Assembly (NCBI GenBank): GCA_013824085.1
Contig: PNNF01000008.1
Location: 1 to 64,000, forward strand
Length of the DNA: 64,000 nt
DNA from: Chlorobiaceae bacterium
Lineage (GTDB): Bacteria; Bacteroidota; Ignavibacteria; Ignavibacteriales; Ignavibacteriaceae
Reading direction: 5' to 3'
In this document: positions 1 through 64,000 of the stretch, in pieces
How positions within the stretch are numbered: the stretch's first letter is position 1
Layout of the letters: each line of letters opens with the position of its first letter
Program-made: the position numbers and the translations under genes
The notes under the pieces: model-generated
The model's input: only the letters and a program-made list of their open reading frames with translations
Told to the model about the DNA's origin: nothing
The model's database searches: none

Positions 1-1108
<1,108 letters not shown>

Positions 1109-1669
1109 TTACTCAGAACTTTTAGTTTGCTTTGTCCTACTCAAAGTGGAAAGATCGTATCCTTTCGCTTTTATTCCTTCTAGGATAATCTGTAATTTAT
1201 CTTCATCTATTGTCGGAGTCCGCGAGAGAATCCAAAGATATTTTCTATCAGGCTCACCAATAACCGCATATGTGTAATCTGCTGCTAAATCAATAACCCA
1301 ATAATTCCCCCACACAAAAGGAAGAAATGAGAGAATCTTAGGAGCAAATCGAACTTTAAGCTTAGCATTTGACTTGTCGTCACGATTTTTTTTTGCCTGC
1401 CCTTCGGCTTCTTCAAATTCTCCATTTGCATTTTGACATCTATTAATAACTTTTATTGTTCCATCAGATTGTAAAATATATGTTGCAGTCACATCTCCGA
1501 TACATTGCTTCTGAAACCTATTTGGAAGACGAGCTATTTCATACCAATTTCCAACATAACGATTAATGTCAACAAAAGGAACGACCGTGAGTATCTGTGT
1601 CGGTTGTTGTTGGGCTTGGACAAGAATAACTGATAAAAATATCATTGTTGAAATAGAGACTAGATTCAT
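1109..1669 (-). CDS. blc: Secreted bacterial lipocalin (Blc family)
   Basis: Small beta-barrel protein of the Blc/apolipoprotein D type, expected to bind lipids or other hydrophobic ligands in the periplasm or envelope. Of 186 residues, 1-19 form a signal peptide ending near VQAQ. There is no lipobox cysteine, so unlike E. coli Blc it is not an obvious lipoprotein. The lipocalin signature GNWYEIARLPNRFQKQC begins at residue 40. YWVIDLAADYTYAVIGEP and the 'LWILSRTP' strand match the later conserved blocks. The length is normal for the family. It stands alone between katG and a ferredoxin gene; both katG and blc are commonly stress-related, but no shared operon is visible. Confidence 0.93.
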   Translation of the reverse strand: MNLVSISTMIFLSVILVQAQQQPTQILTVVPFVDINRYVGNWYEIARLPNRFQKQCIGDVTATYILQSDGTIKVINRCQNANGEFEEAEGQAKKNRDDKSNAKLKVRFAPKILSFLPFVWGNYWVIDLAADYTYAVIGEPDRKYLWILSRTPTIDEDKLQIILEGIKAKGYDLSTLSRTKQTKSSE

Positions 1670-1904
1670 CTATAACATCTTTCTAGCTTGTAGATTTTAT
1701 CTTATTAAACTCAATTTGGCTTTGCACTAATGGAGTAGCCAATAACGACAAAAACATATATTTTACAGAACTATTTTTCAAAGTTACATCAACCGAAAAA
1801 CTACGCAAATAGTTTTACAAGTGCTCAATCCGAATAAAGCCAGCCACAATGCGGGGGCGTCCGCATGATTAACAAGTTATGTTTTTATTTTATTTGCATT
1901 AGAA

Positions 1905-2240
1905 TTATTTAACCTTTACGCTTTCGAGATAATCTTTTCTTGCTAAAAGAATCTCTTCGCTCTCAACATGTTTTGGATCAGGAACGCAACAGTCAACTGG
2001 ACAAACAGCAGCACATTGTGGCTCATCGTGGAATCCCTTGCACTCTGTACATTTGTCGGGAACAATATAAAAGAAATCACTTGAGTAAAAACCATCAGCT
2101 CCCAAAGGCGAAGTATCACCTTCTCCATAAGTTTTGCCTGCTAAAGTCCATTCTGCGCCACCTTCATAAATAGCACCATTTGGACATTCAGGTTCGCAAG
2201 CACCACAGTTGATGCATTCTTCGGTTATCACTATTGCCAT
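1905..2240 (-). CDS. Alvin-type 2[4Fe-4S] ferredoxin
   Basis: Low-potential electron carrier of 111 residues. The first cluster motif C9-x2-C12-x2-C15-x3-C19-P is classical. In the second motif, Cys64 and Cys67 are followed by an eight-residue insertion before Cys76 and Cys80, and an extra Cys84 follows in CPVDC. This insertion and the C-terminal extension define the Allochromatium vinosum-like ferredoxins, which are common in Chlorobi and Proteobacteria. The region between the clusters (about residues 22-60) is unusually long. It is monocistronic, so the partner enzymes are not shown by context. The start is supported by the purine-rich AAAGGAGAT upstream. Confidence 0.93.
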   Translation of the reverse strand: MAIVITEECINCGACEPECPNGAIYEGGAEWTLAGKTYGEGDTSPLGADGFYSSDFFYIVPDKCTECKGFHDEPQCAAVCPVDCCVPDPKHVESEEILLARKDYLESVKVK

Positions 2241-2355
2241 ATTAAATCTCCTTTATTCTGAAATAATATAATTTTATAAGTTCTGCTAATTTAGGAATTA
2301 TTTATTTTCTAATCAAAATATCTAGTTCAATTTAAAGTCAAATGCAAAAAAATAA

Positions 2356-3060
2356 TTACCATCTACCACTTGCACCACCGCCGCCGAATCCACCGCCACC
2401 GCCACTGAAGCCACCAAAACCACCTCCACCAAATCCGCCACCTGATCCACCAAGCCCACCCATACCGCCAAGAAACATTCCTCTTCTTCTTTTGCCCCGC
2501 ATTAGCGTTGACAAAATAAAAATAATAATAAAGATAATTGTGTTGAATGGAATTCCTGTCCCTTTTTTATCGTCTCTTTTAATCTGAGTATATTCACCCG
2601 CTGTAGCCAATATTATCCCGTTCACACCAGCGAAAACACCACTTGCAAAATCACCTTGCCTAAAATATGGAATCACTTCATTTCTAATAATGGAACTTGA
2701 AATTGCATCAGGTAACGCTCCTTCGAGTCCGTAGCCAACTTCAATTCGAACTTGCCGATCATTTTTCGAAATCAAAAAGAGAACTCCATTTTCTTTCTCT
2801 TTTGTACCGATTTTATTTTCAGTTGCAATTTGGTGTGCAACTTCTTCAATCGCATTTCCTTCGAGAGATGGAATCAATAAGACCACAAGTTGATTAGAAG
2901 TGGAGTCTTCAAAAATTTTTAAACGATTGTTAAGCTGCTGAATTTGATTTTGCGAAATAGTATTCGTAAAATCTGTTGCATACTGAGTAAGCTTCGGAAC
3001 ATCAACCTGAGCCTGCAAATAGATATTCGCTATAAAAAAAAGAAGAATAAAATTTTTCAC
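2356..3060 (-). CDS. TPM-domain membrane protein (YgcG-like) with glycine-rich tail
   Basis: This 234-residue protein has a signal peptide (about 1-17), a TPM domain (about 28-150; formerly DUF477) and one membrane helix (about 170-188). A Gly/Ser/Phe-rich low-complexity tail ends in GASGRW. The TPM fold has been linked to phosphatase-like activity and, in plants, photosystem repair; in bacteria the role is unclear. The tail after the helix is typical of YgcG-type proteins. It lies five bases downstream of lemA. This LemA-TPM pair recurs in many bacteria and suggests the two act together at the membrane. Family is secure, function is not. Confidence 0.9.
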   Translation of the reverse strand: MKNFILLFFIANIYLQAQVDVPKLTQYATDFTNTISQNQIQQLNNRLKIFEDSTSNQLVVLLIPSLEGNAIEEVAHQIATENKIGTKEKENGVLFLISKNDRQVRIEVGYGLEGALPDAISSSIIRNEVIPYFRQGDFASGVFAGVNGIILATAGEYTQIKRDDKKGTGIPFNTIIFIIIFILSTLMRGKRRRGMFLGGMGGLGGSGGGFGGGGFGGFSGGGGGFGGGGASGRW

Positions 3061-3065
3061 AGAAT

Positions 3066-3671
3066 TTAAAACTCAACTTTCGGTGGTGTCTCTGCTCCAA
3101 CAGTCGCTTCGAAATATTGTTTATCTTTAAATCCAAAAATAGAAGCGAAAAATGAAGTAGGAAATTTTTTAATACTCGTGTTGTAACTTTGAACTGATTC
3201 GTTAAATCCTTTTCTTTCCACAGCAATTCTATTTTCTGTTCCTTCAAGTTGTGCTTGTAGTTGAAGGAAATTTTCATTCGCTTTTAGCTGAGGATAATTC
3301 TCAACTGTTACGAGTAATCTTGACAAAGCACCGCTGACTTCGCCTTGAATTGCTTGAAATTTTTGGAATGCGACAGGATCATTTAATACTTCGGGAGTAA
3401 TCTGCATTGCAGTAGCTTTTGCTCTTGCTTCAACAACATCAGTCATAGTTTGTCTTTCAAAATCTGCAACACCACGCACAGTAGCTACAAGATTCGGAAT
3501 AAGATCCAATCGTCTTTGATATTGATTTTGAACTTGGCTCCACTTTTGATCTACTTGTTCATTAAGCGTTACTAAATTATTGTAAACTCCAATAGACCAG
3601 AATACTACCATCAATAGTATTACTAAGATCGCCCCGCCGACCACACATCCAACTAGCAATCCTTTTTTCAT
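3066..3671 (-). CDS. lemA: LemA family membrane protein
   Basis: This 201-residue protein has one N-terminal membrane helix (about residues 7-28) followed by the helical LemA domain. The conserved segment VDQKWSQVQNQYQRRLDLIP and the later NENFLQLQAQLEGTENRI are family signatures. The N-terminus is expected to be outside and the domain periplasmic or cytoplasmic, depending on topology. It is first in a two-gene unit with the TPM protein, separated by 5 bp. The biochemical function of LemA is unknown. Confidence 0.94.
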   Translation of the reverse strand: MKKGLLVGCVVGGAILVILLMVVFWSIGVYNNLVTLNEQVDQKWSQVQNQYQRRLDLIPNLVATVRGVADFERQTMTDVVEARAKATAMQITPEVLNDPVAFQKFQAIQGEVSGALSRLLVTVENYPQLKANENFLQLQAQLEGTENRIAVERKGFNESVQSYNTSIKKFPTSFFASIFGFKDKQYFEATVGAETPPKVEF

Positions 3672-3715
3672 AATTCCTCCGGAATTCTTTTCGAAATAAC
3701 TTTACTAAAATAGAA

Positions 3716-5077
3716 TTAATTTGTTAAACTTCTTACAGGGGCAGGAATTCTGCCACCACGTCCTACAAACTTAGCAGAAGATAACAAACTAACAGGCATA
3801 ATTGGAGCTCTTCCAAGTAAGCCACCGTAATTAACATAATCGCCAACTTTTTTTCCATAAGCTGGAATAATTCTAACTGCAGTAGTTTTATCATTAATTA
3901 CACCAATAGCAGCTTCATCTGCAATTATTCCTGCAATAGTAGAAGCGGGCGTATCACCTGCAACAGCAATCATATCAAGCCCAACTGAACAAACTGCTGT
4001 CATAGCTTCGAGTTTTTCGAGAGTTAAGTGTCCGCGTTCGACTGCACGAATCATAGCTTGGTCTTCGCTAACTGGAATGAAAGCTCCACTCATTCCACCA
4101 ACTGAAGAGCTTGCCATCAAGCCTGCTTTTTTCACGCAATCATTTAGAAGTGCTAACGCCGCAGTTGTTCCGGGTGCGCCAACATCTTCAACTCCCATTG
4201 CAATTAAGATATCACCAATGCTGTCGCCTTCAGCAGGAGTAGGAGCAAGTGAAATGTCAACAATTCCAAATGGGACATTATTTTTTTCTGCAACTTTTCT
4301 TCCAATTAATTCACCAGCACGAGTAATTTTGAAGACAGTTTTTTTGATTAGTTCAGCGAGTGCTTGCATATCCACAAATCCTGCTGAGCGAATTGCTTCG
4401 AGCACAACGCCGGGTCCGCTAATACCAACATTGAGCGTAACTTCGGGTTCTGAAACTCCGTGAAACGCACCTGCAACAAATGGATTGTCTTCAACCGCAT
4501 TACAAAATACAACTATTTTTGCACAACCGATAGAATCATTTTCTTTTGTTCGTTCTGCAGTTTCTTTGATAACTTCCGCCATCAAGTTTATTGCGTCGAT
4601 ATTAATTCCCGCTTTTGTAGAACCGATGTTTATACTTGAACAAACTTTTTTTGTGAGTGCCATTGCCTGCGGAATAGATTTCATCAGATTGTATTCACCG
4701 TTCGTCCAGCCTTTTTGGACTAACGCCGAGTAGCCAGCTATGTAATCAATCCCAATTTCTGTTGCGGCTTTGTCTAAAGTTTCAGCTATTAATAAAAATT
4801 CATCTACACCAAATGCATCGCCCACAATTGAGATTGGTGTTATTGAAATTCTTTTATTGGTGATTGTAATTCCATAGCGGCGTTCGATTTCTCTCGCATT
4901 TTCAACGTGGCGCGAACCGTATCGCATAATTTTTTCAAATATTTTTTGTGTAGTTACTGAAATGTTTCTGTCGGAGCAATCTCTAAGTGAGATTCCCATT
5001 GTAACAGTTCTGATATCAAAATGTTCGATCTCAGACATCTTAATTGTTTCTAAAATTTCTTCAAATTCGTAAGGCAT
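3716..5077 (-). CDS. PFL family protein (DUF711 / UPF0210)
   Basis: This 453-residue protein matches the UPF0210/DUF711 family over its whole length. Visible conserved stretches are [50 protein letters not shown] and [17 protein letters not shown]. It is structurally related to pyruvate formate-lyase-like barrels, but the reaction is unknown. It follows the ACT-domain gene by 70 bp. In many genomes the UPF0210 protein is paired with a UPF0237 ACT protein, which points to amino-acid-sensing control of this enzyme. Cytoplasmic, with no export signal. Family membership is firm; no activity is claimed. Confidence 0.92.
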
Positions 5078-5147
5078 TTATTCTTTCTATAAAAATTGAT
5101 AATGCAAATACTTTTTTTTGAAAGTATTTGCTAAATAAATATTATTA

Positions 5148-5570
5148 TTAAATTCTGTGCATATACTTGAACACATCCTCGTGTTGCAAATAAATTTTTA
5201 CTTTTATTTGTTCACTTATTTTTGAAAGTTCTTCTTGAATCTCTTTAAAATCTTTTTTTGAATTTGAAATATCGATCATCATTATCATCGTAAAAAATTC
5301 TTGCATAATTTTTTGCGAGATATCAAGAATGTCACAATTATTATTACTCAAACAACTAGAAATTGTGCTCACAATTCCCGTAGTATTTTTTCCGAAAGAA
5401 GTTAATATAACTCTTCCTGAAGAGAGATCTTTTTTTGAATCATTAATTTCTATAGAAGATGATAATTTTTCTTCAACAACTTTTCTTACAGTGTCGGGAG
5501 TTGCTTTCTCACCAAGTGTATCAATAGCTTCAAGAACTATTTCTCTAATTTTGTCGTCCGAAAGTTTCAA
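5148..5570 (-). CDS. ACT-domain regulatory protein (UPF0237-like)
   Basis: This 140-residue protein has a helical N-terminal segment (about 1-40, LSDDKIREIVLEAIDTLGE) and a C-terminal ACT domain (about 50-135, with VILTSFGKNTTGIVSTISS). ACT domains bind small ligands, often amino acids. Most UPF0237 proteins consist of the ACT domain alone, so the N-terminal segment is an addition. Its ATG overlaps the stop of the preceding gene by 4 bp (5567-5570). The DUF711 gene follows, so it is the probable regulatory partner of that protein. Confidence 0.85.
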   Translation of the reverse strand: MKLSDDKIREIVLEAIDTLGEKATPDTVRKVVEEKLSSSIEINDSKKDLSSGRVILTSFGKNTTGIVSTISSCLSNNNCDILDISQKIMQEFFTMIMMIDISNSKKDFKEIQEELSKISEQIKVKIYLQHEDVFKYMHRI

Positions 5571-6400
5571 GGTTTTTTTCCTTTAAAATTATTTTGAAGA
5601 TACTCAAGCGCATTATTAGAAATTTTTTGATTCTCGGCAATTGCAAATTTTTCAGCATTCTGAATATTACCGTTATAAAATCTGAGCCATAGAAAATTGC
5701 CAATCATAACCGAATCAAAAATTCTTTTTTCTACAAATGAATTTACTGTTAAATAAGTCCAGAGTCCTGTCCAACCAAGCGATAAAAAACCACTCAAGTA
5801 ATTGCCACTATAAAATTGTCCAGCACCAGGCAAAAAATATGAAATAATTTTGGCAAATCTAACCGAATATTTTGAGTTTTCTATATTTTTACAAAAATCT
5901 GCAATCCACTTTAAGCTATCTATTTTGTTGAATTCATTTGCCGCCGACTCCCAATCGTCCTTAAAAATAAAAGCCCAACCTCTCCAGTTTATAACATCAT
6001 TCTGTTTTTCGGGAAATTCAGATTCAATTTTATCTAATAGATTCAATGCTGATGAAGTTGTCCTCCTTAAAATATTTAGTTTTACAATTTCAAATTTTGC
6101 ATTTAATATTTCATCTCGAGTTTGGGCTGATTGCTCTGCGAGTGAAAAATAACGGATTGCTTCGCTCAATTTATTTCCCGCTCTATAAGAAAGTGCAATT
6201 TTGTAATACGACTCGTAATCATATTTATTTTCACTATCAAAAAAAATCACTCTTTTAAATTCAGTTATTGCATCAAAATATTTTTCTTCTTTAAATAATT
6301 TTTCAGCTTTTTGAAATTGATTATTTAATTCATCTTGTGCAAAAAGAAATTCATTCCCGCTAAGAAAAATCAGAATAAAAAAAATTGTGAAAATTTTCAT
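5567..6400 (-). CDS. TPR membrane protein with C-terminal 'PGxG' hairpin domain (paralogue of the next upstream gene)
   Basis: Secreted or membrane protein of about 277 residues. I chose the ATG at 6400 because it forms an ATGA overlap with the stop of the upstream gene; an in-frame ATG at 6412 would lengthen the overlap. It has a signal peptide, then TPR-like helical repeats (KAEKLFKEEKYFDAITEF, and 'KIALSYRAGNKLSEAIRYF'). The C-terminal hydrophobic segment starts FLPGAGQFYSGNYLSG and continues with TGLWTYLTVNSF. This last segment aligns with the C-terminus of the neighbour at 6397-7248. The architecture resembles DUF5683-like proteins of Bacteroidota. Function is unknown; co-translation with a YidD protein suggests a role at the membrane. 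Confidence 0.8.
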   Translation of the reverse strand: MKIFTIFFILIFLSGNEFLFAQDELNNQFQKAEKLFKEEKYFDAITEFKRVIFFDSENKYDYESYYKIALSYRAGNKLSEAIRYFSLAEQSAQTRDEILNAKFEIVKLNILRRTTSSALNLLDKIESEFPEKQNDVINWRGWAFIFKDDWESAANEFNKIDSLKWIADFCKNIENSKYSVRFAKIISYFLPGAGQFYSGNYLSGFLSLGWTGLWTYLTVNSFVEKRIFDSVMIGNFLWLRFYNGNIQNAEKFAIAENQKISNNALEYLQNNFKGKKP

Positions 6401-7248
6401 TTGCAATTCCAATCAGCTTCTTTGGGAAGAAAATAATTATTCTCGTAGATGAATTTATCAATCTCCTCTTGAGTAACTCGATTATAATTTGCGTTAAAGA
6501 TTTGAGCTGAAGCAACTGAGCCATAAATATTTCCTAAATAAAAATAGGAACTCAACCCCGCAAAAATCCAGCCTTTGAATTGATGATTGTGATCAAAATT
6601 GTTTACACTTAGATAAGTCAAAAGTCCCGTAACAATAAGCGAAGTAATTCCATCGCCATAATTTTGTGTGTAGATTTTTCCGAGTCCGGGAATTAAAGTT
6701 GATAAAACTCCCGCCATAGTTTCAGATTTATACTTTGGGTTTAGTTGTCTTTTTACTAAAACTGAAACAGTTTCTTGTTCCGATTTTTCAAACGCACCGA
6801 AATCAAAATTTTTATCAATGTTGTGATTCGCCTTTATCCTCGCAGTTAAATAAAGTTTGGAAATAAATGAAAAATATTTTTCTGAAATAAAATTTTCATT
6901 TTCAAAATTGTTAATAAGTGATACAAAATTTTCTGCGAGATAAGAGCTTTTGTAAAAATTCAGACTTGCAATATCTGCAACTGAAGTATTTTTTAATTCT
7001 AAGAATTGAAATGATGATGCATCAAAATTATTTATTTTTTGATATGAGAATGCAAGTTTTAGTTTTGTAGAATCCCCTTTATTTTCAATCCTCAAATACT
7101 CATCAATAGCTCTTAAAAAATCTTTTTCACAGAAAAGATGATCTGCAAAAATTAGAATGTTTGATTGCGTGTGAAATGAATTTTGTGGAAACGATTTTCC
7201 AAAAAAAATAACTGAAAAAATAATCGCGTAAACGAAATAGTTTTTCAT
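6397..7248 (-). CDS. Membrane protein with C-terminal 'PGxG' hairpin domain
   Basis: This 283-residue protein has a signal peptide (1-21), a helical, probably TPR-like middle (RAIDEYLRIENKGDSTKLKL) and a C-terminal segment LIPGLGKIYTQNYGDG followed by two hydrophobic stretches (TGLLTYLSVNNF; YFYLGNIYGSV). The C-terminus shares a motif order with the downstream gene: PGxGxxY, NYxxG, SL, TGLxTYLxVNxF, GNI. The two are therefore diverged tandem duplicates. It overlaps yidD by ATGA at 7245-7248 and the downstream gene by ATGA at 6397-6400. No known function; the genes are probably translated as a coupled set. Confidence 0.8.
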   Translation of the reverse strand: MKNYFVYAIIFSVIFFGKSFPQNSFHTQSNILIFADHLFCEKDFLRAIDEYLRIENKGDSTKLKLAFSYQKINNFDASSFQFLELKNTSVADIASLNFYKSSYLAENFVSLINNFENENFISEKYFSFISKLYLTARIKANHNIDKNFDFGAFEKSEQETVSVLVKRQLNPKYKSETMAGVLSTLIPGLGKIYTQNYGDGITSLIVTGLLTYLSVNNFDHNHQFKGWIFAGLSSYFYLGNIYGSVASAQIFNANYNRVTQEEIDKFIYENNYFLPKEADWNCK

Positions 7249-7703
7249 TCTAAAAATAAAAATTTACCCGATTCGAAAACTTTTATACTTTCTCGATTCA
7301 AAGTATAATTTTGAGGAGGATCAAAAAATTTCCCCCTCGTCACAAAAGGATATGCGTTTGCTTTGTCAAAAAAATTAATGTCTCGCGTAAACCGATCAGC
7401 GAACATCAGAGCACCTTTGATGACATTCGTCTCCTCAATCGACCCAATCAAAAAAGCGGAACACGTCGGACTGAAGGGACAGTTGTCGCCGTCAACATCG
7501 GAGATAAAAAACCAGTAAAGATTCGTTAATGATTTCAAAAAAAGTTCTGGAATATTTTCAGCATCAAAGTTCAGTTCACTTGAAGTTGAGTTCTCATTTA
7601 ATACATAAGAAATCTTTTTCCCTTCCCACTTTTCAAATTCAGTTTGGGGAAAAACATTAAAATGAATTAGACAAAACAATATGCTGAAAAAATATATTTT
7701 CAC
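7245..7703 (-). CDS. yidD: YidD-like membrane insertion efficiency factor with signal peptide and extension
   Basis: The YidD (DUF37, 'haemolytic' domain) core lies at about residues 56-115, with the diagnostic CPFSPTCS at 75-82 and the GALMFADRFTRD helix after it. Classical YidD is about 70-100 residues, cytoplasmic and membrane-associated, and assists YidC/Sec insertion. This version has 152 residues and begins with a hydrophobic signal-peptide-like stretch (1-20, ending VFPQTEF). It also carries about 35 further residues before the core and a C-terminal tail. It overlaps the acyl-CoA dehydrogenase gene and the next gene by 4 bp each. The exported form could act outside the inner membrane; that is inference. 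The canonical rpmH-rnpA-yidD-yidC context is absent. Confidence 0.85.
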   Translation of the reverse strand: MKIYFFSILFCLIHFNVFPQTEFEKWEGKKISYVLNENSTSSELNFDAENIPELFLKSLTNLYWFFISDVDGDNCPFSPTCSAFLIGSIEETNVIKGALMFADRFTRDINFFDKANAYPFVTRGKFFDPPQNYTLNRESIKVFESGKFLFLE

Positions 7704-8848
7704 TTATTCTCTGAAAGAAGATGACGTGCAATAACTATTCTTTGAATTTCAGAGGTTCCTTCATAAATCTCAGTAATTTTTGCATCTCGTAAATATCTTT
7801 CAACCAGATATTCTCTCACGTATCCATATCCGCCGTGAATTTGAATTGCTTCGAGGGCGCACTCAACAGCGATTTTTGACGCGTATAATTTTGCCATTGC
7901 GGATTCTTTAGTGTAAGATTTATGAGCATCTTTTAATGACGCTGCTTGCAGAGTTAAGAGTTTTGCAGCTTCAATTTTAACTGCCATATCTGCGAGCTTA
8001 AATTGAATTGCTTGGTGATTTGAAATTTCAGTTCCAAATGCTTTGCGTTGCTTTGAATATTTAACTGAAGCTTCCAAACAGGCTTCAGCAATTCCCAATG
8101 CTTGTGCAGCAATTCCAATTCTTCCGCCATTCAAAGTATTCATTGCAAAGTTAAAACCTTTTCCTTCTTCCCAAATAATATTTTCTCGTGGCACTTTACA
8201 ATTTGTAAAAGTTAGAGAACAAGTATCTGAACTTCTGATTCCAAGCTTATCTTCTTTTTTTGCTTGATCAAAACCTTCTGTTCCTTTTTCCACAAGAAAA
8301 CAGGTAATTCCTTTGTGCGCTTTTTCTCGATTTGTCTGCGCAAAAACTAAATAATAATCGGCATACTTTCCGTTGGTGATCCAATTTTTAATTCCATTAA
8401 TAATAAAAAAATCACCCTCCTGCTTTGCTTCAGTAACTTGATTAGTAGCATCGCTTCCTGCTTCTGGCTCCGACAAAGCGAACGCACCAAGTTTCTCTCC
8501 TTTGGCAAGTGGAATTAAATATTTTTGTTTGATAAAGTCTGAGCCATAATTTTCTAATCCCCAACAAACCAGTGAATTGTTCACTGATAAAATCACTCCA
8601 ACGCTTGCATCGACTTTTGAAATCTCTGACATTGCAAGGACGTAACTTATTGAATCCATTCCCGCCCCGCCATAATCAGGCGAAACCATCATTCCAAGGA
8701 AACCGAGTTCACCAAGTTTTTTTACAATCACATGCGGAAATTCTGCATTAATATCTCTTTCAATTGATGTTGGTGCAATTTCAGACTGTGCAAATTCACG
8801 CGCAGTTTGTTGAATCATAAGTTGTTCTTCTGAAAAGTTGAATGTCAT
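7700..8848 (-). CDS. Acyl-CoA dehydrogenase, short-chain (butyryl-CoA dehydrogenase-like)
   Basis: FAD flavoenzyme introducing the alpha-beta double bond into acyl-CoA thioesters, the first step of beta-oxidation. It has 382 residues, the normal length. Visible motifs are GAFALSEPEAGSDATNQ in the middle domain and the C-terminal IHGGYGYVREYLVERYLRD. The catalytic glutamate is Glu363 in IYEGTSEIQR, in the position seen in butyryl- and acyl-CoA dehydrogenases. It is first in the minus-strand operon, and its stop overlaps the yidD start. An electron-transfer flavoprotein partner is not in the window. Chain-length preference cannot be fixed from sequence alone. Confidence 0.95.
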   Translation of the reverse strand: MTFNFSEEQLMIQQTAREFAQSEIAPTSIERDINAEFPHVIVKKLGELGFLGMMVSPDYGGAGMDSISYVLAMSEISKVDASVGVILSVNNSLVCWGLENYGSDFIKQKYLIPLAKGEKLGAFALSEPEAGSDATNQVTEAKQEGDFFIINGIKNWITNGKYADYYLVFAQTNREKAHKGITCFLVEKGTEGFDQAKKEDKLGIRSSDTCSLTFTNCKVPRENIIWEEGKGFNFAMNTLNGGRIGIAAQALGIAEACLEASVKYSKQRKAFGTEISNHQAIQFKLADMAVKIEAAKLLTLQAASLKDAHKSYTKESAMAKLYASKIAVECALEAIQIHGGYGYVREYLVERYLRDAKITEIYEGTSEIQRIVIARHLLSENK

Positions 8849-8976
8849 AATTATCCTGATAATTTCTGATTAGAAATAAAATTTATTATCTAAAAAATAA
8901 TGAATAAGTTCATTGAAACATAAAACAATCTTAGCAATCTTTAAAAGAGGAAGTTTCTTTTTGTTATATTGCAACT

Positions 8977-10035
8977 ATGGAAACTAAAACAAAAAAAATG
9001 CCACTAAAAGGTTTAACTCTTGATGAGTTAAAAGATTTCTTCGTTTCAATTGATGAACCGAAGTTCCGAGCTACGCAAGTATTCAATTGGATGTATAATC
9101 ATAAAGCTGTTTCTTTCGATGAAATGTTGAATGTCTCGAAATCATTGAGAGAGAAATTAGCTGAGTTCGCTCTCTTAAATACTCTTGAAATACATTCGAC
9201 TAAAACATCTTCACAAAATGGAACAAAAAAATTTCTCTTTTCAACTTTGGAAGGAAATAAAATTGAGTCGGTAGTAATTCCTGAACTCAAAAGAGTAACG
9301 CTCTGTTTATCTACACAAGTTGGATGCCCACTCGATTGTAAATTTTGTGCAACGGGTTTAATGGGTTACAAAAAAAATCTAACGGCGGGAGAAATTTTTG
9401 ATCAATATTTGCTCACACAAAAAAATTTTGATAGACCAATTACTAACATTGTTTATATGGGAATGGGTGAACCATTATTAAATTTTCAAAACACTCTAAA
9501 GTCTTTGGAAATTTTTAAAGAAGAAATGACAAAGGGAATTTCACTTAAAAAGGTAACTATCTCAACCGCAGGAATTGCACCAAAAATAAAAGAGTTGGCT
9601 GATTCAGGATTAAAAGTGCGTCTGGCTTTTTCACTTCATTCTTGTTTTGAACCGATTAGAAGTAAAATAATGCCAATCAATGAAAAGTATCCACTGCGAG
9701 AAAATATTGAAGCATTGAAATATTATTACGAGAAAAATAAAACACGAATCACTTTTGAATATGTAATGTTAAAAGGATTGAATGATCGTGAAGAAGATAT
9801 TAATATGTTAGTAAAACTTACGAAACGAATTCCTTCGAAGATTAATCTTATTCCATTTAATTCACTTCAGCATATGAATCCTATAGGACTGTCTAGCGAA
9901 TTAATTCCAACTACTAGAAAAAAGATTGAAGATTTTGCAAATCGCTTAAGAAGTTTTAACGTAACTGTAATGGTGCGTGACACTCAGGGCGAAGATATAA
10001 ATGCAGCTTGTGGACAACTTGCAATAAAATTTTAG
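8977..10035 (+). CDS. rlmN: Dual-specificity 23S rRNA A2503 / tRNA methyltransferase RlmN
   Basis: Radical-SAM enzyme that puts a C2 methyl group on A2503 of 23S rRNA and A37 of some tRNAs. The 352 residues are full length. The radical-SAM motif VGCPLDCKFCATG supplies Cys117, Cys121 and Cys124 for the [4Fe-4S] cluster. Cys345 in AACGQL corresponds to the methyl-carrying C-terminal cysteine. NIVYMGMGEPLLNFQN and STAGIAPKI are further family blocks. It is followed after 4 bp by a SpoU methyltransferase gene, making a small RNA-modification unit. It diverges from the acyl-CoA dehydrogenase gene across 128 bp. Confidence 0.97.
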   Translation: METKTKKMPLKGLTLDELKDFFVSIDEPKFRATQVFNWMYNHKAVSFDEMLNVSKSLREKLAEFALLNTLEIHSTKTSSQNGTKKFLFSTLEGNKIESVVIPELKRVTLCLSTQVGCPLDCKFCATGLMGYKKNLTAGEIFDQYLLTQKNFDRPITNIVYMGMGEPLLNFQNTLKSLEIFKEEMTKGISLKKVTISTAGIAPKIKELADSGLKVRLAFSLHSCFEPIRSKIMPINEKYPLRENIEALKYYYEKNKTRITFEYVMLKGLNDREEDINMLVKLTKRIPSKINLIPFNSLQHMNPIGLSSELIPTTRKKIEDFANRLRSFNVTVMVRDTQGEDINAACGQLAIKF

Positions 10036-10039
10036 TGCT

Positions 10040-10579
10040 GTGAAAAAACTTAGTCATTCAGAAATTTCCAAAAATAGAAGCACACTCGAAACTCTCTCAA
10101 CTGTAAAAAAACTTCCTGTTTATGTTCTCTTAAACAGTATCAGAAGCACTTACAATGTCGGTTCAATTTTTAGAACTTCAGACGGTGCGATGATAGAGAA
10201 ACTTTATCTATGCGGATTTACGCCCGCACCTCCCAAAAAAGAAATCTTAAAAACTGCACTTGGTTCTACTGAAAGCGTGAAATGGGAATATGTAAAAAAT
10301 CCTGTTGAAGTTATAAATAAATTGAAACAGCAGGGAGTTAAAATTTGTGCGCTAGAATTGACTGACAATAGTAAAAATTATTTTGAAGTGACCAATTTAG
10401 ATTTTCCAATCTGTTTAATAATCGGAAATGAAATATCTGGTGTTAATCAAGAGTTATTAGATTTATGTGACTTTGCAATTGAAATTCCTCAATTTGGAAT
10501 TAAGCAATCACTTAATGTTGCGGTAGCTTATGGAATTGTGATTTATGAATTTAGAAAATTATTTCTTTTATCCCAATGA
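10040..10579 (+). CDS. TrmH/SpoU-family RNA 2'-O-methyltransferase
   Basis: SPOUT-fold methyltransferase of 179 residues. The three SpoU motifs are visible: NSIRSTYNVGSIFRTSDG (motif 1), CLIIGNEISGVNQELLD (motif 2) and EIPQFGIKQSLNVAVAYGI (motif 3). These form the knotted SAM site. The start is GTG at 10040, 4 bp after the rlmN stop, so the two are co-transcribed. The short length lacks the N-terminal substrate-binding extension of RlmB, so it is closer to TrmL/TrmH-type proteins; the target nucleotide is undetermined. The 3' end overlaps the convergent gene at 10568 by 12 bp. Confidence 0.92.
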   Translation: MKKLSHSEISKNRSTLETLSTVKKLPVYVLLNSIRSTYNVGSIFRTSDGAMIEKLYLCGFTPAPPKKEILKTALGSTESVKWEYVKNPVEVINKLKQQGVKICALELTDNSKNYFEVTNLDFPICLIIGNEISGVNQELLDLCDFAIEIPQFGIKQSLNVAVAYGIVIYEFRKLFLLSQ

Positions 10580-11221
10580 AGTAAAATAAACTTCTCCATT
10601 ATCTTTTGTATGGATGAACAACAATCCCGCCCTTACCATTTTAACTAAAGTTCTGGATGCTCTTCTTTCTGAAATATTCGCTACCGCACAAAATTGTTTT
10701 ACTGAGATAATCTCATTTTGTTGAAACAATGTAAAAACTATTTTTTCCAAATCACCAATAAAATATTTTTCCAATACTTTGTTATTTGATGATGAGCGTA
10801 AAACTCTAATCATTTCCTTGCTGGCTTGAACGCTCTTATCATTGACTCTCAAATAGACTATCGAGTTATTAATATCAAATTCTTGAAAATCTTGAATTCT
10901 ATGTGGTTTAGTTTTTGATTCAGGTATTTCTACTACAACTATTTCTTTATTCTCGATAGAAAAATAATGAAAGAAAATTTCTACAGGAGGTTCGCAATAA
11001 ATTTTTGCAGTCTCATTTATCAATTCCGTCTCCTCCTTCTCACTTGCAACTCCAGCAATCGCTTTACTGTCATCTACTCCAAAAATCATAACCCCCCCTT
11101 TTGTATTGGCGAATGCAGTTAATCCTTTCGCAATTTTATCATGAGAAGAAAATTTTAATTTGAATTCACAAATTAGACTTTCCCCTTCTTCAATCAACTG
11201 AACAATTTCTTTACGTCTCAT
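10568..11221 (-). CDS. AlbA_2 / Schlafen-like ATP-binding domain regulator
   Basis: This 217-residue protein carries an N-terminal AlbA_2 (divergent AAA-4) domain, about residues 1-115. Signature segments are GESLICEFKLKF, ANTKGGVMIFGVDD and 'FHYFSIENKEIVVVEIPES'. The C-terminal 60 residues (VFTLFQQNEIISVKQF, ISERRASRTLVKMVRAGLL) look like a winged helix. This arrangement is typical of putative transcriptional regulators with Schlafen-like domains. It overlaps mtgA by ATGA at 11218-11221, so it is translated from the mtgA transcript. Its target is unknown. Confidence 0.82.
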   Translation of the reverse strand: MRRKEIVQLIEEGESLICEFKLKFSSHDKIAKGLTAFANTKGGVMIFGVDDSKAIAGVASEKEETELINETAKIYCEPPVEIFFHYFSIENKEIVVVEIPESKTKPHRIQDFQEFDINNSIVYLRVNDKSVQASKEMIRVLRSSSNNKVLEKYFIGDLEKIVFTLFQQNEIISVKQFCAVANISERRASRTLVKMVRAGLLFIHTKDNGEVYFTSLG

Positions 11222-11961
11222 TTTTCTGGAAACAAAAGTATATCTGACATTCTTGCACGAATAATTCCAGACCGCCTTAAAACATATCTTGAATTTTTAT
11301 TTGGTTGAAAAACTAAGGGTGCAGGAATAACTGCTGCTAGTCTAGAACATTCGTTTATATTAAGTTCAGATGGTTTTTTGTTAAAGTATATTTTGGAAGC
11401 TTTTTCAATTCCAAAAATTCCATCACCCCACTCAATTGCATTAATATAATTTTGAAGAATTGCTTTTTTTGAAATTTCTTTTTCCATTCTAAAAGTTGAA
11501 AGTAATTCTTTTGCTTTTCTAAAGAGAGATCTATTTGTAGTATAAAATAAATTTTTCGAAAGCTGCATTGTTATTGTACTTCCGCCTCTCATAGTCCTTT
11601 TTCTTCTAACATTTTGGTTTATAGATTTTTCAAGTTCATCCCAATCAACTCCCTTGTGTTGAAAAAATGAACCATCTTCCATCGAAATAATTGCACGAAG
11701 TAAATTTGGATTAACATCATCAACATCAACCCACGACTGTTTTGGAAAAAAAATAAAATAATTTTCTATTAATCGTTGATCCATTAAGGAAGTAAAACGG
11801 AAACTACCATACTCAAGAAAAGGAATTTGAAAACCCGGTAAACTGAAGTACAAAATAAAAATTGCGTAAAGTAGAATTGATTTTATCTTGTTTTTTTTGT
11901 AAAACGAAAGAAGCTTCTCAAAATAAATTCCCAATTCATTCTTAGGAAATTGATATTCCAT
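11218..11961 (-). CDS. mtgA: Monofunctional peptidoglycan transglycosylase
   Basis: GT51 glycosyltransferase that polymerises lipid II into glycan strands at the outer face of the inner membrane. It has 247 residues with one N-terminal membrane helix (about 27-46) and no transpeptidase domain. The catalytic motif is SMEDGSFFQHKGVDW, whose glutamate is the general base. The second signature RGGSTITMQLSKNLF and the third 'KAILQNYINAIEWGDGIFGI' are intact. It is upstream of and overlaps the AlbA_2-type gene by 4 bp. The TPR lipoprotein gene ends 10 bp upstream, so all three are likely one transcript. Confidence 0.94.
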   Translation of the reverse strand: MEYQFPKNELGIYFEKLLSFYKKNKIKSILLYAIFILYFSLPGFQIPFLEYGSFRFTSLMDQRLIENYFIFFPKQSWVDVDDVNPNLLRAIISMEDGSFFQHKGVDWDELEKSINQNVRRKRTMRGGSTITMQLSKNLFYTTNRSLFRKAKELLSTFRMEKEISKKAILQNYINAIEWGDGIFGIEKASKIYFNKKPSELNINECSRLAAVIPAPLVFQPNKNSRYVLRRSGIIRARMSDILLFPEK

Positions 11962-11970
11962 GATCTTTTT

Positions 11971-14271
11971 TTAAGTCTGTCGATTAAAAAGAATTAGATG
12001 AAACTGTTCTTGAATTTTACCGGGAACTTCATAGAAATAATAATTTTTCGATAAAATCTCCGGTGGAGATTCTTCTGGCGGCTCTTGACGAAGCGTATCT
12101 ATTGGTTCTTGATTCATCTCCAAAAATAAAGAGTCTGTTGGTTGAGTATTATCTGGCAAATTCTCTGTTGAAGTTATCTGTTGTTGTTGCTCAAGCTCAT
12201 GCTTTTGTAATTCTTGTTCTGCTGTCTTAATTGAATCAATCATTTTTTGTTGAAGTCTTTCTTGCTCAATTCTTGCGAGTGAATCCTGCAAAGCTCTTTC
12301 AACTTTAATTCTTTCTTGCTTGTACATTTGAAATTTTAAAATTACACTTGCTGCGTGTTGAGATGATGGATAACGACTAATCAGAGTATCGTAAATAGAG
12401 GCTGCGGAGTCCTTCAACATCAATTTTTCTTGAAGCACAAAACCCATAGCGAGCAATGCCTTTGGTGCATATTGTGATTTCGGATGTTCTAAAAAGATAT
12501 TATAAAACAGACCAATTGCTTTTTCATATTCATTATTTTTCATTATCGATTCAGCATCAACAAAGTCTTTTTCTGCTAAATCTAAATCAAGTTGAATAAG
12601 TGGCTTATTAATCTGAACTGCAGCTGCGTTTACAATACTTTCATTCTGAAAATTGTCGTAGATGTAATGAAAAATACTATCTGCCCGATTTTTATTTCCA
12701 ACGGTTAAATAATAATTTCCAAGCGAGAACAAAATCCTGCCACGCATATAAGTTGTATCATAATTTTGATAGAGATAAGAATAATAATAATAAGCTGAAT
12801 CGAGTAGTTCAAATTCAGTAAAAAATAAATTACCGAGATCAAAATTATTTTTAATAATTAGTGAACGCAAAGAATCAGCTTTTAGAAATGGTCTCTGCGG
12901 CATTTGTAACTGAACTTGTTGTGGTTGAGCTTGTTGTTGTAATTCAGTTGGAGCAAATAATCGTTCACGATCTCTACCTCTGCCAGTAGCTTGTTGCCCT
13001 TGCACACCCTGTTCAACATTGGGCGTTGTAGTTGCTTTTTCTTTTTCTAATGAATCTAAGTGGAGCGCATAAGTTATCGAATCTCTAATAAATGCAAGAG
13101 AATCAGTAGCGTAATTAAAATCTCTAAGATTATTATTTAGCTGAGTTCTAAGCGATTGATACTTTGAAAAAATTGCTTGCTTTTTTCTTATGAGTGGAAT
13201 GTAGTCAATTGAAGAACTTGAAGTGAATGCTTTTTGATAATAAAAATGTGCGCTATCGAAATTATTTAATTCTTCCTCAAAAAGTTCTCCAAGTTCATAG
13301 CGAGCTCCACCCGCATGAATAGAGGTTGAAAATGTAGTATCAATAGTTCTAAAAGAATGAAGTGCGTTTTCAAAATCACCAAGTGCACGATAAGTAATTC
13401 CAATATTTAACTCAATGATATCAAATGATGTTTTATTTTTATCATCGTTTCTGAGATCAATAAAAAGATCGAGTGCTTCGTTGTATCTATCTAATTGGAC
13501 TAATGAGACTCCATATTTTACGCGTGCTAAAAGTTCTGTGTCAAAAGATTTTGTATAATTCAAAACAGCTAAGTAAGATTTTTTTGCATTCTCATAATCA
13601 TCTAACTTTGAATATAATTCGCCTAACTGAATCAACGCTGCAGCATTAAGCTCACTGTCTTTAGAGACAATTAACAATTCATTCAAATCAATAATCGCAT
13701 TAGAGTATGACTGCATCTGCATAAAATATTTAACTCGCTCAATATAAGTTTGAGTTAAAATCTCATCGTCTTCATTTTCTTTTGCTTTAGTTCTAATTTG
13801 ATCGAGCATATTAAGGGCGAAGTCGAAATTACGCATTTGAAGTTCAGTCTTAGCTATCCAAAGCTCAGCTTCAATAGATAATTCACTCTCAGGAAATTTA
13901 ACAACAAGCTCTCTAAATTTTCTATTAGCTCTCACATAATTTTTTTGATAATAAAAACTTTTCCCAATCAAAAAAAGTGCTTCATCAACAAAAGCACTCT
14001 CTCCACTAAATTGCATTATTCTAGAACATTTTTCAATTACTTTTTCTAATTCACCAATGAATGATGAAGAGATATTCGGCTCTGTAAAAGAGAAAATATC
14101 TTTGCGTTCTTGGATAATTAATTTTTCAGTTCTATTAAAAATTTCAGACGCATTGTAATAGAGATTAAAATAAGTCGTAAAATTTTCCCAAAGCCCGCAG
14201 CCAGAAAAAATAAAAATCGAAAGGAATAAAATAGTTAGCTTAAAACTTTTCATGTTTTTTTTAAAATTCAT
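11971..14271 (-). CDS. Large TPR lipoprotein (possible SprE/PorW-like T9SS accessory protein)
   Basis: This 766-residue protein has a lipoprotein signal with lipobox FIFSGC (Cys25). The mature N-terminus, LWENFTTYFNLYYNA, resembles the start of the gliding/T9SS TPR lipoproteins SprE/PorW of Bacteroidota. Multiple TPR units follow (for example YVRANRKFRELVVKFPES, YENAKKSYLAVLNY, YEKAIGLFYNIFLEHPKS). A Gln-rich linker lies around residues 410-470, a charged coiled coil around 650-700, and a Pro/Glu-rich stretch near the end. A scaffold role in the periplasm or outer membrane is expected. The window does contain a T9SS cargo (57367-58686), but the SprE link is tentative. An ATG six codons downstream is an alternative start. 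Confidence 0.78.
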   Translation of the reverse strand: MNFKKNMKSFKLTILFLSIFIFSGCGLWENFTTYFNLYYNASEIFNRTEKLIIQERKDIFSFTEPNISSSFIGELEKVIEKCSRIMQFSGESAFVDEALFLIGKSFYYQKNYVRANRKFRELVVKFPESELSIEAELWIAKTELQMRNFDFALNMLDQIRTKAKENEDDEILTQTYIERVKYFMQMQSYSNAIIDLNELLIVSKDSELNAAALIQLGELYSKLDDYENAKKSYLAVLNYTKSFDTELLARVKYGVSLVQLDRYNEALDLFIDLRNDDKNKTSFDIIELNIGITYRALGDFENALHSFRTIDTTFSTSIHAGGARYELGELFEEELNNFDSAHFYYQKAFTSSSSIDYIPLIRKKQAIFSKYQSLRTQLNNNLRDFNYATDSLAFIRDSITYALHLDSLEKEKATTTPNVEQGVQGQQATGRGRDRERLFAPTELQQQAQPQQVQLQMPQRPFLKADSLRSLIIKNNFDLGNLFFTEFELLDSAYYYYSYLYQNYDTTYMRGRILFSLGNYYLTVGNKNRADSIFHYIYDNFQNESIVNAAAVQINKPLIQLDLDLAEKDFVDAESIMKNNEYEKAIGLFYNIFLEHPKSQYAPKALLAMGFVLQEKLMLKDSAASIYDTLISRYPSSQHAASVILKFQMYKQERIKVERALQDSLARIEQERLQQKMIDSIKTAEQELQKHELEQQQQITSTENLPDNTQPTDSLFLEMNQEPIDTLRQEPPEESPPEILSKNYYFYEVPGKIQEQFHLILFNRQT

Positions 14272-14329
14272 TTATTACTCAAAAATGAGATTAAAGCAAG
14301 GAATGAAAAACCCAAAAAATAATTCCTAT

Positions 14330-17715
<3,386 letters not shown>

Positions 17716-17930
17716 TAACTTACTCCGGAAATTTTCGTTACAAATAATTTTAGCTCTGCAATTTAAGAATAAACCTATTGGTTAAAAAGGTTTTCATTTA
17801 CACCTAAATTTAAAATTATACAAAGAAAAACAGTAGTCTCTCATTACCTTATAATCTCTGAAAAAGAATTGATGATTAAAATTAATTCACAGCTACGATT
17901 TAACTAATTATCAATTCTAAAAAATAATTA

Positions 17931-18353
17931 TTACTTAAAATAAACATTGCTCAATGAGGTTAGTAAATCGCCTCTTGAATTTTTGACAAGGATTTCATAG
18001 TTCCCCGATTTTAAATTACTTACAGAAGTAGAAACTTTTCTAACACAGGCGCACTCAACTCTTTCTCTAACATTGTTTACCACAGTAATTGTAATCTGGT
18101 TATCTTTGTGCTTAATCTCTAAATTTAATTGAGCATTGCACAAAGTTCTTACATCAAAATTTAAGTTGAGCTGTGCTCCTTGTTGTGTTGCGACTAAGTT
18201 CTCTGCGGTCTCGCCTAAAAATTCAGCGGGAGAAGAGAGTTTTTGTTCATTCAGACAAGAGGAATAAGTTGTTTGCAATAATTGCAACTCTTTTTGACTT
18301 GCACATCCTACGAAAAAAAGAGCCACGACAATGAGCGAAAATAATTGTTTCAT
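17931..18353 (-). CDS. Small hypothetical lipoprotein
   Basis: This 140-residue protein has a lipoprotein signal peptide with lipobox FFVGC (Cys17). The mature part shows beta-strand-like alternation (LNLNFDVRTLCNAQLNLEI, 'QITITVVNNVRERVECACV') and several cysteines (Cys34 of the signal-adjacent region, then 'CNAQ' and 'CAC'). No domain recognised. It is transcribed alone and diverges from the TPR gene at 18434. An AAAGGAGAT ribosome-binding site precedes the ATG. Probably anchored in the inner or outer membrane; function unknown. Confidence 0.75.
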   Translation of the reverse strand: MKQLFSLIVVALFFVGCASQKELQLLQTTYSSCLNEQKLSSPAEFLGETAENLVATQQGAQLNLNFDVRTLCNAQLNLEIKHKDNQITITVVNNVRERVECACVRKVSTSVSNLKSGNYEILVKNSRGDLLTSLSNVYFK

Positions 18354-18433
18354 ACTGATCTCCTTTAATTTATATTAAATGAAAATGGATTTTAGAATAA
18401 CTTGAATCGAAATTTCTATTTATTATCTTAACA

Positions 18434-20296
18434 ATGATGAAAAATTTTATAATTGTTTTTACTCTCTTATTCACGATTCAAACCTATTCGCAGTTCGATG
18501 ATTTGAATAGTAAATTTTTGCTTGCTCAAAGTTATGAGCAAATGGGCGATTTACAAAAAGCGAGAATACTTTTTGAGGAAGTTTATTTTATTCAAAAAGA
18601 TAATTTCCAATTTTTTGAATCCTTAAATAGAGTATATCTAAAGCTAAAACTCTTTAACGAATCGATTCAAATAATTCAGAATCGTTTAAGTATTTTCCCA
18701 AATGATATCACATCAATCGGATTGCTCGGTGTTACGTATTATCAAGCCGGCAAAGAAGAAGAGACATTTAAACTTTGGAACGATGCATTAAAAGAGCAGC
18801 CCACAAACTTGATCTATTATCGGATACTTGCTAATTATGCTCTTGAGCTTCGCTTGTTCGACAAAGCAATTGATATTTTACAAAAAGGAAAAGCCAACAC
18901 CGCAGAGGCAAGAATTTTTTCTTACGATCTCGCACATCTCTACTCGTTAACTATGCGCTTTAAGGAAGCCGCTGAAGAGTATATCGAAATAATTAACTTT
19001 GATCCAAATCAAATAATTGTAATTCAGTCGCGAATATTAAGTTACATCAACAAACCCGAAGCACTCGTCCCAACTATTCAAGTTTTTCAAAAAAGTAATT
19101 TTAAGGAGAATAGCGGATTAGGTCATCTTCTCGCTGCGCTCTATGTTGAGAATAATCAATTTGTTGAAGCATTCGAGTTATTAAAATTACTCGACAAAAA
19201 ATTCTCATTGAATGGACAAGAAGTATTTCAATTTGCAACAAGAATGAGTGGTTTGAACCAATATCGACTTGCCTCAAACTCATTCGAGTATCTCCTTTCA
19301 GAATATCCATACTCGAATATGATCTCAAACTTTAGATTAAATTATGCAAAAAATTTAGAAGCTGAATTGAATTACGAATTCATAAAAAATAATCCGACTT
19401 GGAAAGATTTTTTTACATACACAGTTTTTAACAAAGAAAAATATAATTCAGTTATTGAGAATTATAAAAAAATAATTTCTACTTATCAGCACTCAGAAAT
19501 TGCAATTGAATCAATATTAAGAATCGGAGAAATTTACTTAAATAGATTAGGCAACTTGGAAGAAGCGGAAAAATATTTTTCAGAAGTTATTCAAAAATTT
19601 TCAATGTCAAGATATTTTGTTGCGGCTGCGTTAAATCAAATAGATATTTTCATAAAGAAAAATAATGTTGAACAAGCTTCTGCATTGATTTCACGCCTTG
19701 AGATTAATCCAATAATTTCTTCAGAAGATCGCAATAGAATTATTTTATACAAAGCAAAAATAAATTTTTATAATGGAGCTTTTTCTGAAGCAAAAAAATA
19801 TTTGGATATTATTTCACAACAAACTCAAGACAAAATATCTAATGACGCAATAGAGCTTTCGCTTCTAATAAGTACTTCAATTGTAGATTCTATTTCATTG
19901 GCAAAATTTGCAAGGGCAGAGTTTGAAATGGAGAAAGAAAATTTTGCATCAGCTCAAAAATTGTTTGAAGAACTAACCGGATTGAATCAGCTTTTTATTT
20001 TGAGTAGTAAATCTGAGTTGAGAGTTGTTCAATGCTTAATTGCGGTAAATAATTATAGTTCCGCAATTGAAAAAATTGAGTTAAGTTTGCAAGATTCAAA
20101 TAAGCGTTTTTTGGAAAATCAAAAAAATATTTTTTCCGATCATCTTCAGTTCTTGCTTGGGCAGATTTATCAAAACGGGCTTGTAGATTTTCCCAAAGCA
20201 ATCAGAGCATATGAAGACTTGATGATCTATTTTCCAAATTCCCTTTTTATTGATAAAGTTAGAGACGAAATATTAAAATTGAAAAAAATTAGCTGA
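18434..20296 (+). CDS. Secreted TPR protein upstream of clpX
   Basis: This 620-residue protein has an N-terminal signal peptide (about 1-20, ending TYSQF) and tandem TPR repeats for nearly the whole length. Examples are [37 protein letters not shown], '[21 protein letters not shown]' and a final '[20 protein letters not shown]'. No catalytic domain is seen. It should act as a periplasmic scaffold or sorting factor. The stop is 7 bp before clpX, so the two are co-transcribed. The exact partner is unknown. Confidence 0.82.
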
Positions 20297-20303
20297 GAGA
20301 AAA

Positions 20304-21569
20304 ATGAGCAAAAAAAATAGTAGTAGCAAAACAATTAAATGTTCTTTCTGTGGAAGAGATAATAACGAAGTTAGTAGCTTAATTGCTGGTCCAGAAGTTT
20401 ATATCTGTGACTTGTGCGTAGGCAATAGCGTTGATATTATTCGTCAGAACCTTGCTGCTTACAGTGGTGCAAAAAATGTTAAGAGTCAAGCCGATCTATT
20501 CACTCCTGAATCAATAAAAAATAGTATTGATGAATATGTGATTGAACAAGAACGTGCTAAAAAAGTGCTTGCTGTTGCTGTCTATAATCATTACAAAAGA
20601 ATTAATATAAAAAATTCTTTCTTCGAACTTGAAGATGTAGAAATTGATAAAAGTAATATTTTGTTAATTGGACCTACAGGAGTTGGAAAAACTCTACTCG
20701 CACAAACTCTCGCAAAAATGCTTGACGTCCCTTTTGCAATTGCTGACGCTACAACTATTACCGAATCTGGTTATGTCGGAGATGACGTTGAGACCGTGTT
20801 AGTGCATCTTTTACAGAATGCAGATTACAATTTAGAACGTGCTCAAAAAGGAATTGTCTATATTGATGAGATTGATAAGATTGCAAGAAAAAGTGATAGC
20901 CCTTCAATTACTCGCGATGTTTCGGGTGAAGGAGTTCAACAAGCATTGTTAAAAATACTTGAAGGAACAATAGCGGGCGTGCCTCCCAAAGGTGGAAGAA
21001 AACATCCTGAACAAAATTTGATTAATGTAAATACGAAAAATATTTTGTTCATCGTTGGTGGTGCATTTGTCGGAATAGAAAAAATTGTTGCTTCAAGAGT
21101 AAATCAAAATAGAATGGGATTCGGATCTGAGACGTCAACAAAAATGAATTTTACTGATGATGAATTTTTTGCACAAATACGCCCTGAAGATTTATTGAAA
21201 TTTGGATTGATACCTGAATTAATCGGAAGGCTTCCTGTTATTGCTCCGCTACATTCTTTGAGTGAAGATGCTCTAAAAAATATTTTACTCAAACCTAAAA
21301 ATGCTATCATTAAACAATACAAAAAATTGTTTGCGATGGAAGGCGTTGAGCTTGAGTTTGATCCATTCGCAATAGACGCAATAGTTAAAAAAGCTGTTGA
21401 ACGAAAAACTGGCGCACGTGCTCTTAGATCAATACTTGAAGATTTTATGATTGACATTATGTATTCGATTCCATCAAAAAAAAATATTTCAAAATGTATC
21501 ATTACGCGCGATGTCATTGAATCAAAAAAAGAACCAATTTATATTGAAGAAAAAAGAAAATCTGCATAA
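20304..21569 (+). CDS. clpX: ATP-dependent Clp protease ATPase subunit ClpX
   Basis: AAA+ unfoldase that feeds substrates to ClpP. It has 421 residues. The N-terminal C4 zinc domain has CSFCGRD and YICDLC pairs. Walker A is [14 protein letters not shown], Walker B is [13 protein letters not shown], the pore loop is SGYVGDD and sensor 2 is KTGARALRS. The segment after the zinc domain ('[37 protein letters not shown]') is normal. clpP is not adjacent; instead a TPR gene precedes and an exported protein follows, both 7 bp away. Confidence 0.98.
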
Positions 21570-21576
21570 ATAAAAA

Positions 21577-22827
21577 ATGAAAATTTTGCTTTTTATATTT
21601 TTTTCTTTTTTCAATTTGTTTGGTCAAGCAAAAATATTTGTACCAATGGATTTAACTCAGACAGATCACCTCAAAGCTTATGGTGTTGCGTTCAGAGCAC
21701 TTGACCAAGGACTGAAAGTTGATTGGCTCTTGAACTATAAGAGCGGTTCATTTATGATTGACTATGCAGATAAATTAACTCTTGAAATGCGACTCGAAGG
21801 AGTTTCTTTTTCTCTCCTTGATCAAGCTGATGTTATTCAGATCTATTCTACTGTGCAATCCGAAGAAAATAATATGGAAGTTATCCGTCTTGAAAAATCT
21901 CCAAAGATTGCGGTTTACGTTCCACCCGGTTTTCAGCCTTGGGATGATGCGGTTACGTTGGTGCTTGATTATGCAAAAATTCCTTACGACAAAATTTGGA
22001 ATGAAGAAATTTTACTCGGCAATCTTTCAAAATATGATTGGCTGCACTTACACCACGAAGACTTTACGGGACAGTATGGAAAATTTTACGCAAGTTTTTC
22101 TAATGCTCAGTGGTACATCGAGCAACAAATACGCTATGAAACTAATGCAAAGAAATTAAACTTCAGAAAAGTTTCTGAGATGAAACGAGAAGTTGCTGTG
22201 AGAATAAAAGAGTTTGTTGGTCAAGGTGGATTTTTATTTGCGATGTGTTCGGCTACTGATTCATACGACATAGCATTGGCTGCGGTCAACACTGACATAT
22301 GCGCTCAGGTTTTTGATGGAGATGCTGCTGACCCCGATGCTCAAGAAAAACTCGATTTCACTAACACGCTCGCTTTTCATAATTTTAAGTTAGAGATGAA
22401 TCCTTTCATCTATGAATTTTCAGATATCGACATTCAACCATTAGAAGTTGGTAATCAAGAGAATGACTACTTCACTCTTTTCGATTTTTCAGCAAAGTTC
22501 GATCCCGTCCCAACAATGTTAACTCAAAGTCATGCCTCTGTAATTAAAGGTTTTATGGGACAAACAACAATGTTCAGAAAAAATTTGATTAAGAGTTCTG
22601 TAATTATTTTGGGCGAGCGACCAAACACACAACAAGTAAAATATATTCACGGAAATTTTGGAAGAGGCACTTTTACTTTTTACGGCGGACACGATCCTGA
22701 AGATTATCAACACGCTGTTGGTGACCCGCCGACAGATTTATCGCTGTTCAAAAATTCTCCCGGCTATAGATTAATTCTTAATAATATTTTATTCCCTGCT
22801 GCAAAGAAAAAAGAACAAAAGACTTAA
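21577..22827 (+). CDS. Exported protein of the family often mis-labelled 'asparagine synthetase B'
   Basis: This 416-residue protein has a signal peptide (1-17, ending FGQAK). Recognisable family blocks are FVPMDLTQTDHLKAYGVAF, VDWLLNYKSGSF, WLHLHHEDFTGQYGKFY and FTFYGGHDPEDYQH. Homologues in Bacteroidota are commonly annotated as asparagine synthetase B. No glutamine amidotransferase (Cys1) or ATP-pyrophosphatase motif is visible, and the protein is exported, so that name is unsafe. The GG(H)D segments and internal 'FVGQGGFLFAMCSATDSYD' resemble the GATase-like or ThuA-like folds seen in periplasmic proteins, but this is only a suggestion. It follows clpX by 7 bp. Confidence 0.75.
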   Translation: MKILLFIFFSFFNLFGQAKIFVPMDLTQTDHLKAYGVAFRALDQGLKVDWLLNYKSGSFMIDYADKLTLEMRLEGVSFSLLDQADVIQIYSTVQSEENNMEVIRLEKSPKIAVYVPPGFQPWDDAVTLVLDYAKIPYDKIWNEEILLGNLSKYDWLHLHHEDFTGQYGKFYASFSNAQWYIEQQIRYETNAKKLNFRKVSEMKREVAVRIKEFVGQGGFLFAMCSATDSYDIALAAVNTDICAQVFDGDAADPDAQEKLDFTNTLAFHNFKLEMNPFIYEFSDIDIQPLEVGNQENDYFTLFDFSAKFDPVPTMLTQSHASVIKGFMGQTTMFRKNLIKSSVIILGERPNTQQVKYIHGNFGRGTFTFYGGHDPEDYQHAVGDPPTDLSLFKNSPGYRLILNNILFPAAKKKEQKT

Positions 22828-22868
22828 ATAATTTTTCAGATCGTATTATAAATTTTTATTCTGTTTAA

Positions 22869-23498
22869 ATGCAAAGTATCGATAGAAAAAAACATTGGGA
22901 AAATATTTACCAAACAACTAACAACAATAATTTCAGTTGGTATCAGTCAACTCCAACAACATCACTCGAATTCATCAACGAAATGAAAATTTCAAGGACA
23001 TCAAAAATAATTGATGTTGGTGGTGGCGATAGTTTTTTTGTTGACAACTTAATTGAGTTAGGTTTCTTGGATTTAACTGTTTTGGATATTTCTGAAGCTG
23101 CTATCAGTCGTGCAAAAAATAGACTTGGGAATAATTCATCAAAAGTAAAATGGATTGTTTCGGATGTAACTTTATTTGACGAAGTTGAACAATATGATTT
23201 TTGGCATGACAGAGCAGTCTTTCATTTCTTAACAGAAGATGAGGAGATAAAAAAATATTCAGAGATTGTTTCTAAAAAAATAAATGCAAAGGGAATTTTG
23301 GTGATTGGAACTTTTTCTGACGTCGGTCCTAAAAAATGTAGTGGACTTGAAATTAAGCAGTACAATGAATTGAGTTTGGAAAAAATATTTTCTTCATCAT
23401 TTGAAAAAATAAAATCTCTTTCAGTAGATCATAACACCCCATCTGGAAAAATTCAAAATTTTATTTTTCTTTCTTTCAGAAAAAAAAAAACGAACTAA
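22869..23498 (+). CDS. Class I SAM-dependent methyltransferase
   Basis: This 209-residue protein has a Rossmann methyltransferase fold. The N-terminus HWENIYQTTNNNNFSWYQ is typical of the UbiE/thiopurine-methyltransferase-like small-molecule methyltransferases. Motif I is IIDVGGGDSFFVDNLI, with the acidic motif II LTVLDIS and motif III 'KVKWIVSDVTLF'. 'YDFWHDRAVFHFLTE' fits the substrate-proximal post-motif segment. It has no export signal. It lies 41 bp after the exported protein gene and is probably read through from clpX. The substrate is unknown. Confidence 0.85.
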   Translation: MQSIDRKKHWENIYQTTNNNNFSWYQSTPTTSLEFINEMKISRTSKIIDVGGGDSFFVDNLIELGFLDLTVLDISEAAISRAKNRLGNNSSKVKWIVSDVTLFDEVEQYDFWHDRAVFHFLTEDEEIKKYSEIVSKKINAKGILVIGTFSDVGPKKCSGLEIKQYNELSLEKIFSSSFEKIKSLSVDHNTPSGKIQNFIFLSFRKKKTN

Positions 23499-23562
23499 AA
23501 TTTTTGTTTTGAGCTGACTTTGGTTTGATTTTTAGAAGAGAGGTTAGGTTTAAAAATAGAAA

Positions 23563-23583
23563 GGCGTTCATAATAACAACGCC
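23563..23583 (-). terminator. Hairpin downstream of the first RRM gene
   Basis: Stem GGCGTT at 23563-23568 pairs with AACGCC at 23578-23583. On the minus strand it is followed by a U-rich stretch broken by C and A, so termination is probably moderate. It may also serve the converging methyltransferase gene. Confidence 0.6.
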
Positions 23584-23611
23584 AATACTATTTCATGAGC
23601 CGAAAAACTTA

Positions 23612-23860
23612 CTATTTAGGCTTTGCTTCACTCACGATAATGCTACGTCCATTCAATTGTGCACCGTTTAGGGCTTGAATAGCACTTGATGCATCTGAGG
23701 ATGATTCCATTTCAACGAACCCAAAACCTCTTGATTTACCTGTTTGACGATCTGTAACTACCTTAGCAGATACGACATTTCCATGTGCTTCAAATGTTTC
23801 TTTTAAAGAATCATCTGTAGCCGACCAGGGAAGACTTCCCACGAACAATTTAGTACTCAA
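23612..23860 (-). CDS. RNA-recognition-motif protein, copy 1 (TTG start)
   Basis: Single-stranded RNA-binding protein of 82 residues with one RRM domain. RNP2 is KLFVGSLPW and RNP1 is KSRGFGFVEM. Such glycine-poor bacterial Rbp proteins are often cold-induced. I chose the TTG at 23860 (MSTKLFVG) over the upstream ATG at 23911. The ATG would add a 17-residue stretch unlike the RRM family. The TTG is preceded by CGAGGTTA at ribosome-binding distance, and the same sequence precedes copy 2. It is a close paralogue of the protein at 24482-24733. Confidence 0.9.
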   Translation of the reverse strand: MSTKLFVGSLPWSATDDSLKETFEAHGNVVSAKVVTDRQTGKSRGFGFVEMESSSDASSAIQALNGAQLNGRSIIVSEAKPK

Positions 23861-24426
23861 AGTAACCTCGAAAATGATTAAATAACACACGAGCATTTTT
23901 GCTCTTAACAAAGATACACTTAATCTTTCGTTTTTCCTATTAATATAATTATCTTTCGAGTTGCTAAAATAATCCCTAATGTAACTGATGCTTTAGTCAA
24001 TAATTATTAATTCCAATAATTATTATGATTATCATTTATACAGAGTCTAAATTTGCTTTATTCCCTGTGAACTAATTATTTTCAATCTTCTATTTAAAAG
24101 TTCGATTATTTTATTTTGCAATAAAATTATTTTAGATCCAAATTACTCCAATAATAATTTTTAAAATTATTATTTGCTTTATTCTATTCTTCGTGACTTT
24201 GCAGTAAAATGATTTTTAAGTGAATTACATTTTCCACGAACAAAATGTCAATGGGGACTGATGAGTTGAAAATAAAAAAAATGATCTCAAAAAAGAGGAT
24301 AGAACTCAATTATGATTTTCTAAAAAAAACAAACTGAATAATTTCAGGAGAAGACAAAACACTAACTCTGGATTCAATGATCCAAAATTAAGGTAAATGT
24401 TTATTCCAACAGAGAAATGTTGAATT
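23861..24426 (-). other. Long AT-rich leader region upstream of RRM copy 1
   Basis: About 570 bp without a credible gene. The first 25 bp upstream of the TTG (minus strand) are shared almost exactly with RRM copy 2. The rest is extremely AT-rich with repeated AATAATTATT runs. It may hold a long 5' leader, as in cold-shock RRM and csp genes, or simply be decayed sequence; sequence alone does not decide. Confidence 0.4.
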
Positions 24427-24455
24427 AAAAAAAAGGCGTTCTAAAAAAGAACGCC
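24427..24455 (-). terminator. Rho-independent terminator of RRM copy 2
   Basis: Perfect 7-bp stem GGCGTTC (24435-24441) with GAACGCC (24449-24455), followed on the minus strand by eight U at 24434-24427. It is strong and sits 27 bp after the stop of the gene at 24482-24733. It shares the GGCGTT stem with the hairpin of copy 1, so the terminator was probably duplicated with the gene. Confidence 0.9.
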
Positions 24456-24481
24456 CAAACTGATCAATTTAAGCCAATCAA

Positions 24482-24733
24482 TTATGATTTAGGCTTAGCT
24501 TCACTAACTACTATCGCACGACCATTCATTTCTGAACCGTTTAGCGATTTAATAGCGTTTGATGCATCAGAATCAGATTCCATTTCTACGAATCCAAAAC
24601 CTCTTGATTTACCGGTTTGACGGTCTGTTACTACTTTTGCAGATACAACTTTACCAAAAGCTGCAAATGTTTCTTTTAAAGAATCGTCTGTAGTTGACCA
24701 AGGAAGACTTCCAACGAACAATTTAGTACTCAA
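24482..24733 (-). CDS. RNA-recognition-motif protein, copy 2 (TTG start)
   Basis: This 83-residue protein is one RRM domain: RNP2 KLFVGSLPW, RNP1 KSRGFGFVEM. It matches copy 1 over most of its length, differing mainly in the helix-2 and C-terminal parts (AIKSLNGSEMNGRAIVV against AIQALNGAQLNGRSIIV). The TTG at 24733 is taken as start because CGAGGTTATT precedes it in both copies; the upstream ATG at 24769 would add a non-family tail. Probably an RNA chaperone acting at low temperature. Each copy has its own terminator, so they are separate units. Confidence 0.9.
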   Translation of the reverse strand: MSTKLFVGSLPWSTTDDSLKETFAAFGKVVSAKVVTDRQTGKSRGFGFVEMESDSDASNAIKSLNGSEMNGRAIVVSEAKPKS

Positions 24734-25026
24734 AATAACCTCGAAAATGATTAAATAACACAATGGCATTTTTGCCTATAGAAATATAAGGCAATTATTT
24801 CAGATAGCAAAAAAGAATTTTTATTTTTTTTTGATTAATCTTCTATTAAATCTATACCACTTTATATTTTTTGCAACCGAAGTTACATTTTTTTAATGAA
24901 AAGTTTTGGTTTGAGAAGTTGAGAAATATTTTTCTCATTGTGTTAGAAGTGTTTTTTTTGTATAATTTTTTTTAGAAAAAAATTAGTTGAAATATTATTT
25001 AAAAATAAATTCGCTATAATTTTTTT

Positions 25027-26376
25027 TTATTTCAATACTAAAGAAATTGTTTCACTCAAGCTATCGACACTGATCACTTGAATTGAATTGGATGTTTTAA
25101 TTGCTTTATTATTTGATGCAGGAATAATTATTCTTTTGAATCCGAGTTTAGCAGCTTCAGAAATTCTTTTCTCAACATTTCCAACGCTTCTAATCTCTCC
25201 GCCTAATCCAACTTCACCAACTATTATTGAATTATTGTCACAAGTTTTATCATACAGACTTGAAGCAATCGCAGAACAAATTGCAAGGTCTGCAGCAGGC
25301 TCATCAATTCTAACTCCGCCCACCATGTTCAAAAAAACATTATGTGAAGAGACTTTGCAATTGGCTCTTCTTTCAAGCACAGCAAGTAGAATCGACAATC
25401 TTCTATAATCGTAACCCGTTGCTACTCGTTGTGGATTTCCGAAATGAGAAGGCGTTACTAATGCTTGTACTTCAATCAGGAGTGGTCTTGTCCCTTCAAT
25501 ACTGGCTGTAACTGCAGAGCCTGAAATATTTTTATCACGACCACTTAAAAATAATTCGCTCGGATTCTTGACCTCTTCTAATCCGCTCTCCTGCATTTCA
25601 AAAATTCCAATTTCATTCGTGTTACCAAAACGATTTTTTGTTGCTCTTAAAATTCGATAAGAATTTTTTCCTTCACCTTCAAACTGAATTACAGTATCGA
25701 CTATATGTTCAAGTAATTTGGGACCTGCAAGCATTCCTTCTTTTGTAACGTGTCCAATTATTACAACAACAAAATTATTTTTCTTCGCTTCACTTAATAA
25801 TTTTGAAGTGCATTCTCTAATTTGTGTAACTGTGCCCGCAGCATTATCATAGTTTGAATCATACACAGTTTGAATGGAATCGATTACAACTACAATTGGA
25901 GTTTCAGTTCTTATTGTTGCAAGAATTGAATTGAGATCAGTTTCAGGAAGAATCAAAATATTTTCTGATTTTAATTTTAGACGATTGGCTCTCATTTTTA
26001 TCTGTTCAATTGACTCTTCGCCTGTAACGTAAAGTACTTTCTCTTTTATTTTACCAACGGCTTGAAGAACTAATGTTGACTTCCCTATTCCGGGATCTCC
26101 TCCAATCAATACTACAGAGCCTTCAATAAAGCCTCCACCAAGCACTCTATCAAACTCTAAGATTCCAGTTTTAATTCTTTCTTCTCTGTTAGATGAAATT
26201 TCATTGAGCTTATAAAACTTCGTCTCTTTTTTTAAAATTTTTTCTTTTGCTCTACCTGTTTCAAAAACTTCTTCAATGAATGAATTCCAAGTTGAACATT
26301 GTGGACACTTGCCTAACCAGCGTAGTGTTTCAAAGCCACAGTTTGAACAGATATATTTTACTTTGAGTTTAGACAT
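25027..26376 (-). CDS. radA: DNA repair protein RadA (Sms)
   Basis: RecA-like ATPase that helps branch migration and recombinational repair. The 449 residues are full length. The N-terminal C4 zinc finger reads CSNCGFETLRWLGKCPQC. Walker A is GGDPGIGKSTLVLQ. The RadA-specific KNRFG motif occurs in ATKNRFGNTNEIGIF. The C-terminal Lon-protease-like domain carries GGVRIDEPAADLAI and VGEVGLGGEIRSV. Its start overlaps the sirtuin stop by 8 bp, so the pair is co-translated. Confidence 0.97.
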   Translation of the reverse strand: MSKLKVKYICSNCGFETLRWLGKCPQCSTWNSFIEEVFETGRAKEKILKKETKFYKLNEISSNREERIKTGILEFDRVLGGGFIEGSVVLIGGDPGIGKSTLVLQAVGKIKEKVLYVTGEESIEQIKMRANRLKLKSENILILPETDLNSILATIRTETPIVVVIDSIQTVYDSNYDNAAGTVTQIRECTSKLLSEAKKNNFVVVIIGHVTKEGMLAGPKLLEHIVDTVIQFEGEGKNSYRILRATKNRFGNTNEIGIFEMQESGLEEVKNPSELFLSGRDKNISGSAVTASIEGTRPLLIEVQALVTPSHFGNPQRVATGYDYRRLSILLAVLERRANCKVSSHNVFLNMVGGVRIDEPAADLAICSAIASSLYDKTCDNNSIIVGEVGLGGEIRSVGNVEKRISEAAKLGFKRIIIPASNNKAIKTSNSIQVISVDSLSETISLVLK

Positions 26377-27109
26377 TTAATTTTATTTTTTCAAATTCTA
26401 TTAACAACTGCGGAAGAATTATTCCCGCGCTTCCGAATAATGAAACATCTGCAAAGCGTGTTAATTCAGTCTCTTCAAGATTTATCTCGACAAGAAATTT
26501 TCCAGAAATTTTTGCTTTAATTGGAATATCAGCGGCAGGATAAACTAAAAAAGAAGTTCCAACAACAAAAATCATATCACAATTTTTTGCTGCATTTTCG
26601 CTATTAGAAAATTGAACTTGAGGTAGCATTTCACCAAACCAAACTACATCAGGTCTAATAAGTCCGCCGCATTCACATTTGGAAATTTTGTCGTCGTCAT
26701 TAAAATCAACATAGTCGTATCGTTTTTTACATTTGATACAATAATTTTTTTCGATGTTTCCGTGCAATTCATGGACTAAATTACTTCCTGCACGAATATG
26801 AAGGTTATCAACATTTTGAGTAACAACAGTAACGTCAAAATATTTTTGCATCAGCGCGATTGTTTTGTGTCCAAGATTAGGCTCAGCATTTTTTACAATT
26901 TTACGTCTATACTGATACCACTCCCAAACGAGTTCTGGGTTTTTTATGAATGCGTTGAAGTTAGCGAGTTCTTCGGGTTTAAATTTTTTCCAAAGTCCAC
27001 CTTCACCTCTAAAAGTTGGAATCCCACTCTCGGCAGAAATTCCGGCACCTGTAAAGAAAACAATTTTTTTTGAACTCAGTAATTTTTCTAAAATTTTTTC
27101 TCTTTGCAT
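26369..27109 (-). CDS. cobB: Sir2-family NAD-dependent protein deacylase
   Basis: Sirtuin that removes acyl groups from lysine using NAD+. I take the ATG at 27109 (MQREKILEKL, about 246 residues), because the alternative at 27127 lies inside the terminator hairpin of the upstream gene. NAD-binding motifs are FTGAGISAESGIPTFRG and TQNVDNLH. The catalytic histidine is in VHELHGNIEK. Zinc is held by CIKC and CECGG. Class III/U-type features such as VVWFGEMLP are present. It is co-transcribed with radA, with an 8-bp overlap. Confidence 0.94.
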   Translation of the reverse strand: MQREKILEKLLSSKKIVFFTGAGISAESGIPTFRGEGGLWKKFKPEELANFNAFIKNPELVWEWYQYRRKIVKNAEPNLGHKTIALMQKYFDVTVVTQNVDNLHIRAGSNLVHELHGNIEKNYCIKCKKRYDYVDFNDDDKISKCECGGLIRPDVVWFGEMLPQVQFSNSENAAKNCDMIFVVGTSFLVYPAADIPIKAKISGKFLVEINLEETELTRFADVSLFGSAGIILPQLLIEFEKIKLNV

Positions 27110-27120
27110 ATCTATAAAAT

Positions 27121-27146
27121 AAAACATCTGCCGAAGCAGATGTTTT
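27121..27146 (-). terminator. Terminator hairpin of the TPR gene at 27158, C(UUCG)G loop
   Basis: An 11-bp perfect stem (AAAACATCTGC at 27121-27131 with GCAGATGTTTT at 27136-27146). On the minus strand the loop is UUCG closed by C-G, a very stable tetraloop, followed by a U/A-rich tail. It sits 12 bp beyond the stop of the TPR gene and just upstream of the sirtuin start. Confidence 0.85.
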
Positions 27147-27157
27147 GTATCTAATTA

Positions 27158-27937
27158 TTATTTGTTTTTATATTTTTCGATTAACTGTTTAGCTTCAACT
27201 AGGATTTGTGCATCGTCTTGATGCTTAACTGCGATGTGCTCAATTTTAAATAACTGATCTTTTGCATTTTGAAAATCTTTTAATTGAATATAAGCTTTTG
27301 CAAAATCGAGTCTAATCATTCTGAAATCTGGACGAAGTTCAACTGCTATAGTAAAATTTTTTATTGCTTCATCCATATCGCCCCAGCCGAGTCCCAAGGG
27401 CAAACGAACTAAGTAAGATTTTTCACATACTTTGGTGTGAGTTCTTCCGAGAACGTAGTGAGCTGTTGCTTGATTTTCAGGACCGCCATTATTTAATTTT
27501 ATTGCTTTTTCAAGATCCTCTCTAACTGAATTCACAATTCCAATTACAGAAAAAACACCTTTGAAGAGTGCGATCTTTCCATTTGCAATTGCTCTTCTGA
27601 TGTAAGGGAGTGATTGATTTGGAGCTAATTTTACTGCTTTATCTGCATACTCAAAAGCTTCTTCATATTTTTTATATTGCGCATCTTTTTGCTGATCAGT
27701 GCTGCTCGGCATCTTATCTGCAATTTCTACGAGGGTTCGGCTTATTCTCCAATTCACTTCCCAATTGTTTGGAAAAAGTTTATTCGCTTGCATAATCACG
27801 TCTAAAGATTTTTGATTTTCAAAAGTCTTCATTGAAAAATGATCAGCTTGGTCTAATAATTCATCTAACTTTTGTGAGTATGTGAATGAGAGACTCATCA
27901 ATAAAATAAAGATGAAAAACATTTTTTGTCTTAACAT
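27158..27937 (-). CDS. Secreted TPR protein
   Basis: This 259-residue protein has a signal peptide (about 1-21, ending FTYSQK) and TPR-like helices: KSLDVIMQANKLFPNNWEV, 'YADKAVKLAPNQSLPYIRRA' and FTIAVELRPDFRMIRLDFA. The central segment 'FKGVFSVIGIVNSVREDLEKAIKL' resembles TPR proteins distantly related to the regulator of microtubule dynamics family in eukaryotes; this is only a resemblance. It is transcribed after the YhaM-like gene by 30 bp and ends in a strong terminator. Function unknown. Confidence 0.8.
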   Translation of the reverse strand: MLRQKMFFIFILLMSLSFTYSQKLDELLDQADHFSMKTFENQKSLDVIMQANKLFPNNWEVNWRISRTLVEIADKMPSSTDQQKDAQYKKYEEAFEYADKAVKLAPNQSLPYIRRAIANGKIALFKGVFSVIGIVNSVREDLEKAIKLNNGGPENQATAHYVLGRTHTKVCEKSYLVRLPLGLGWGDMDEAIKNFTIAVELRPDFRMIRLDFAKAYIQLKDFQNAKDQLFKIEHIAVKHQDDAQILVEAKQLIEKYKNK

Positions 27938-27967
27938 AAATTTAGCCCTTTTGTTAAATATGATTTT

Positions 27968-28927
27968 TTAATTATGATCTTTACTCAATTTATAAAGTTC
28001 TGTTTCTGCCAAGTGAATATATTTTGTCCACTTAGTCATACCCGTATCAGATTTTATTGCATTTTTATAAGCATTAACTTTTGCGCTTAATTCATCGATG
28101 TGATAAAGTGCAATTGCCTCAACAGTTTTTGGAGTTACAGGAGAAGCGTGTTCCAATTTCCCTTGATGAGCCAAGATTAAGTGGATGATTTTAAGTCGCA
28201 ACATTTCAGGAAAGTTTGGAATTTTTTTTATTTCTTCTTCAACGAGAGAAGCCCCAATATAGATGTGTCCCAAGAAGCGACCGTAATCATTATACTCAAA
28301 CGCAGTCTCGTAACTGAGTTCAATAGTTTTTCCTAAGTCGTGAAGCAGAACTCCTGTTATCAGCAAGTCTCTGTCTAAGTCGGGATGCAAATCAGAAATA
28401 GTATCAGCAAGTTTAACCATCTCCAGAGTGTGCTCTAACAAGCCACCAATATATGCGTGATGCCAAGCTTTGCCTGCAGGCGCTTTTGTATATTTTTCAA
28501 ATCGTTCAGAAGTAAAAATATTTTTTATCAGCTCTAATAAAAATGTGTTAGTAATTTTTTCTACACGTTCAGAAAATTCAGCTTTCATGATTTTTGCATC
28601 ACGCAATGAGACTGGTAAAAAATCTTGAGGAGAAATATTTTCGGAATCTTTTCTCAGTCGAAATTTTTCAACCTTTATCTGGTTTTGCCCTTGATAATCC
28701 TCAATCATCCCTTCTATAAAAAGAATTTCACCGATTTTTAAATAATTAACAAAAGAAGAAAAATTATCCCAAAGATTTGCGGGCAAGGATCCGCTTTTAT
28801 CTCCTAACTCAAGTGCGACATATGTTTTATTATTTTTGTTCTGTTTAAATTCTACCTTGCGGATTAACAAAAACAATTCAAACTTTTCACCTTTTGATAC
28901 TTCGCTCAGATTTATTTGATTAGACAT
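27968..28927 (-). CDS. yhaM: YhaM-type 3'-5' exoribonuclease (OB fold + HD domain)
   Basis: This 319-residue protein has an N-terminal OB-fold nucleic-acid-binding domain (about 15-95, ALELGDKSGSLPANLW, EILFIEGMIEDYQGQNQIKV). A C-terminal HD phosphohydrolase domain holds the metal site: HHAYIGGLLEHTLEM and ITGVLLHDLGKTIEL, with further His in GRFLGHIYIG and HLILAHQGKLEHASP. This is the arrangement of the YhaM family. It follows the NusG-like gene by 3 bp. Confidence 0.9.
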   Translation of the reverse strand: MSNQINLSEVSKGEKFELFLLIRKVEFKQNKNNKTYVALELGDKSGSLPANLWDNFSSFVNYLKIGEILFIEGMIEDYQGQNQIKVEKFRLRKDSENISPQDFLPVSLRDAKIMKAEFSERVEKITNTFLLELIKNIFTSERFEKYTKAPAGKAWHHAYIGGLLEHTLEMVKLADTISDLHPDLDRDLLITGVLLHDLGKTIELSYETAFEYNDYGRFLGHIYIGASLVEEEIKKIPNFPEMLRLKIIHLILAHQGKLEHASPVTPKTVEAIALYHIDELSAKVNAYKNAIKSDTGMTKWTKYIHLAETELYKLSKDHN

Positions 28928-28930
28928 TTT

Positions 28931-29467
28931 TTAGATAATTTCCTTTAAGATTTTAACTTCATATTGATTAGAAAAATATACAATAACGGTTCTGTTTAAT
29001 AATTCTATCGAAACTGCTATTCCTCTTTTGTTTAGATCATTTACCACAATGCCCGTCACATCTTTGAACGGCCCATTATTTATTTTTACTGCTGTCCCTT
29101 TTATTAATCCTTCTTGCACGATATAATCATGTCCTTCTTTAACAAAAAATTTTAGATTTTCAATTTCATAATCATGAATTTTTGCAGGTCTGCCACAATA
29201 ATAAACAGATCTAACAATTGAAGGAAGCTCAACCGCTGCAGCTCTTTCTCTCTCTTCTCCTTTTACAAAAATATAACTTTTTAACAATGGTTCTTTTATC
29301 TTTTTATGCCTATCACTCCATTTACTCAAACGAGTAATTACGGGCATATAATACTCAATTTGGTTTGCTTCAAGTTGTATGGCTGCTTTGAATTCTTGTC
29401 TCGGTTTTGTATAAAGTACAAACCAATATTTGTTATCGATATCGGTATTTAAATTTATTTCGCTCAT
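28931..29467 (-). CDS. NusG-like antiterminator (UpxY/RfaH-type paralogue)
   Basis: This 178-residue protein has an N-terminal NGN domain (YWFVLYTKPRQEFKAAIQL, 'EPLLKSYIFVK') and a C-terminal KOW domain (IKGTAVKINNGPFKDVTGIV). Bacteroidota use such UpxY-type paralogues to antiterminate specific long operons, often polysaccharide or secretion loci. It is not in the usual secE-nusG-rplK context, so it is unlikely to be the housekeeping NusG. Its ATG abuts the hybrid kinase stop with no gap. The operon it controls is not evident here. Confidence 0.87.
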   Translation of the reverse strand: MSEINLNTDIDNKYWFVLYTKPRQEFKAAIQLEANQIEYYMPVITRLSKWSDRHKKIKEPLLKSYIFVKGEERERAAAVELPSIVRSVYYCGRPAKIHDYEIENLKFFVKEGHDYIVQEGLIKGTAVKINNGPFKDVTGIVVNDLNKRGIAVSIELLNRTVIVYFSNQYEVKILKEII

Positions 29468-30940
29468 CTATAATAATAATTGCTTTACGATTTTTGAAAA
29501 TTCTTCGGGATTAAATGGTTTCTTAAGAATCGATTTAATTCCAAGTTTAATATACTTCAATTCAATTTCAGAAGTTAGGGATTCGTCATAAATCAGAATT
29601 GGAACTTTTACACTTGTGTCGCCACTTTTTATTGCTTCAACAAATTGCAAACCGTTCATTAACGGCATATTGTGATTAGAGATAATGAGGCTTGGTGTGC
29701 AATCTTGCAGCATAACCAATGACTCATAGGCATTGCTAGCTTTCAACATTTTGAAATCAGAAAATTCAATTTCGAAGAAGGAAGCGAGTTCGTCATTTTC
29801 AGAATTGTTTCCTTCTACAATTAAAATTACGTTTGAAGGTATTGGTAAAGTAAAATGAATTTCTGTCCCTTTTGCTTTTTCAGAATAAAGCCAAATTTCT
29901 CCACCATGTTTTTCAATTATTTCTTTTACAAGCACAAGCCCAATTCCCGTTCCCTTCTCTCCCTTAGTGCCATCTCTTGTAAATGCTTTTTCTATTGAAA
30001 ATAATTTTTGTTGATCCTCTTGAGAAATTCCAACTCCATAGTCTCTTACAATAAATTCAATCTCTTTTTCATTATAATAATTTGCAACAACTTCTATCTT
30101 AGAATTTGGTTTTGAAAATTTGACAGCATTATTTATTAGGTTCACAAAAATTTGATTCACTAATCTTTCGTCTGCTTGTATGTAAATCTCTTCATCAATA
30201 TCAACTTGAATTTCAATATCCTTCTTCACAGAATTGGCAGTCAAAATTGAGATGCTATTGTAAACTAATATTGATGCCTTTAGCCGTTGTGGTTGAATTT
30301 TTAAATTTCCTGTTTTCAAGCGTGACCAGTCGAGCAGATAATTAATTAACTCCAATTGGTTTTGTGCAGCTTCATAAATGTAGGTCAGATATTCTGTTTT
30401 TTCTTTTTGTGGAAGATTTTCTTCGTTAAGTAAAATTTCGGCAAAGCCAAGAATGCTTGTGAATGGTGCTCTTAAATCGTGTGAGAGTATATTTATAAAC
30501 TTATCTTTTGATTTGTTAATCTCTTTCAATTCGATGTTATTATTTTTATAATTTAATTCAGAAGTTTTTAACTCGGTAATATCAGTGCAGGTAGAAATTG
30601 CTAAATTTACTTTACCTGCTCTATCTCTAATAGCTCTAATATTTTGATCAATCCATTTAGTAGAAGATTCTTTTCCATTAATTCTATAATCAATTGAAGT
30701 TGTTGTTTGTGCGGGATCATTAAAAAAATCATTCATCGCTTTTAGTACGTCGGGGATATCATCTTTGTCGGTTATATTTAACAAGCCACCTGCAAAGACA
30801 GTAACTTCAGATTTGTCATAACCTGTTATCTCCTTTATCCCATCGGATATGAAGGATTTTTCAGCAGGCTTTTGAAAATCAGTTAGAATAATAAAGCCAT
30901 TAATATTTTCGAGAATAATTTTAGAATAATCTTCTATCAC
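29468..30940 (-). CDS. PAS-histidine kinase with degenerate C-terminal receiver
   Basis: Cytoplasmic sensor kinase of 490 residues with no membrane segments. It has a PAS domain (about 10-125), then HisKA with H-box INILSHDLRAPFTS (His154). The HATPase domain has the N-box 'NQIFVNLINNAVKFSKP', G1 VRDYGVGIS and G2 GEKGTGIGLVLVKEI. The receiver-like domain (about 371-490) has lost its key residues: the acidic pair is Glu376-Gly377 and the phospho-acceptor is Asn422 in ISNHNMP. Lys474 remains. It is therefore likely a pseudo-receiver. The first gene of an operon with the NusG paralogue and yhaM. Confidence 0.9.
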   Translation of the reverse strand: MIEDYSKIILENINGFIILTDFQKPAEKSFISDGIKEITGYDKSEVTVFAGGLLNITDKDDIPDVLKAMNDFFNDPAQTTTSIDYRINGKESSTKWIDQNIRAIRDRAGKVNLAISTCTDITELKTSELNYKNNNIELKEINKSKDKFINILSHDLRAPFTSILGFAEILLNEENLPQKEKTEYLTYIYEAAQNQLELINYLLDWSRLKTGNLKIQPQRLKASILVYNSISILTANSVKKDIEIQVDIDEEIYIQADERLVNQIFVNLINNAVKFSKPNSKIEVVANYYNEKEIEFIVRDYGVGISQEDQQKLFSIEKAFTRDGTKGEKGTGIGLVLVKEIIEKHGGEIWLYSEKAKGTEIHFTLPIPSNVILIVEGNNSENDELASFFEIEFSDFKMLKASNAYESLVMLQDCTPSLIISNHNMPLMNGLQFVEAIKSGDTSVKVPILIYDESLTSEIELKYIKLGIKSILKKPFNPEEFSKIVKQLLL

Positions 30941-31091
30941 GTTTTAATCTATATTTAGTTAAAGAAATTTCATATTATTTTCAGAAATATAAAGAATAAA
31001 AAATAATTATTTTTGGTTTTGAATCTAATCAAATTTTCAATTGAACTTTTTTTTAATCTATTTGGTTTATAATTTTTTTAATTAGGGAAAT

Positions 31092-33383
31092 ATGTCAAGA
31101 AGAATAAAAACATCATTGTTGTTACTTTTATTAGTATTAATTAATTCTACAAATTTTAGTCAAACGAATCGCGGAATAATTTCGGGAAGAGTAATTGATA
31201 AAAGCACGAAGCAACCTATTCCTTTTGCAAGCGTTGTTGTTGTAGAAACTCAGTTTGGAGCTGCTTCAAATTTTGAAGGCGAATTTAAAATTGAAAATTT
31301 ACCTCCCAACACATACCGATTAAGTGTGAGCGCAATTGGTTACAACACCGTTACAAAAACTGATATAAGTGTAAGTAATGTGAAACCTTCAATTGTAGAT
31401 TTTGAATTGCAAGAATCGACAATAGAATTAGAAGGAGTTACAGTAACATCAGATTATTTTGCAAAAGATCCGACACAAATTGGGAGTGTTAGTTCATTTG
31501 GATATGAAGAGATAAGAAGAGCGCCGGGTGGATTTGAAGATGTTATACGAGCACTTTCAGTATTGCCCGGAGTTGCACAAGCAGAAGCAGGAAGAAATGA
31601 TTTAATTGTTCGCGGTGGTGCTCCGTCAGAAAATCTTTTTATAGTTGAAGGCATTGAAGTTTCAAACATTAATCATTTCGGAACTCAAGGTGCAACGGGC
31701 GGTCCTTTATCATTCATTAATCTTGACTTTGTTAATCAGACTACTTTTTCAACAGGAGCTTTTCCTGTGATGTTTGGAGATAAACTTTCATCTGTTTTAA
31801 AAATAGATTTACGAGAAGGTAGAAATGATCGACTTGGTGGAAAGGCAACCATCTCGGCTTCACAATTTGGATTAAATCTAGAAGGACCAACTTCTGAAAA
31901 TTCTAATTTATTATTTTCATTGCGCAGAAGTTATCTCGATTTTATTTTTAAAGCCGCGGGTTTCGGGTTCGTGCCTGAATATTGGGATTTACTAACTAAA
32001 TTTAATTGGGATTTAGACAACAAAAATTCGATCTCATATATTTATGTCGGTGCACTAAATAATGTTAGATACTTCAATGATACCGAAGACCAGCGATATG
32101 ATAATTCACGAATTTTGGGAAGCGACCAACTTCAATATATGACTGGATTAACTTACCGACATCTATTTAATAATGGTTTTGCTCGACTGATCTTTAGCCG
32201 AACTCACGTTGATTTTAATACTTCTCAAAGAGATTCTTTACTCAATCCAATTTTTAAGAATGAATCGCTCGAAGCAGAAAATAGAATTAAAGCCGAAGTG
32301 ATTTATAATCCGCTAAAAACAACTGAGATAACTTTTGGTGGAGACGTAAAATTTATAAAATTTAATGCGGATATTTTCTTCCCAAATTTTAAAACAACGT
32401 TTGGAGAAATTCTTCCCATCAACAGTATTAAAACAAAAAATAATTTCTTAAAGTATTCTTCATTCTTAAATGTTTCGCAAGGCTTGTCGAATAGAATAAG
32501 TATGAACTTAGGAATTAGATTTGATCACTTCAATCAAATAAATAATAAAAATTATTTTAGTCCAAGATTTTCTGCTTCATATCTTTTCAGTGATAAACTA
32601 AGTTTTAATTTTAGTACAGGAATATTTTATCAATTCCCTTCTTACATTTGGTTAGCAACGGGAGATTTAAACAAAAACTTAAGTGCTATTAGAGTAAATC
32701 AATTTGTACTTGGAACGGATTTTAAATTAAGAGATGATACTCAAATAAAATTGGAAACTTATTATAAAGATTATAATGATTATCCCACAAGTTTATTAAG
32801 ACCATACTTAGTTTTAGCCAACACTGGTGCGGGTTATTCAGGTTCAGAAGATAATTTTTCTTCTTTCGGATTAGAACCATTGGTCAGTGCAGGAAGTGGC
32901 TTTGCAAGAGGAATTGAGCTTTCGATTCAGAAAAAATTATCGGATATTCCTTTCTATGGAATTATGAGTTTAACTTTAAACGAATCTAAATTTATTGGAC
33001 TTGATGGTATTCAGAGAGCAGGAAGTTATGACCAAAGATTTATTTTCAATATTAGTGGTGGATATAAAATAAACGAAGAATGGGAAGCGAGTGCTAAATT
33101 TAGATATGCTTCAGGAAGACCTTGGACACCATTCAATTCTGATGGAACGCAATCTATTTCGCTTTTCAATAGTGAAAGATTACAACCGATGCACAGCTTA
33201 GATTTGCGTCTTGACAAAAGATGGTTTTATGATAACTTCACTTTAATTACTTACATCGATATACAAAATGTTTACGGGAGAAATAATTCGAATTTGATAA
33301 GATGGGACCAGAGAACTCAATCCACAATCAGATCTTCTTCGATCGGAATTTTACCTTCAATTGGAGTAAGTTTAGAATTTTAA
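31092..33383 (+). CDS. TonB-dependent outer-membrane receptor with carboxypeptidase-regulatory domain
   Basis: This 763-residue outer-membrane protein has a signal peptide (about 1-24). An N-terminal carboxypeptidase D regulatory-like beta-sandwich (about 28-115) begins GIISGRVIDKSTKQPIPFAS. The plug follows (about 125-235, RRAPGGFEDVIRALSVLPGV and LIVRGGAPSENLFIVEG). The C-terminal beta-barrel ends in the aromatic SIGVSLEF. This is the usual Bacteroidota layout. No SusD partner is adjacent, so polysaccharide uptake is not indicated; the substrate is unknown. It stands alone and diverges from the kinase gene. Confidence 0.92.
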   Translation: MSRRIKTSLLLLLLVLINSTNFSQTNRGIISGRVIDKSTKQPIPFASVVVVETQFGAASNFEGEFKIENLPPNTYRLSVSAIGYNTVTKTDISVSNVKPSIVDFELQESTIELEGVTVTSDYFAKDPTQIGSVSSFGYEEIRRAPGGFEDVIRALSVLPGVAQAEAGRNDLIVRGGAPSENLFIVEGIEVSNINHFGTQGATGGPLSFINLDFVNQTTFSTGAFPVMFGDKLSSVLKIDLREGRNDRLGGKATISASQFGLNLEGPTSENSNLLFSLRRSYLDFIFKAAGFGFVPEYWDLLTKFNWDLDNKNSISYIYVGALNNVRYFNDTEDQRYDNSRILGSDQLQYMTGLTYRHLFNNGFARLIFSRTHVDFNTSQRDSLLNPIFKNESLEAENRIKAEVIYNPLKTTEITFGGDVKFIKFNADIFFPNFKTTFGEILPINSIKTKNNFLKYSSFLNVSQGLSNRISMNLGIRFDHFNQINNKNYFSPRFSASYLFSDKLSFNFSTGIFYQFPSYIWLATGDLNKNLSAIRVNQFVLGTDFKLRDDTQIKLETYYKDYNDYPTSLLRPYLVLANTGAGYSGSEDNFSSFGLEPLVSAGSGFARGIELSIQKKLSDIPFYGIMSLTLNESKFIGLDGIQRAGSYDQRFIFNISGGYKINEEWEASAKFRYASGRPWTPFNSDGTQSISLFNSERLQPMHSLDLRLDKRWFYDNFTLITYIDIQNVYGRNNSNLIRWDQRTQSTIRSSSIGILPSIGVSLEF

Positions 33384-33409
33384 AGAAAGGAGAAACAACT
33401 TCTACTTTC

Positions 33410-34576
33410 TTAAATAACAAAAACTTTTGCTACTTCTACAAGTAGTGACGGTTTATTTATTAATGCTTGTGTAAACAATCTTCCAAGAGTTCTTTTTTCT
33501 AATGGAACTTTTATGAATGTCTTTGCAAGTGAGTTAAATGTATCATCTGAAAAATTATAAATTCCATTTTTAATTCGATTAAAAATTTCATGTCTTTTTC
33601 CTAATCTATCATTCCAAGCTCTATCATAACTTAAAATATGATCTAAATTATTTTTCAAAATTGCTTCGGCTGCGATTTTACCTGCTATACTTCCACCAAT
33701 CATTCCACTTGCTATGCCACCACCACTCAATGGATTTACTTGTCTCGCAGCATCGCCGACTAGCATAATTCCTGGTGCCGAAATTTTTTCAAGAGTTAAA
33801 CTGCAAGGCACACCACCAGCGATTTGAGTAAGTATTGGTGCGTTGGGATAATGTTCATTCATAAAATCATTAAGAAAAGAGAGTGCCGATTTTTTCTTTC
33901 CTACAATTCCACTAACTCCCAAGCCGATGTTTGCAGAATTATTTCCTTTTGGGAAAATCCAAAAATATCCATTAGGTGCAACGTTCTGTCCGAAGTAAAA
34001 ATAAAGTGCATTTTGATTTATTGGAATATTTGCTGCTGTTATTTGAACTGCCGATTCCATCTCCCGAAAATCAATTTCTGTTTTTAATCCTGCCCATCTA
34101 CCAACGCGAGATTCGACGCCGTCTGCAGCAATTACGATTTTACTTCTTACTTCTTTTTTTTCTCCTTGTGATTCATACTTAACGCCACAAACTTTTCCGT
34201 TTTCAATTATAAGATCATAGACATAGCAACGTGTAATAATTTCTGTGCCTGCGGCTGCGGCAGTTTGAGCTAATTCATAATCAAAAATTTTTCTTTCGAG
34301 CACAAAACCCGCATCACCGAACTCAATCCATACTTCAGATTTATCAGGAGCAACGAAACAGAACTGAGAAATTTTTGCACAAATCCATTTCTCATTTGGC
34401 TGAATAAATTCTTCAACTCCCGCTTTACTAATTGCTTCACCACATCTAACGGGATAGCCAACATCTCTATCTTTTTCAAGCATCAAAACTGAAACGCCTT
34501 TTTCTGCTGCTGACCTTGCAGCTATTGAGCCTGCTGGTCCTGCGCCCACGACAATTATATCATAATCATTTTTCAT
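33410..34576 (-). CDS. Geranylgeranyl reductase family FAD-dependent oxidoreductase
   Basis: FAD enzyme of about 388 residues. The start at 34576 (MKNDYDIIVVGAGPAGS) places the Rossmann dinucleotide motif at the N-terminus; an upstream ATG at 34600 is less likely. The second FAD motif is GIMLVGDAARQVNPLSGGGI. The YPVRCGEAIS motif is diagnostic of the geranylgeranyl reductase/ChlP-type family, which saturates isoprenoid double bonds in quinones, chlorophylls or archaeal lipids. The ferredoxin gene upstream overlaps it by 11 bp, suggesting that ferredoxin is its electron donor. Menaquinone side-chain reduction is a plausible role but is not shown by sequence. Confidence 0.9.
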   Translation of the reverse strand: MKNDYDIIVVGAGPAGSIAARSAAEKGVSVLMLEKDRDVGYPVRCGEAISKAGVEEFIQPNEKWICAKISQFCFVAPDKSEVWIEFGDAGFVLERKIFDYELAQTAAAAGTEIITRCYVYDLIIENGKVCGVKYESQGEKKEVRSKIVIAADGVESRVGRWAGLKTEIDFREMESAVQITAANIPINQNALYFYFGQNVAPNGYFWIFPKGNNSANIGLGVSGIVGKKKSALSFLNDFMNEHYPNAPILTQIAGGVPCSLTLEKISAPGIMLVGDAARQVNPLSGGGIASGMIGGSIAGKIAAEAILKNNLDHILSYDRAWNDRLGKRHEIFNRIKNGIYNFSDDTFNSLAKTFIKVPLEKRTLGRLFTQALINKPSLLVEVAKVFVI

Positions 34577-34805
34577 AACTAACAACTTTCGGTAAACCAT
34601 TTTTATTAAATTTTATAACTTCAATTGGACAACTCCAAATACATTTTGAACAGTTCGTGCAACGCTCATCAATTATTGAAATTTCAGCTTCCTTAAGTTC
34701 AATAGCATCTTCGGGACAAACACCAACACAACAACCACAGAAGTCACATTTGTTTGGAAGAATTTCAATCATCAACTTTCCTGTTTTTGCCATTCTGTAA
34801 TTCAT
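34566..34805 (-). CDS. 2[4Fe-4S] ferredoxin, partner of the reductase
   Basis: Small ferredoxin of 79 residues with two full cluster motifs, CDFCGCCVGVCPED and CTNCSKCIWSCPIE. The region is a short bacterial ferredoxin core without export signals. Its ATG at 34805 overlaps the dnaG stop (ATGA at 34802-34805), and its 3' end overlaps the reductase start. It probably delivers electrons to the geranylgeranyl-reductase-like enzyme. Confidence 0.93.
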   Translation of the reverse strand: MNYRMAKTGKLMIEILPNKCDFCGCCVGVCPEDAIELKEAEISIIDERCTNCSKCIWSCPIEVIKFNKNGLPKVVSYEK

Positions 34806-36655
34806 AAAATTTCTGTCTCAATTTCTTTTTTCTTTTTTGTTAATTCACTATTGCGTCTCATTAAATCAATTTTAGTTTCTTCATCCGAAATTGTTTTAAG
34901 TTTTTCAAGATTATTTTTTAGTTCAAAATCAATTTTCTGACCTTTAAATTTTTTAATTGCGTCCTTTGCACTTTTAATCAGAATAGAAATTCCTTCAGAA
35001 GGTTTTAAGCTTTCCCATTCATCACTAATTCGATACTTATCAAAAGTAATTTCAAGAATGTATTGCTGTGTTTTTATGTTTTGAATTTGGTCTATCACAA
35101 CAGAAGGAGAAACATCTTTTTCTTCATCCAACAATTTTTCAATTACGCTAGTAATCTCTTGATGAATTGTCAATTGAAATTCTTCTGGTTTTATTTTTTC
35201 TAAGATTAACTTTGAAACTTTTTCTTCCCCTTCTAAAAGTAATTTTATTAATTCTTTTTCAACTTTTATTTCTTTTAGGATTCTCTCTTCAACATTTTGT
35301 TCTTTAGCTTCGCTCTTAACTCTAAATTTTTCAGCGACGTTTTCTTCTTTCTTATTTACTGCAAAAACTTTTTCAAGTTCTAATTCAATAAGCTTCTCTC
35401 TCAAACTAAATTTTTCAGCTAATGATTTAATCAAAACACTGCGCTTTAGTTCATCTGCAATTAGTGAAATTGGTTTTACTAATTCTCTGATTGCTTCAAC
35501 AGTTTTTATTGGATCATTAAAAAAACCTTTGCGTGAATATATTTCGGTTTGATACTCAAGAAAATTTTGTGCGTTTTGTATCTCTTCTTCAAATTCTTTC
35601 TTCCCAAATTTTTGGATAAACGTGTCAGGGTCTTCCCCATTTGGTAAAGATGCAACTTTAATATTCATATCGCGTTTCAATAAAATGTCGATGCTGCGCA
35701 TTGAAGCATTAACGCCGGCGCTGTCTGAATCAAAAAACAAAACGACATTCTTTGTATAACGAGACAACAACAAAACTTGATCATCAGTAAGTGCTGTGCC
35801 TGAGATAGCAACAACATTTTTAATTCCATTTTGATGCAGTGAAATCAAGTCCATGTAACCTTCAACTAACAATGCAATATCGTTTTTTCTTATTTCATCT
35901 TTCGCGTGAGATAAGCCGTAAAGAATTTTTCCTTTGTAATAAATTTTAGATTCTGGTGAGTTTACATATTTTGCAGTGTCAGCTTTATCTTCCAAAATTC
36001 TTCCTGCAAATGCTATCACTCTGCCATTCGGAGAAAAAATTGGGAACATTATTCTGCCATTAAATCGATCTTTAATTCCGCTTTCAGATTTGAGAAGAAG
36101 GCCTAAATAAATTCCTTTTTCGAGATCAAGTTTTTTTGTCTTAAAAAATTCTGTTAATGATTCTCTCCCAAAATTTGCATAGCCCAATCCAAAGGCTCTC
36201 ATAGTGGCTAATTTTATATTTCTCGATTCAAAATATTTTTTTGCGTTCTCTCCAATTTTTTCATTCAGCAAATTATCAGAAAAATATCTTGCTACTTCTA
36301 CGTTTAAGTCATACAAAATTTCCGTTTCACTTTTTATCGAATCCTCATATTGATCTTCAGCTTCGATAATAATTCCCAATTCTCTTGCAAGCTCTTGCAC
36401 AGCTTCAACAAAAGAGATGCGTTTGTATTCCATCAAGAACTTAAAAACATTTCCTCCGTTGTGGCAACCGAAGCAATAATAAATTTGTTTATCATCGCTT
36501 ACGGAAAATGAAGGTGTTTTTTCGTTATGGAATGGGCAGAGTCCGACATAATTTCTGCCTCTTTTTTTTAACTGCATATAATTTGAAACTACGTCAACTA
36601 TATTTGTGTTAAGTCTTATCTCGTCAATTTTTTGTTCTGGAATTCTCATATTCAA
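34802..36655 (-). CDS. dnaG: DNA primase DnaG
   Basis: Synthesises RNA primers at replication forks. It has 617 residues. The N-terminal CHC2 zinc-binding motif is CPFHNEKTPSFSVSDDKQIY followed by YCFGCHNGG. The Toprim domain has LLVEGYMDLISLHQNG, 'VLFFDSDSAGVNAS' and a conserved GEDPDTF. The C-terminal helicase-binding part is charged and helical. The usual partners rpsU and rpoD are not present. Instead a ferredoxin and a reductase follow with 4-bp and 11-bp overlaps. Confidence 0.97.
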   Translation of the reverse strand: MNMRIPEQKIDEIRLNTNIVDVVSNYMQLKKRGRNYVGLCPFHNEKTPSFSVSDDKQIYYCFGCHNGGNVFKFLMEYKRISFVEAVQELARELGIIIEAEDQYEDSIKSETEILYDLNVEVARYFSDNLLNEKIGENAKKYFESRNIKLATMRAFGLGYANFGRESLTEFFKTKKLDLEKGIYLGLLLKSESGIKDRFNGRIMFPIFSPNGRVIAFAGRILEDKADTAKYVNSPESKIYYKGKILYGLSHAKDEIRKNDIALLVEGYMDLISLHQNGIKNVVAISGTALTDDQVLLLSRYTKNVVLFFDSDSAGVNASMRSIDILLKRDMNIKVASLPNGEDPDTFIQKFGKKEFEEEIQNAQNFLEYQTEIYSRKGFFNDPIKTVEAIRELVKPISLIADELKRSVLIKSLAEKFSLREKLIELELEKVFAVNKKEENVAEKFRVKSEAKEQNVEERILKEIKVEKELIKLLLEGEEKVSKLILEKIKPEEFQLTIHQEITSVIEKLLDEEKDVSPSVVIDQIQNIKTQQYILEITFDKYRISDEWESLKPSEGISILIKSAKDAIKKFKGQKIDFELKNNLEKLKTISDEETKIDLMRRNSELTKKKKEIETEIL

Positions 36656-36727
36656 ATATAAAAAAAATCATTTACCATTTTTTGATAGAAAAGTAATATT
36701 GCACTTTATTATATTAGACTTTATTAA

Positions 36728-37267
36728 ATGATTAATATTTTGAATCTACTACAAAAAAAAAGCGTCTTAGTTTTTCTTCCACAAAAAAATTTTAATGAGG
36801 AAGAATACTTCACAATAAAACTTTTTCTTCAAAAACACACATATAATTTATTCATTGCATCTGATAGTCATACGTATTGTGTTGGTAATTGCGGTGCGAG
36901 AGTGAAGAATGATATTTCAATTTTAAATGTGAATGAAAAAAATTTTTCTACGTTAATTATTATTGGCGGCGAAGGAGTGCGTAATTATTTCAATAGTGAA
37001 GTATTAAGAGCGATCATAAATAAATTTTATAAGAGTAAAAAATTAATTGCAGCAATTTGTTTGGCTCCTATTGTGCTTGCAAAATCGGGGATACTAAAAG
37101 AACATTCAGCAACGTGTTACAAAACTGACGAAGTGGAACTAAAAGCAAGTGGAGTTGAGTTTAAAGATCAAGAAGTTGTTATTTCAAAAAATATTATTAC
37201 TGCATCTAATCCTTTAGCAAGTGGATTATTTGCCGAAGCAATAATAGAATATTTAAAGAAAAATTAG
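36728..37267 (+). CDS. DJ-1/PfpI family protein
   Basis: This 179-residue protein has the DJ-1 fold. The nucleophile-elbow cysteine is Cys111 in AAICLAPIVLAKSGIL, and the usual acidic partner fits Glu25 in the NFNEEEYF segment. 'TLIIIGGEGVRNYF' matches the conserved glycine turn. Family members act as deglycases, chaperones or proteases; which applies here is not shown. It precedes ispG by 8 bp and is probably co-transcribed with it. Confidence 0.88.
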   Translation: MINILNLLQKKSVLVFLPQKNFNEEEYFTIKLFLQKHTYNLFIASDSHTYCVGNCGARVKNDISILNVNEKNFSTLIIIGGEGVRNYFNSEVLRAIINKFYKSKKLIAAICLAPIVLAKSGILKEHSATCYKTDEVELKASGVEFKDQEVVISKNIITASNPLASGLFAEAIIEYLKKN

Positions 37268-37275
37268 AAAATTTC

Positions 37276-39234
37276 ATGAATTTATCAGAACAAGTTTTTA
37301 ACGTAAAAAAATATTGTAATAGTTTAACCCTTTATTCACGCTACAAAACACGTGAAGTAAATATTGGTGACATTCCGCTGGGTGGAAATAATCCGATTAG
37401 AATTCAATCGATGACAACAACTGATACGATGAACACGCTTGCAACTGTTGAGCAAACAATACGTATGGTTGATGCTGGCTGTGAGTATGTAAGAATAACT
37501 GCACCAAGTTTAAAGGAAGCACAAAATCTTGATGAGATAAAAAAAGAACTTCGTAAACGTGGTTACACAGTTCCGTTGATTGCTGATATACACTTCACTC
37601 CAAACGCTGCGGAGCTTGCTGCACGCATTGTAGAAAAGGTTAGAATCAATCCCGGCAATTATGCTGATCGCAAAAAATTTGAATTGCTCGAGTATTCTGA
37701 TTTTGATTACCAAGCCGAACTCGAAAGAATAAGAAAAAAATTTATTCCACTTGTTAAGATTTGTAAAGAGTATGGAACTGCAATGCGCATCGGAACAAAT
37801 CACGGATCTTTGTCGGATAGAATTTTGAGTCGATATGGTGACACGCCGCTTGGAATGGTGGAGTCAGCTCTGGAGTTTTTAAGAATTGCAGAAGAGTTCG
37901 ATTATAAAAATATTGTCTTGTCGATGAAGGCAAGCAACACTCACGTTATGATTCAAGCTTACAGATTGCTCATCAATCAAATGGAAAAAGAGAAGATGAA
38001 TTACCCGCTTCATCTCGGAGTAACAGAAGCAGGCGATGGCGAAGATGGACGAATTAAATCAGCTATGGGAATTGGAACTTTATTAGAAGATGGGATCGGC
38101 GATACTATCAGAGTTTCATTAACTGAAGACCCCGAGTTTGAAGCACCTGTTGCAATTTCAATTGTTAAAAGATATAACGATAGATCCCCACATTCTGAAA
38201 TAAAAAAAATTGATGAACAACCGAATAATCCTTTTGAATATAATCGCCGAGAAACTATTGAGTTAGTTGGAATTGGAACGGGAAATGTTCCAAGAGTAAT
38301 TATTGATTTGAGCAAAAATAATATTCAAGAAGAATCTCAACTTGCTGAAATCGGTTATTTTTATAACGCTGAAACTGACAAATGGTTTATGAATGATCTG
38401 GCTCCAGACTTTATTTATGCGGGCATGAATGATGTCGGGTTCAATACTCCTTATGGATTAAGAGTAATTTATGATTTTGAAAAATGGAATTCTCTCTCCG
38501 AAAAAACTAGCAGTTATCCTTATTTTAATTCAATCGAAAAATACAAAACGAATTTGGTCAGCGCTGGCTTATTCAATTTCGTAAAAATAAATTTATCTGA
38601 TTTAGAAAATCAAAATTTAGAATTTCTAAAAAATGAAAAAACTGTAATCTTAATTTTAGAATCTTCTAACAAACATGGAATGGCTGAACAGCGAAGAGCT
38701 TTCTTTGAATTATTAAAAGAAGACTTAAAACATCCGGTAATCATTAAACAACATTACATAGGAATTGATTTAGAAAATTTTCGTCTTTACTCATCGACTG
38801 ATGTTGGTGCGTTATTGATTGAAGGATTTGGAGATGGTGTTTGGTTAAGTACTGAAAATCCAAAAATAGAAAATCGCGACGTGAACCGAATAGCATTTGG
38901 AATACTTCAGGCTGCTCGTGTCCGAATCTCAAAAACTGAATACATCGCTTGTCCTTCGTGTGGGCGGACATTGTTCGATTTGCAGGAGACGACAGATAAA
39001 ATCAGGAAACGAACTGAACATTTGAAGGGATTAAAAATTGCAATAATGGGATGTATCGTTAATGGTCCCGGCGAAATGGCTGACGCAGATTATGGGTACG
39101 TCGGTTCAGGAGTTGGAAAAATAACGCTTTATCGAGGAAAAAACATCGTTAAGAAGAATATTGAGTCCGAAAACGCAGTTGATGAATTGATCGATTTAAT
39201 AAAAGAAGATAATAATTGGAAAAATCCTCTCTGA
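37276..39234 (+). CDS. ispG: 4-hydroxy-3-methylbut-2-enyl diphosphate synthase IspG, long form
   Basis: [4Fe-4S] enzyme of the MEP isoprenoid pathway that converts MEcPP to HMBPP. It has 652 residues against about 370 in E. coli. The N-terminal TIM barrel begins with PIRIQSMTTTDTMNT and contains 'LHLGVTEAGDGEDGRIKSAMG'. A large inserted domain (about 300-550) separates it from the reductase domain, as in plants and Bacteroidota/Chlorobi. The cluster ligands are in CPSCGRTLFDLQETTD and IMGCIVNGPGEMADADYGYV. The start follows the DJ-1 gene by 8 bp. A terminator lies 120 bp downstream. Confidence 0.96.
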   Translation: MNLSEQVFNVKKYCNSLTLYSRYKTREVNIGDIPLGGNNPIRIQSMTTTDTMNTLATVEQTIRMVDAGCEYVRITAPSLKEAQNLDEIKKELRKRGYTVPLIADIHFTPNAAELAARIVEKVRINPGNYADRKKFELLEYSDFDYQAELERIRKKFIPLVKICKEYGTAMRIGTNHGSLSDRILSRYGDTPLGMVESALEFLRIAEEFDYKNIVLSMKASNTHVMIQAYRLLINQMEKEKMNYPLHLGVTEAGDGEDGRIKSAMGIGTLLEDGIGDTIRVSLTEDPEFEAPVAISIVKRYNDRSPHSEIKKIDEQPNNPFEYNRRETIELVGIGTGNVPRVIIDLSKNNIQEESQLAEIGYFYNAETDKWFMNDLAPDFIYAGMNDVGFNTPYGLRVIYDFEKWNSLSEKTSSYPYFNSIEKYKTNLVSAGLFNFVKINLSDLENQNLEFLKNEKTVILILESSNKHGMAEQRRAFFELLKEDLKHPVIIKQHYIGIDLENFRLYSSTDVGALLIEGFGDGVWLSTENPKIENRDVNRIAFGILQAARVRISKTEYIACPSCGRTLFDLQETTDKIRKRTEHLKGLKIAIMGCIVNGPGEMADADYGYVGSGVGKITLYRGKNIVKKNIESENAVDELIDLIKEDNNWKNPL

Positions 39235-39354
39235 TTTTTTTGATTTTTTTGAAAAAGTGAGTAAATTGAAATCATAATATGAATGTTTTAAAGAGAAATA
39301 GGTTATCACACAAACGCGCAATAATCATCTATAAGATTACGGTTTAAAAATCTA

Positions 39355-39386
39355 AATGCACTTCCTAACGGAGTGCATTTTTTTTT
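39355..39386 (+). terminator. Rho-independent terminator after ispG
   Basis: A perfect 8-bp stem AATGCACT (39355-39362) with AGTGCATT (39372-39379) runs into a tract of nine T. The stem is about 120 bp past the ispG stop and just before the Nif3 gene start. The gap between is AT-rich and has no other feature. Confidence 0.9.
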
Positions 39387-39389
39387 ATT

Positions 39390-40505
39390 ATGAAGTGTTA
39401 CGAATTAGTTAAACATATTGAAAAATGGGCTCCAAAAGGAGTTGCTTGGCAAAAAGACAACGTCGGTTTGCAAGTAGGTTCATTGAATAATGAATTGAAG
39501 AAGATAGTTTTAGCTTTGGAATTAACTACCAAAGTTTTGGACGAAGCTATTTTGAATGACGCAAATTTTATTTTCACACATCATCCATTTATTTTTACCC
39601 CAATAAAAAAATTAAATTTTGACGATGATGACAATTCTATTCTGATCCAAAAATTAATCAAACACGATATCACTCTATACTCTGCTCACACTAATTTAGA
39701 TTTTGCAAATAACGGTGTAAGCTTCTCTCTTGCTAACCAACTTGGCTTAACGAATATTAAATTCTTATCAAACCTAAAATCAACTAAAAAGAAAATTGTA
39801 GTCTTTGTTCCAAAAAATAATTTTGATGAAGTATCGGAAGCACTTTATTCATCAGGCGCGGGAATAATTGGGAACTATTCTAAGTGTAGTTTTTCGCTCG
39901 AAGGAGAAGGAACATTTTTAGGAGATGAAAAAACAAATCCATCAGTCGGAACAAAAGAAAAATTTGAATCAGTTGAAGAAATTCGACTTGAAGTAATTGT
40001 TGATGAATGGAATTTAGGAAAAGCAATTTCTGAAATGATAAAAGCTCATCCTTACGAAGAGCCCGCATTCGATGTCTATTCAATCGAAAATGAAAATACA
40101 AATTTTGGAATAGGAACTATTGGCGACCTTCCCCACAAAATGAAACAAGACGAATTTTTTATTTATCTCAAAGAAAAATTGAACTTAAATAATTTTCGTT
40201 ATTGCGATGGCAAATCTGAGTTGATTAGTCGCGTTGCTTTGTGTGGTGGCTCTGGAAGTGAGTTGCTCTCAACCGCTATGAATAAAGAGGCGGACGTGTT
40301 TGTAACGGGTGACATAAAATATCATGCTTTTCATGAAGCGTGGAATAAAATAATACTTATTGATGCAGGACATTTTGAAACTGAAATTTTTGTTCTTGAT
40401 GAGATGAAAAAATTTATCGAAAATATTCTTACTGCAAATAAGAGTGAATCAAAAATTTGTATCGTAGAAAAGAGAACAAACCCAGTAAAATTTTTTAAAA
40501 AATAA
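39390..40505 (+). CDS. Nif3-like dinuclear metal-centre protein
   Basis: This 371-residue protein belongs to the NIF3/DUF34 family, hexamers with a two-metal site. The metal-binding segments are FTHHPFIF, LYSAHTNLDFA and the C-terminal VTGDIKYHAFHEA plus DAGHFETE. The central part (about 135-240) is a CutA/PII-like insertion found in the long form (as in YqfO). Family members have been described as GTP cyclohydrolase-like or as toroidal scaffolds; true function is not settled. It precedes the zinc-ribbon gene by 15 bp. Confidence 0.93.
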   Translation: MKCYELVKHIEKWAPKGVAWQKDNVGLQVGSLNNELKKIVLALELTTKVLDEAILNDANFIFTHHPFIFTPIKKLNFDDDDNSILIQKLIKHDITLYSAHTNLDFANNGVSFSLANQLGLTNIKFLSNLKSTKKKIVVFVPKNNFDEVSEALYSSGAGIIGNYSKCSFSLEGEGTFLGDEKTNPSVGTKEKFESVEEIRLEVIVDEWNLGKAISEMIKAHPYEEPAFDVYSIENENTNFGIGTIGDLPHKMKQDEFFIYLKEKLNLNNFRYCDGKSELISRVALCGGSGSELLSTAMNKEADVFVTGDIKYHAFHEAWNKIILIDAGHFETEIFVLDEMKKFIENILTANKSESKICIVEKRTNPVKFFKK

Positions 40506-40520
40506 AAGGAGTAAATTGAA

Positions 40521-41249
40521 TTGATTGAAAGACTGAAAACTCTTTACCAATTGCAATTGATTGATGATCAATTAGACCAGCTTGAGGAATTGCGCGGAGA
40601 TCTTCCCGTTAATGTAAAAATTCTTGAAGAAAAGATCGATCACCTTGAGAAAACAATTAGTGAAAAGAAAAAGGAACAAAAGGAATCACTTGAAAAAGTA
40701 AAAACGAACGAAAAAGAAATTGAACGTTTCAAGGAGAATCAAAAAAAATTTAAGTCCCAATTATTTCAAGTCCGGAATAATAAAGAGTACGATGCCTTGA
40801 CTAAAGAGATAGATCATATCGATGATACGATTAAAAAACTTACGATGGAAGAAGATTCAGTTGAAGAATCAAGCAAAAAACTTTCTGCTGATATAGAAGA
40901 GTTAGTTCCAATATTAGATGATCTAAAAGAGGAATTAAAAGAGCGTCAATCAGAATTGAAACAGATAATAAAAGCAAATGAAAAAGAAGAATTAAAGCTC
41001 CGCGAGGAACGCTCAAAAATTGAATCAAAAGTAAAAAAAACTGATGTCTCAATTTATTTGCGTATTCGAAAAGCAAAAAGAGGAAAAGGCGTTGCTTCAA
41101 TAAAAAGAGGAGCTTGCTCGGGTTGTTCTAATGTTGTGCCTGCACAAAGACAACTTGAAATTAGACGCAACAACAAGATGTTCACTTGTGAATATTGCGG
41201 AAGAATTTTAATCTCTGCTGAAATTGCTGAAGACGTAGAAAAAAATTAA
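40521..41249 (+). CDS. Coiled-coil zinc-ribbon protein
   Basis: This 242-residue protein has a long antiparallel coiled coil (about 5-180) and a C-terminal C4 zinc ribbon (CSGCSNVVP and FTCEYCGRIL). It matches the CT398-like/DUF164 family, in which the coiled coil is proposed to bind RNA or other proteins. The start is TTG at 40521, preceded by AAGGAG at 40506-40511; the nearer TTG at 40516 hits a stop. It is co-transcribed with the Nif3 gene. Confidence 0.9.
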   Translation: MIERLKTLYQLQLIDDQLDQLEELRGDLPVNVKILEEKIDHLEKTISEKKKEQKESLEKVKTNEKEIERFKENQKKFKSQLFQVRNNKEYDALTKEIDHIDDTIKKLTMEEDSVEESSKKLSADIEELVPILDDLKEELKERQSELKQIIKANEKEELKLREERSKIESKVKKTDVSIYLRIRKAKRGKGVASIKRGACSGCSNVVPAQRQLEIRRNNKMFTCEYCGRILISAEIAEDVEKN

Positions 41250-41256
41250 TCAAAAG

Positions 41257-41290
41257 CTCTTATCATAATAAAAAATGGTAAGAGTTTTTT
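41257..41290 (+). terminator. Rho-independent terminator after the zinc-ribbon gene
   Basis: A 10-bp stem CTCTTATCAT (41257-41266) with ATGGTAAGAG (41275-41284), including one T-G pair, is followed by six T. It separates the nif3 unit from rnpB. Confidence 0.85.
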
Positions 41291-41376
41291 CTTTTACTAA
41301 CCTTTGCTCGAAAAATTTATTATATTCCAATCAAGTAAATAAATTTTTATAACAAGTTTCATTAATTAAGAAAAAT

Positions 41377-41789
41377 AACTGGTAAAGTTGCGCAATTGCT
41401 ATTTGGTGAATTCCAGATAGAGGAAAGTCCGAACTCCTTAGAGCGTGATGCCGGGTAACACCCGGGTGTTGTAGATGAAAATCTATAATAACTGAAAGTG
41501 CCACAGAAAATATACAACCTCGGATTTATTCGGGGAAATGGTGAAATGGCAGGGTAAGAGCCTACCGCATCGAGAGTAATCTCGGTGGTCTTTTAATAAG
41601 ATCCCTTTGGGACAAGGCAAACCACATCAGGAGCAAGGTTAAATAGGAAAATCTTCCGTAAAGGACGCAGTTGCTCGCTGCGATTGGTTTTCGGGTAAAC
41701 CGCTAAAGTTCAAAAGTAATTTTGAATTTAGAGAAATAATTGCACTCGTTTTTCGAGCAACAAAATTCGGCTTATAGACTTCACCAGTT
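41377..41789 (+). ncRNA. rnpB: RNase P RNA, bacterial type A
   Basis: About 413 nt. Conserved blocks are present in order: GAGGAAAGTCCGAACTCC, CTGAAAGTGCCACAGAAA, GTGAAATGGCAGGGTAAGAG with CCTACCGC, and the 3' segment ATTCGGCTTATAGACT. The 5' AACTGGT (41377-41383) pairs with ACCAGTT (41783-41789) to form P1, which fixes both ends. The RNA is the catalytic part of the tRNA 5'-processing enzyme. A U-rich run follows P1. The gene lies immediately upstream of recJ. Confidence 0.95.
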
Positions 41790-41810
41790 AATTTTCTTCT
41801 ACCAAATATT

Positions 41811-43532
41811 ATGCAAGCTAAAAAACTGAATGTGAATTGGAAAATTAAAGAAGTCGCTGATGAGACCGAAATTAATTTTCTTGCTGAGTCTTTGAGCATT
41901 TCCCACGTCCTCGCTAAACTTCTTGTTTTTCGTAACATCAAAAATTTCGATCAAGCAAAATCTTTCTTTCGTACTTCACTCGATAATCTCCACGATCCTT
42001 TTTTAATGGAGGATATGGAAAAAGCAACTACACGAGTAATTGAAGCTTTGACCAATAACGAGAGAATTTTAATTTATGGTGATTATGATGTAGATGGAAC
42101 TTGCGCCACTGCACTTCTTTACATGTTTCTGAAAGAACTTAATGCCGATGTTGATTATTATATTCCGCACCGAATAAAGGAAGGATATGGATTAACAAAG
42201 GTTGGAGTTGATTATGCAAAAGAAAATAATTTTCACTTAATAATTTCTGTTGACTGCGGAGTGACCGCAAGAGACGAAGCAGATTATGCAAATGAACTTG
42301 GTATCGATTTAATTATCTGCGATCATCACAAACCAAAAGAAATTCTTCCCGCTGCTTTTGCTCTGCTCGACCCGCTAAAACCTAATTGCAATTATCCTTT
42401 TAAGTATTTGTCGGGAGCGGGAGTTGCATTTAAACTTGCGCAGGGCATTTGTAAAACAATTGGAAAAAATGATTTGCTCTTTCAGTATTTGGATTTGGTT
42501 GCATTGGCTGGAGCTGCAGATATTGTTCCACTGATAGATGAGAATAGAACACTTGTAAAAGCTGGCTTGGATCTAATGAATTCTTCTCCTCGAGCAGGAA
42601 TAAAAGCTCTGATAAAATCTGCAAGAGTTGAGTTGGGAAATTTATCGAGTGGACAAATCGTCTTCACTTTGGCTCCTCGAATAAATGCTGTTGGTAGATT
42701 GAGTGACGCAAAAATTGCAGTGAAGTTATTAATTTCAAAAGATGAAAATGAATCGTTGGAATTAGCCAAACAACTTGAAACTGAAAATATTGAACGCAGA
42801 AAAATTGATGAAGGAACTCTTAACAAAGCTATCGATCTTGTTGAAACATCCCGACTTTTTGAATGCGAAGCTATAATTTTGCACGAAGAAGATTGGCACC
42901 CGGGTGTTATTGGTATTGTTGCTTCTCGCTTAGTTGAAAGATATTACAAACCGACAATTATGTTAACCACTATTGATGGCGTTGCTAAAGGCTCTGCAAG
43001 AAGTATTTCCAATTTTAATATTTATGATGCATTAAGAGAGTGTCAAGATTTGCTCCTACATTTTGGTGGACATGAAGCAGCTGCAGGAGTAGCAGTGGAG
43101 ATAAAAAATTTAGAAGAATTTAAAACTAAATTTAATGAAGTTGTAAAGAGCAGATTGCTTGACAAAGATAAATTATACGAAATTATAATCGACTCCAAAA
43201 TTAGGTTGACAGAAATTGATGCAAAGTTTATAAGAATCATGGATCAGTTCTCCCCTTTTGGCCCGGGAAATTTAAGACCAACATTTCTTGCAGAAAATGT
43301 AACAGCTTCTTCATATCGCATCGTGGGGAATAATCATTTGTTGATGTTATTAAGGCAAGAAGATTCAAACAAAAATTTTGATGCAATTGGATTTGACTTA
43401 GGTAGATTTGCAAAGAGTTTAAATGGAAATAAAACAACTTTTGATGTAGTATTTTCAATTGATAAAATGAGTAGAGAAGGAAAAGTTTTTCCGCAACTCA
43501 GAATAAAAGATATAAAAATACATCCCAATTAA
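41811..43532 (+). CDS. recJ: Single-stranded-DNA-specific exonuclease RecJ
   Basis: 5'-3' single-strand exonuclease in recombination and mismatch repair. It has 573 residues. The DHH metal site reads LIYGDYDVDGTCATALLY (motif I), ISVDCGVTA (motif II) and IICDHHKP (motif III). The DHHA1 domain carries LLHFGGHEAAAGVAV, and an OB-fold C-terminus holds 'FSPFGPGNLRPTFLAENV'. It is 13 bp upstream of ruvC, so recJ-ruvC-ruvA forms a repair operon. Confidence 0.97.
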   Translation: MQAKKLNVNWKIKEVADETEINFLAESLSISHVLAKLLVFRNIKNFDQAKSFFRTSLDNLHDPFLMEDMEKATTRVIEALTNNERILIYGDYDVDGTCATALLYMFLKELNADVDYYIPHRIKEGYGLTKVGVDYAKENNFHLIISVDCGVTARDEADYANELGIDLIICDHHKPKEILPAAFALLDPLKPNCNYPFKYLSGAGVAFKLAQGICKTIGKNDLLFQYLDLVALAGAADIVPLIDENRTLVKAGLDLMNSSPRAGIKALIKSARVELGNLSSGQIVFTLAPRINAVGRLSDAKIAVKLLISKDENESLELAKQLETENIERRKIDEGTLNKAIDLVETSRLFECEAIILHEEDWHPGVIGIVASRLVERYYKPTIMLTTIDGVAKGSARSISNFNIYDALRECQDLLLHFGGHEAAAGVAVEIKNLEEFKTKFNEVVKSRLLDKDKLYEIIIDSKIRLTEIDAKFIRIMDQFSPFGPGNLRPTFLAENVTASSYRIVGNNHLLMLLRQEDSNKNFDAIGFDLGRFAKSLNGNKTTFDVVFSIDKMSREGKVFPQLRIKDIKIHPN

Positions 43533-43545
43533 GAATTGAAAAATT

Positions 43546-44082
43546 ATGATAATACTTGGTATTGACCCCGGAACAATAAAAACTGGATATGGAATTATTA
43601 AGTATGAAAATGATTTTTTAACTTCAATAAACTTTGGGACAATCAGCATTCCCTCCAAAAAAAATATTCCTCAAAAACTTGAAATCATTTATGACAATAT
43701 TAGTGCTTTGATTAAAAAATATCGCCCTGACCAATATGCAATTGAAACTGCATTTTACGGAAAAAATGTTCAATCGACTTTAAAGATTGGCTATGCGCGG
43801 GGCGTGTCAATATTGGCTGCAGTCCACAATGGTCTGGAAGTGAATGAATATTCTCCACGAGAAATTAAAAAATCCGTAGTTGGAAGTGGGGCTGCATCTA
43901 AAGAGCAAGTAAATTTTATGATAAAGACTCTTCTTAACTTAAAGAAAGAAAAAATTAAACTTGATGAAAGTGATGCGCTTGCAGTTGCAATTTGTCATTG
44001 CTTCAAAGCTAAAGTTCCATTAAGAAAAGCAAAGTCTTGGAAATCATTTATCGAAATGTTTCCCGAAAAAGTAATTAATTAA
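43546..44082 (+). CDS. ruvC: Holliday junction resolvase RuvC
   Basis: Cuts Holliday junctions symmetrically with RuvAB. It has 178 residues. The first active-site aspartate is Asp7 in LGIDPGTIKTGYG; YAIETAFYGKNVQS holds the catalytic glutamate, and DESDALAVAICHC the C-terminal Asp pair. The 3' neighbour is ruvA, 15 bp away. ruvB is not in the window. Confidence 0.97.
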   Translation: MIILGIDPGTIKTGYGIIKYENDFLTSINFGTISIPSKKNIPQKLEIIYDNISALIKKYRPDQYAIETAFYGKNVQSTLKIGYARGVSILAAVHNGLEVNEYSPREIKKSVVGSGAASKEQVNFMIKTLLNLKKEKIKLDESDALAVAICHCFKAKVPLRKAKSWKSFIEMFPEKVIN

Positions 44083-44097
44083 ATTATTGGAAATATT

Positions 44098-44682
44098 ATG
44101 ATTGGATACTTAAAAGGAAAAATAATTTCTTCCAAACCAACACAGCTAATTATTGATGTGCTTGGAGTTGGATATTTGGTTCAGATTTCAATTAGCACAT
44201 TTGAAAAAATTTCTCAGTTAAATGAAGTCTCACTTTTTATTTACACGAGTGTAAAGGAAGATTCAATTACACTTTTTGGTTTCTATGAAGAATCTGAAAA
44301 AGAGATGTTTAAACTTTTAATTTCTGTGAATGGAATTGGACCAAAATCTGCGCAATCAATTTTATCAGGCATTACAGTTGATAGTTTGAAAGATGCAATT
44401 GAGACGGGAAACATAAATAGGATTGTTGCTATTCCGGGAATTGGCAGAAAAACTGCTGAGCGTTTGATAATTGAGTTGAGGGGAAAAGTTGATGAGATAA
44501 TTTCTGGCTCTGAAACTAACACTGAAGTAAGTTCAAGAACAGAAGCAATATCAGCATTAACTACACTGGGTTACAATATTAAAATTGCAGAAAAAATTAT
44601 TAAAGAAGTTTTGGCTGGTAACCCAAATTTAGGTTTGGAGGATTTAATTAGACAGTCACTGATGAGCTTGAATAAATCTTGA
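44098..44682 (+). CDS. ruvA: Holliday junction DNA helicase subunit RuvA
   Basis: Tetramer that holds the junction for the RuvB motor. It has 194 residues. The OB-fold N-terminus starts MIGYLKGKI. The helix-hairpin-helix motifs are LISVNGIGPKSAQSIL and IVAIPGIGRKTAERLI. The C-terminal domain III (EAISALTTLGYNIKIAEKII) contacts RuvB. It is last in the recJ-ruvC-ruvA unit. The 238 bp after its stop hold no gene that I can see. Confidence 0.96.
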   Translation: MIGYLKGKIISSKPTQLIIDVLGVGYLVQISISTFEKISQLNEVSLFIYTSVKEDSITLFGFYEESEKEMFKLLISVNGIGPKSAQSILSGITVDSLKDAIETGNINRIVAIPGIGRKTAERLIIELRGKVDEIISGSETNTEVSSRTEAISALTTLGYNIKIAEKIIKEVLAGNPNLGLEDLIRQSLMSLNKS

Positions 44683-44920
44683 AGCGATAATTACTTTTTA
44701 AATTTGTTTTTCGGAATAGGCAACAAAGGCGCTATCTGTAATTGTGTTAATCTGATATGAAATCAGTGTTAATTAGTGGAAAAGAAAAAAGTCAAACGTC
44801 GAATAACACATAATTTTTAAAATCCAAAAATTATCAATCTTTTATCCTCTTATTTGCTGGAACTTTAGTACAAATGGTACAATTTATCCGTTAGAAATTG
44901 AACAGAATTTTGATCTTAAT

Positions 44921-45577
44921 TTACTCAACGGTAACTTCTAATCGCCCAATATTATCAATGCTTCCGACGAGCTTGTCGCCTCTTACGACTTTGCCAACGC
45001 CCTTTGGAGTTCCAGTAAAAATTAAATCTCCTTCTTCAAGAGTCATAAAAGTTGAGAGATACTCAACAATTTCTGCGGGCTTAAACATCATTAAATTCAA
45101 TTTTTCATCTTGTTTTATCACATCGTTTACTTTAAGAGAAATTTTTTCTTCAAGTGTAATCTGATAATCTTCTTTTGAAATAAATTCAGAAACAACCGCA
45201 GACGTATCAAAACATTTTGCAATTGTCCAAGGATGTCCTTTCGATTTGAGTTTATCTTGCAGATCGCGAAGCGTCATATCAAGTCCGACAGCGTAACCAA
45301 TAATTGATTCTTCAGCTTCTTGTAGTGAAGCATTTTTTATTCTGTTCCCTATCAATAAAACTAACTCAATTTCATGATGCATATTCTCTGAGAAAGTTGG
45401 ATGTAATATTTTCTCTCCTGAAAAAATTAATGCTGAAGAAGGTTTTAGGAAAATTACCGGCTTTTCTGAAATTTCATTTCCAAGTTCTTTAATGTGTTCC
45501 AGATAATTTCTACCGATACATACTATTTTACCTATGGTAAATTCTTTGTTACAATTTTTTAATTTTATTTTTTTCAC
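44921..45577 (-). CDS. Fumarylacetoacetate hydrolase family protein
   Basis: This 218-residue protein has the FAH fold. Conserved segments are VCIGRNYLEHIKELGN, NMHHEIELVLLIG (acidic metal ligands) and GYAVGLDMTLRDLQDKL, plus the C-terminal FTGTPKGVGKV. The short single-domain form matches YcgM-like acylpyruvases or decarboxylases of aromatic degradation. No neighbouring catabolic genes. It is convergent with ruvA and diverges from the M16 peptidase gene. Confidence 0.92.
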   Translation of the reverse strand: MKKIKLKNCNKEFTIGKIVCIGRNYLEHIKELGNEISEKPVIFLKPSSALIFSGEKILHPTFSENMHHEIELVLLIGNRIKNASLQEAEESIIGYAVGLDMTLRDLQDKLKSKGHPWTIAKCFDTSAVVSEFISKEDYQITLEEKISLKVNDVIKQDEKLNLMMFKPAEIVEYLSTFMTLEEGDLIFTGTPKGVGKVVRGDKLVGSIDNIGRLEVTVE

Positions 45578-45801
45578 AATTCCTCAATAATTAATGTTGT
45601 AAATCCTATTCTGAAATTATTTTCTCCTTTATAATTTAATTTCCAAGCAAAGCTAAGTTGAATTGGAATTAAAGGATGACCAATAAAAATTTTCTTAAAT
45701 GATAAGCGGTAAAATAATTTTTTTATTTAACGAATACTTAATATTAAATAATTATTTTTGAGAAGAAAAACGATTTAATAATTAAAATTTAAGGACTTAG
45801 C

Positions 45802-47133
45802 ATGAAACTTAAATTGCTGATAATTTTATTTATTGCTTTCAACGTTATTGCTTTATCTCAAACAAGAAAAATTCAATACACTCAATACAAACTTGAGAAT
45901 GGGTTGACTGTTTTTCTTCACCAAGATAATTCAAATCCTGTTGTTGCAGTTACTCTTACTTATCACGTAGGTTCAAAGAATGAGCAAGCGGATAGAACTG
46001 GCTTCGCACATTTTTTTGAGCATCTTATGTTTGAAGGATCAAAGCACATTAAGCGCGGAGAAATAGATCAGCTTATTCAAAATGCTGGTGGTCAGCTTAA
46101 TGCTTATACTTCATTTGATGAAACAGGATATTTTTTTCTACTTCCATCTAACCAACTTGAGTTAGGCTTGTGGATTGAGTCTGAAAGAATGTTACATCTA
46201 AAAATTGATAGCGTAGGAGTTGAAACTCAAAGAAGTGTTGTAAAGGAAGAACGCCGACAAAGAATTGACAACCAACCTTATGGTTCATTATTCGAAAATA
46301 TTTTTAAATATTCTTTTGTTAAACATCCTTACAGATGGACACCAATAGGTTCGTTTCAATATATTGATAAAGCAACTATTGATGAGTTCATAGAGTTTTA
46401 TAATATTTTTTATGTGCCTAATAACGCTGTGTTATCAATTGCGGGTGATATAAAAATTCCAGAGACAAAGAAATTAATTGAAAAATATTTTGCTGATATT
46501 CCAAAAGGAAAAAAAGAAATTTTCAGACCTTCTATTGTTGAACCAAAAAAAACCGAAGAAGTACGAGATACAATATTTGACAATATCCAATTGCCTGCTG
46601 TCATTCAAGCTTATCACATTCCCAAACAAGGCACGGATGATTATTATGCACTAAACATGCTAACGACTTTACTCTCTTCAGGCGAAAGCTCCCGATTGAA
46701 TAAGCGATTAATCGACAATGATAAATTAGCAGTTGCTGTCGGCTCATTCCCAATTGCACTTGAAGATCCGGGTTTGTTCATTGCATACAGCATCGCGAAT
46801 ATGGGCGTTAAACCTGATCAAGTTGAAGCTGCAATCTTAGATGAAATAAAAAAAATTCAAACTGAATTGATATCTGAAGAAGAGTTTACAAAAATTAGAA
46901 ATCAGACAGAGACCGAATTTATTTCGGATAAAAATAGAGTTGTTGGAATTGCACAAGCACTTGCTAAATATCATCTCTTCTTTGGTGATGCAAATTTAAT
47001 TAATACTGAGCTTGAGCGATTTATGAAAGTTACACGCGAAGATATAAAGCGAGTTGCAAATATATATTTGACTAAAGAAAATAGAACAGTGCTTTACTAT
47101 CTTCCTAAGAATCAGAAAGGAGTTCAACAATGA
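45802..47133 (+). CDS. M16 family zinc metallopeptidase, catalytic subunit
   Basis: Exported peptidase of 443 residues with a signal peptide (about 1-19). The inverted zinc motif HxxEH is His70-Phe-Phe-Glu73-His74 (FAHFFEHLMFEGSK), and the downstream Glu is in SVVKEERRQRIDN. It pairs with the following gene, which it overlaps by 4 bp (ATGA at 47130-47133). Such pairs form heterodimers like the mitochondrial processing peptidase, with one active and one inactive subunit. Expected location is the periplasm. Confidence 0.94.
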   Translation: MKLKLLIILFIAFNVIALSQTRKIQYTQYKLENGLTVFLHQDNSNPVVAVTLTYHVGSKNEQADRTGFAHFFEHLMFEGSKHIKRGEIDQLIQNAGGQLNAYTSFDETGYFFLLPSNQLELGLWIESERMLHLKIDSVGVETQRSVVKEERRQRIDNQPYGSLFENIFKYSFVKHPYRWTPIGSFQYIDKATIDEFIEFYNIFYVPNNAVLSIAGDIKIPETKKLIEKYFADIPKGKKEIFRPSIVEPKKTEEVRDTIFDNIQLPAVIQAYHIPKQGTDDYYALNMLTTLLSSGESSRLNKRLIDNDKLAVAVGSFPIALEDPGLFIAYSIANMGVKPDQVEAAILDEIKKIQTELISEEEFTKIRNQTETEFISDKNRVVGIAQALAKYHLFFGDANLINTELERFMKVTREDIKRVANIYLTKENRTVLYYLPKNQKGVQQ

Positions 47134-49211
47134 AAAATTTAAATTTTAAAATTGTTGCTGTTTTATTAATCCTAATAAGTGGTTTTTCAGTAGCTCAAAA
47201 ATTAGATAGAAGCGTTGTTCCACAGCCTGGACCAGCACCAGTAATTAATATTCCTGATGCACAAACATTCACACTAAAAAATGGATTAAAAGTTTTTGTT
47301 GTTCCAAATAATAAACTCCCTCTTGTTGCATTTAACTTGATTGTTGATCGTGATCCGATTTTGGAAAAAGAAAATGCAGGTTACATTAGTGTTGCGGGTC
47401 AGTTGATGCGAACAGGAACAACCACAAGAACAAAAGATCAAATCGATAATGAGATTGATTTGATTGGTGCTACGTTGAATGCTTCTTCGAGTTCTATTTA
47501 TGCTTCTTCGTTGAAAAAAAATGTGCCCAAACTTTTGGAACTAATGTCCGATATTACTATTAACGCAAAATTCAAACAAGATGAACTTGACAAAATTTTG
47601 CAGAGAACTAAATCTGGTTTAGCTGCAAGAAAAGAAAATCCTGATCAGATTTCACAAGTAGTTCGGAAAAAAGTTTATTATGGTGAAGGGCATCCATACT
47701 CAGAATCTGAAACTGAAAGCAGTGTAAAAAATATTACGCTGGAACTTTGTCAAAATTATTACAATAATTTTTTCAGACCTAACATTTCATACTTAGCAGT
47801 TGTTGGTGATATTACTTTGAAAGAAGCGCAAGAATTAGTTGAAAAATATTTTTCAAAATGGGAAGCGAAAGATGTTCCCAAATTTAGTTTCAATCAGCCT
47901 ACTGCTCCAATAGTCTCAAAAATTTCTTTAGTTGATAGACCAAATTCAGTTCAATCAACTATCGTTGTAGGACATCCAATTAATCTTCCAAGAAATAGTC
48001 CCGATGTATTAAAAGCCTCAGTTACAAATACGATTCTCGGTGGTGGAGTGTTCAGACTTTTTGAAAATTTACGTGAGAAGCATGGTTATACTTATGGTGC
48101 TTACTCGATGTTAGGAACAGATGAATTGGTCGGACATTTTTCTGTTTTTACAAGTACAAGAAATGAAGTTACTGACAGTGCTGTCGGGCAAATTTTATTT
48201 GAGATGAAAAGAATTAGGAATGAAGCGGTGCCTGAAGATGAGTTACAAAAAGCAATAAATTATATGTCGGGAAGTTTTGCATTATCATTAGAAAATCCTC
48301 AGACAATTGCAAACTTTGCTGTGAATATTGATCGCTACAAACTTCCGAAAAACTTTTATAAAGATTATTTGAAAAATATTTCTGTAATTACTTCGGAGGA
48401 TGTTAAAGCTGCTGCTGCAAAATTTATTCGTCCCGATAATTCTCATATTATCGTTGTTGGAAAAGCTGCTGAGATAGCTGATAAACTTAAAAGATTTTCT
48501 GTTACCAAGATAGATTATTACGATGCTGACGGAAACAAAGTTGATATTGCTGCTTTGAAAATTCCCGCAGGACTAACAGCCAAAGAAGTTATTGATAGGC
48601 ATTTAGTAGCAATTGGCGGAAGAGAAAATATCTTGAAGATAAAAGATAAAACAACTAAGATGAGTACAACATTCAATGGAATGAAATTGAATATTGAACT
48701 TCTCCAAAAAGCACCCAATAAATTGAAACAGACAACATCATTTTCTGGACAAGAACAAGTAACAATTTTTGATGGCGAAAGAGGAATTCAAAAAACAATG
48801 ATGGGCACGCAGGAAGTGCTTGGAAAAGAGTTAGAAGTTTTCAAAGCTGAAGCATCAATGGATTTATTACTCGATCTCGAGAAACACAATGTTAAAGCTG
48901 AGTTAAAGAGTATGGAAAAAATTGGTGGGAAAGATGCTTACAAAATTGAATTAGTCTTTCCACTCGGAACAATTGTAGCTCAATATTTTGATGTTGAATC
49001 TGGTTTAAAAGTTCGCGATGTTAAAGAAGTAGAAACTCCACAAGGACCAATGTCAATCTCAACTGATTATTCTGATTACAAAGAAATTGAAGGAATAAAA
49101 TTTCCGTCAGTTGTAAAACAAAATTTAGGCCCAATGGTTTTTGAAATGAAAGTCGATTCTGTATTGATTAACACTGGCTTGAGTGATAACTTATTTGTGA
49201 TAACAAAGTAA
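47130..49211 (+). CDS. M16 family protein without zinc motif, with extra C-terminal domain
   Basis: This 693-residue protein has a signal peptide (about 1-22). The M16 domain (about 45-470) lacks HxxEH: the equivalent position reads AGYISVAGQLMRTG, so it is the non-catalytic partner of the upstream peptidase. The second half has the 'RLFENLREKHGYTYGAYS' signature that shapes the substrate chamber. A further domain (about 490-693, IGGRENILKIKDKTTKM and onward) resembles outer-membrane lipoprotein-sorting (LolA/LolB-like) folds. This fusion recurs in Bacteroidota. It is translationally coupled to the active subunit. Confidence 0.9.
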   Translation: MKNLNFKIVAVLLILISGFSVAQKLDRSVVPQPGPAPVINIPDAQTFTLKNGLKVFVVPNNKLPLVAFNLIVDRDPILEKENAGYISVAGQLMRTGTTTRTKDQIDNEIDLIGATLNASSSSIYASSLKKNVPKLLELMSDITINAKFKQDELDKILQRTKSGLAARKENPDQISQVVRKKVYYGEGHPYSESETESSVKNITLELCQNYYNNFFRPNISYLAVVGDITLKEAQELVEKYFSKWEAKDVPKFSFNQPTAPIVSKISLVDRPNSVQSTIVVGHPINLPRNSPDVLKASVTNTILGGGVFRLFENLREKHGYTYGAYSMLGTDELVGHFSVFTSTRNEVTDSAVGQILFEMKRIRNEAVPEDELQKAINYMSGSFALSLENPQTIANFAVNIDRYKLPKNFYKDYLKNISVITSEDVKAAAAKFIRPDNSHIIVVGKAAEIADKLKRFSVTKIDYYDADGNKVDIAALKIPAGLTAKEVIDRHLVAIGGRENILKIKDKTTKMSTTFNGMKLNIELLQKAPNKLKQTTSFSGQEQVTIFDGERGIQKTMMGTQEVLGKELEVFKAEASMDLLLDLEKHNVKAELKSMEKIGGKDAYKIELVFPLGTIVAQYFDVESGLKVRDVKEVETPQGPMSISTDYSDYKEIEGIKFPSVVKQNLGPMVFEMKVDSVLINTGLSDNLFVITK

Positions 49212-49234
49212 CTTGTTCGGTAAAATGATTAAAG

Positions 49235-49270
49235 AAAGGTTGTCCCAACAATGAGACAACCTTTTTTTTT
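49235..49270. terminator. Bidirectional terminator between the M16 pair and the phosphatase gene
   Basis: A 10-bp perfect stem AAAGGTTGTC (49235-49244) with GACAACCTTT (49255-49264). On the plus strand it runs into nine T; on the minus strand the tail is also U-rich. It lies between convergent genes and can stop both. Confidence 0.88.
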
Positions 49271-50651
49271 ACTTAGCATAAATTTTGTGACTAACTACAA
49301 TTTCCCCTTTATCATCAACGATTTCTAAGATTGCGAAATCTTTTTCTTCATAAAAAAATCTTACTCTGCCATAAGCATATCCATCTCCAGCATAGCTTCC
49401 TTTATTCCAAATTTTTAATCCTTCGTTGCTCATTCGTTGGTCAAGCTTGGAATTTCTAACATCAAGATTTGCAGAACTAATTTCTGGAAAAATAGAATTT
49501 GTTCCATCATCAATGTAAGATGAATGAGAATCGCCGGTAACAAAAATTACATTTTGAATATCATTCTCTTTAATAGTTCTTGTTACGAATTGAAGATCCT
49601 CAGGAAAACCCGCCCACTTGTCAACAGCATCATTTGTAATCCATCGAAATTTATTTTTGAGCGAATCATTATCAAACACTTCGATATATCGTTGATTAAA
49701 AATAACTGATGAGACAATTACTTTCCATTTTGCAGTAGAATTTTTTAATGACTCTGCTAACCAATCTCGCTGATTTTGTCCGGTTATTTCAAATCCCGCC
49801 AATATTGAATGTCCTTTAGGTGGAGAAAATTTACCTCGTCTCACACTCACGGTATCATTAATATTTCTTTGTGAGCGCAGATCGAGCACAAAAAACTCTA
49901 CATCACCAAACTGAAATTTTTGCCAAATGCCATTGTCGGGATTTGCGAGTGGATAATGAGGAAATAATTTTTTATAAATTTCAATCGTGTTGGCTTTTGC
50001 TTTGTCGGTGCCATCGGGATTGTTAGCGGCAAAATCGTGATCATCATAAGTATAAGCAATTGGAGTTTTTGAAAGGATCAAACTTCCGAAAGGATAATCA
50101 TAAGAGTAACGAGAATCAAAAGCTTTTGCAAGCAAATCTTTTCTTTCGTTGAAGCGATAGTTCCATCTTCTTTCAGTCGTGTCGGGATAAGTCCAATCTC
50201 CCAATTGTAAAAATAATCTCAAAGAATCTTTCGCCATAACTGGAAAAATTGTTGGCTGCCATTGCGAATAACCTGATTGTTGACAAGCGCCAAAGCCAAA
50301 AGAAAAATTTGTTCTCTTCTCTTTGGGAAAAGTTTTGAACGAGTGAATTTTCCAATCAGGTGTGCCATCAACTATTGCACGATAATAATATTTTTTATTG
50401 GGGACAAGATTGGATTGATAAATTTTTGTATAAAAAAATACTGAGTCAGTAGATTGAATAAGAGTTTTTTTTGAATACTTAAAATCTTGCGTAAAAGAAT
50501 ATTCGATTTCTGCTTCTTGAACTCCAAATGTTTTTAATACAAAGACAGCTGAAGTTTCAGTTACTCCACCAACAAACGGACCATACTCTACTTGTGCAAA
50601 GTTAAGAGTAGTCAATAAAATGAAGACCAAAGTCGCACTAGTTAATTTCAT
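49269..50651 (-). CDS. PhoD-like metallophosphatase
   Basis: Exported phosphatase of 460 residues. A signal peptide (about 1-19) is followed by a fibronectin-like N-terminal domain (about 20-110, GPFVGGVTETSAVFVL) and the metallophosphatase domain. Metal ligands are in FGFGACQQSGYSQ, FLQLGDWTYPDTT and AYTYDDHDFAANNPDG, and in the late 'VTGDSHSSYIDDG'. This is the PhoD/alkaline phosphatase D layout. It probably releases phosphate from esters in the periplasm. No pho box was identified. Confidence 0.92.
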   Translation of the reverse strand: MKLTSATLVFILLTTLNFAQVEYGPFVGGVTETSAVFVLKTFGVQEAEIEYSFTQDFKYSKKTLIQSTDSVFFYTKIYQSNLVPNKKYYYRAIVDGTPDWKIHSFKTFPKEKRTNFSFGFGACQQSGYSQWQPTIFPVMAKDSLRLFLQLGDWTYPDTTERRWNYRFNERKDLLAKAFDSRYSYDYPFGSLILSKTPIAYTYDDHDFAANNPDGTDKAKANTIEIYKKLFPHYPLANPDNGIWQKFQFGDVEFFVLDLRSQRNINDTVSVRRGKFSPPKGHSILAGFEITGQNQRDWLAESLKNSTAKWKVIVSSVIFNQRYIEVFDNDSLKNKFRWITNDAVDKWAGFPEDLQFVTRTIKENDIQNVIFVTGDSHSSYIDDGTNSIFPEISSANLDVRNSKLDQRMSNEGLKIWNKGSYAGDGYAYGRVRFFYEEKDFAILEIVDDKGEIVVSHKIYAK

Positions 50652-50728
50652 AAAAATAATCCCATTTCTTTATTTTGTTAACCCAAAATTAATTAATTAA
50701 GATTAAGTTATCATTAAATTTTCGCGCT

Positions 50729-50815
50729 ATGATGAATAATAAATTTAAAGTAATTCTCTTCGATCTTGGGAATGTTCTGATTACTTTTAGTTGTGATGTT
50801 GCAATTGAAGGATAA
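50729..50815 (+). pseudogene. N-terminal fragment of a HAD-superfamily hydrolase
   Basis: A 28-codon open stretch encodes KVILFDLGNVLITF, the DxGN/DxDxT-like motif I at the start of many HAD hydrolases. It ends at a TAA after SCDVAIEG. The other HAD motifs do not follow; an IS-type transposase remnant begins at the next base. It is most likely a truncated gene left after an insertion. It is too short to be a working enzyme. Confidence 0.6.
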
Positions 50816-51197
50816 ATGCAAGAAAGAAAAAACTCGGTGAGAATTTTTAGATTTTTTCAGAAAGAATTATTTAGACATTCAGTAATAAGCCGAATAATAT
50901 TCCCATTGAGTAAACTAAGGAGTTGTGAATACTTGAGGAGTTAAGAAACCTTGATATTGAGGTCGATCAAATGCATCGACACTTAGTCAAACTTAAGCGA
51001 GAAAAAAAACAAACAGTCCGACAAATAATTTTTAATCAGCACTTCAATTATTCGAGGGTGAATTAACACTAGCCTTTTATGATGTTACAACACTTTATTT
51101 TGAAGCTTCCGAAGAAGATGAATTTCGTATAGGAGTATTTTCAAAAGAAGGAAAGAATCAAAGTCCGAAGATAATATTAGGATTGTTGGTAAGATAG
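50816..51197 (+). pseudogene. Degenerate IS1634-like transposase remnant
   Basis: Two frames together spell parts of an IS1634-family (IS4-like DDE) transposase. Frame 1 from 50816 gives 'RHSVISRIIFPLSKLRSCEY' then a stop. A shift at 50941 gives 'LDIEVDQMHRHLVKLKREKK' and 'TVRQIIFNQ'. A second shift near 51040 gives LAFYDVTTLYFEASEEDEF with the first catalytic Asp (51082-51084 region), then FSKEGKNQSPKIILGLLV and a stop at 51195-51197. No terminal inverted repeats or target duplication were seen. It is a broken, short leftover, not a mobile element that can move. Confidence 0.8.
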
Positions 51198-51250
51198 TAA
51201 CAACTCAAATAATATTCCACAGTATTTCCTCTTCATCTGATTACTGTTTA

Positions 51251-51294
51251 ATCTAAAAGGATTAGTTCCTTTTTCATCCCTTTGTCCGATTTAC
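51251..51294 (+). promoter_or_regulatory. Conserved upstream element, copy 1
   Basis: Repeat related to copies at 57256, 59523 and 63265. It reads TCTAAAAGGATTAGTTCC then a T-run, CATCCCTTTG and CGATTTAC. It ends 73 bp before the start of the DUF3494 lipoprotein gene. It is probably a promoter or operator. Two GGAT/ATCC half-sites flank the T-run. Confidence 0.65.
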
Positions 51295-51367
51295 ACTAAC
51301 ACAGTCGCTGTCTATCTTAATGCCAGATATTAATTAAAATCATGTTAACAAAAGGAGTTACTTTGTT

Positions 51368-54300
51368 ATGAACAAAATAAAAAACAAATATACAATCTGG
51401 TTTTTTCCATTGCTGCTATTTATGATAATGACAGGCTGCGATGATAGAATCGGGATCACCTCTCCACCTGCTATCACAATACCAACAGTGAGCAGCACGA
51501 ATCCAAGTAACGCAGCGATAGGTGTTCCTTTTAACCAGAGTGTTACAGCAACATTCAGCGAAGTAATGGATTCTGCAACCATTACAACCGCATCATTTAC
51601 TCTTATGCAAGGCTCATCATTTGTATCAGGTACAGTATCTTACATAGGTACAACTGCTATATTTGCACCGTCAAGTTTTCTCGCACCAAATACTCACTAT
51701 ACAGCAACGATAACCACTATGGCTCGGAGTTTTGCTGGTAGTGGATTGGCAAACAACTATGTCTGGAGCTTTACGACAGGTTTAGTAGCTGCTATAACGC
51801 CACCCACGATAACTTCAACGGATCCGGCTAATGCTGCTACAGGTGTTTCACTCAATCAAAAAATTGCAGCCTCCTTCAGTGTGCCAATGGATGCTACAAC
51901 GATTACAGCTTCGACATTTACTTTACTACAAGGTATAACGCCAATATCAGGCTTTGTTTCCTATTCAGGTACAACAGCAATTTTTGCACCGTCAAGTAAT
52001 CTTGCACCAAATACCGCATACACTGCCACGATTACAACCGGCGCTAAAAACTTGGCAGGCAATGCAATAGTGAGTAACTACAATTGGAGTTTTACAACAG
52101 GCGCAGCAGTAGTCATTACTCGGCCTTCTGTAACTTTCACAGACCCCGCTAATCTTGCAACAGGCGTGGCTTTGAATCAAAAAGTAGTAGCAACATTTAG
52201 TAAGACTATGGATGCCACAACAATTACAGCGGCAACATTTACCTTGAATCAAGGTACAACTCCTGTTGCAGGTTTTGTCTCCTATTCAGGTACAACAGCA
52301 ATTTTTTCACCCGCAAGCAACTTATTACCGAACACATTATACACAGCCACTATTACAACCGGGGCTAAGGATTTGACAGGCAATACTCTGGCAACTAATT
52401 ATGTTTGGAGCTTTACAACAGGCGCATTAATTGTCGTTACGCCACCAACAGTAAGTTCTACAGATCCTATTAATGCCGCAACAGGTGTGGTGTTGAATCA
52501 GAACGTTATCGCAACCTTTAGTAAAACAATGGATGCTTCAACTATTACGACAGCAACATTTACCCTTATGCAAGGAACTACATTTGTTTCTGGAACCGTA
52601 AGTTATTTAGGTACAACTGCAATTTATAATCCATCAACTAATCTTGCGCCAAATACCGTATATACAGCCACGATTACAACTGGGACTAAGGATTTGGCAG
52701 GCAACGCTCTGGTAAGTAACTATGTTTGGAATTTTACAACAGGTGCAGGAGTGATAGTCACTCCACCGATAGTAAGTTCTACAGATCCTGCTAATCTTGC
52801 GACAGGTGTTGCATTGAATCAGAGAGTAGCAGCAACCTTTAGTAAGACTATGGATGCTTCAACTATTACTTCAGCAACATTTACATTGAATCAAGGTGCA
52901 AATTCAATTTCTGGCTTTGTGTCATATACAGGTTTAACAGCTACTTTTGCACCGGCAAGCAACCTATTACCGAACACATTATATACAGCTACGATTACAA
53001 CCGGAGCTAGAGACTTGGCTGGCAATGCTCTGGTAAATAATTATGTCTGGACATTTACAACAGGAGCGGCAGTGGTTATCACTCCGCCAACAGTAATTTC
53101 AACAGACCCTGCTAATCTTGCAACAGGTGTTGCATTGAATCAGAGAGTAGCAGCAACCTTTAGTAAAACAATGGATGCTTCAACTATTACTACAGCAACA
53201 TTTACATTGAGACAAGGCACAACTTCAGTTTCAGGCTTCGTCTCTTATACAGGTTTAACTGCCACTTTTACACCAGCAAGCAACCTATTGCCAAGTACAT
53301 TATATACTGCCACGATTACAACCGGGGCTAGAGACTTAGCAGGCAATGCTCTGGTAAGTAACCATGTATGGACTTTTACAACAGGAGCGGCAGTGGTTAT
53401 CACTCCGCCAACAGTAATCTTAACAGACCCAGTTAATCTTGCAACAGGCGTGGCTTTGAACAAACAAATTACCGCAACCTTTAGCAAGACAATGGATGCT
53501 TCGACCATTACCACAGCAACATTTACATTAATGCAAGGTATCTCATTTGTGTCCGGCACTGTTAGCTATGTTGGTACGACAGCAACTTTTATACCGTCCA
53601 GTAATCTTGTGCCTAACACTTTATACACAGCCACGATTACAACCGGTGCTCGGGACTTAACAGGTACTGCAATGACAAGCAACTTTGTTTGGAGCTTCAC
53701 AACCGCTGTTCCAACTTTTACAGTGTCGCTCTCATCAAATCCGGCTGCAGGCGGAACTACAAGTGGAGCAGGTACATTTAATTCAGGCTCTTTAGTAACT
53801 GTAAACGCAACAGCAAATGCTGGATATTCATTTACTAACTGGACAGAAGGCGCGACTATCGTCTCTACAAATGCAAGTTATATCTTCACAATTAGTGAAA
53901 ACAGAACATTAGTAGCCAACTTTACAACACTTCCATCTGGTCCGGCTGGCGTAGATCTTGGGTCTGCAGGTAACTTTGCCATTCTGGCTGGTTCTGGAGT
54001 CTCCAATATCGGTCTTACTATAATTTATGGCGATGTCGGATCGTTTCCAACTTCCACTATTAATGGATTCCCTCCCGGAGTTGTGGTTGGAACGCTTTAT
54101 ATGACAGCTAATCCTATAGTAGGGCTAGCAAAAACCGATTTGACTACTGCTTTTAACGACGCCCAAAGTAGATCATTAAATGCTATCTCATTGCCAGGTC
54201 AATTAGGTGGTTTAACCCTCGCCCCTGGACTCTATGTTAACTCATCAACCAGTGGTATATCAGGAACTGGACCAAACGCAATTTTAACTCTTGATGCAGG

Positions 54301-54571
54301 AGGCAACCCAAATGCAGTATGGATATTTAAGATGGGATCCACGCTCGTAACTAGTTCCAACACTAGTATTGTTCTAGCCGGTGGTGCACAATGGCAAAAC
54401 ATCTATTGGTCGGTTGGTACTTCAGCAACACTTGGAACTAACTCCATCTTTTATGGAAATATTCTGGCTGATCAATCCATTACACTAACTACTGGTGCAA
54501 CATTGCGCGGTAGAGCATTGACACGGATTGCTGCAGTAACATTAGAAGCTAATATTGTAGATAAACGATAA
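51368..54571 (+). CDS. Surface lipoprotein: seven Ig-like repeats, InlB-type repeat, DUF3494 ice-binding-like domain
   Basis: This 1067-residue protein has lipobox IMTGC (Cys24), so it is a lipoprotein. Seven SbsA-type Ig-like (Big_5) repeats of 107 residues follow (about residues 41-789). Each carries the NxATGVxLNQ and SKTMDA segments and ends in VWSFTTG. Next is a divergent InlB B-repeat type domain (about 790-860, GTTSGAGTFNSGS, 'NAGYSFTNWTEG'). The C-terminal DUF3494 domain (about 865-1067) has LGSAGNFAILAGSGVSN, PNAVWIFKMGSTL and 'GGAQWQNIYWSVG'. DUF3494 is the fold of many bacterial ice-binding proteins, but members in non-polar bacteria may act as adhesins. It is predicted to be an exposed stalk with a DUF3494 tip. 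The start is preceded by AAAGGAG. Confidence 0.93.
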   Translation: MNKIKNKYTIWFFPLLLFMIMTGCDDRIGITSPPAITIPTVSSTNPSNAAIGVPFNQSVTATFSEVMDSATITTASFTLMQGSSFVSGTVSYIGTTAIFAPSSFLAPNTHYTATITTMARSFAGSGLANNYVWSFTTGLVAAITPPTITSTDPANAATGVSLNQKIAASFSVPMDATTITASTFTLLQGITPISGFVSYSGTTAIFAPSSNLAPNTAYTATITTGAKNLAGNAIVSNYNWSFTTGAAVVITRPSVTFTDPANLATGVALNQKVVATFSKTMDATTITAATFTLNQGTTPVAGFVSYSGTTAIFSPASNLLPNTLYTATITTGAKDLTGNTLATNYVWSFTTGALIVVTPPTVSSTDPINAATGVVLNQNVIATFSKTMDASTITTATFTLMQGTTFVSGTVSYLGTTAIYNPSTNLAPNTVYTATITTGTKDLAGNALVSNYVWNFTTGAGVIVTPPIVSSTDPANLATGVALNQRVAATFSKTMDASTITSATFTLNQGANSISGFVSYTGLTATFAPASNLLPNTLYTATITTGARDLAGNALVNNYVWTFTTGAAVVITPPTVISTDPANLATGVALNQRVAATFSKTMDASTITTATFTLRQGTTSVSGFVSYTGLTATFTPASNLLPSTLYTATITTGARDLAGNALVSNHVWTFTTGAAVVITPPTVILTDPVNLATGVALNKQITATFSKTMDASTITTATFTLMQGISFVSGTVSYVGTTATFIPSSNLVPNTLYTATITTGARDLTGTAMTSNFVWSFTTAVPTFTVSLSSNPAAGGTTSGAGTFNSGSLVTVNATANAGYSFTNWTEGATIVSTNASYIFTISENRTLVANFTTLPSGPAGVDLGSAGNFAILAGSGVSNIGLTIIYGDVGSFPTSTINGFPPGVVVGTLYMTANPIVGLAKTDLTTAFNDAQSRSLNAISLPGQLGGLTLAPGLYVNSSTSGISGTGPNAILTLDAGGNPNAVWIFKMGSTLVTSSNTSIVLAGGAQWQNIYWSVGTSATLGTNSIFYGNILADQSITLTTGATLRGRALTRIAAVTLEANIVDKR
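51488..53734 (+). repeat. Seven tandem in-frame repeats of exactly 321 bp
   Basis: Repeat units start at 51488, 51809, 52130, 52451, 52772, 53093 and 53414. Every spacing is exactly 321 bp (107 codons) with no indels. Units 5 and 6 are the most alike at nucleotide level, suggesting recent duplication, while unit 1 is the most diverged. Each encodes one Ig-like domain of the lipoprotein. Confidence 0.95.
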
Positions 54572-54588
54572 AATAAATTAGAAAAAAA

Positions 54589-54616
54589 TAGTGAGGAGGA
54601 TTTTAACTCCTCACTA
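54589..54616 (+). terminator. Terminator after the Ig/DUF3494 gene
   Basis: A 10-bp stem TAGTGAGGAG (54589-54598) with CTCCTCACTA (54607-54616) followed by CATTTTT. It lies 17 bp after the stop codon. Confidence 0.85.
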
Positions 54617-54699
54617 CATTTTTCACGATGAATGAACAAAGAACAGAACTGAAATAAATAAAGTTAAATAGGAATTCAAAAAAAAATAGGAAACATGAA

Positions 54700-55809
54700 A
54701 TGAAAAAATTTTTAATAACGCTTGCATTGATGTTGTTTGTTAACATTGGTGTTTCTCAAGCACAAGCAGTAACAGATAGCTGGACGTTTGGATTCGGTGC
54801 AAGTTACCCCAGATTTTACTCAGCAAATATAACCTCGTTAAATTCTAATTACGGCGCATATCTTTCAGTCCAACGCAATTTTTCAGAGCATGTTGGATTA
54901 AGACTTAGAGGAGGCTATGCACACCTTGAAGGAGAATGGACAGATGCAGCTTTTACCCTAATTACAACAGAGACAAACTTTTTTACAGCAGATCTTGATT
55001 TAGTTTATTATCCCGTTCCCTGCGCACCGGTTTCGCCCTATCTTTTTGCAGGAATTGGCGGACATTACAAATCTCTAACTAATAAACAAACTCCATTTTC
55101 TGATGATAGCAAATTCGGATCTCAATTAAACCTTGGTATTGGTGCCGATTTCAAAATTAGTTCGCGTTGGAGTTTCATCACAGAGTTCGGTTATCATCAA
55201 ACCAACAACTCAGAGCTTGATGGCGCTATTATCACTGATGTTACGAAAGAAGTGAACGGACGCGATTCTTATATAGTGCTTAGTCTTGGTTTCAATTATT
55301 TCTTCCACAAAGGTGAGACCTCAGAAATTTGTGAGCCTTGCCCTGGATTGCGAGTGGATATGAAAGATATGACAGACTATAACAAAATCGAGGAGATGAT
55401 TAAGAAGCACATTCCTAAAGAAGTAATCAAAGAAGTTGTTGTCGATAAATATATTTTAGCTATCTCGGAAGATAGATTGGTTCTGGTTGGTGTTAATTTT
55501 GCATTCGATAAATCAGACCTTTTACCTGAATCATACTATGTACTTGATAAAAGCGTAACTTTGCTGAATGATAATCCTGGTATTAATGTTGAGATTGAAG
55601 GATATACTGATGGTATCGGCACTCCTGAATACAACTACCAACTTTCATTGGAAAGAGCTAATACAGTTAAAAATTATCTTGTGTCAAAAGGAATTGCGGA
55701 AAACAGACTTTCAACTATCGGTTTCGGTGAAGGGAATCCGGCTGCAACCAACGAGACAGAAGAAGGCAGAGCAATGAATAGAAGAATTGTGTTTAGAATT
55801 ATTAAATAA
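54700..55809 (+). CDS. OmpA-family outer-membrane protein
   Basis: This 369-residue protein has a signal peptide (about 1-23). An N-terminal eight-strand-like beta-barrel (about 25-205) starts WTFGFGASYPRFY and ends IVLSLGFNYFF. A linker with two cysteines (SEICEPCPGL) leads to a C-terminal OmpA peptidoglycan-binding domain (about 250-369). Its motifs are VNFAFDKSDLLPESYYV and EIEGYTDGIGTPEYNYQLSL, followed by the RANTVKNYLVSKGI helix. It ties the outer membrane to peptidoglycan. It is flanked by hairpins on both sides, so it is its own unit. Confidence 0.94.
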   Translation: MKKFLITLALMLFVNIGVSQAQAVTDSWTFGFGASYPRFYSANITSLNSNYGAYLSVQRNFSEHVGLRLRGGYAHLEGEWTDAAFTLITTETNFFTADLDLVYYPVPCAPVSPYLFAGIGGHYKSLTNKQTPFSDDSKFGSQLNLGIGADFKISSRWSFITEFGYHQTNNSELDGAIITDVTKEVNGRDSYIVLSLGFNYFFHKGETSEICEPCPGLRVDMKDMTDYNKIEEMIKKHIPKEVIKEVVVDKYILAISEDRLVLVGVNFAFDKSDLLPESYYVLDKSVTLLNDNPGINVEIEGYTDGIGTPEYNYQLSLERANTVKNYLVSKGIAENRLSTIGFGEGNPAATNETEEGRAMNRRIVFRIIK

Positions 55810-55829
55810 AAAAACTTAGAAGTACGAAT

Positions 55830-55856
55830 GTCCCTGTATCTTAAAGCTACAGGGAC
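55830..55856 (+). terminator. Hairpin after the OmpA gene
   Basis: A 9-bp stem GTCCCTGTA (55830-55838) with TACAGGGAC (55848-55856), 20 bp past the stop. The tail TTCAATAAG is a poor U-tract, so termination may be partial. Confidence 0.65.
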
Positions 55857-55895
55857 TTCAATAAGCTAAAACGATATATCTAAAAGGAATTACAA

Positions 55896-56081
55896 ATGAA
55901 CAAGTTAAATATAAAAGGAAACTGGAACGAACTTGCAGGCAAGCTTAAACAAAAATTTGCCAACCTGACAGACGATGACTTGCTCTTCAAAGAGGGCAAA
56001 GAGGAAGAACTGTGGGGAAGACTTCAGCAGAAGCTTGGGAAAACCAAAGAACAAATACGCAAGCTAATTGCGAAATTATAA
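55896..56081 (+). CDS. CsbD-family stress protein
   Basis: This 61-residue protein matches the CsbD family: [17 protein letters not shown], then [18 protein letters not shown] and '[14 protein letters not shown]'. CsbD is a general-stress (sigma-B-controlled) protein in Bacillus subtilis, and it is widespread and small, with unknown biochemistry. AAAAGGAATT precedes the ATG. Two decayed copies of the same gene lie at 56937-57120 and 62942-63119. It precedes the DUF4382-like gene by 49 bp and may be co-transcribed. Confidence 0.92.
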
Positions 56082-56130
56082 CAAAATGTAGTTAATACTA
56101 CAATCATTTTACAAAGAAAGTTGTTAAATA

Positions 56131-56808
56131 ATGAAATTATCCATTTATCTTCTTCTTTTATTTATTTCTGTAAACTTGCTCACCGGATGTTCGGATAGCA
56201 CGAATAATCCCCAGGCTGGAGAAAACATCTCCGTAGCATTGGCTTTTGACAAGGGACTAAATAAAACTGGAAGTGACCCAATAGTTTTGGATTCCGTAAA
56301 AATATTACTCAAAGATATTAAATTCAGGCAAGCCGTCGGCGATTCATCAAATGTAAAAGTCGGACCAATGGTTGTGCACTTGAATTTGAATGGCGTTCCA
56401 ACAGAATTTGCAGCTGGTTTGGTTATTGCTGGCAATTATTCCAAGATTAAATTTCGCTTGCATAAACCTGAAGAGAGCGATGTAATTCTTGATCCGGAAT
56501 TTATCGCGGGCTCCAGTGGAGATCTAAGATACTCCGTAATAGTTAAAGGAAGATTCAACGGTGTTCCGTTTATTTACAAGTCAACTAAGACGGCAACTCA
56601 AGAAGTGAATTTTAAAAATTCAATAAACATAACTGAAGATGTTAAAACTTTTGTCACCCTTTCGGTTGATGTTAATTCTTGGTTTTATAAGGATACTTTA
56701 GTCCTTGATCCCAATAATATCAGTAACAAAAACGATATTGACAATAACATAAAAGACTCTTTCAAAAAGGCTTTCCGCGACAATAATAAAGACGGTATTG
56801 CTGATTAA
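56131..56808 (+). CDS. DUF4382-like lipoprotein
   Basis: This 225-residue lipoprotein has lipobox NLLTGC (Cys20). The mature part has the beta-sandwich-like layout of DUF4382 proteins: VALAFDKGLNKTGSDPIV, 'SVKILLKDIKFRQAVG' and AAGLVIAGNYSKIKFRL. The C-terminus ends FRDNNKDGIAD, a calcium-loop-like acidic motif. Family assignment is by resemblance only. It is followed after 5 bp by a strong terminator. Confidence 0.65.
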   Translation: MKLSIYLLLLFISVNLLTGCSDSTNNPQAGENISVALAFDKGLNKTGSDPIVLDSVKILLKDIKFRQAVGDSSNVKVGPMVVHLNLNGVPTEFAAGLVIAGNYSKIKFRLHKPEESDVILDPEFIAGSSGDLRYSVIVKGRFNGVPFIYKSTKTATQEVNFKNSINITEDVKTFVTLSVDVNSWFYKDTLVLDPNNISNKNDIDNNIKDSFKKAFRDNNKDGIAD

Positions 56809-56813
56809 ATTTT

Positions 56814-56837
56814 AAGGCTTGACGAGAGTCAAGCCTT
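56814..56837 (+). terminator. Terminator after the DUF4382-like gene
   Basis: A 10-bp stem AAGGCTTGAC (56814-56823) with GTCAAGCCTT (56828-56837), loop GAGA, followed by TATTT. It ends the csbD unit. Confidence 0.9.
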
Positions 56838-56936
56838 TATTTCCATACTAACAAAGCTTCTGTTTCACTCTCGACAAGCAGTAAGAAACAATTTTGTTAA
56901 TATTAATCTTAATTGATTACCATAAAAGCAGTAGAA

Positions 56937-57120
56937 ATGGAAAAGAACAATCTCATAGAAAACTGGAACGACCTCTTCAACAAGCTTAAAAAAATATTTG
57001 CCGATTTACCAACCATAGCAGATTCTTCAACGATGTGGCTTGTGACGAATTGTGGGAAAATTCTCAGCCCAACCTTGAGAAAATAAAAAATAAAATCAGA
57101 TTCCTATCGAGCAATTTTAT
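56937..57120 (+). pseudogene. Decayed CsbD copy 1
   Basis: From the ATG at 56937, the first frame reads 'IENWNDLFNKLKKIFADL', matching the start of the CsbD gene at 55896. The reading frame then shifts: another frame gives DELWENSQPNLEKIKNKIRF, matching the CsbD C-terminal half. It therefore carries a frameshift and a lost middle. The sequence after it also matches the region following the copy at 62942, and it leads to the conserved element at 57256. It is not expected to make a working protein. Confidence 0.8.
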
Positions 57121-57255
57121 CAGCCTCATCTCTCTATGGTTAATGTTTTCGATATGACGAATCTATTAGTCTTGTTCTGATTAGTAAAAAAAAATATTGA
57201 GACACAAAGCAAAAAAATCTCTCTTGGAATAGATTTTTAGCAGATAAAAATTGCT

Positions 57256-57306
57256 CTCATCCTAAAGGATTAGTTCTTTTTTCATCCTATTAGGCGATTG
57301 ATTTAC
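57256..57306 (+). promoter_or_regulatory. Conserved upstream element, copy 2
   Basis: Contains ATCCTAAAGGATTAG, a T-run, CATCCTATTAGG and GATTGATTTAC. It ends 60 bp before the ATG at 57367 of the T9SS DUF3494 gene. Nearly identical to copy 3 at 63265. Confidence 0.75.
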
Positions 57307-57366
57307 ACCACACCTTCCCCTAAATTCCTTTCAGTTTTAAGAAACAAATATCTAAAGGAGATTATT

Positions 57367-58686
57367 ATGAATATTCAAACAATTAATTCAACAAGTGTAA
57401 TGAGCAAATGTATGCGATTTATCGGCGCGATGCTGATTGTAGCATTGATGATGCCTGCCATTGCTTTTTCACAACCATTTGCCAACCCGGAACCAGTACC
57501 ACTTTTAACTGCCGGAACTTATGGGGCTTTAGCTTACTCGGGGATAACCGGTAATGCAACTGTTCATGGAGATGTTGGAACATCAACTGCATCGATAGAC
57601 GTAAGCATAACAGTCACTGGAGGAATTAACAGGGGTGTGGGCACCGCTCATGTTATACAAGCCCAAACTGACTTGGGTGCCGCGTTGACCAATGCCAACG
57701 GTCGAGTAAATAATCAAACTATCAGCGGGAATGCGCTCGGTGGACTTACTTTAGGACGTGGTGTCTATGAAGGCGGTGCTCTTGATCTTGCATCGGGAAC
57801 GACTTTAACACTCAATGGAAGTGCAACCGATGTCTTCATCATAAGAGCTGCGTCTTCACTTAATATCAATACTAATAGCAACGTGACCTTAACCGGCGGC
57901 GCTGTGTGGTCAAACGTCTTTTGGTATGTCGGCAGTTCAGCGACTATTTTTAGTGGTGTAACTTTCAATGGAATCATACTCGCTGTTACATCAATCACGC
58001 TGAATGCCGACGCAACTCAGGTAACAGCAAAATTTTTGGCTAATGGTGGTGCGGTTACAATAAACTCCTCTGTATTACCGGTGGAATTAACATCTTTTAC
58101 AGCATCATTAAATAACAGTGCAGTAGTATTAAATTGGAGCACAGCTACAGAAGTAGATAACTTCGGATTTGATGTTGAAAGTAGATTTGTTAAGGAAGAT
58201 GAGAATGGAAGAAATGGCGAAAGAGGGCGTTTGAGTGAATGGAATAAGATCGGCTTTGTACACGGACATGGGAATAGTAATTCACCAAAAGAATATGCAT
58301 TTAAAGATAAAAATCCAGAAGTCGGAATATTACAATACAGATTAAAGCAGATTGATACTGACGGCGCTTTCGAATACTCGAAAACAGTAGAAGTTAATTT
58401 TAATGTACCATTATTTTTTGTTCTGTACCAAAACTATCCGAACCCTTTTAATCCCTCTACAAATATTCAATACACAATTGGGAATGCCGGTTTGGTAACA
58501 CTTAAAGTGTATAATCTTATTGGAAATGAAGTTGCTACTCTCGTAAACGCCCGGCAGGCAGCTGGAAGTTACTCAGTTCAGTTTTACGCGAGTGAAGAAA
58601 ATCTGAATTTTTCAAGTGGTGTCTATCTCTATCGTTTAGAATCAGGTTCTTTCGTCTCGACGAAGAAGTTTATCTTGATTAAGTAA
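57367..58686 (+). CDS. T9SS-secreted DUF3494 ice-binding-like protein
   Basis: Secreted surface protein of about 439 residues. I take the ATG at 57367 (MNIQTIN), which follows CTAAAGGAG. An upstream ATG at 57298 lies inside the conserved element and is unlikely. After a signal peptide (ending IAFSQP), a DUF3494 domain (about 38-235) shows GNATVHGDVGTSTAS, 'GGLTLGRGVYEGG' and GGAVWSNVFWYVGSSATI. A linker domain (VELTSFTASLNNSAVVLNWS) is typical of T9SS cargo. The C-terminal type A sorting domain carries QNYPNPFNPSTNIQY and ends GVYLYRL then KKFILIK. It is therefore exported by T9SS and attached or released at the cell surface. Confidence 0.93.
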   Translation: MNIQTINSTSVMSKCMRFIGAMLIVALMMPAIAFSQPFANPEPVPLLTAGTYGALAYSGITGNATVHGDVGTSTASIDVSITVTGGINRGVGTAHVIQAQTDLGAALTNANGRVNNQTISGNALGGLTLGRGVYEGGALDLASGTTLTLNGSATDVFIIRAASSLNINTNSNVTLTGGAVWSNVFWYVGSSATIFSGVTFNGIILAVTSITLNADATQVTAKFLANGGAVTINSSVLPVELTSFTASLNNSAVVLNWSTATEVDNFGFDVESRFVKEDENGRNGERGRLSEWNKIGFVHGHGNSNSPKEYAFKDKNPEVGILQYRLKQIDTDGAFEYSKTVEVNFNVPLFFVLYQNYPNPFNPSTNIQYTIGNAGLVTLKVYNLIGNEVATLVNARQAAGSYSVQFYASEENLNFSSGVYLYRLESGSFVSTKKFILIK

Positions 58687-58698
58687 ATAAGTAAATGC

Positions 58699-58736
58699 TA
58701 ACCTCAATCTCTTGGAAGACTGGGAGATTGAGGTTA
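58699..58736 (+). terminator. Long hairpin after the T9SS DUF3494 gene
   Basis: A 13-bp perfect stem TAACCTCAATCTC (58699-58711) with GAGATTGAGGTTA (58724-58736), 13 bp past the stop. It lacks a U-tract after it, so it may act as a transcript-end stabiliser as well as a weak terminator. Confidence 0.65.
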
Positions 58737-58876
58737 TGAAAAGGAAAAAATATTTTTTTGGTTGTTTGTTCTCATTCAATCAAAGAAATTATTGACTTCC
58801 CTTTCCACAAAAATTCTAGAAAAAATAGAATTGTTTTTATTTCAGTAGTCAATTAATAATTAAAAAAGGAGAGCAT

Positions 58877-59203
58877 ATGAAAAAAATATTTGTCGGTATT
58901 CTGACTTTAGTATTATTTGTTTTCATCTATGGTTGTGCCCGTAATACAGATCCTCAATTCAGTATCCGGAACGAACAGGCGAATAAAGTAGATGTAAAAA
59001 TACAAACCTCATTAGGGAATAAAATCACCATTAACGATGTCGAACCCGGACAAACTACGGCGTATCAAACTGCAACGGAAGGAAATATTACAGCGACAGA
59101 TGTTATTCGGAACGAGTCGGTATCATTCCTTGCTGAAAAAAATACTCGCTACACAATTGTCATTAGTGGAGACAAACCACCATCAGTGGCTGTTGATCAA
59201 TAA
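58877..59203 (+). CDS. Small lipoprotein, paralogue A
   Basis: This 108-residue lipoprotein has lipobox FIYGC (Cys20). The mature part is a beta-rich domain: DPQFSIRNEQANKVDVKIQ, 'NDVEPGQTTAYQTATEGNIT' and NESVSFLAEKNTRYTIVI. It is clearly paralogous to the protein at 61862-62200 (112 residues), sharing NDVxPGQxTA, EGNITAT and NESVS. Both have Cys20. No known domain; DUF4397-type sandwich proteins are similar in spirit. Strong ribosome-binding site AAAAAGGAGAG before the ATG. Confidence 0.82.
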   Translation: MKKIFVGILTLVLFVFIYGCARNTDPQFSIRNEQANKVDVKIQTSLGNKITINDVEPGQTTAYQTATEGNITATDVIRNESVSFLAEKNTRYTIVISGDKPPSVAVDQ

Positions 59204-59654
59204 CTGTGATGATGCAATAATGATAAGCCGACGCTTTATGCTGCGGTAAACAGCAATGAAAGATGTGAGATGGAAAATGGAGAAACCTAGTTCCAAATAT
59301 TTTTACTTACACAGCGCCAATGGTAACCCTGTAGCAGGTTGTTAAATCTGCAAGAGGCAGGCGAAAAAACAAAAAGCTACTTAACATTACAGTAGCGTTT
59401 GCCGAAGCCAATTTTTCTTTCACTTTAGTAATTCTAAAAAAGACTGTAAAGGTATTCACAATGATTAAGATACATTTAATTTCTCACTGTATCCTCGATT
59501 TCATCAGAGGGCTTTATCAACCAAAAGATGTAGTTCCCTTTTCAATCCTTTGCCCTATTTATCTTTCTTTTAATATTTTCTATATTTTGTTTGCAAATAA
59601 TAGACCATTGAAGCGTTTTCACATTTATCAAAACAAATTAAAAAGGCTGCACTA
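59204..59654. other. Non-coding stretch with a weak copy of the conserved element
   Basis: No convincing gene. An open stretch (59461-59655) has no family similarity and overlaps the regulatory repeat, so I reject it as a gene. A stem GCTACT (59376-59381) with AGTAGC (59391-59396) lies midway. The conserved element copy 4 is at 59523-59562. Confidence 0.5.
59523..59562 (+). promoter_or_regulatory. Conserved upstream element, copy 4 (diverged)
   Basis: Reads CAAAAGATGTAGTTCCC, then TTTTC, AATCCTTTG and CCCTATTTAT. It aligns best with copy 1, sharing TAGTTCC and CCTTTG with a pyrimidine-CC following. It ends 92 bp before the gene at 59655. This copy is the weakest of the four. Confidence 0.5.
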
Positions 59655-60446
59655 ATGAAACATATAAATCATACAATTACAGAGAGTATCGCAAAACTGA
59701 TTATCCGGTGGTTTCAATTTTCAGTTGTAATTATTGCGCTCACAATATCGATGAGCACACAATCGGTAGCGCAAATAAATTTTAAACTTGGCGGCGGTTT
59801 CGGAGTAATGAGTCCGGCTTCAGACTTAAGCGGCTCAACCATTGAATATTATAACGGCTCCAACTATGGACTCAGCAGTGGTCTTAACATTCATTTGAAA
59901 GGAAAGGTTGGGTTATTAGGCTTAAACCTCACTGGAGAAATTGATTACTCGTCGTTAAGTAACAGTGGAAATTCTGAAATAGGTGAAGGGAAAATTGATA
60001 TTTCGCAAAAAATTCTGTCGCTAAAATTGGGACCTGAATTTCGCCTAAGTTTACCTTTGTTGCCGATCGTTCCTTACATCGGCGCAAACCTCGCATTGAA
60101 TTCATTCACTGGTGAGACGACATTTCAAGGTGTTCCAAGAGTTCCGAGTGCAACATACAGCGTGAATGCTGCGACACGTATTGGTGTCGGATTCACAGCG
60201 GGAGCAGAAGTGAGCATAGGACCGTTACTAACGCTTGACTTTAATCTCTCGTATAACTTAATGAATGTTTCCGGTGCTGAATGGACAGATGTAAATCCGG
60301 AGATAAATCGCCGAGTTGATTCCTATCTTTCTTTGAATGACTTGCAAGACCCCCTTTATTCTGCTGGTGACGATAGTCATTTCGTTTCAAAGGCACGGAA
60401 TATTCACTCGGTACTGTTCAAGGTAAGTCTTTTGTTCGGTTTGTAG
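59655..60446 (+). CDS. Outer-membrane beta-barrel protein
   Basis: This 263-residue protein has an unusually long N-terminus before the signal-peptide core (about 25-40, ending SVAQINF), so translation might begin later. The mature part has alternating hydrophobic strands and a C-terminal aromatic SLLFGL. Examples are FKLGGGFGVMSPASDL, LKLGPEFRLSLPLLPIVPY and 'RIGVGFTAGAEVSIGPLL'. It lies downstream of conserved element copy 4. Probably a small barrel or porin; function unknown. Confidence 0.8.
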   Translation: MKHINHTITESIAKLIIRWFQFSVVIIALTISMSTQSVAQINFKLGGGFGVMSPASDLSGSTIEYYNGSNYGLSSGLNIHLKGKVGLLGLNLTGEIDYSSLSNSGNSEIGEGKIDISQKILSLKLGPEFRLSLPLLPIVPYIGANLALNSFTGETTFQGVPRVPSATYSVNAATRIGVGFTAGAEVSIGPLLTLDFNLSYNLMNVSGAEWTDVNPEINRRVDSYLSLNDLQDPLYSAGDDSHFVSKARNIHSVLFKVSLLFGL

Positions 60447-60531
60447 TATTTGAGATGTTATAATGAAACTCGCTCTGCTCGCTTGAAGGTTATGTAGAGG
60501 AGTAAAACACTAATTTAAGAAAGGTAATTTT

Positions 60532-61080
60532 ATGTTTAAGAATTTGATGATAATAATAGGAATAATTTTAATGATGCTTACCCAAGTGAATGCACAAAGC
60601 ATAAATCTAGGACCACAGATCGGTTATCAAAAAGCCAGGGATGCAGATGAAGGGAAATTTTTTGGTGGTGCAGCAATGCGGTTGAAGTTGACTCCGAATC
60701 TTGGCGTTGAAGCTTCCATTAATTATCGTGCGGAAGAATATTACGATGGCGCCTTGACAGTTAAGAGCTGGCCTGTAATGATAACTGGTTTATATTATCC
60801 AATCCCAATAGTTTATGGGGCAATTGGCGCAGGATGGTACAACACAACTTTCGATTTTGATCAGAGTAAGTTTCCGTTTCAGCTTGTTGCTGATGAAACC
60901 CAACAAAAATTTGGCTGGCATTTTGGCGGCGGTGTGGAGTTACCGATAGGTTCAAATTCAAAATTCACAGCAGATCTCCGATATGTTTTTATAGATTACG
61001 ACTTTAGCAGCATACCGGGTATTGGTGAAAAGAATAGCGATTTTTATCTCTTCTCCGTCGGTTTTCTTTTTGGTCTATAA
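60532..61080 (+). CDS. Small outer-membrane beta-barrel protein
   Basis: This 182-residue protein has a signal peptide (1-21, ending VNAQS) and an OmpW/OmpX-like barrel with strands such as INLGPQIGYQKARDADEGKF and FGWHFGGGVELPIG. It ends FYLFSVGFLFGL, the aromatic C-terminus recognised by BAM. AGAAAGGTAAT precedes the start. It is 27 bp upstream of the response regulator gene and may be co-transcribed with it. Confidence 0.85.
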   Translation: MFKNLMIIIGIILMMLTQVNAQSINLGPQIGYQKARDADEGKFFGGAAMRLKLTPNLGVEASINYRAEEYYDGALTVKSWPVMITGLYYPIPIVYGAIGAGWYNTTFDFDQSKFPFQLVADETQQKFGWHFGGGVELPIGSNSKFTADLRYVFIDYDFSSIPGIGEKNSDFYLFSVGFLFGL

Positions 61081-61107
61081 TTAATTTTAACGAGTATTAA
61101 AGTATTT

Positions 61108-61782
61108 ATGAAAAAAATCAGTTTGCTAATCATTGAGGACAATCGTCTTCTTAGGGATGGAATGCTTGCTATTCTCAAACCTCAAAAGGATATTGTTATT
61201 ATTGGGGCATCAGCAGACGCTAAGAGCACTCTTGCAAAAATTCAAGAGTTAAAACCTAATGTGGTTCTATTAGATTTGGGATTGCGAAGTCAGAACAGTT
61301 TGCACGTAGTGGAATTAGTGAAGAAAGAATTTCCAAAAGCAAAAATTATAATTATGGGGTTTGCCTCCGTTCAAGCCGATATCCTACAGTATGTGAAAGC
61401 AGGCGCAAATGGTTTTATCCTAAAAGATGCATCACTTAATGATTTATTAGTCACAATTCGAACTGTTGCCGATGGGTCAACTGTTCTTCCGCCTCCCTTG
61501 ATTGATTCCCTCTTTTCCAAAATTGTAGAACACGCAGTGAGAGAGGGTAAACCAAAACTGAAAGAGGCAGTCCGAATGACAAAGCGGGAACAAGAAGTTA
61601 TCGAGTTACTTGGTGAAGGAATGAGTAACAGAGAGATTGCTCAAAAAACTCTCATCTCCATCTATACGGTTAAAAGTCATATTCATAATATAATGGAGAA
61701 ACTTGCACTACACACGCGGTTGGAAATTGCAAAATATTCTTACGCTGATCAATCTCATAAAACAATTTCAAAGAGTATTTAG
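61108..61782 (+). CDS. LuxR/NarL-family response regulator (orphan)
   Basis: Transcription factor of 224 residues. The receiver (1-120) has acidic residues Glu10 and Asp11, phospho-acceptor Asp56 in VLLDLGLR, and Lys106 in FILKDAS. The usual Thr/Ser switch residue is replaced by Gly84 in IIIMGFAS. The LuxR HTH (about 160-220) reads TKREQEVIELLGEGMSNREI and 'SIYTVKSHIHNIMEKL'. No kinase gene is adjacent, so it is an orphan. It is located in the middle of the surface-protein island and is the best candidate to bind the repeated element. Confidence 0.93.
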   Translation: MKKISLLIIEDNRLLRDGMLAILKPQKDIVIIGASADAKSTLAKIQELKPNVVLLDLGLRSQNSLHVVELVKKEFPKAKIIIMGFASVQADILQYVKAGANGFILKDASLNDLLVTIRTVADGSTVLPPPLIDSLFSKIVEHAVREGKPKLKEAVRMTKREQEVIELLGEGMSNREIAQKTLISIYTVKSHIHNIMEKLALHTRLEIAKYSYADQSHKTISKSI

Positions 61783-61861
61783 ATGATCAATAATTAATTA
61801 ATCAATTACCGTTTCATTAAAAATAATTGAATGAAACAAAATAATCACTTAAGGAGAAAAG

Positions 61862-62200
61862 ATGAGAAATATAATTATCGGCATTCTTAGCTTGGTATTT
61901 ATGATTGCCATCACTGGTTGCACCGACAAAACAAACCCTAAATTCCGTGTCCTCAATGAACGATCAACTAAAGCTAATGTTCAGATTCAGACAACTGGTG
62001 GAAATACGATTAATCTTAACGACGTTCAACCCGGACAAGCAACGGCATTTCATTCTGCTGCAGAAGGAAATATTACCGCAACTGCTGTTATTCAAAATGA
62101 GTCTGTATCACCTACAATTACTTTCTTTGCGATATATGATGAGGAATATACAATCGTTATTCAAATGACCACTCCTCCGTCTCTTCGCGTAGATAGATAA
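61862..62200 (+). CDS. Small lipoprotein, paralogue B
   Basis: This 112-residue lipoprotein has lipobox AITGC (Cys20). The mature domain matches paralogue A (58877-59203): FRVLNERSTKANVQIQTTGG, NDVQPGQATAF, EGNITATAVIQNESVS. It lies 79 bp after the response regulator. A perfect 8-bp inverted repeat (GTTTCATT 61811-61818, AATGAAAC 61830-61837) stands upstream and could be an operator or the end of the regulator transcript. The function of the pair is unknown. Confidence 0.82.
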   Translation: MRNIIIGILSLVFMIAITGCTDKTNPKFRVLNERSTKANVQIQTTGGNTINLNDVQPGQATAFHSAAEGNITATAVIQNESVSPTITFFAIYDEEYTIVIQMTTPPSLRVDR

Positions 62201-62231
62201 CAAATATTTTGACAGGAGTAGGTGTGAAAAA

Positions 62232-62276
62232 TTAGCTTCGGAAGATTGAAAGTCTTACGAAGCTAATCAATTTTTT
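62232..62276 (+). terminator. Terminator after lipoprotein paralogue B
   Basis: A 9-bp perfect stem TTAGCTTCG (62232-62240) with CGAAGCTAA (62258-62266), then TCAATTTTTT. It is 32 bp after the stop. Confidence 0.85.
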
Positions 62277-62343
62277 AGATAATTGCTGTTCGTTCTTCTT
62301 TAAGTTGAATGTAACAGCAGATAATTAAATTAAGGAAAAAATT

Positions 62344-62868
62344 ATGCGTTACTTTATTGTTTTAGTCGCAGCTTTGTTACTCTTGAGCACATCAATTGCT
62401 CAAGTGCAAGTTAATGTTAACTTCAACTTGGACAGGCAACCAGTTTGGGGACCCACCGGTTATGATTATGTAGAATATTATTACTTGCCCGATATCGATG
62501 TTTACTACAATGTCCCGCTACAACGTTATTACTTTTATGACCAAGGAAGATGGATTTACAGGTCATCTCTGCCTTCACGTTTTGGTAACTTTAACTTCTT
62601 TAAAACTTATAAAGTAGTCGTGAATGAGCGCGAGCCCTGGCGCAATCATAAATCATACAAGAAAAAATATTACGCATACAAAGATCGTCACGACCAAAAA
62701 TCAATTCGAGATAGTCGGGATTCAAAATACTTTGTGAATAAAAATCATCCTGAACACAGTAGATGGATAAAGGAACAAAAGAATGATAAAGAAAATGCCA
62801 AAGGACAGAATCGTGATAAAAAAAATGACAACAAGAAAAAAGGCGGACAAGGTAATCAGAAAAAATAG
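62344..62868 (+). CDS. Secreted Tyr-rich protein with basic tail
   Basis: This 174-residue protein has a signal peptide (about 1-19, ending SIAQVQ). The mature N-terminal half is rich in Tyr and Phe: GYDYVEYYYLPDIDVYYN, 'QRYYFYDQGRWIYRSSLPS'. The last 60 residues are very basic and low in complexity, with many Lys, Asn, Asp and Gln. Similar short secreted proteins are common in Bacteroidota and Ignavibacteria but have no assigned function. The basic tail could bind nucleic acid or an acidic surface polymer; this is inference. Preceded by AAGGAAAAA. Confidence 0.8.
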   Translation: MRYFIVLVAALLLLSTSIAQVQVNVNFNLDRQPVWGPTGYDYVEYYYLPDIDVYYNVPLQRYYFYDQGRWIYRSSLPSRFGNFNFFKTYKVVVNEREPWRNHKSYKKKYYAYKDRHDQKSIRDSRDSKYFVNKNHPEHSRWIKEQKNDKENAKGQNRDKKNDNKKKGGQGNQKK

Positions 62869-62941
62869 TTTTGATTTAGATATTTTTATATCCCGATTAA
62901 AATCTTAATAGATAAACTTTCAAACTATAGCCGGTAAATTT

Positions 62942-63119
62942 GGACAGCACAATGTTAGTGAAAACTAGAACGAACTCTTGTGCCAGATTAAAAGAAATAT
63001 TTACCGGTTCACCAATCAATAAAATACTCTTCAAAGATTAAGTTAAGCCGAACTGTTGGGAAGTTCAAAACTGAAACTTGAGGAGAAAAAAAATCAGATT
63101 CATTTCGAGCAGTATTAAC
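62942..63119 (+). pseudogene. Decayed CsbD copy 2
   Basis: The nucleotide sequence aligns with the CsbD remnant at 56937. GTGAAAACTAGAACGAACTC corresponds to the 'ENWNEL' region, with the Trp codon changed to a TAG stop. Later in-frame stops occur, and the end (AAAAAATCAGATTCATTTCG) matches the shared 3' part. It has no open reading frame. It is followed by the spacer and the conserved element at 63265. Confidence 0.75.
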
Positions 63120-63264
63120 AGCCTCATCTGGTTCATGCTAATGTTTTTTACATGACACTTTGCATTAACTTCTTCTGATTTTAAATAACACAAAAAAGTA
63201 TGGGGAGACAATTCAAAAAAAAAGAATTCCTCTTGGCAATTATTTTTCGCAAAAACAAATTGTT

Positions 63265-63315
63265 CTAATCCTAAAGGATTAGTTCCTTTTTCATCCTATT
63301 AGGTGATTGATTTAC
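63265..63315 (+). promoter_or_regulatory. Conserved upstream element, copy 3
   Basis: Contains AATCCTAAAGGATTAG, CCTTTTTC, ATCCTATTAGG and GATTGATTTAC. It ends 72 bp before the ATG at 63388. AATCC-TAAA-GGATT is a short inverted repeat. This copy is nearly identical to copy 2. Confidence 0.75.
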
Positions 63316-63387
63316 CCCTCTCCTTTTTCATAGTTTAGGTTGTGTTCAAAAAAAGTTTACGAACTAATTAGTTAAGGAGGATCAGAA

Positions 63388-63927
63388 ATGGTTAGGATAA
63401 TTACCACACATAAAGTAGGGAGTTTCACAGTGGGAAGATCTGTTTTATTCGGTTTGGTTTTAGTGATGTTGATGATACTTACAAAACCACTTGGCGCACA
63501 GGACCGCGGATTTGGACTTGGATTTATTTTGGGAGAGCCAACGGGATTGAGTGCTAAACTCTGGACTTCACGAGTTAATGCTTTTGATTTCGGTCTTGGC
63601 TTGTCAGTTGGTGGCGACCGCATCTCAAACGGGCACCACTACGATGGTGACGGCCGCGTCCGTTTTCATATGGATTATCTATGGCACTCATTCAATGCAA
63701 TAAGTTCAACCGAAAGATTTCCAGTCTATTATGGAGTCGGTGGCAGGTTTAACAGTGGTGGGGGTTACGAGGCTTCACTTGGAGTAAGAGGCGTGATTGG
63801 TATAGTTTGGCTTCCACGAGATACCCCTATTGATATTTTTGTTGAGTTAGTGCCCGTGCTTCAACTTACGCCGGGGACTGGGTTTGGAATTGATGCAGGG
63901 CTGGGAATACGATATTTCTTCCAATAA
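63388..63927 (+). CDS. Outer-membrane protein
   Basis: This 179-residue protein begins after AAGGAGGATC. A signal-peptide core (about 18-38, ending KPLGAQD) is preceded by a longer basic N-terminus. The mature barrel starts GFGLGFILGEPTGLSAKLW and has YYGVGGRFNSGGGYEASLG, and the C-terminus is aromatic (GIRYFFQ). It resembles short outer-membrane proteins common in Bacteroidota and Spirochaetes-type sets; no substrate is known. It is controlled, by inference, through conserved element copy 3. Confidence 0.82.
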   Translation: MVRIITTHKVGSFTVGRSVLFGLVLVMLMILTKPLGAQDRGFGLGFILGEPTGLSAKLWTSRVNAFDFGLGLSVGGDRISNGHHYDGDGRVRFHMDYLWHSFNAISSTERFPVYYGVGGRFNSGGGYEASLGVRGVIGIVWLPRDTPIDIFVELVPVLQLTPGTGFGIDAGLGIRYFFQ

Positions 63928-63971
63928 GAGAAGAATATTTGTGCATAATTTTTTAAAAAAAGGATATTAAA

Positions 63972-64000
63972 ATGAAAATGTTTCTCTTTATTTCGCTGCT
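63972..64000 (+). CDS. Start of an exported protein gene, cut by the window edge
   Basis: ATG at 63972, preceded by AAAAGGATATTAAA, opens MKMFLFISLL, a typical signal-peptide start. Only nine full codons are visible. It lies 45 bp after the outer-membrane protein gene and is probably in the same transcript. Confidence 0.55.

What the first reader, a model, noticed from the sequence alone, without database searches (positions are those of the whole stretch)
51251..63315. A conserved element of about 50 bp upstream of four surface-protein genes: candidate regulon
Related sequences lie at 51251-51294, 57256-57306, 59523-59562 and 63265-63315. They sit 73, 60, 92 and 72 bp upstream of genes for a DUF3494 lipoprotein, a DUF3494 T9SS cargo and two outer-membrane barrel proteins. 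The core is AATCCTAAAGGATTAG, then a T-run, then CATCC. Copies 2 and 3 are nearly identical; copies 1 and 4 share a variant 3' half with CCTTTG. All are on the plus strand. Constant spacing, unrelated downstream coding sequence and location between genes argue for a promoter or operator. The orphan LuxR-type regulator at 61108, in the same island, is the natural candidate to bind it.
Basis: partly seen in the sequence, partly recalled or inferred. Interest (0 to 1): 0.75.

Follow-up and report, generated by a model that had tools for sequence, protein, structure and literature searches.

The report
Shared promoter switch of Ignavibacteria island
A conserved stretch of about 45 bases sits directly on the promoters of many surface and stress-type genes in Ignavibacteria and their relatives, and it turns up almost only in genomes that also carry one kind of regulator protein, which points to an undescribed gene-control network that can be tested.

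Summary
The element is real. A matrix trained without this genome finds exactly the four copies in the window (52.7-60.1 bits; next best -7.8; maximum of 4 Mb random sequence -4.7), and a whole-genome search adds two just beyond its end. About 300 copies were found in fetched loci, nearly all from relatives. They align without gaps: a box of about 45 bp (TCAcCCAAAAGATGTAGTTCCTTTTTCATCCCTTTGnnCGATTGA) fused to a sigma-70-like promoter (-35 TTGA, 17 bp, -10 TAnnnT). Only 1 of 279 sites lies inside a long ORF; 173 of 177 neighbouring sites share a strand. Downstream genes suggest an envelope/general-stress regulon and include the LuxR-type response regulator itself. In the family sample all 28 genomes with this regulator have the box and 48 of 52 without it lack it. 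Corrections: copies 2 and 4 (not 2 and 3) are near-identical, by an old duplication; the genome has six sites and two such regulators; the distance to the -10 is fixed, that to the start codon is not.

The parts
51248..51293 (+). activator box, copy 1
   Evidence: PWM 60.1 bits; model R1 E 1.3e-12
51290..51318 (+). promoter of copy 1: -35 TTTACA (51290-51295), 17 bp, -10 TATCTT (51313-51318); predicted start about 51325
   Evidence: positions fixed by the alignment of relatives; also listed by the sigma-70 scan
51368..54571 (+). target gene: lipoprotein-like protein with 7 Big_5 repeats and an Ice_binding (DUF3494) domain
   Evidence: Pfam
57256..57301 (+). activator box, copy 2
   Evidence: PWM 59.5 bits; R1 E 4.0e-12
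57298..57326 (+). promoter of copy 2: -35 TTGATT (57298-57303), 17 bp, -10 TAAATT (57321-57326)
   Evidence: read from the sequence in the register of the relatives
57367..58686 (+). target gene: Ice_binding protein with T9SS sorting tail
   Evidence: Pfam/NCBIfam
59516..59561 (+). activator box, copy 3 (AAAGATGTAG form, the commonest among fetched sites)
   Evidence: PWM 59.1 bits; R1 E 1.8e-11
59558..59586 (+). promoter of copy 3: -35 TTTATC (59558-59563), 17 bp, -10 TATATT (59581-59586)
   Evidence: read from the sequence in the register of the relatives
59655..60446 (+). target gene: outer-membrane beta-barrel protein, first of a probable operon 59655-61782
   Evidence: PF13505; gaps of 85 and 27 bp to the next two genes; operon inferred
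60532..61080 (+). outer-membrane beta-barrel protein, second gene of the probable operon
   Evidence: PF13505
61108..61782 (+). LuxR/NarL-type response regulator (group A), candidate activator; last gene of the probable operon behind box 3
   Evidence: PF00072 + PF00196; co-occurrence with the box
63265..63310 (+). activator box, copy 4
   Evidence: PWM 52.7 bits; R1 E 9e-11
63307..63336 (+). promoter of copy 4: -35 TTGATT (63307-63312); -10 weak: ATAGTT at the standard place, or TAGTTT (63331-63336) with an 18-bp spacer
   Evidence: read from the sequence in the register of the relatives
63388..63927 (+). target gene: predicted outer-membrane protein; its cluster stands behind 10 boxes in 10 loci
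   Evidence: cluster 5; no Pfam or NCBIfam hit
56944..57316 (+). duplicated block (decayed CsbD gene plus box 2), pair of 62946-63325
   Evidence: self-BLASTN, 73% over 388 columns
62946..63325 (+). duplicated block (decayed CsbD gene plus box 4), pair of 56944-57316
   Evidence: self-BLASTN

Best explanation
The element is the binding site of a transcription activator, joined at a fixed distance to a sigma-70-type promoter. Its likely binder is the LuxR/NarL-type response regulator encoded in the same island (61108-61782, group A), alone or together with its paralogue at contig position 69475 (group B). When active, the regulator occupies the box of about 45 bp that runs from about -76 to the -35 hexamer, touches RNA polymerase there (class II activation), and switches on a set of outer-membrane, ice-binding-like, envelope and small stress-type genes, and often its own gene. 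Shown: element, promoter geometry, target set, phyletic and positional link with the regulator. Inferred: binding, activation rather than repression, the signal, and the physiological role as an envelope/general-stress response.
For: Element: 164 distinct sites in the window and in loci fetched from the genomes hit align without gaps; columns that were not used to find them are conserved too (CTTTG at 24-28, ATT at 33-35, T, A and T of the -10 at 57, 58 and 62). TAnnnT stands at offset 57 in 119 of 164 sites against 0-14 at the other offsets from 40 to 84 except offset 62 (31); TTGA/TTTA stands at offset 34 in 108. No RNA structure (0 pairs), and the box lies upstream of the -10. Placement: 1 of 279 sites lies in an ORF of 150 aa or more although 69% of that DNA does; 173 of 177 neighbours share a strand. 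Own genome: 6 sites, next hit E 0.02. Regulator: in the family sample the best homologue has E <= 1.2e-65 in 28 of 80 genomes and E >= 2.8e-39 (or no hit at 1e-30) in the rest; all 28 have the box at E < 1e-4; 4 more genomes have the box without the regulator (G016, G037, G045, G068: 630 contigs, or 68-84% complete); 48 have neither (Fisher). Phylum sample of 395: 22 with the box, 21 of them with an intact regulator and 1 with a fragment; 4 regulator-positive genomes without a hit have diverged boxes just after the regulator gene on its strand, one of them weak. Linkage control: the island's KaiC-like gene is found in 20 of the same 32 genomes, the PAS kinase in 8 and also in 4 box-less ones. 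Autoregulation: box 60-420 bp before the regulator in 22 of 37 group-A and 9 of 69 group-B genes. A Zixibacteriota contig with a regulator 56% identical carries a box beside it.
Against: No binding or expression data. The regulator lies in the same island, so part of the co-occurrence may be shared transfer; the KaiC-like gene also associates strongly (p 6e-11), only less completely. Four box-positive genomes show no regulator. The pattern used to collect sites came from the window, so conservation inside those 24 columns is partly selected, and a few of the 164 sites are probably chance (lowest score -18.7). Genomes of one family are not independent; no tree-based test was run. Most group-B genes (60 of 69) have no box before them, and the window's own regulator none directly before it. 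Four of 39 named contigs with regulators of 46% identity or more show no box: L230 and three Gemmatimonadetes (two of the latter genomes searched whole, none). The symmetry expected of a LuxR-type dimer site is weak: direct repeat 0.394 against a 95% null of 0.372, inverted 0.346 against 0.345; positions 6 and 9 covary as a dyad (p about 1e-16), but 4-11 do not and 5-10 go the other way. The switch residue of the receiver is unusual, so ordinary control by phosphorylation is doubtful.
Confidence: 0.8

Rival explanations
1. The box is bound by another regulator, linked or not, and the LuxR-type regulator is only one more target carried in the island.
For: The regulator is itself a frequent target (16 of 240 downstream proteins); symmetry typical of LuxR dimers is weak; 4 box-positive genomes lack it; the KaiC-like gene also tracks the box.
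Against: The two other island genes tested track the box less completely (KaiC-like 20 of 32, kinase 8 of 32, regulator 28 of 32). Other genes were not tested.
Confidence: 0.12
2. The whole conserved stretch is the promoter of an alternative (ECF-type) sigma factor, not an activator site.
For: Long, gap-free conservation up to the -10; the reverse strand holds GGAACT, which recalls ECF -35 elements (recalled); one downstream protein looks like a sigma factor by eye (not scanned).
Against: The downstream part already has -35 TTGA and -10 TAnnnT at 17 bp, and conservation reaches about 40 bp upstream of that -35, beyond the usual sigma contacts.
Confidence: 0.04
3. The copies are remnants of a repeat or mobile element.
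For: Copies 2 and 4 are in a duplication; islands are patchy among close relatives; one viral contig has an exact core.
Against: Conservation falls away outside the box and promoter, the place before genes and at the -10 is fixed, 1 of 279 in ORFs, and the box is conserved above the flanks in the duplicated pair.
Confidence: 0.02
4. The element is a transcribed leader (riboswitch, attenuator or small RNA).
For: Copy 4 contains a perfect hairpin-like palindrome CTAATCCTAAAGGATTAG.
Against: It lies upstream of the -35/-10; copies 1 and 3 do not keep the palindrome; 0 consensus pairs in 146 sequences; no Rfam match there at gathering thresholds.
Confidence: 0.02

Closest known systems
BldM and WhiI of Streptomyces (orphan, atypical LuxR-type response regulators that act as homo- or heterodimer; PMC4125116, passages read)
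   Same: Two LuxR-type response regulators; an asymmetric common form of the site beside a rarer palindromic form.
   Different: Different phylum and targets; the box is about 45 bp against 16 bp; no binding data here; here both genes sit in one island.
RcsB of E. coli (NarL-type response regulator, envelope stress; 14-nt RcsA/B consensus TAAGAATATTCCTA quoted in PMC12388358, passage read)
   Same: NarL-type regulator of envelope genes; a similar short AT-rich dyad in the palindromic variants here.
   Different: The window's regulator scores 47.6 bits against a cut-off of 235 for RcsB; longer, mostly asymmetric box; an Rcs phosphorelay was not looked for.
General stress regulon of sigma B in Bacillus subtilis (csbD, ytxH and dps are in a SigB core list of PMC7824861, passages read)
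   Same: Overlapping target kinds: CsbD, YtxH, ferritin-like.
   Different: No alternative sigma factor implied: the promoter is sigma-70-like and the control sits in an upstream box.
NarL/FixJ-family two-component activators in general
   Same: Receiver plus GerE helix-turn-helix; box next to -35, the class II position (recalled).
   Different: No cognate kinase found; the receiver's switch Thr/Ser position is Asp in 96 and Gly in 12 of 111 homologues.

Membership tests
Activator-controlled regulon (conserved operator plus promoter) | same site upstream of several transcription units, intergenic, in fixed register with the promoter | tested here: met
Activator-controlled regulon (conserved operator plus promoter) | a named protein binds the site and changes transcription | not testable with these tools
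   only co-occurrence and linkage
Sigma-70-type promoter | -35 TTGACA-like, about 17 bp, -10 TATAAT-like | tested here: met
   TTGA/TTTA at offset 34 in 108 of 164, TAnnnT at 57 in 119 of 164; copy 4 of the window has a weak -10; the plain sigma-70 scan shows no excess over shuffles in this region
NarL/FixJ (LuxR-type) response regulators | receiver domain plus GerE DNA-binding domain | tested here: met
   PF00072 and PF00196 above cut-off for 61108 and for 69475
NarL/FixJ (LuxR-type) response regulators | conserved phosphorylation residues: acidic pair, Asp, switch Thr/Ser, Lys (list recalled) | tested here: not met
   Asp56 in 106 of 111 and Lys106 in 111 of 111, but the switch position is Asp in 96 and Gly in 12 of 111: a variant receiver
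RcsB, NarL and other named NCBIfam response regulators | score above the curated cut-off | tested here: not met
   for 61108, best of 25 shown of 66: MctR 130.8 against 300, NarL 128.7 against 250, RcsB 47.6 against 235
BldM-WhiI type heterodimer | two regulators bind one asymmetric site as heterodimer | not testable with these tools
   two or more close homologues in 23 of 28 family genomes and a mostly asymmetric core; group A was not monophyletic in a quick tree
Rfam RNA elements | conserved RNA structure | tested here: not met

The most novel reading that the evidence does not exclude
The paralogous regulators, whose receivers carry Asp (or Gly) at the switch position, form a heterodimer that need not be switched by ordinary phosphorylation and that reads the asymmetric 45-bp box; together they are the master switch of a previously undescribed general/envelope stress response of Ignavibacteria, spread as a package of regulator pair plus box-bearing genes and even passed to another phylum (Zixibacteriota).
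Probability: 0.25. Interest if true: 0.78.

Novelty: new member of a known kind. Interest (0 to 1): 0.63.

Why it matters
Gene control in Ignavibacteria, a largely uncultured group, is little studied (my judgement; the listings showed no such work). This gives a precise operator, its promoter, a list of targets and a candidate regulator across dozens of genomes, and so makes a stress/surface regulon directly testable. It also suggests a stress or envelope context for proteins of unknown role (ice-binding-like DUF3494, the DUF4070 radical SAM protein, the KaiC-like ATPase, DUF4398, lmo0937 family), and it points to a response-regulator variant with an altered switch residue.

Tried and rejected
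RNA element: rejected. Mobile repeat: rejected, though copies 2 and 4 are duplicates. Sigma-70 scan of the region: no excess of promoters over shuffles (36 against 38.3), so promoter calls rest on the alignment of relatives, not on that scan. Cognate kinase: the PAS kinase cluster behind 7 boxes was tried as partner; it is found in 8 of 32 box-positive and 4 of 48 box-negative genomes, so it is not the general partner; no kinase was found. Dyad symmetry: mixed. Regulator tree: group A, defined by score, was not monophyletic (37 members in a clade of 55), so no claim of two clades is made. Gemmatimonadetes contigs: no box in three, nor in the two whole genomes searched. Viral contigs: one contig with an exact 22-bp core, not followed. 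Structure prediction was not used. Literature: seven searches bore on the box or regulon and two on comparisons. The sequence search found no paper; in the others I saw only the listed top papers (20, 3, 12, 4, 3 and 10 of 162, 3, 1243, 4, 3 and 2447), and none of these is about this box or regulon by title and abstract start. Apart from listings I saw passages of PMC7824861, PMC4125116 and PMC12388358; PMC9847131 was searched for four gene names without a hit.
Full report
What is there. The best gap-free description comes from relatives. A search for the 24-base core with up to 3 mismatches gave 3 hits in this genome, none outside the window, and hits in 27 of 80 genomes of the family (this one included), while the reversed pattern gave none in any of the 80. 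I fetched the surroundings and found 164 distinct sites, a few of them probably chance (lowest matrix score -18.7). They align without gaps over about 70 bases. With AAAG as position 0 the consensus runs TCAcCCA (-7 to -1), AAAGATGTAGTTCCTTTTTCATCC (0-23), CTTTG (24-28), nnCGATTGA (29-37), the -35 being 34-39, then 17 little-conserved bases, then TAnnnT (57-62). The columns outside 0-23 were not used to collect the sites, so their conservation is independent evidence.

Promoter. TTGA or TTTA stands at offset 34 in 108 of 164 sites and TAnnnT at offset 57 in 119 of 164; the other offsets from 40 to 84 have 0-14 TAnnnT, except offset 62 with 31. That is a sigma-70-like -35 and -10 with a 17-base spacer. 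The conserved box therefore covers about -76 to -35, the place of a class II activator site. The window's copies 1, 2 and 3 have the hexamers exactly in register (TTTACA/TATCTT, TTGATT/TAAATT, TTTATC/TATATT). Copy 4 has TTGATT and a weak -10 (ATAGTT in register, TAGTTT one base on). The distance from box to start codon is not fixed (median 145 bp); the distance to the -10 is.

More than chance. A weight matrix trained on 159 of the 164 sites, those of this genome left out, scores the four window copies 60.1, 59.5, 59.1 and 52.7 bits; the next best place in the window has -7.8 and the best of 4 Mb of Markov sequence -4.7. A sequence-only model (R1, built from 146 sites of other genomes) finds six sites at E below 1e-7 in the whole genome, all on this contig and strand: the four, plus 66605 and 70190 beyond the window; the seventh hit has E 0.02. 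Site 66605 precedes a 49-aa lmo0937-family protein and an AI-2E-type transporter; site 70190 precedes a KaiC-like ATPase.

Duplication. Copies 2 and 4 lie in a block of 388 columns with 73% identity that begins in decayed CsbD genes. Within it the box is 41/44 identical, the rest 233/342 (p = 3e-4). So copying explains that pair but not its conservation, and not copies 1 and 3.

Distribution. In the family, 42 of 80 genomes have a hit at E <= 0.01, of which ten are single weak hits at 2.6e-4 to 0.008 that I dropped as noise; 32 remain at E < 1e-4, with up to 34 sites each. Among 395 genomes of the phylum 22 have a hit at E <= 1e-3: this one, thirteen others of the same order, seven of the same class, one further out (that run scored at most 12 candidates per genome, so counts there are lower bounds). 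Later fetches raised the collection to 305 distinct sites above 20 bits. Of the 279 above 35 bits, 1 lies in an ORF of 150 aa or more, against 69% of the DNA, and 173 of 177 neighbouring pairs are on the same strand, median gap 2.2 kb. Sites thus form co-oriented islands, with some sites far away or on other contigs (for example G456 and G041).

Targets. 240 downstream proteins (sites above 35 bits with an ORF of 50 aa or more within 450 bp) fall into 80 clusters. Counted by sites, the largest are the LuxR-type regulator (16), Ice_binding/DUF3494 proteins (16, with that of box 2; the representative has a T9SS tail), a B12-binding radical SAM protein with DUF4070 (16), KaiC-like ATPase (13), CsbD (12), the outer-membrane protein family of 63388 (10), the type of 51368 (9), YtxH (9), a hybrid PAS kinase (7), DUF4398 (7), MlaE permease (6), AI-2E transporter (5), ferritin-like (4); names from Pfam on single representatives. 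Fifty clusters are single proteins or unnamed small ones among them, and some called ORFs may not be genes. CsbD, YtxH and Dps are in the sigma-B general-stress list of Bacillus (PMC7824861, passages read). Stress or envelope response is therefore an inference from the target list.

Regulator. The window's regulator 61108-61782 is the last gene of a probable operon behind box 3. In the family the best homologue of a genome has E <= 1.2e-65 in 28 of 80 genomes and E >= 2.8e-39, or none at 1e-30, in the other 52. All 28 have the box; of the 52, 48 lack it and 4 have it (G016, G037, G045, G068), each with 1-4 sites and in a fragmented or incomplete assembly (Fisher p about 1e-17). The pattern holds inside mixed genera (for example G027 against G028-G031, G060 against G059, G075 against G073, G074 and G076). 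In the phylum sample all 22 box-positive genomes have it, one as a fragment with stop codons; four regulator-positive genomes without a hit (G093, G172, G366, G428) show diverged boxes just after the regulator gene, three clearly and one weakly against 20 mononucleotide shuffles each. As a linkage control the island's KaiC-like gene is present in 20 of the 32 box-positive genomes and in none of the 48 others (two hits of 37-38% identity left out; Fisher 6e-11), so linkage alone also gives a strong association, but a less complete one. The box stands 60-420 bp before 22 of 37 group-A and 9 of 69 group-B regulator genes that have enough sequence upstream. Among the 39 named loci with a regulator of 46% identity or more, 35 contain a box above 5 bits, including a Zixibacteriota contig; L230 and three Gemmatimonadetes contigs do not. 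In the Zixibacteriota genome the model finds one site (E 6.8e-5). Of seven loci with only weak or short regulator matches, one has a box, beside a 39-residue regulator fragment at a contig end.

A variant receiver. In 111 close homologues from the fetched loci the phosphorylated Asp is kept in 106 and the Lys in 111, but the switch position (Thr/Ser in ordinary receivers, 22 residues before the Lys; recalled from CheY) is Asp in 96 and Gly in 12; the window's copy has Gly. Nine more distant sequences in the same alignment are mixed there (3 Gly, 2 Asp, 2 Ser among the commonest). The cut-offs of the named NCBIfam regulators listed are not reached. Whether phosphorylation matters is open.

Site architecture. 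The commonest core, GATGTAGTTC, is asymmetric (102 of 279), while 9 of 279 are perfect 10-bp palindromes, 8 of them GGATTAATCC; T at 6 and A at 9 go together (p about 1e-16, not corrected for relatedness), but the pairs 4-11 and 5-10 do not support a dyad, and repeat scores barely pass the null. BldM-WhiI of Streptomyces is a precedent for an asymmetric site read by two LuxR-type orphans (PMC4125116, passages read). With two or more close homologues in 23 of the 28 genomes a heterodimer is possible, but it is unproven.

Verdict. Observation real with wrong details; interpretation supported and widened. It is a new regulon of a known kind: an activator box on sigma-70-type promoters, most likely read by an orphan, variant LuxR-type response regulator that often also controls itself. 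None of the papers listed in seven searches of the held library describes it by title and abstract start.

Noticed in passing
window 51481-53706: Seven tandem 321-bp repeats (Big_5 domains; 61-79% identity to the reference copies) in the lipoprotein-like gene 51368-54571.
   Followed up: no
window 55896-56081, 56932-57086, about 62946-63060: One intact CsbD gene and two decayed copies; the intact one has no box before it although CsbD genes stand behind 12 boxes in fetched loci.
   Followed up: partly
window 58877-59203 and 61862-62200: Paralogous small lipoprotein-like genes (69% over 271 bp); a similar protein cluster stands behind 5 boxes in relatives (likeness by eye).
   Followed up: no
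window 41380-41790: RNase P RNA, class A.
   Followed up: no
L267 8562-8583 (-): One viral contig (IMGVR_UViG_3300011725_000002) holds an exact 22-base core of the box.
   Followed up: no
L265 (G141:C132): A regulator fragment with stop codons beside two strong boxes (55.6 and 55.4 bits): a genome that may be losing the system.
   Followed up: no
L053 9475-10167 (contig position 69475): Second LuxR-type regulator, 53% identical to 61108, directly before the KaiC-like gene with its own box.
   Followed up: partly

Follow-up and report, generated by a model that had tools for sequence, protein, structure and literature searches.

A repeated unit of dead csbD, spacer and predicted regulon promoter ahead of two different genes in an Ignavibacteriaceae bacterium

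Within the window, a 64,000-nucleotide stretch of contig PNNF01000008.1 from a Chlorobiaceae bacterium, two decayed copies of csbD precede two different genes, and each is followed by the same conserved element. How did one arrangement come to occupy both places, and which part of it has been kept? The sequence-only reading of this DNA proposed that a csbD-containing block was copied and that its promoter, not csbD, was retained in front of new surface genes. The two blocks, A (56937-57310) and B (62942-63318), are composed as follows.

56937-57122, + strand: block A csbD remnant, frameshifted (profile and alignment)
57123-57255, + strand: block A spacer, 82% identical to the block B spacer
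57256-57303, + strand: block A activator box ending in the -35 (TTGATT, 57298-57303), predicted from sequence
62942-63120, + strand: block B csbD remnant (Trp codon TAG, start lost, frame breaks)
63121-63264, + strand: block B spacer
63265-63312, + strand: block B activator box and -35 (TTGATT, 63307-63312), predicted from sequence

The blocks are homologous end to end. Their local alignment scores 193, compared with a mean of 39.6 (SD 5.1) and a maximum of 61.5 in 300 shuffles, and an independent BLAST search within the genome aligned them at 73% identity across bases 8 to 373 of 374 (E = 2e-50), which bears out the claimed alignment of about 370 bp. The csbD portion (92.5 versus a shuffle maximum of 34.5) and the spacer (38 versus 23) are each significant by themselves, so the similarity reaches well past the 50-bp element, contrary to the outcome that would have refuted the sequence-only reading. 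Identity between A and B is 0.747 in csbD, 0.820 in the spacer, and 0.936 in the element (box plus -35); 3' of the -35 it is 0.69 and then 0.62. Within the element, both blocks carry the derived bases TATTAGG where the consensus has CTTTGCC. No counterpart comparable across the full block was found among 80 family genomes.

One CsbD gene, and only one, is intact in the genome, at the place where the sequence-only reading had put it.

55896-56081, + strand: intact csbD, 61 aa (Pfam PF05532, 62.9 bits against a cut-off of 40)

Its protein is 93% identical to the products of the intact csbD genes of two relatives, G008 and G033. Both block copies are broken and fall under the PF05532 cut-off, and their reported death was confirmed. 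In copy A a frameshift splits the CsbD profile match between two frames (positions 1-24 and 24-55); in copy B the Trp codon reads TAG (AACTAG versus AACTGG), the ATG is lost, and additional frame breaks occur. The sequence CAGCCTCATCT is located immediately 3' of the former csbD stop codon position. A candidate hydrophobic C-terminal extension of CsbD in the remnants, in an open frame ending FLSSNFISLISLW, was rejected as read-through past that former stop codon.

Among the intact csbD genes of the window, G008, and G033, differences by codon position (7/0/21 and 2/2/25) lie chiefly at third positions. The differences between the A and B remnants are spread evenly (14/18/19); neither of the two dead copies evolves under codon constraint. 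Where the intact genes are invariant, A and B have 21 derived bases in common, 19 of them at codon positions 1 and 2, which indicates that csbD was already unconstrained in the A/B common ancestor, i.e., before copying. Since that ancestor, constraint appears in the element alone.

An alignment of 197 element copies resolves a box, CTCACCCAAAAGATGTAGTTCCTTTTTCATCCCTTTGCCCGA, followed by TTGA as the -35, 17 bp, and TAnnTT as the -10; a purine peak 7 nt beyond the -10 marks the predicted start. The box is ~42 bp long (about -77 to -36), abuts the -35, and holds the direct repeats TTCCTTTT/ATCCCTTT, 10-11 bp apart. In block A the -10 is TAAATT (57321-57326), with a predicted start near 57333; in block B it is TAGTTT (63331-63336), with a predicted start at about 63343. 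Across the 197 elements, the 17-bp separation of -35 and -10 and the upstream box abutting the -35 match the architecture of sigma70-type, activator-dependent promoters, and the element appears to be the activator-binding half of a regulon-wide promoter of this kind. The sequence-only reading implied a promoter owned by csbD, a notion that does not fit the blocks, where csbD stands upstream of the element and the element looks like a regulon-wide activator site. Elsewhere, at more than a dozen loci, an element precedes csbD by 108-125 nt.

Elements occur 60-130 nt 5' of start codons and agree in strand with the downstream genes. These encode CsbD, YtxH, dodecin, ferritin-like, DUF5670, KaiC-like, PAS kinase, ice-binding, and outer-membrane proteins, and they would be expected to respond to stress. 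A pattern search of 164 genomes from the order places the element in 49, with up to 37 copies per genome and often in same-strand clusters; a reversed-pattern control gave 2 hits in total. The single “element” of genome G063 looks like a chance match. Copies are also found in named Ignavibacteria, in Melioribacter and Stygiobacter, and in some Calditrichaeota, KSB1, and Bacteroidota metagenome-assembled genomes (MAGs), although some of the matches outside Ignavibacteria may be mis-binned and Calditrichaeota alone are used as support. The contig itself carries six elements, all on the + strand, within 19 kb (window 51263, 57271, 59531, and 63280; contig ~66620 and ~70195, coordinates above 64000 being 1 too high). 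Two of those in the window lie outside the blocks.

51248-51295, + strand: additional element, score 55.9, before the gene for an Ig-repeat and ice-binding protein (51368-54571)
59516-59563, + strand: additional element, score 47.3, before a beta-barrel gene (59655-60446)

Within this ice-binding surface protein, seven tandem Ig-like (Big_5) repeats ~321 bp apart (51497-53703) are 68-74% identical. A ~550-bp direct repeat (window 50318-50874 and contig C8 ~72617-73157; 76-81% identical) flanks the entire regulon island. It spans the start of a HAD-hydrolase gene, the left copy being a gene remnant and the right copy belonging to an intact gene, and may be a trace of the insertion or duplication of the island.

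What might bind the box? The same island encodes a candidate.

61108-61782, + strand: NarL/FixJ response regulator, candidate activator (PF00072, 62.6 bits; PF00196, GerE, 55.6 bits)

A paralog at contig 69474 has the same receiver and GerE/LuxR helix-turn-helix make-up. Just after a second response regulator, beyond the window at contig C8 ~70402-72144, a two-domain KaiC-like ATPase is encoded behind a weak element, and a similar arrangement recurs in relatives. Regulator orthologs (E <= 1e-50) were found in 48 of 164 genomes, 42 of which are among the 49 element genomes (Fisher p = 3e-25, uncorrected for kinship), and in the six others the regulator contigs bear weaker elements. The recognition helix TYTVKSHxHNIxEKL is nearly constant among island regulators and different in unrelated paralogs. 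Its constancy extends to two regulators of a Calditrichaeota MAG, which have ~46% identity and are encoded about 170-190 nt before elements. These observations point to the NarL/FixJ family of the island (61108 and its paralog) as the likely activator. It could instead be that another activator binds the element and the response regulator is simply a regulon member, given that regulator genes are often behind elements themselves and that, regulator and element residing in the same islands, their co-occurrence could reflect co-inheritance. We consider this unlikely: the response regulator is the one DNA-binding gene seen to recur across the islands (a gene of LacI type occurs at two loci), its presence tracks the element almost 1:1, and its recognition helix is constant.

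The origin of the two blocks can be approached through the genes around them and their relatives.

57367-58686, + strand: ice-binding-like gene behind element A (PF11999), with a C-terminal sorting domain (PF18962)
62344-62868, + strand: upstream neighbor of block B, whose homolog precedes intact csbD in G008 and G033
63388-63927, + strand: gene behind element B, for a probable outer-membrane protein (weak PF13161, DUF3996)

The intact module that the sequence-only reading thought worth seeking in related genomes is found in G008 and G033, where csbD is intact 5' of the element. The order in G008 is the 62344 homolog, intact csbD, the element, and the 63388 homolog; G033 has the first three in the same order, and its contig ends before the next gene is readable. 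Block B keeps this gene order with a dead csbD. Homologs of the ice-binding gene (L129, L184, L196) stand behind elements without csbD, and 63388 homologs are likewise behind elements in relatives. The leader of block A best matches ice-binding-gene leaders (33, 25.5, and 22.5; mean 11.9, SD 3.1), and that of block B best matches the 63388-type leaders of G008 and G033 (29 and 24.5). Because its leader is of the ice-binding type and the elements before these ice-binding homologs lack csbD, block A looks chimeric, with a B-type upstream half and a native leader.

Taken as one whole, the locus is probably best explained by a repeated unit of dead csbD, spacer, and regulon promoter, in which B is ancestral and A is a B-type segment joined at the promoter. 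On this explanation csbD would have decayed in situ, flanked by gene 62344 and the element before gene 63388, the intact csbD staying at 55896. Most likely, a B-type segment then replaced what lay 5' of the leader native to the ice-binding gene, joining that leader at the shared promoter. Repeated elements could have done this by homologous recombination or by gene conversion, or an equivalent copying could have had the same result. With csbD already dead, selection would have acted on the element alone. Homology, decay, promoter architecture, recurrence, synteny, and leader matches are read directly from the compared sequences; we infer the recombination mechanism and the direction from B to A. 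The A-B junction is blurred by divergence, and the direction is weakened by a precedent in another MAG (L137), in which a homolog of lipoprotein 56131, the upstream neighbor of block A, precedes a csbD remnant and element. Between the blocks, the window has a further duplicated pair, 58855-59125 and 61840-62110, with small lipoprotein-like genes 58877/61862 and DNA 69% identical including the upstream sequence.

The proposal of a copied csbD block with its promoter kept stands insofar as the block is present twice, csbD was unconstrained before copying, and the promoter was retained; since block B is in its ancestral place, copying is needed for just one of the two sites. That the promoter was placed before “new” genes is contradicted by the relatives, in which homologs of 57367 and 63388 are already behind elements whose leaders match both window leaders. 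Quite unlikely, then, is the form of the proposal in which a csbD and promoter block was copied before promoter-less genes and thereby recruited them to a stress regulon: the repetition of the block ahead of different genes is real, and blocks of response regulator and element in another genome of the group, G076, precede several unrelated genes, but the leaders and the ancestral position of B oppose it. Still less probable, in our view, is parallel decay of A and B as old csbD-element pairs, with no recent copying. Such pairs do exist, with csbD (intact or remnant) 5' of the element in G008, G033, L101, and L137, and these islands commonly hold csbD paralogs; parallel decay is opposed by the shared derived bases in element and csbD, the similarity of the spacers, and the lack of a full-block counterpart in the family genomes.

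The preferred reading, copying of a unit joined at the promoter, raises the question of whether such events are general. Among 1110 same-genome element pairs (197 elements, 22 genomes), 20 share upstream flanks only. Flank similarity continues right up to the element in the window pair and likewise in PLLW (G076) and JALHTS. G076 has five blocks of a regulator paralog and an element, on contig C110 (L179, L181, L124) and at L145; they precede the main regulator gene (two copies), two different small membrane-protein genes, and one ice-binding gene. The regulator copies are broken or truncated in three of the five, with the elements intact. Homologous promoter segments thus precede non-homologous genes of one genome in window blocks A/B, the G076 blocks, and the JALHTS pair, the last at contig ends and counted as weak support. 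The G076 case is an independent parallel to the csbD case and supports copying of gene and promoter blocks with gene loss. The notion of “spreading a stress promoter” therefore survives in part, in that copying of a gene and promoter with only the promoter kept recurs independently in G076; the case for recruitment is weakened in the window, where both downstream genes have elements in relatives.

A broader reading, which we offer tentatively and at somewhat less than even chances, is that the operator serves as the recombination joint of the regulon island. Blocks of upstream gene and operator would be repeatedly swapped before other regulon genes, the hitchhiker dying and the operator being kept, so that the regulon rewires at its own binding site; the regulon would be a general stress network, so far undescribed, that a response regulator drives in Ignavibacteria and some neighboring phyla. 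Many copies per genome and a patchy distribution could also suggest a mobile repeat or RNA element instead of a promoter, which is highly improbable in view of the fixed -35/-10 spacing, the position 60-130 nt before start codons, the strand agreement, and the absence of an Rfam match at the elements (a search of 54000-64000 gave one chance mir-71 match, below cut-off and far from elements).

csbD and ytxH are known members of the Bacillus/Listeria Sigma-B general stress regulon, and EcfG-type promoters have the form GGAAC-N16-CGTT. Alternative sigma-factor promoters (sigma-B/EcfG) were not found among the 197 elements, whose consensus is TTGA-N17-TAnnTT with an activator box. The target families overlap those of the Sigma-B regulon (CsbD, YtxH, other small stress proteins), but the present elements combine a sigma70-like promoter with an upstream activator box and show no alternative sigma signature; csbD and ytxH are mentioned together in PMC7824861. 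The present system would share with the alphaproteobacterial EcfG/PhyR general stress response (PMC7083833) the character of a global stress regulon linked to a phosphorelay, although the EcfG promoter form is absent and a DNA-binding NarL-type regulator, not PhyR, is implicated. It resembles the NarL/FixJ response-regulator regulon DevR/DosR (PMC5069765) in having a LuxR-type regulator (here a candidate) over a stress or dormancy regulon, and differs in its targets and in a box of ~42 bp that is conserved across genera and built on 10-11-bp direct repeats. In the part of the literature searched, no earlier description of the regulon was found.

The closest known idea, as represented in PMC8049555, is promoter propagation by putative mobile promoters (Matus-Garcia et al. 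2012; van Passel et al. 2014, cited therein). As portrayed through that citing paper, the two share a promoter-bearing segment in several copies before non-homologous genes of one genome; they differ in that here a regulon operator has a dedicated candidate regulator, a decaying upstream gene is copied along, and the joint lies at the conserved promoter. Dead hitchhiker genes offer a readable fossil record of bacterial promoter copying, which is usually argued from sequence similarity alone, and motif, target list, and candidate regulator together define a regulon of stress type in organisms for which hardly any genetics exists. Elsewhere in the window, a 355-bp direct repeat (23550-23902 and 24425-24775) is 81% identical and has no long open frame.
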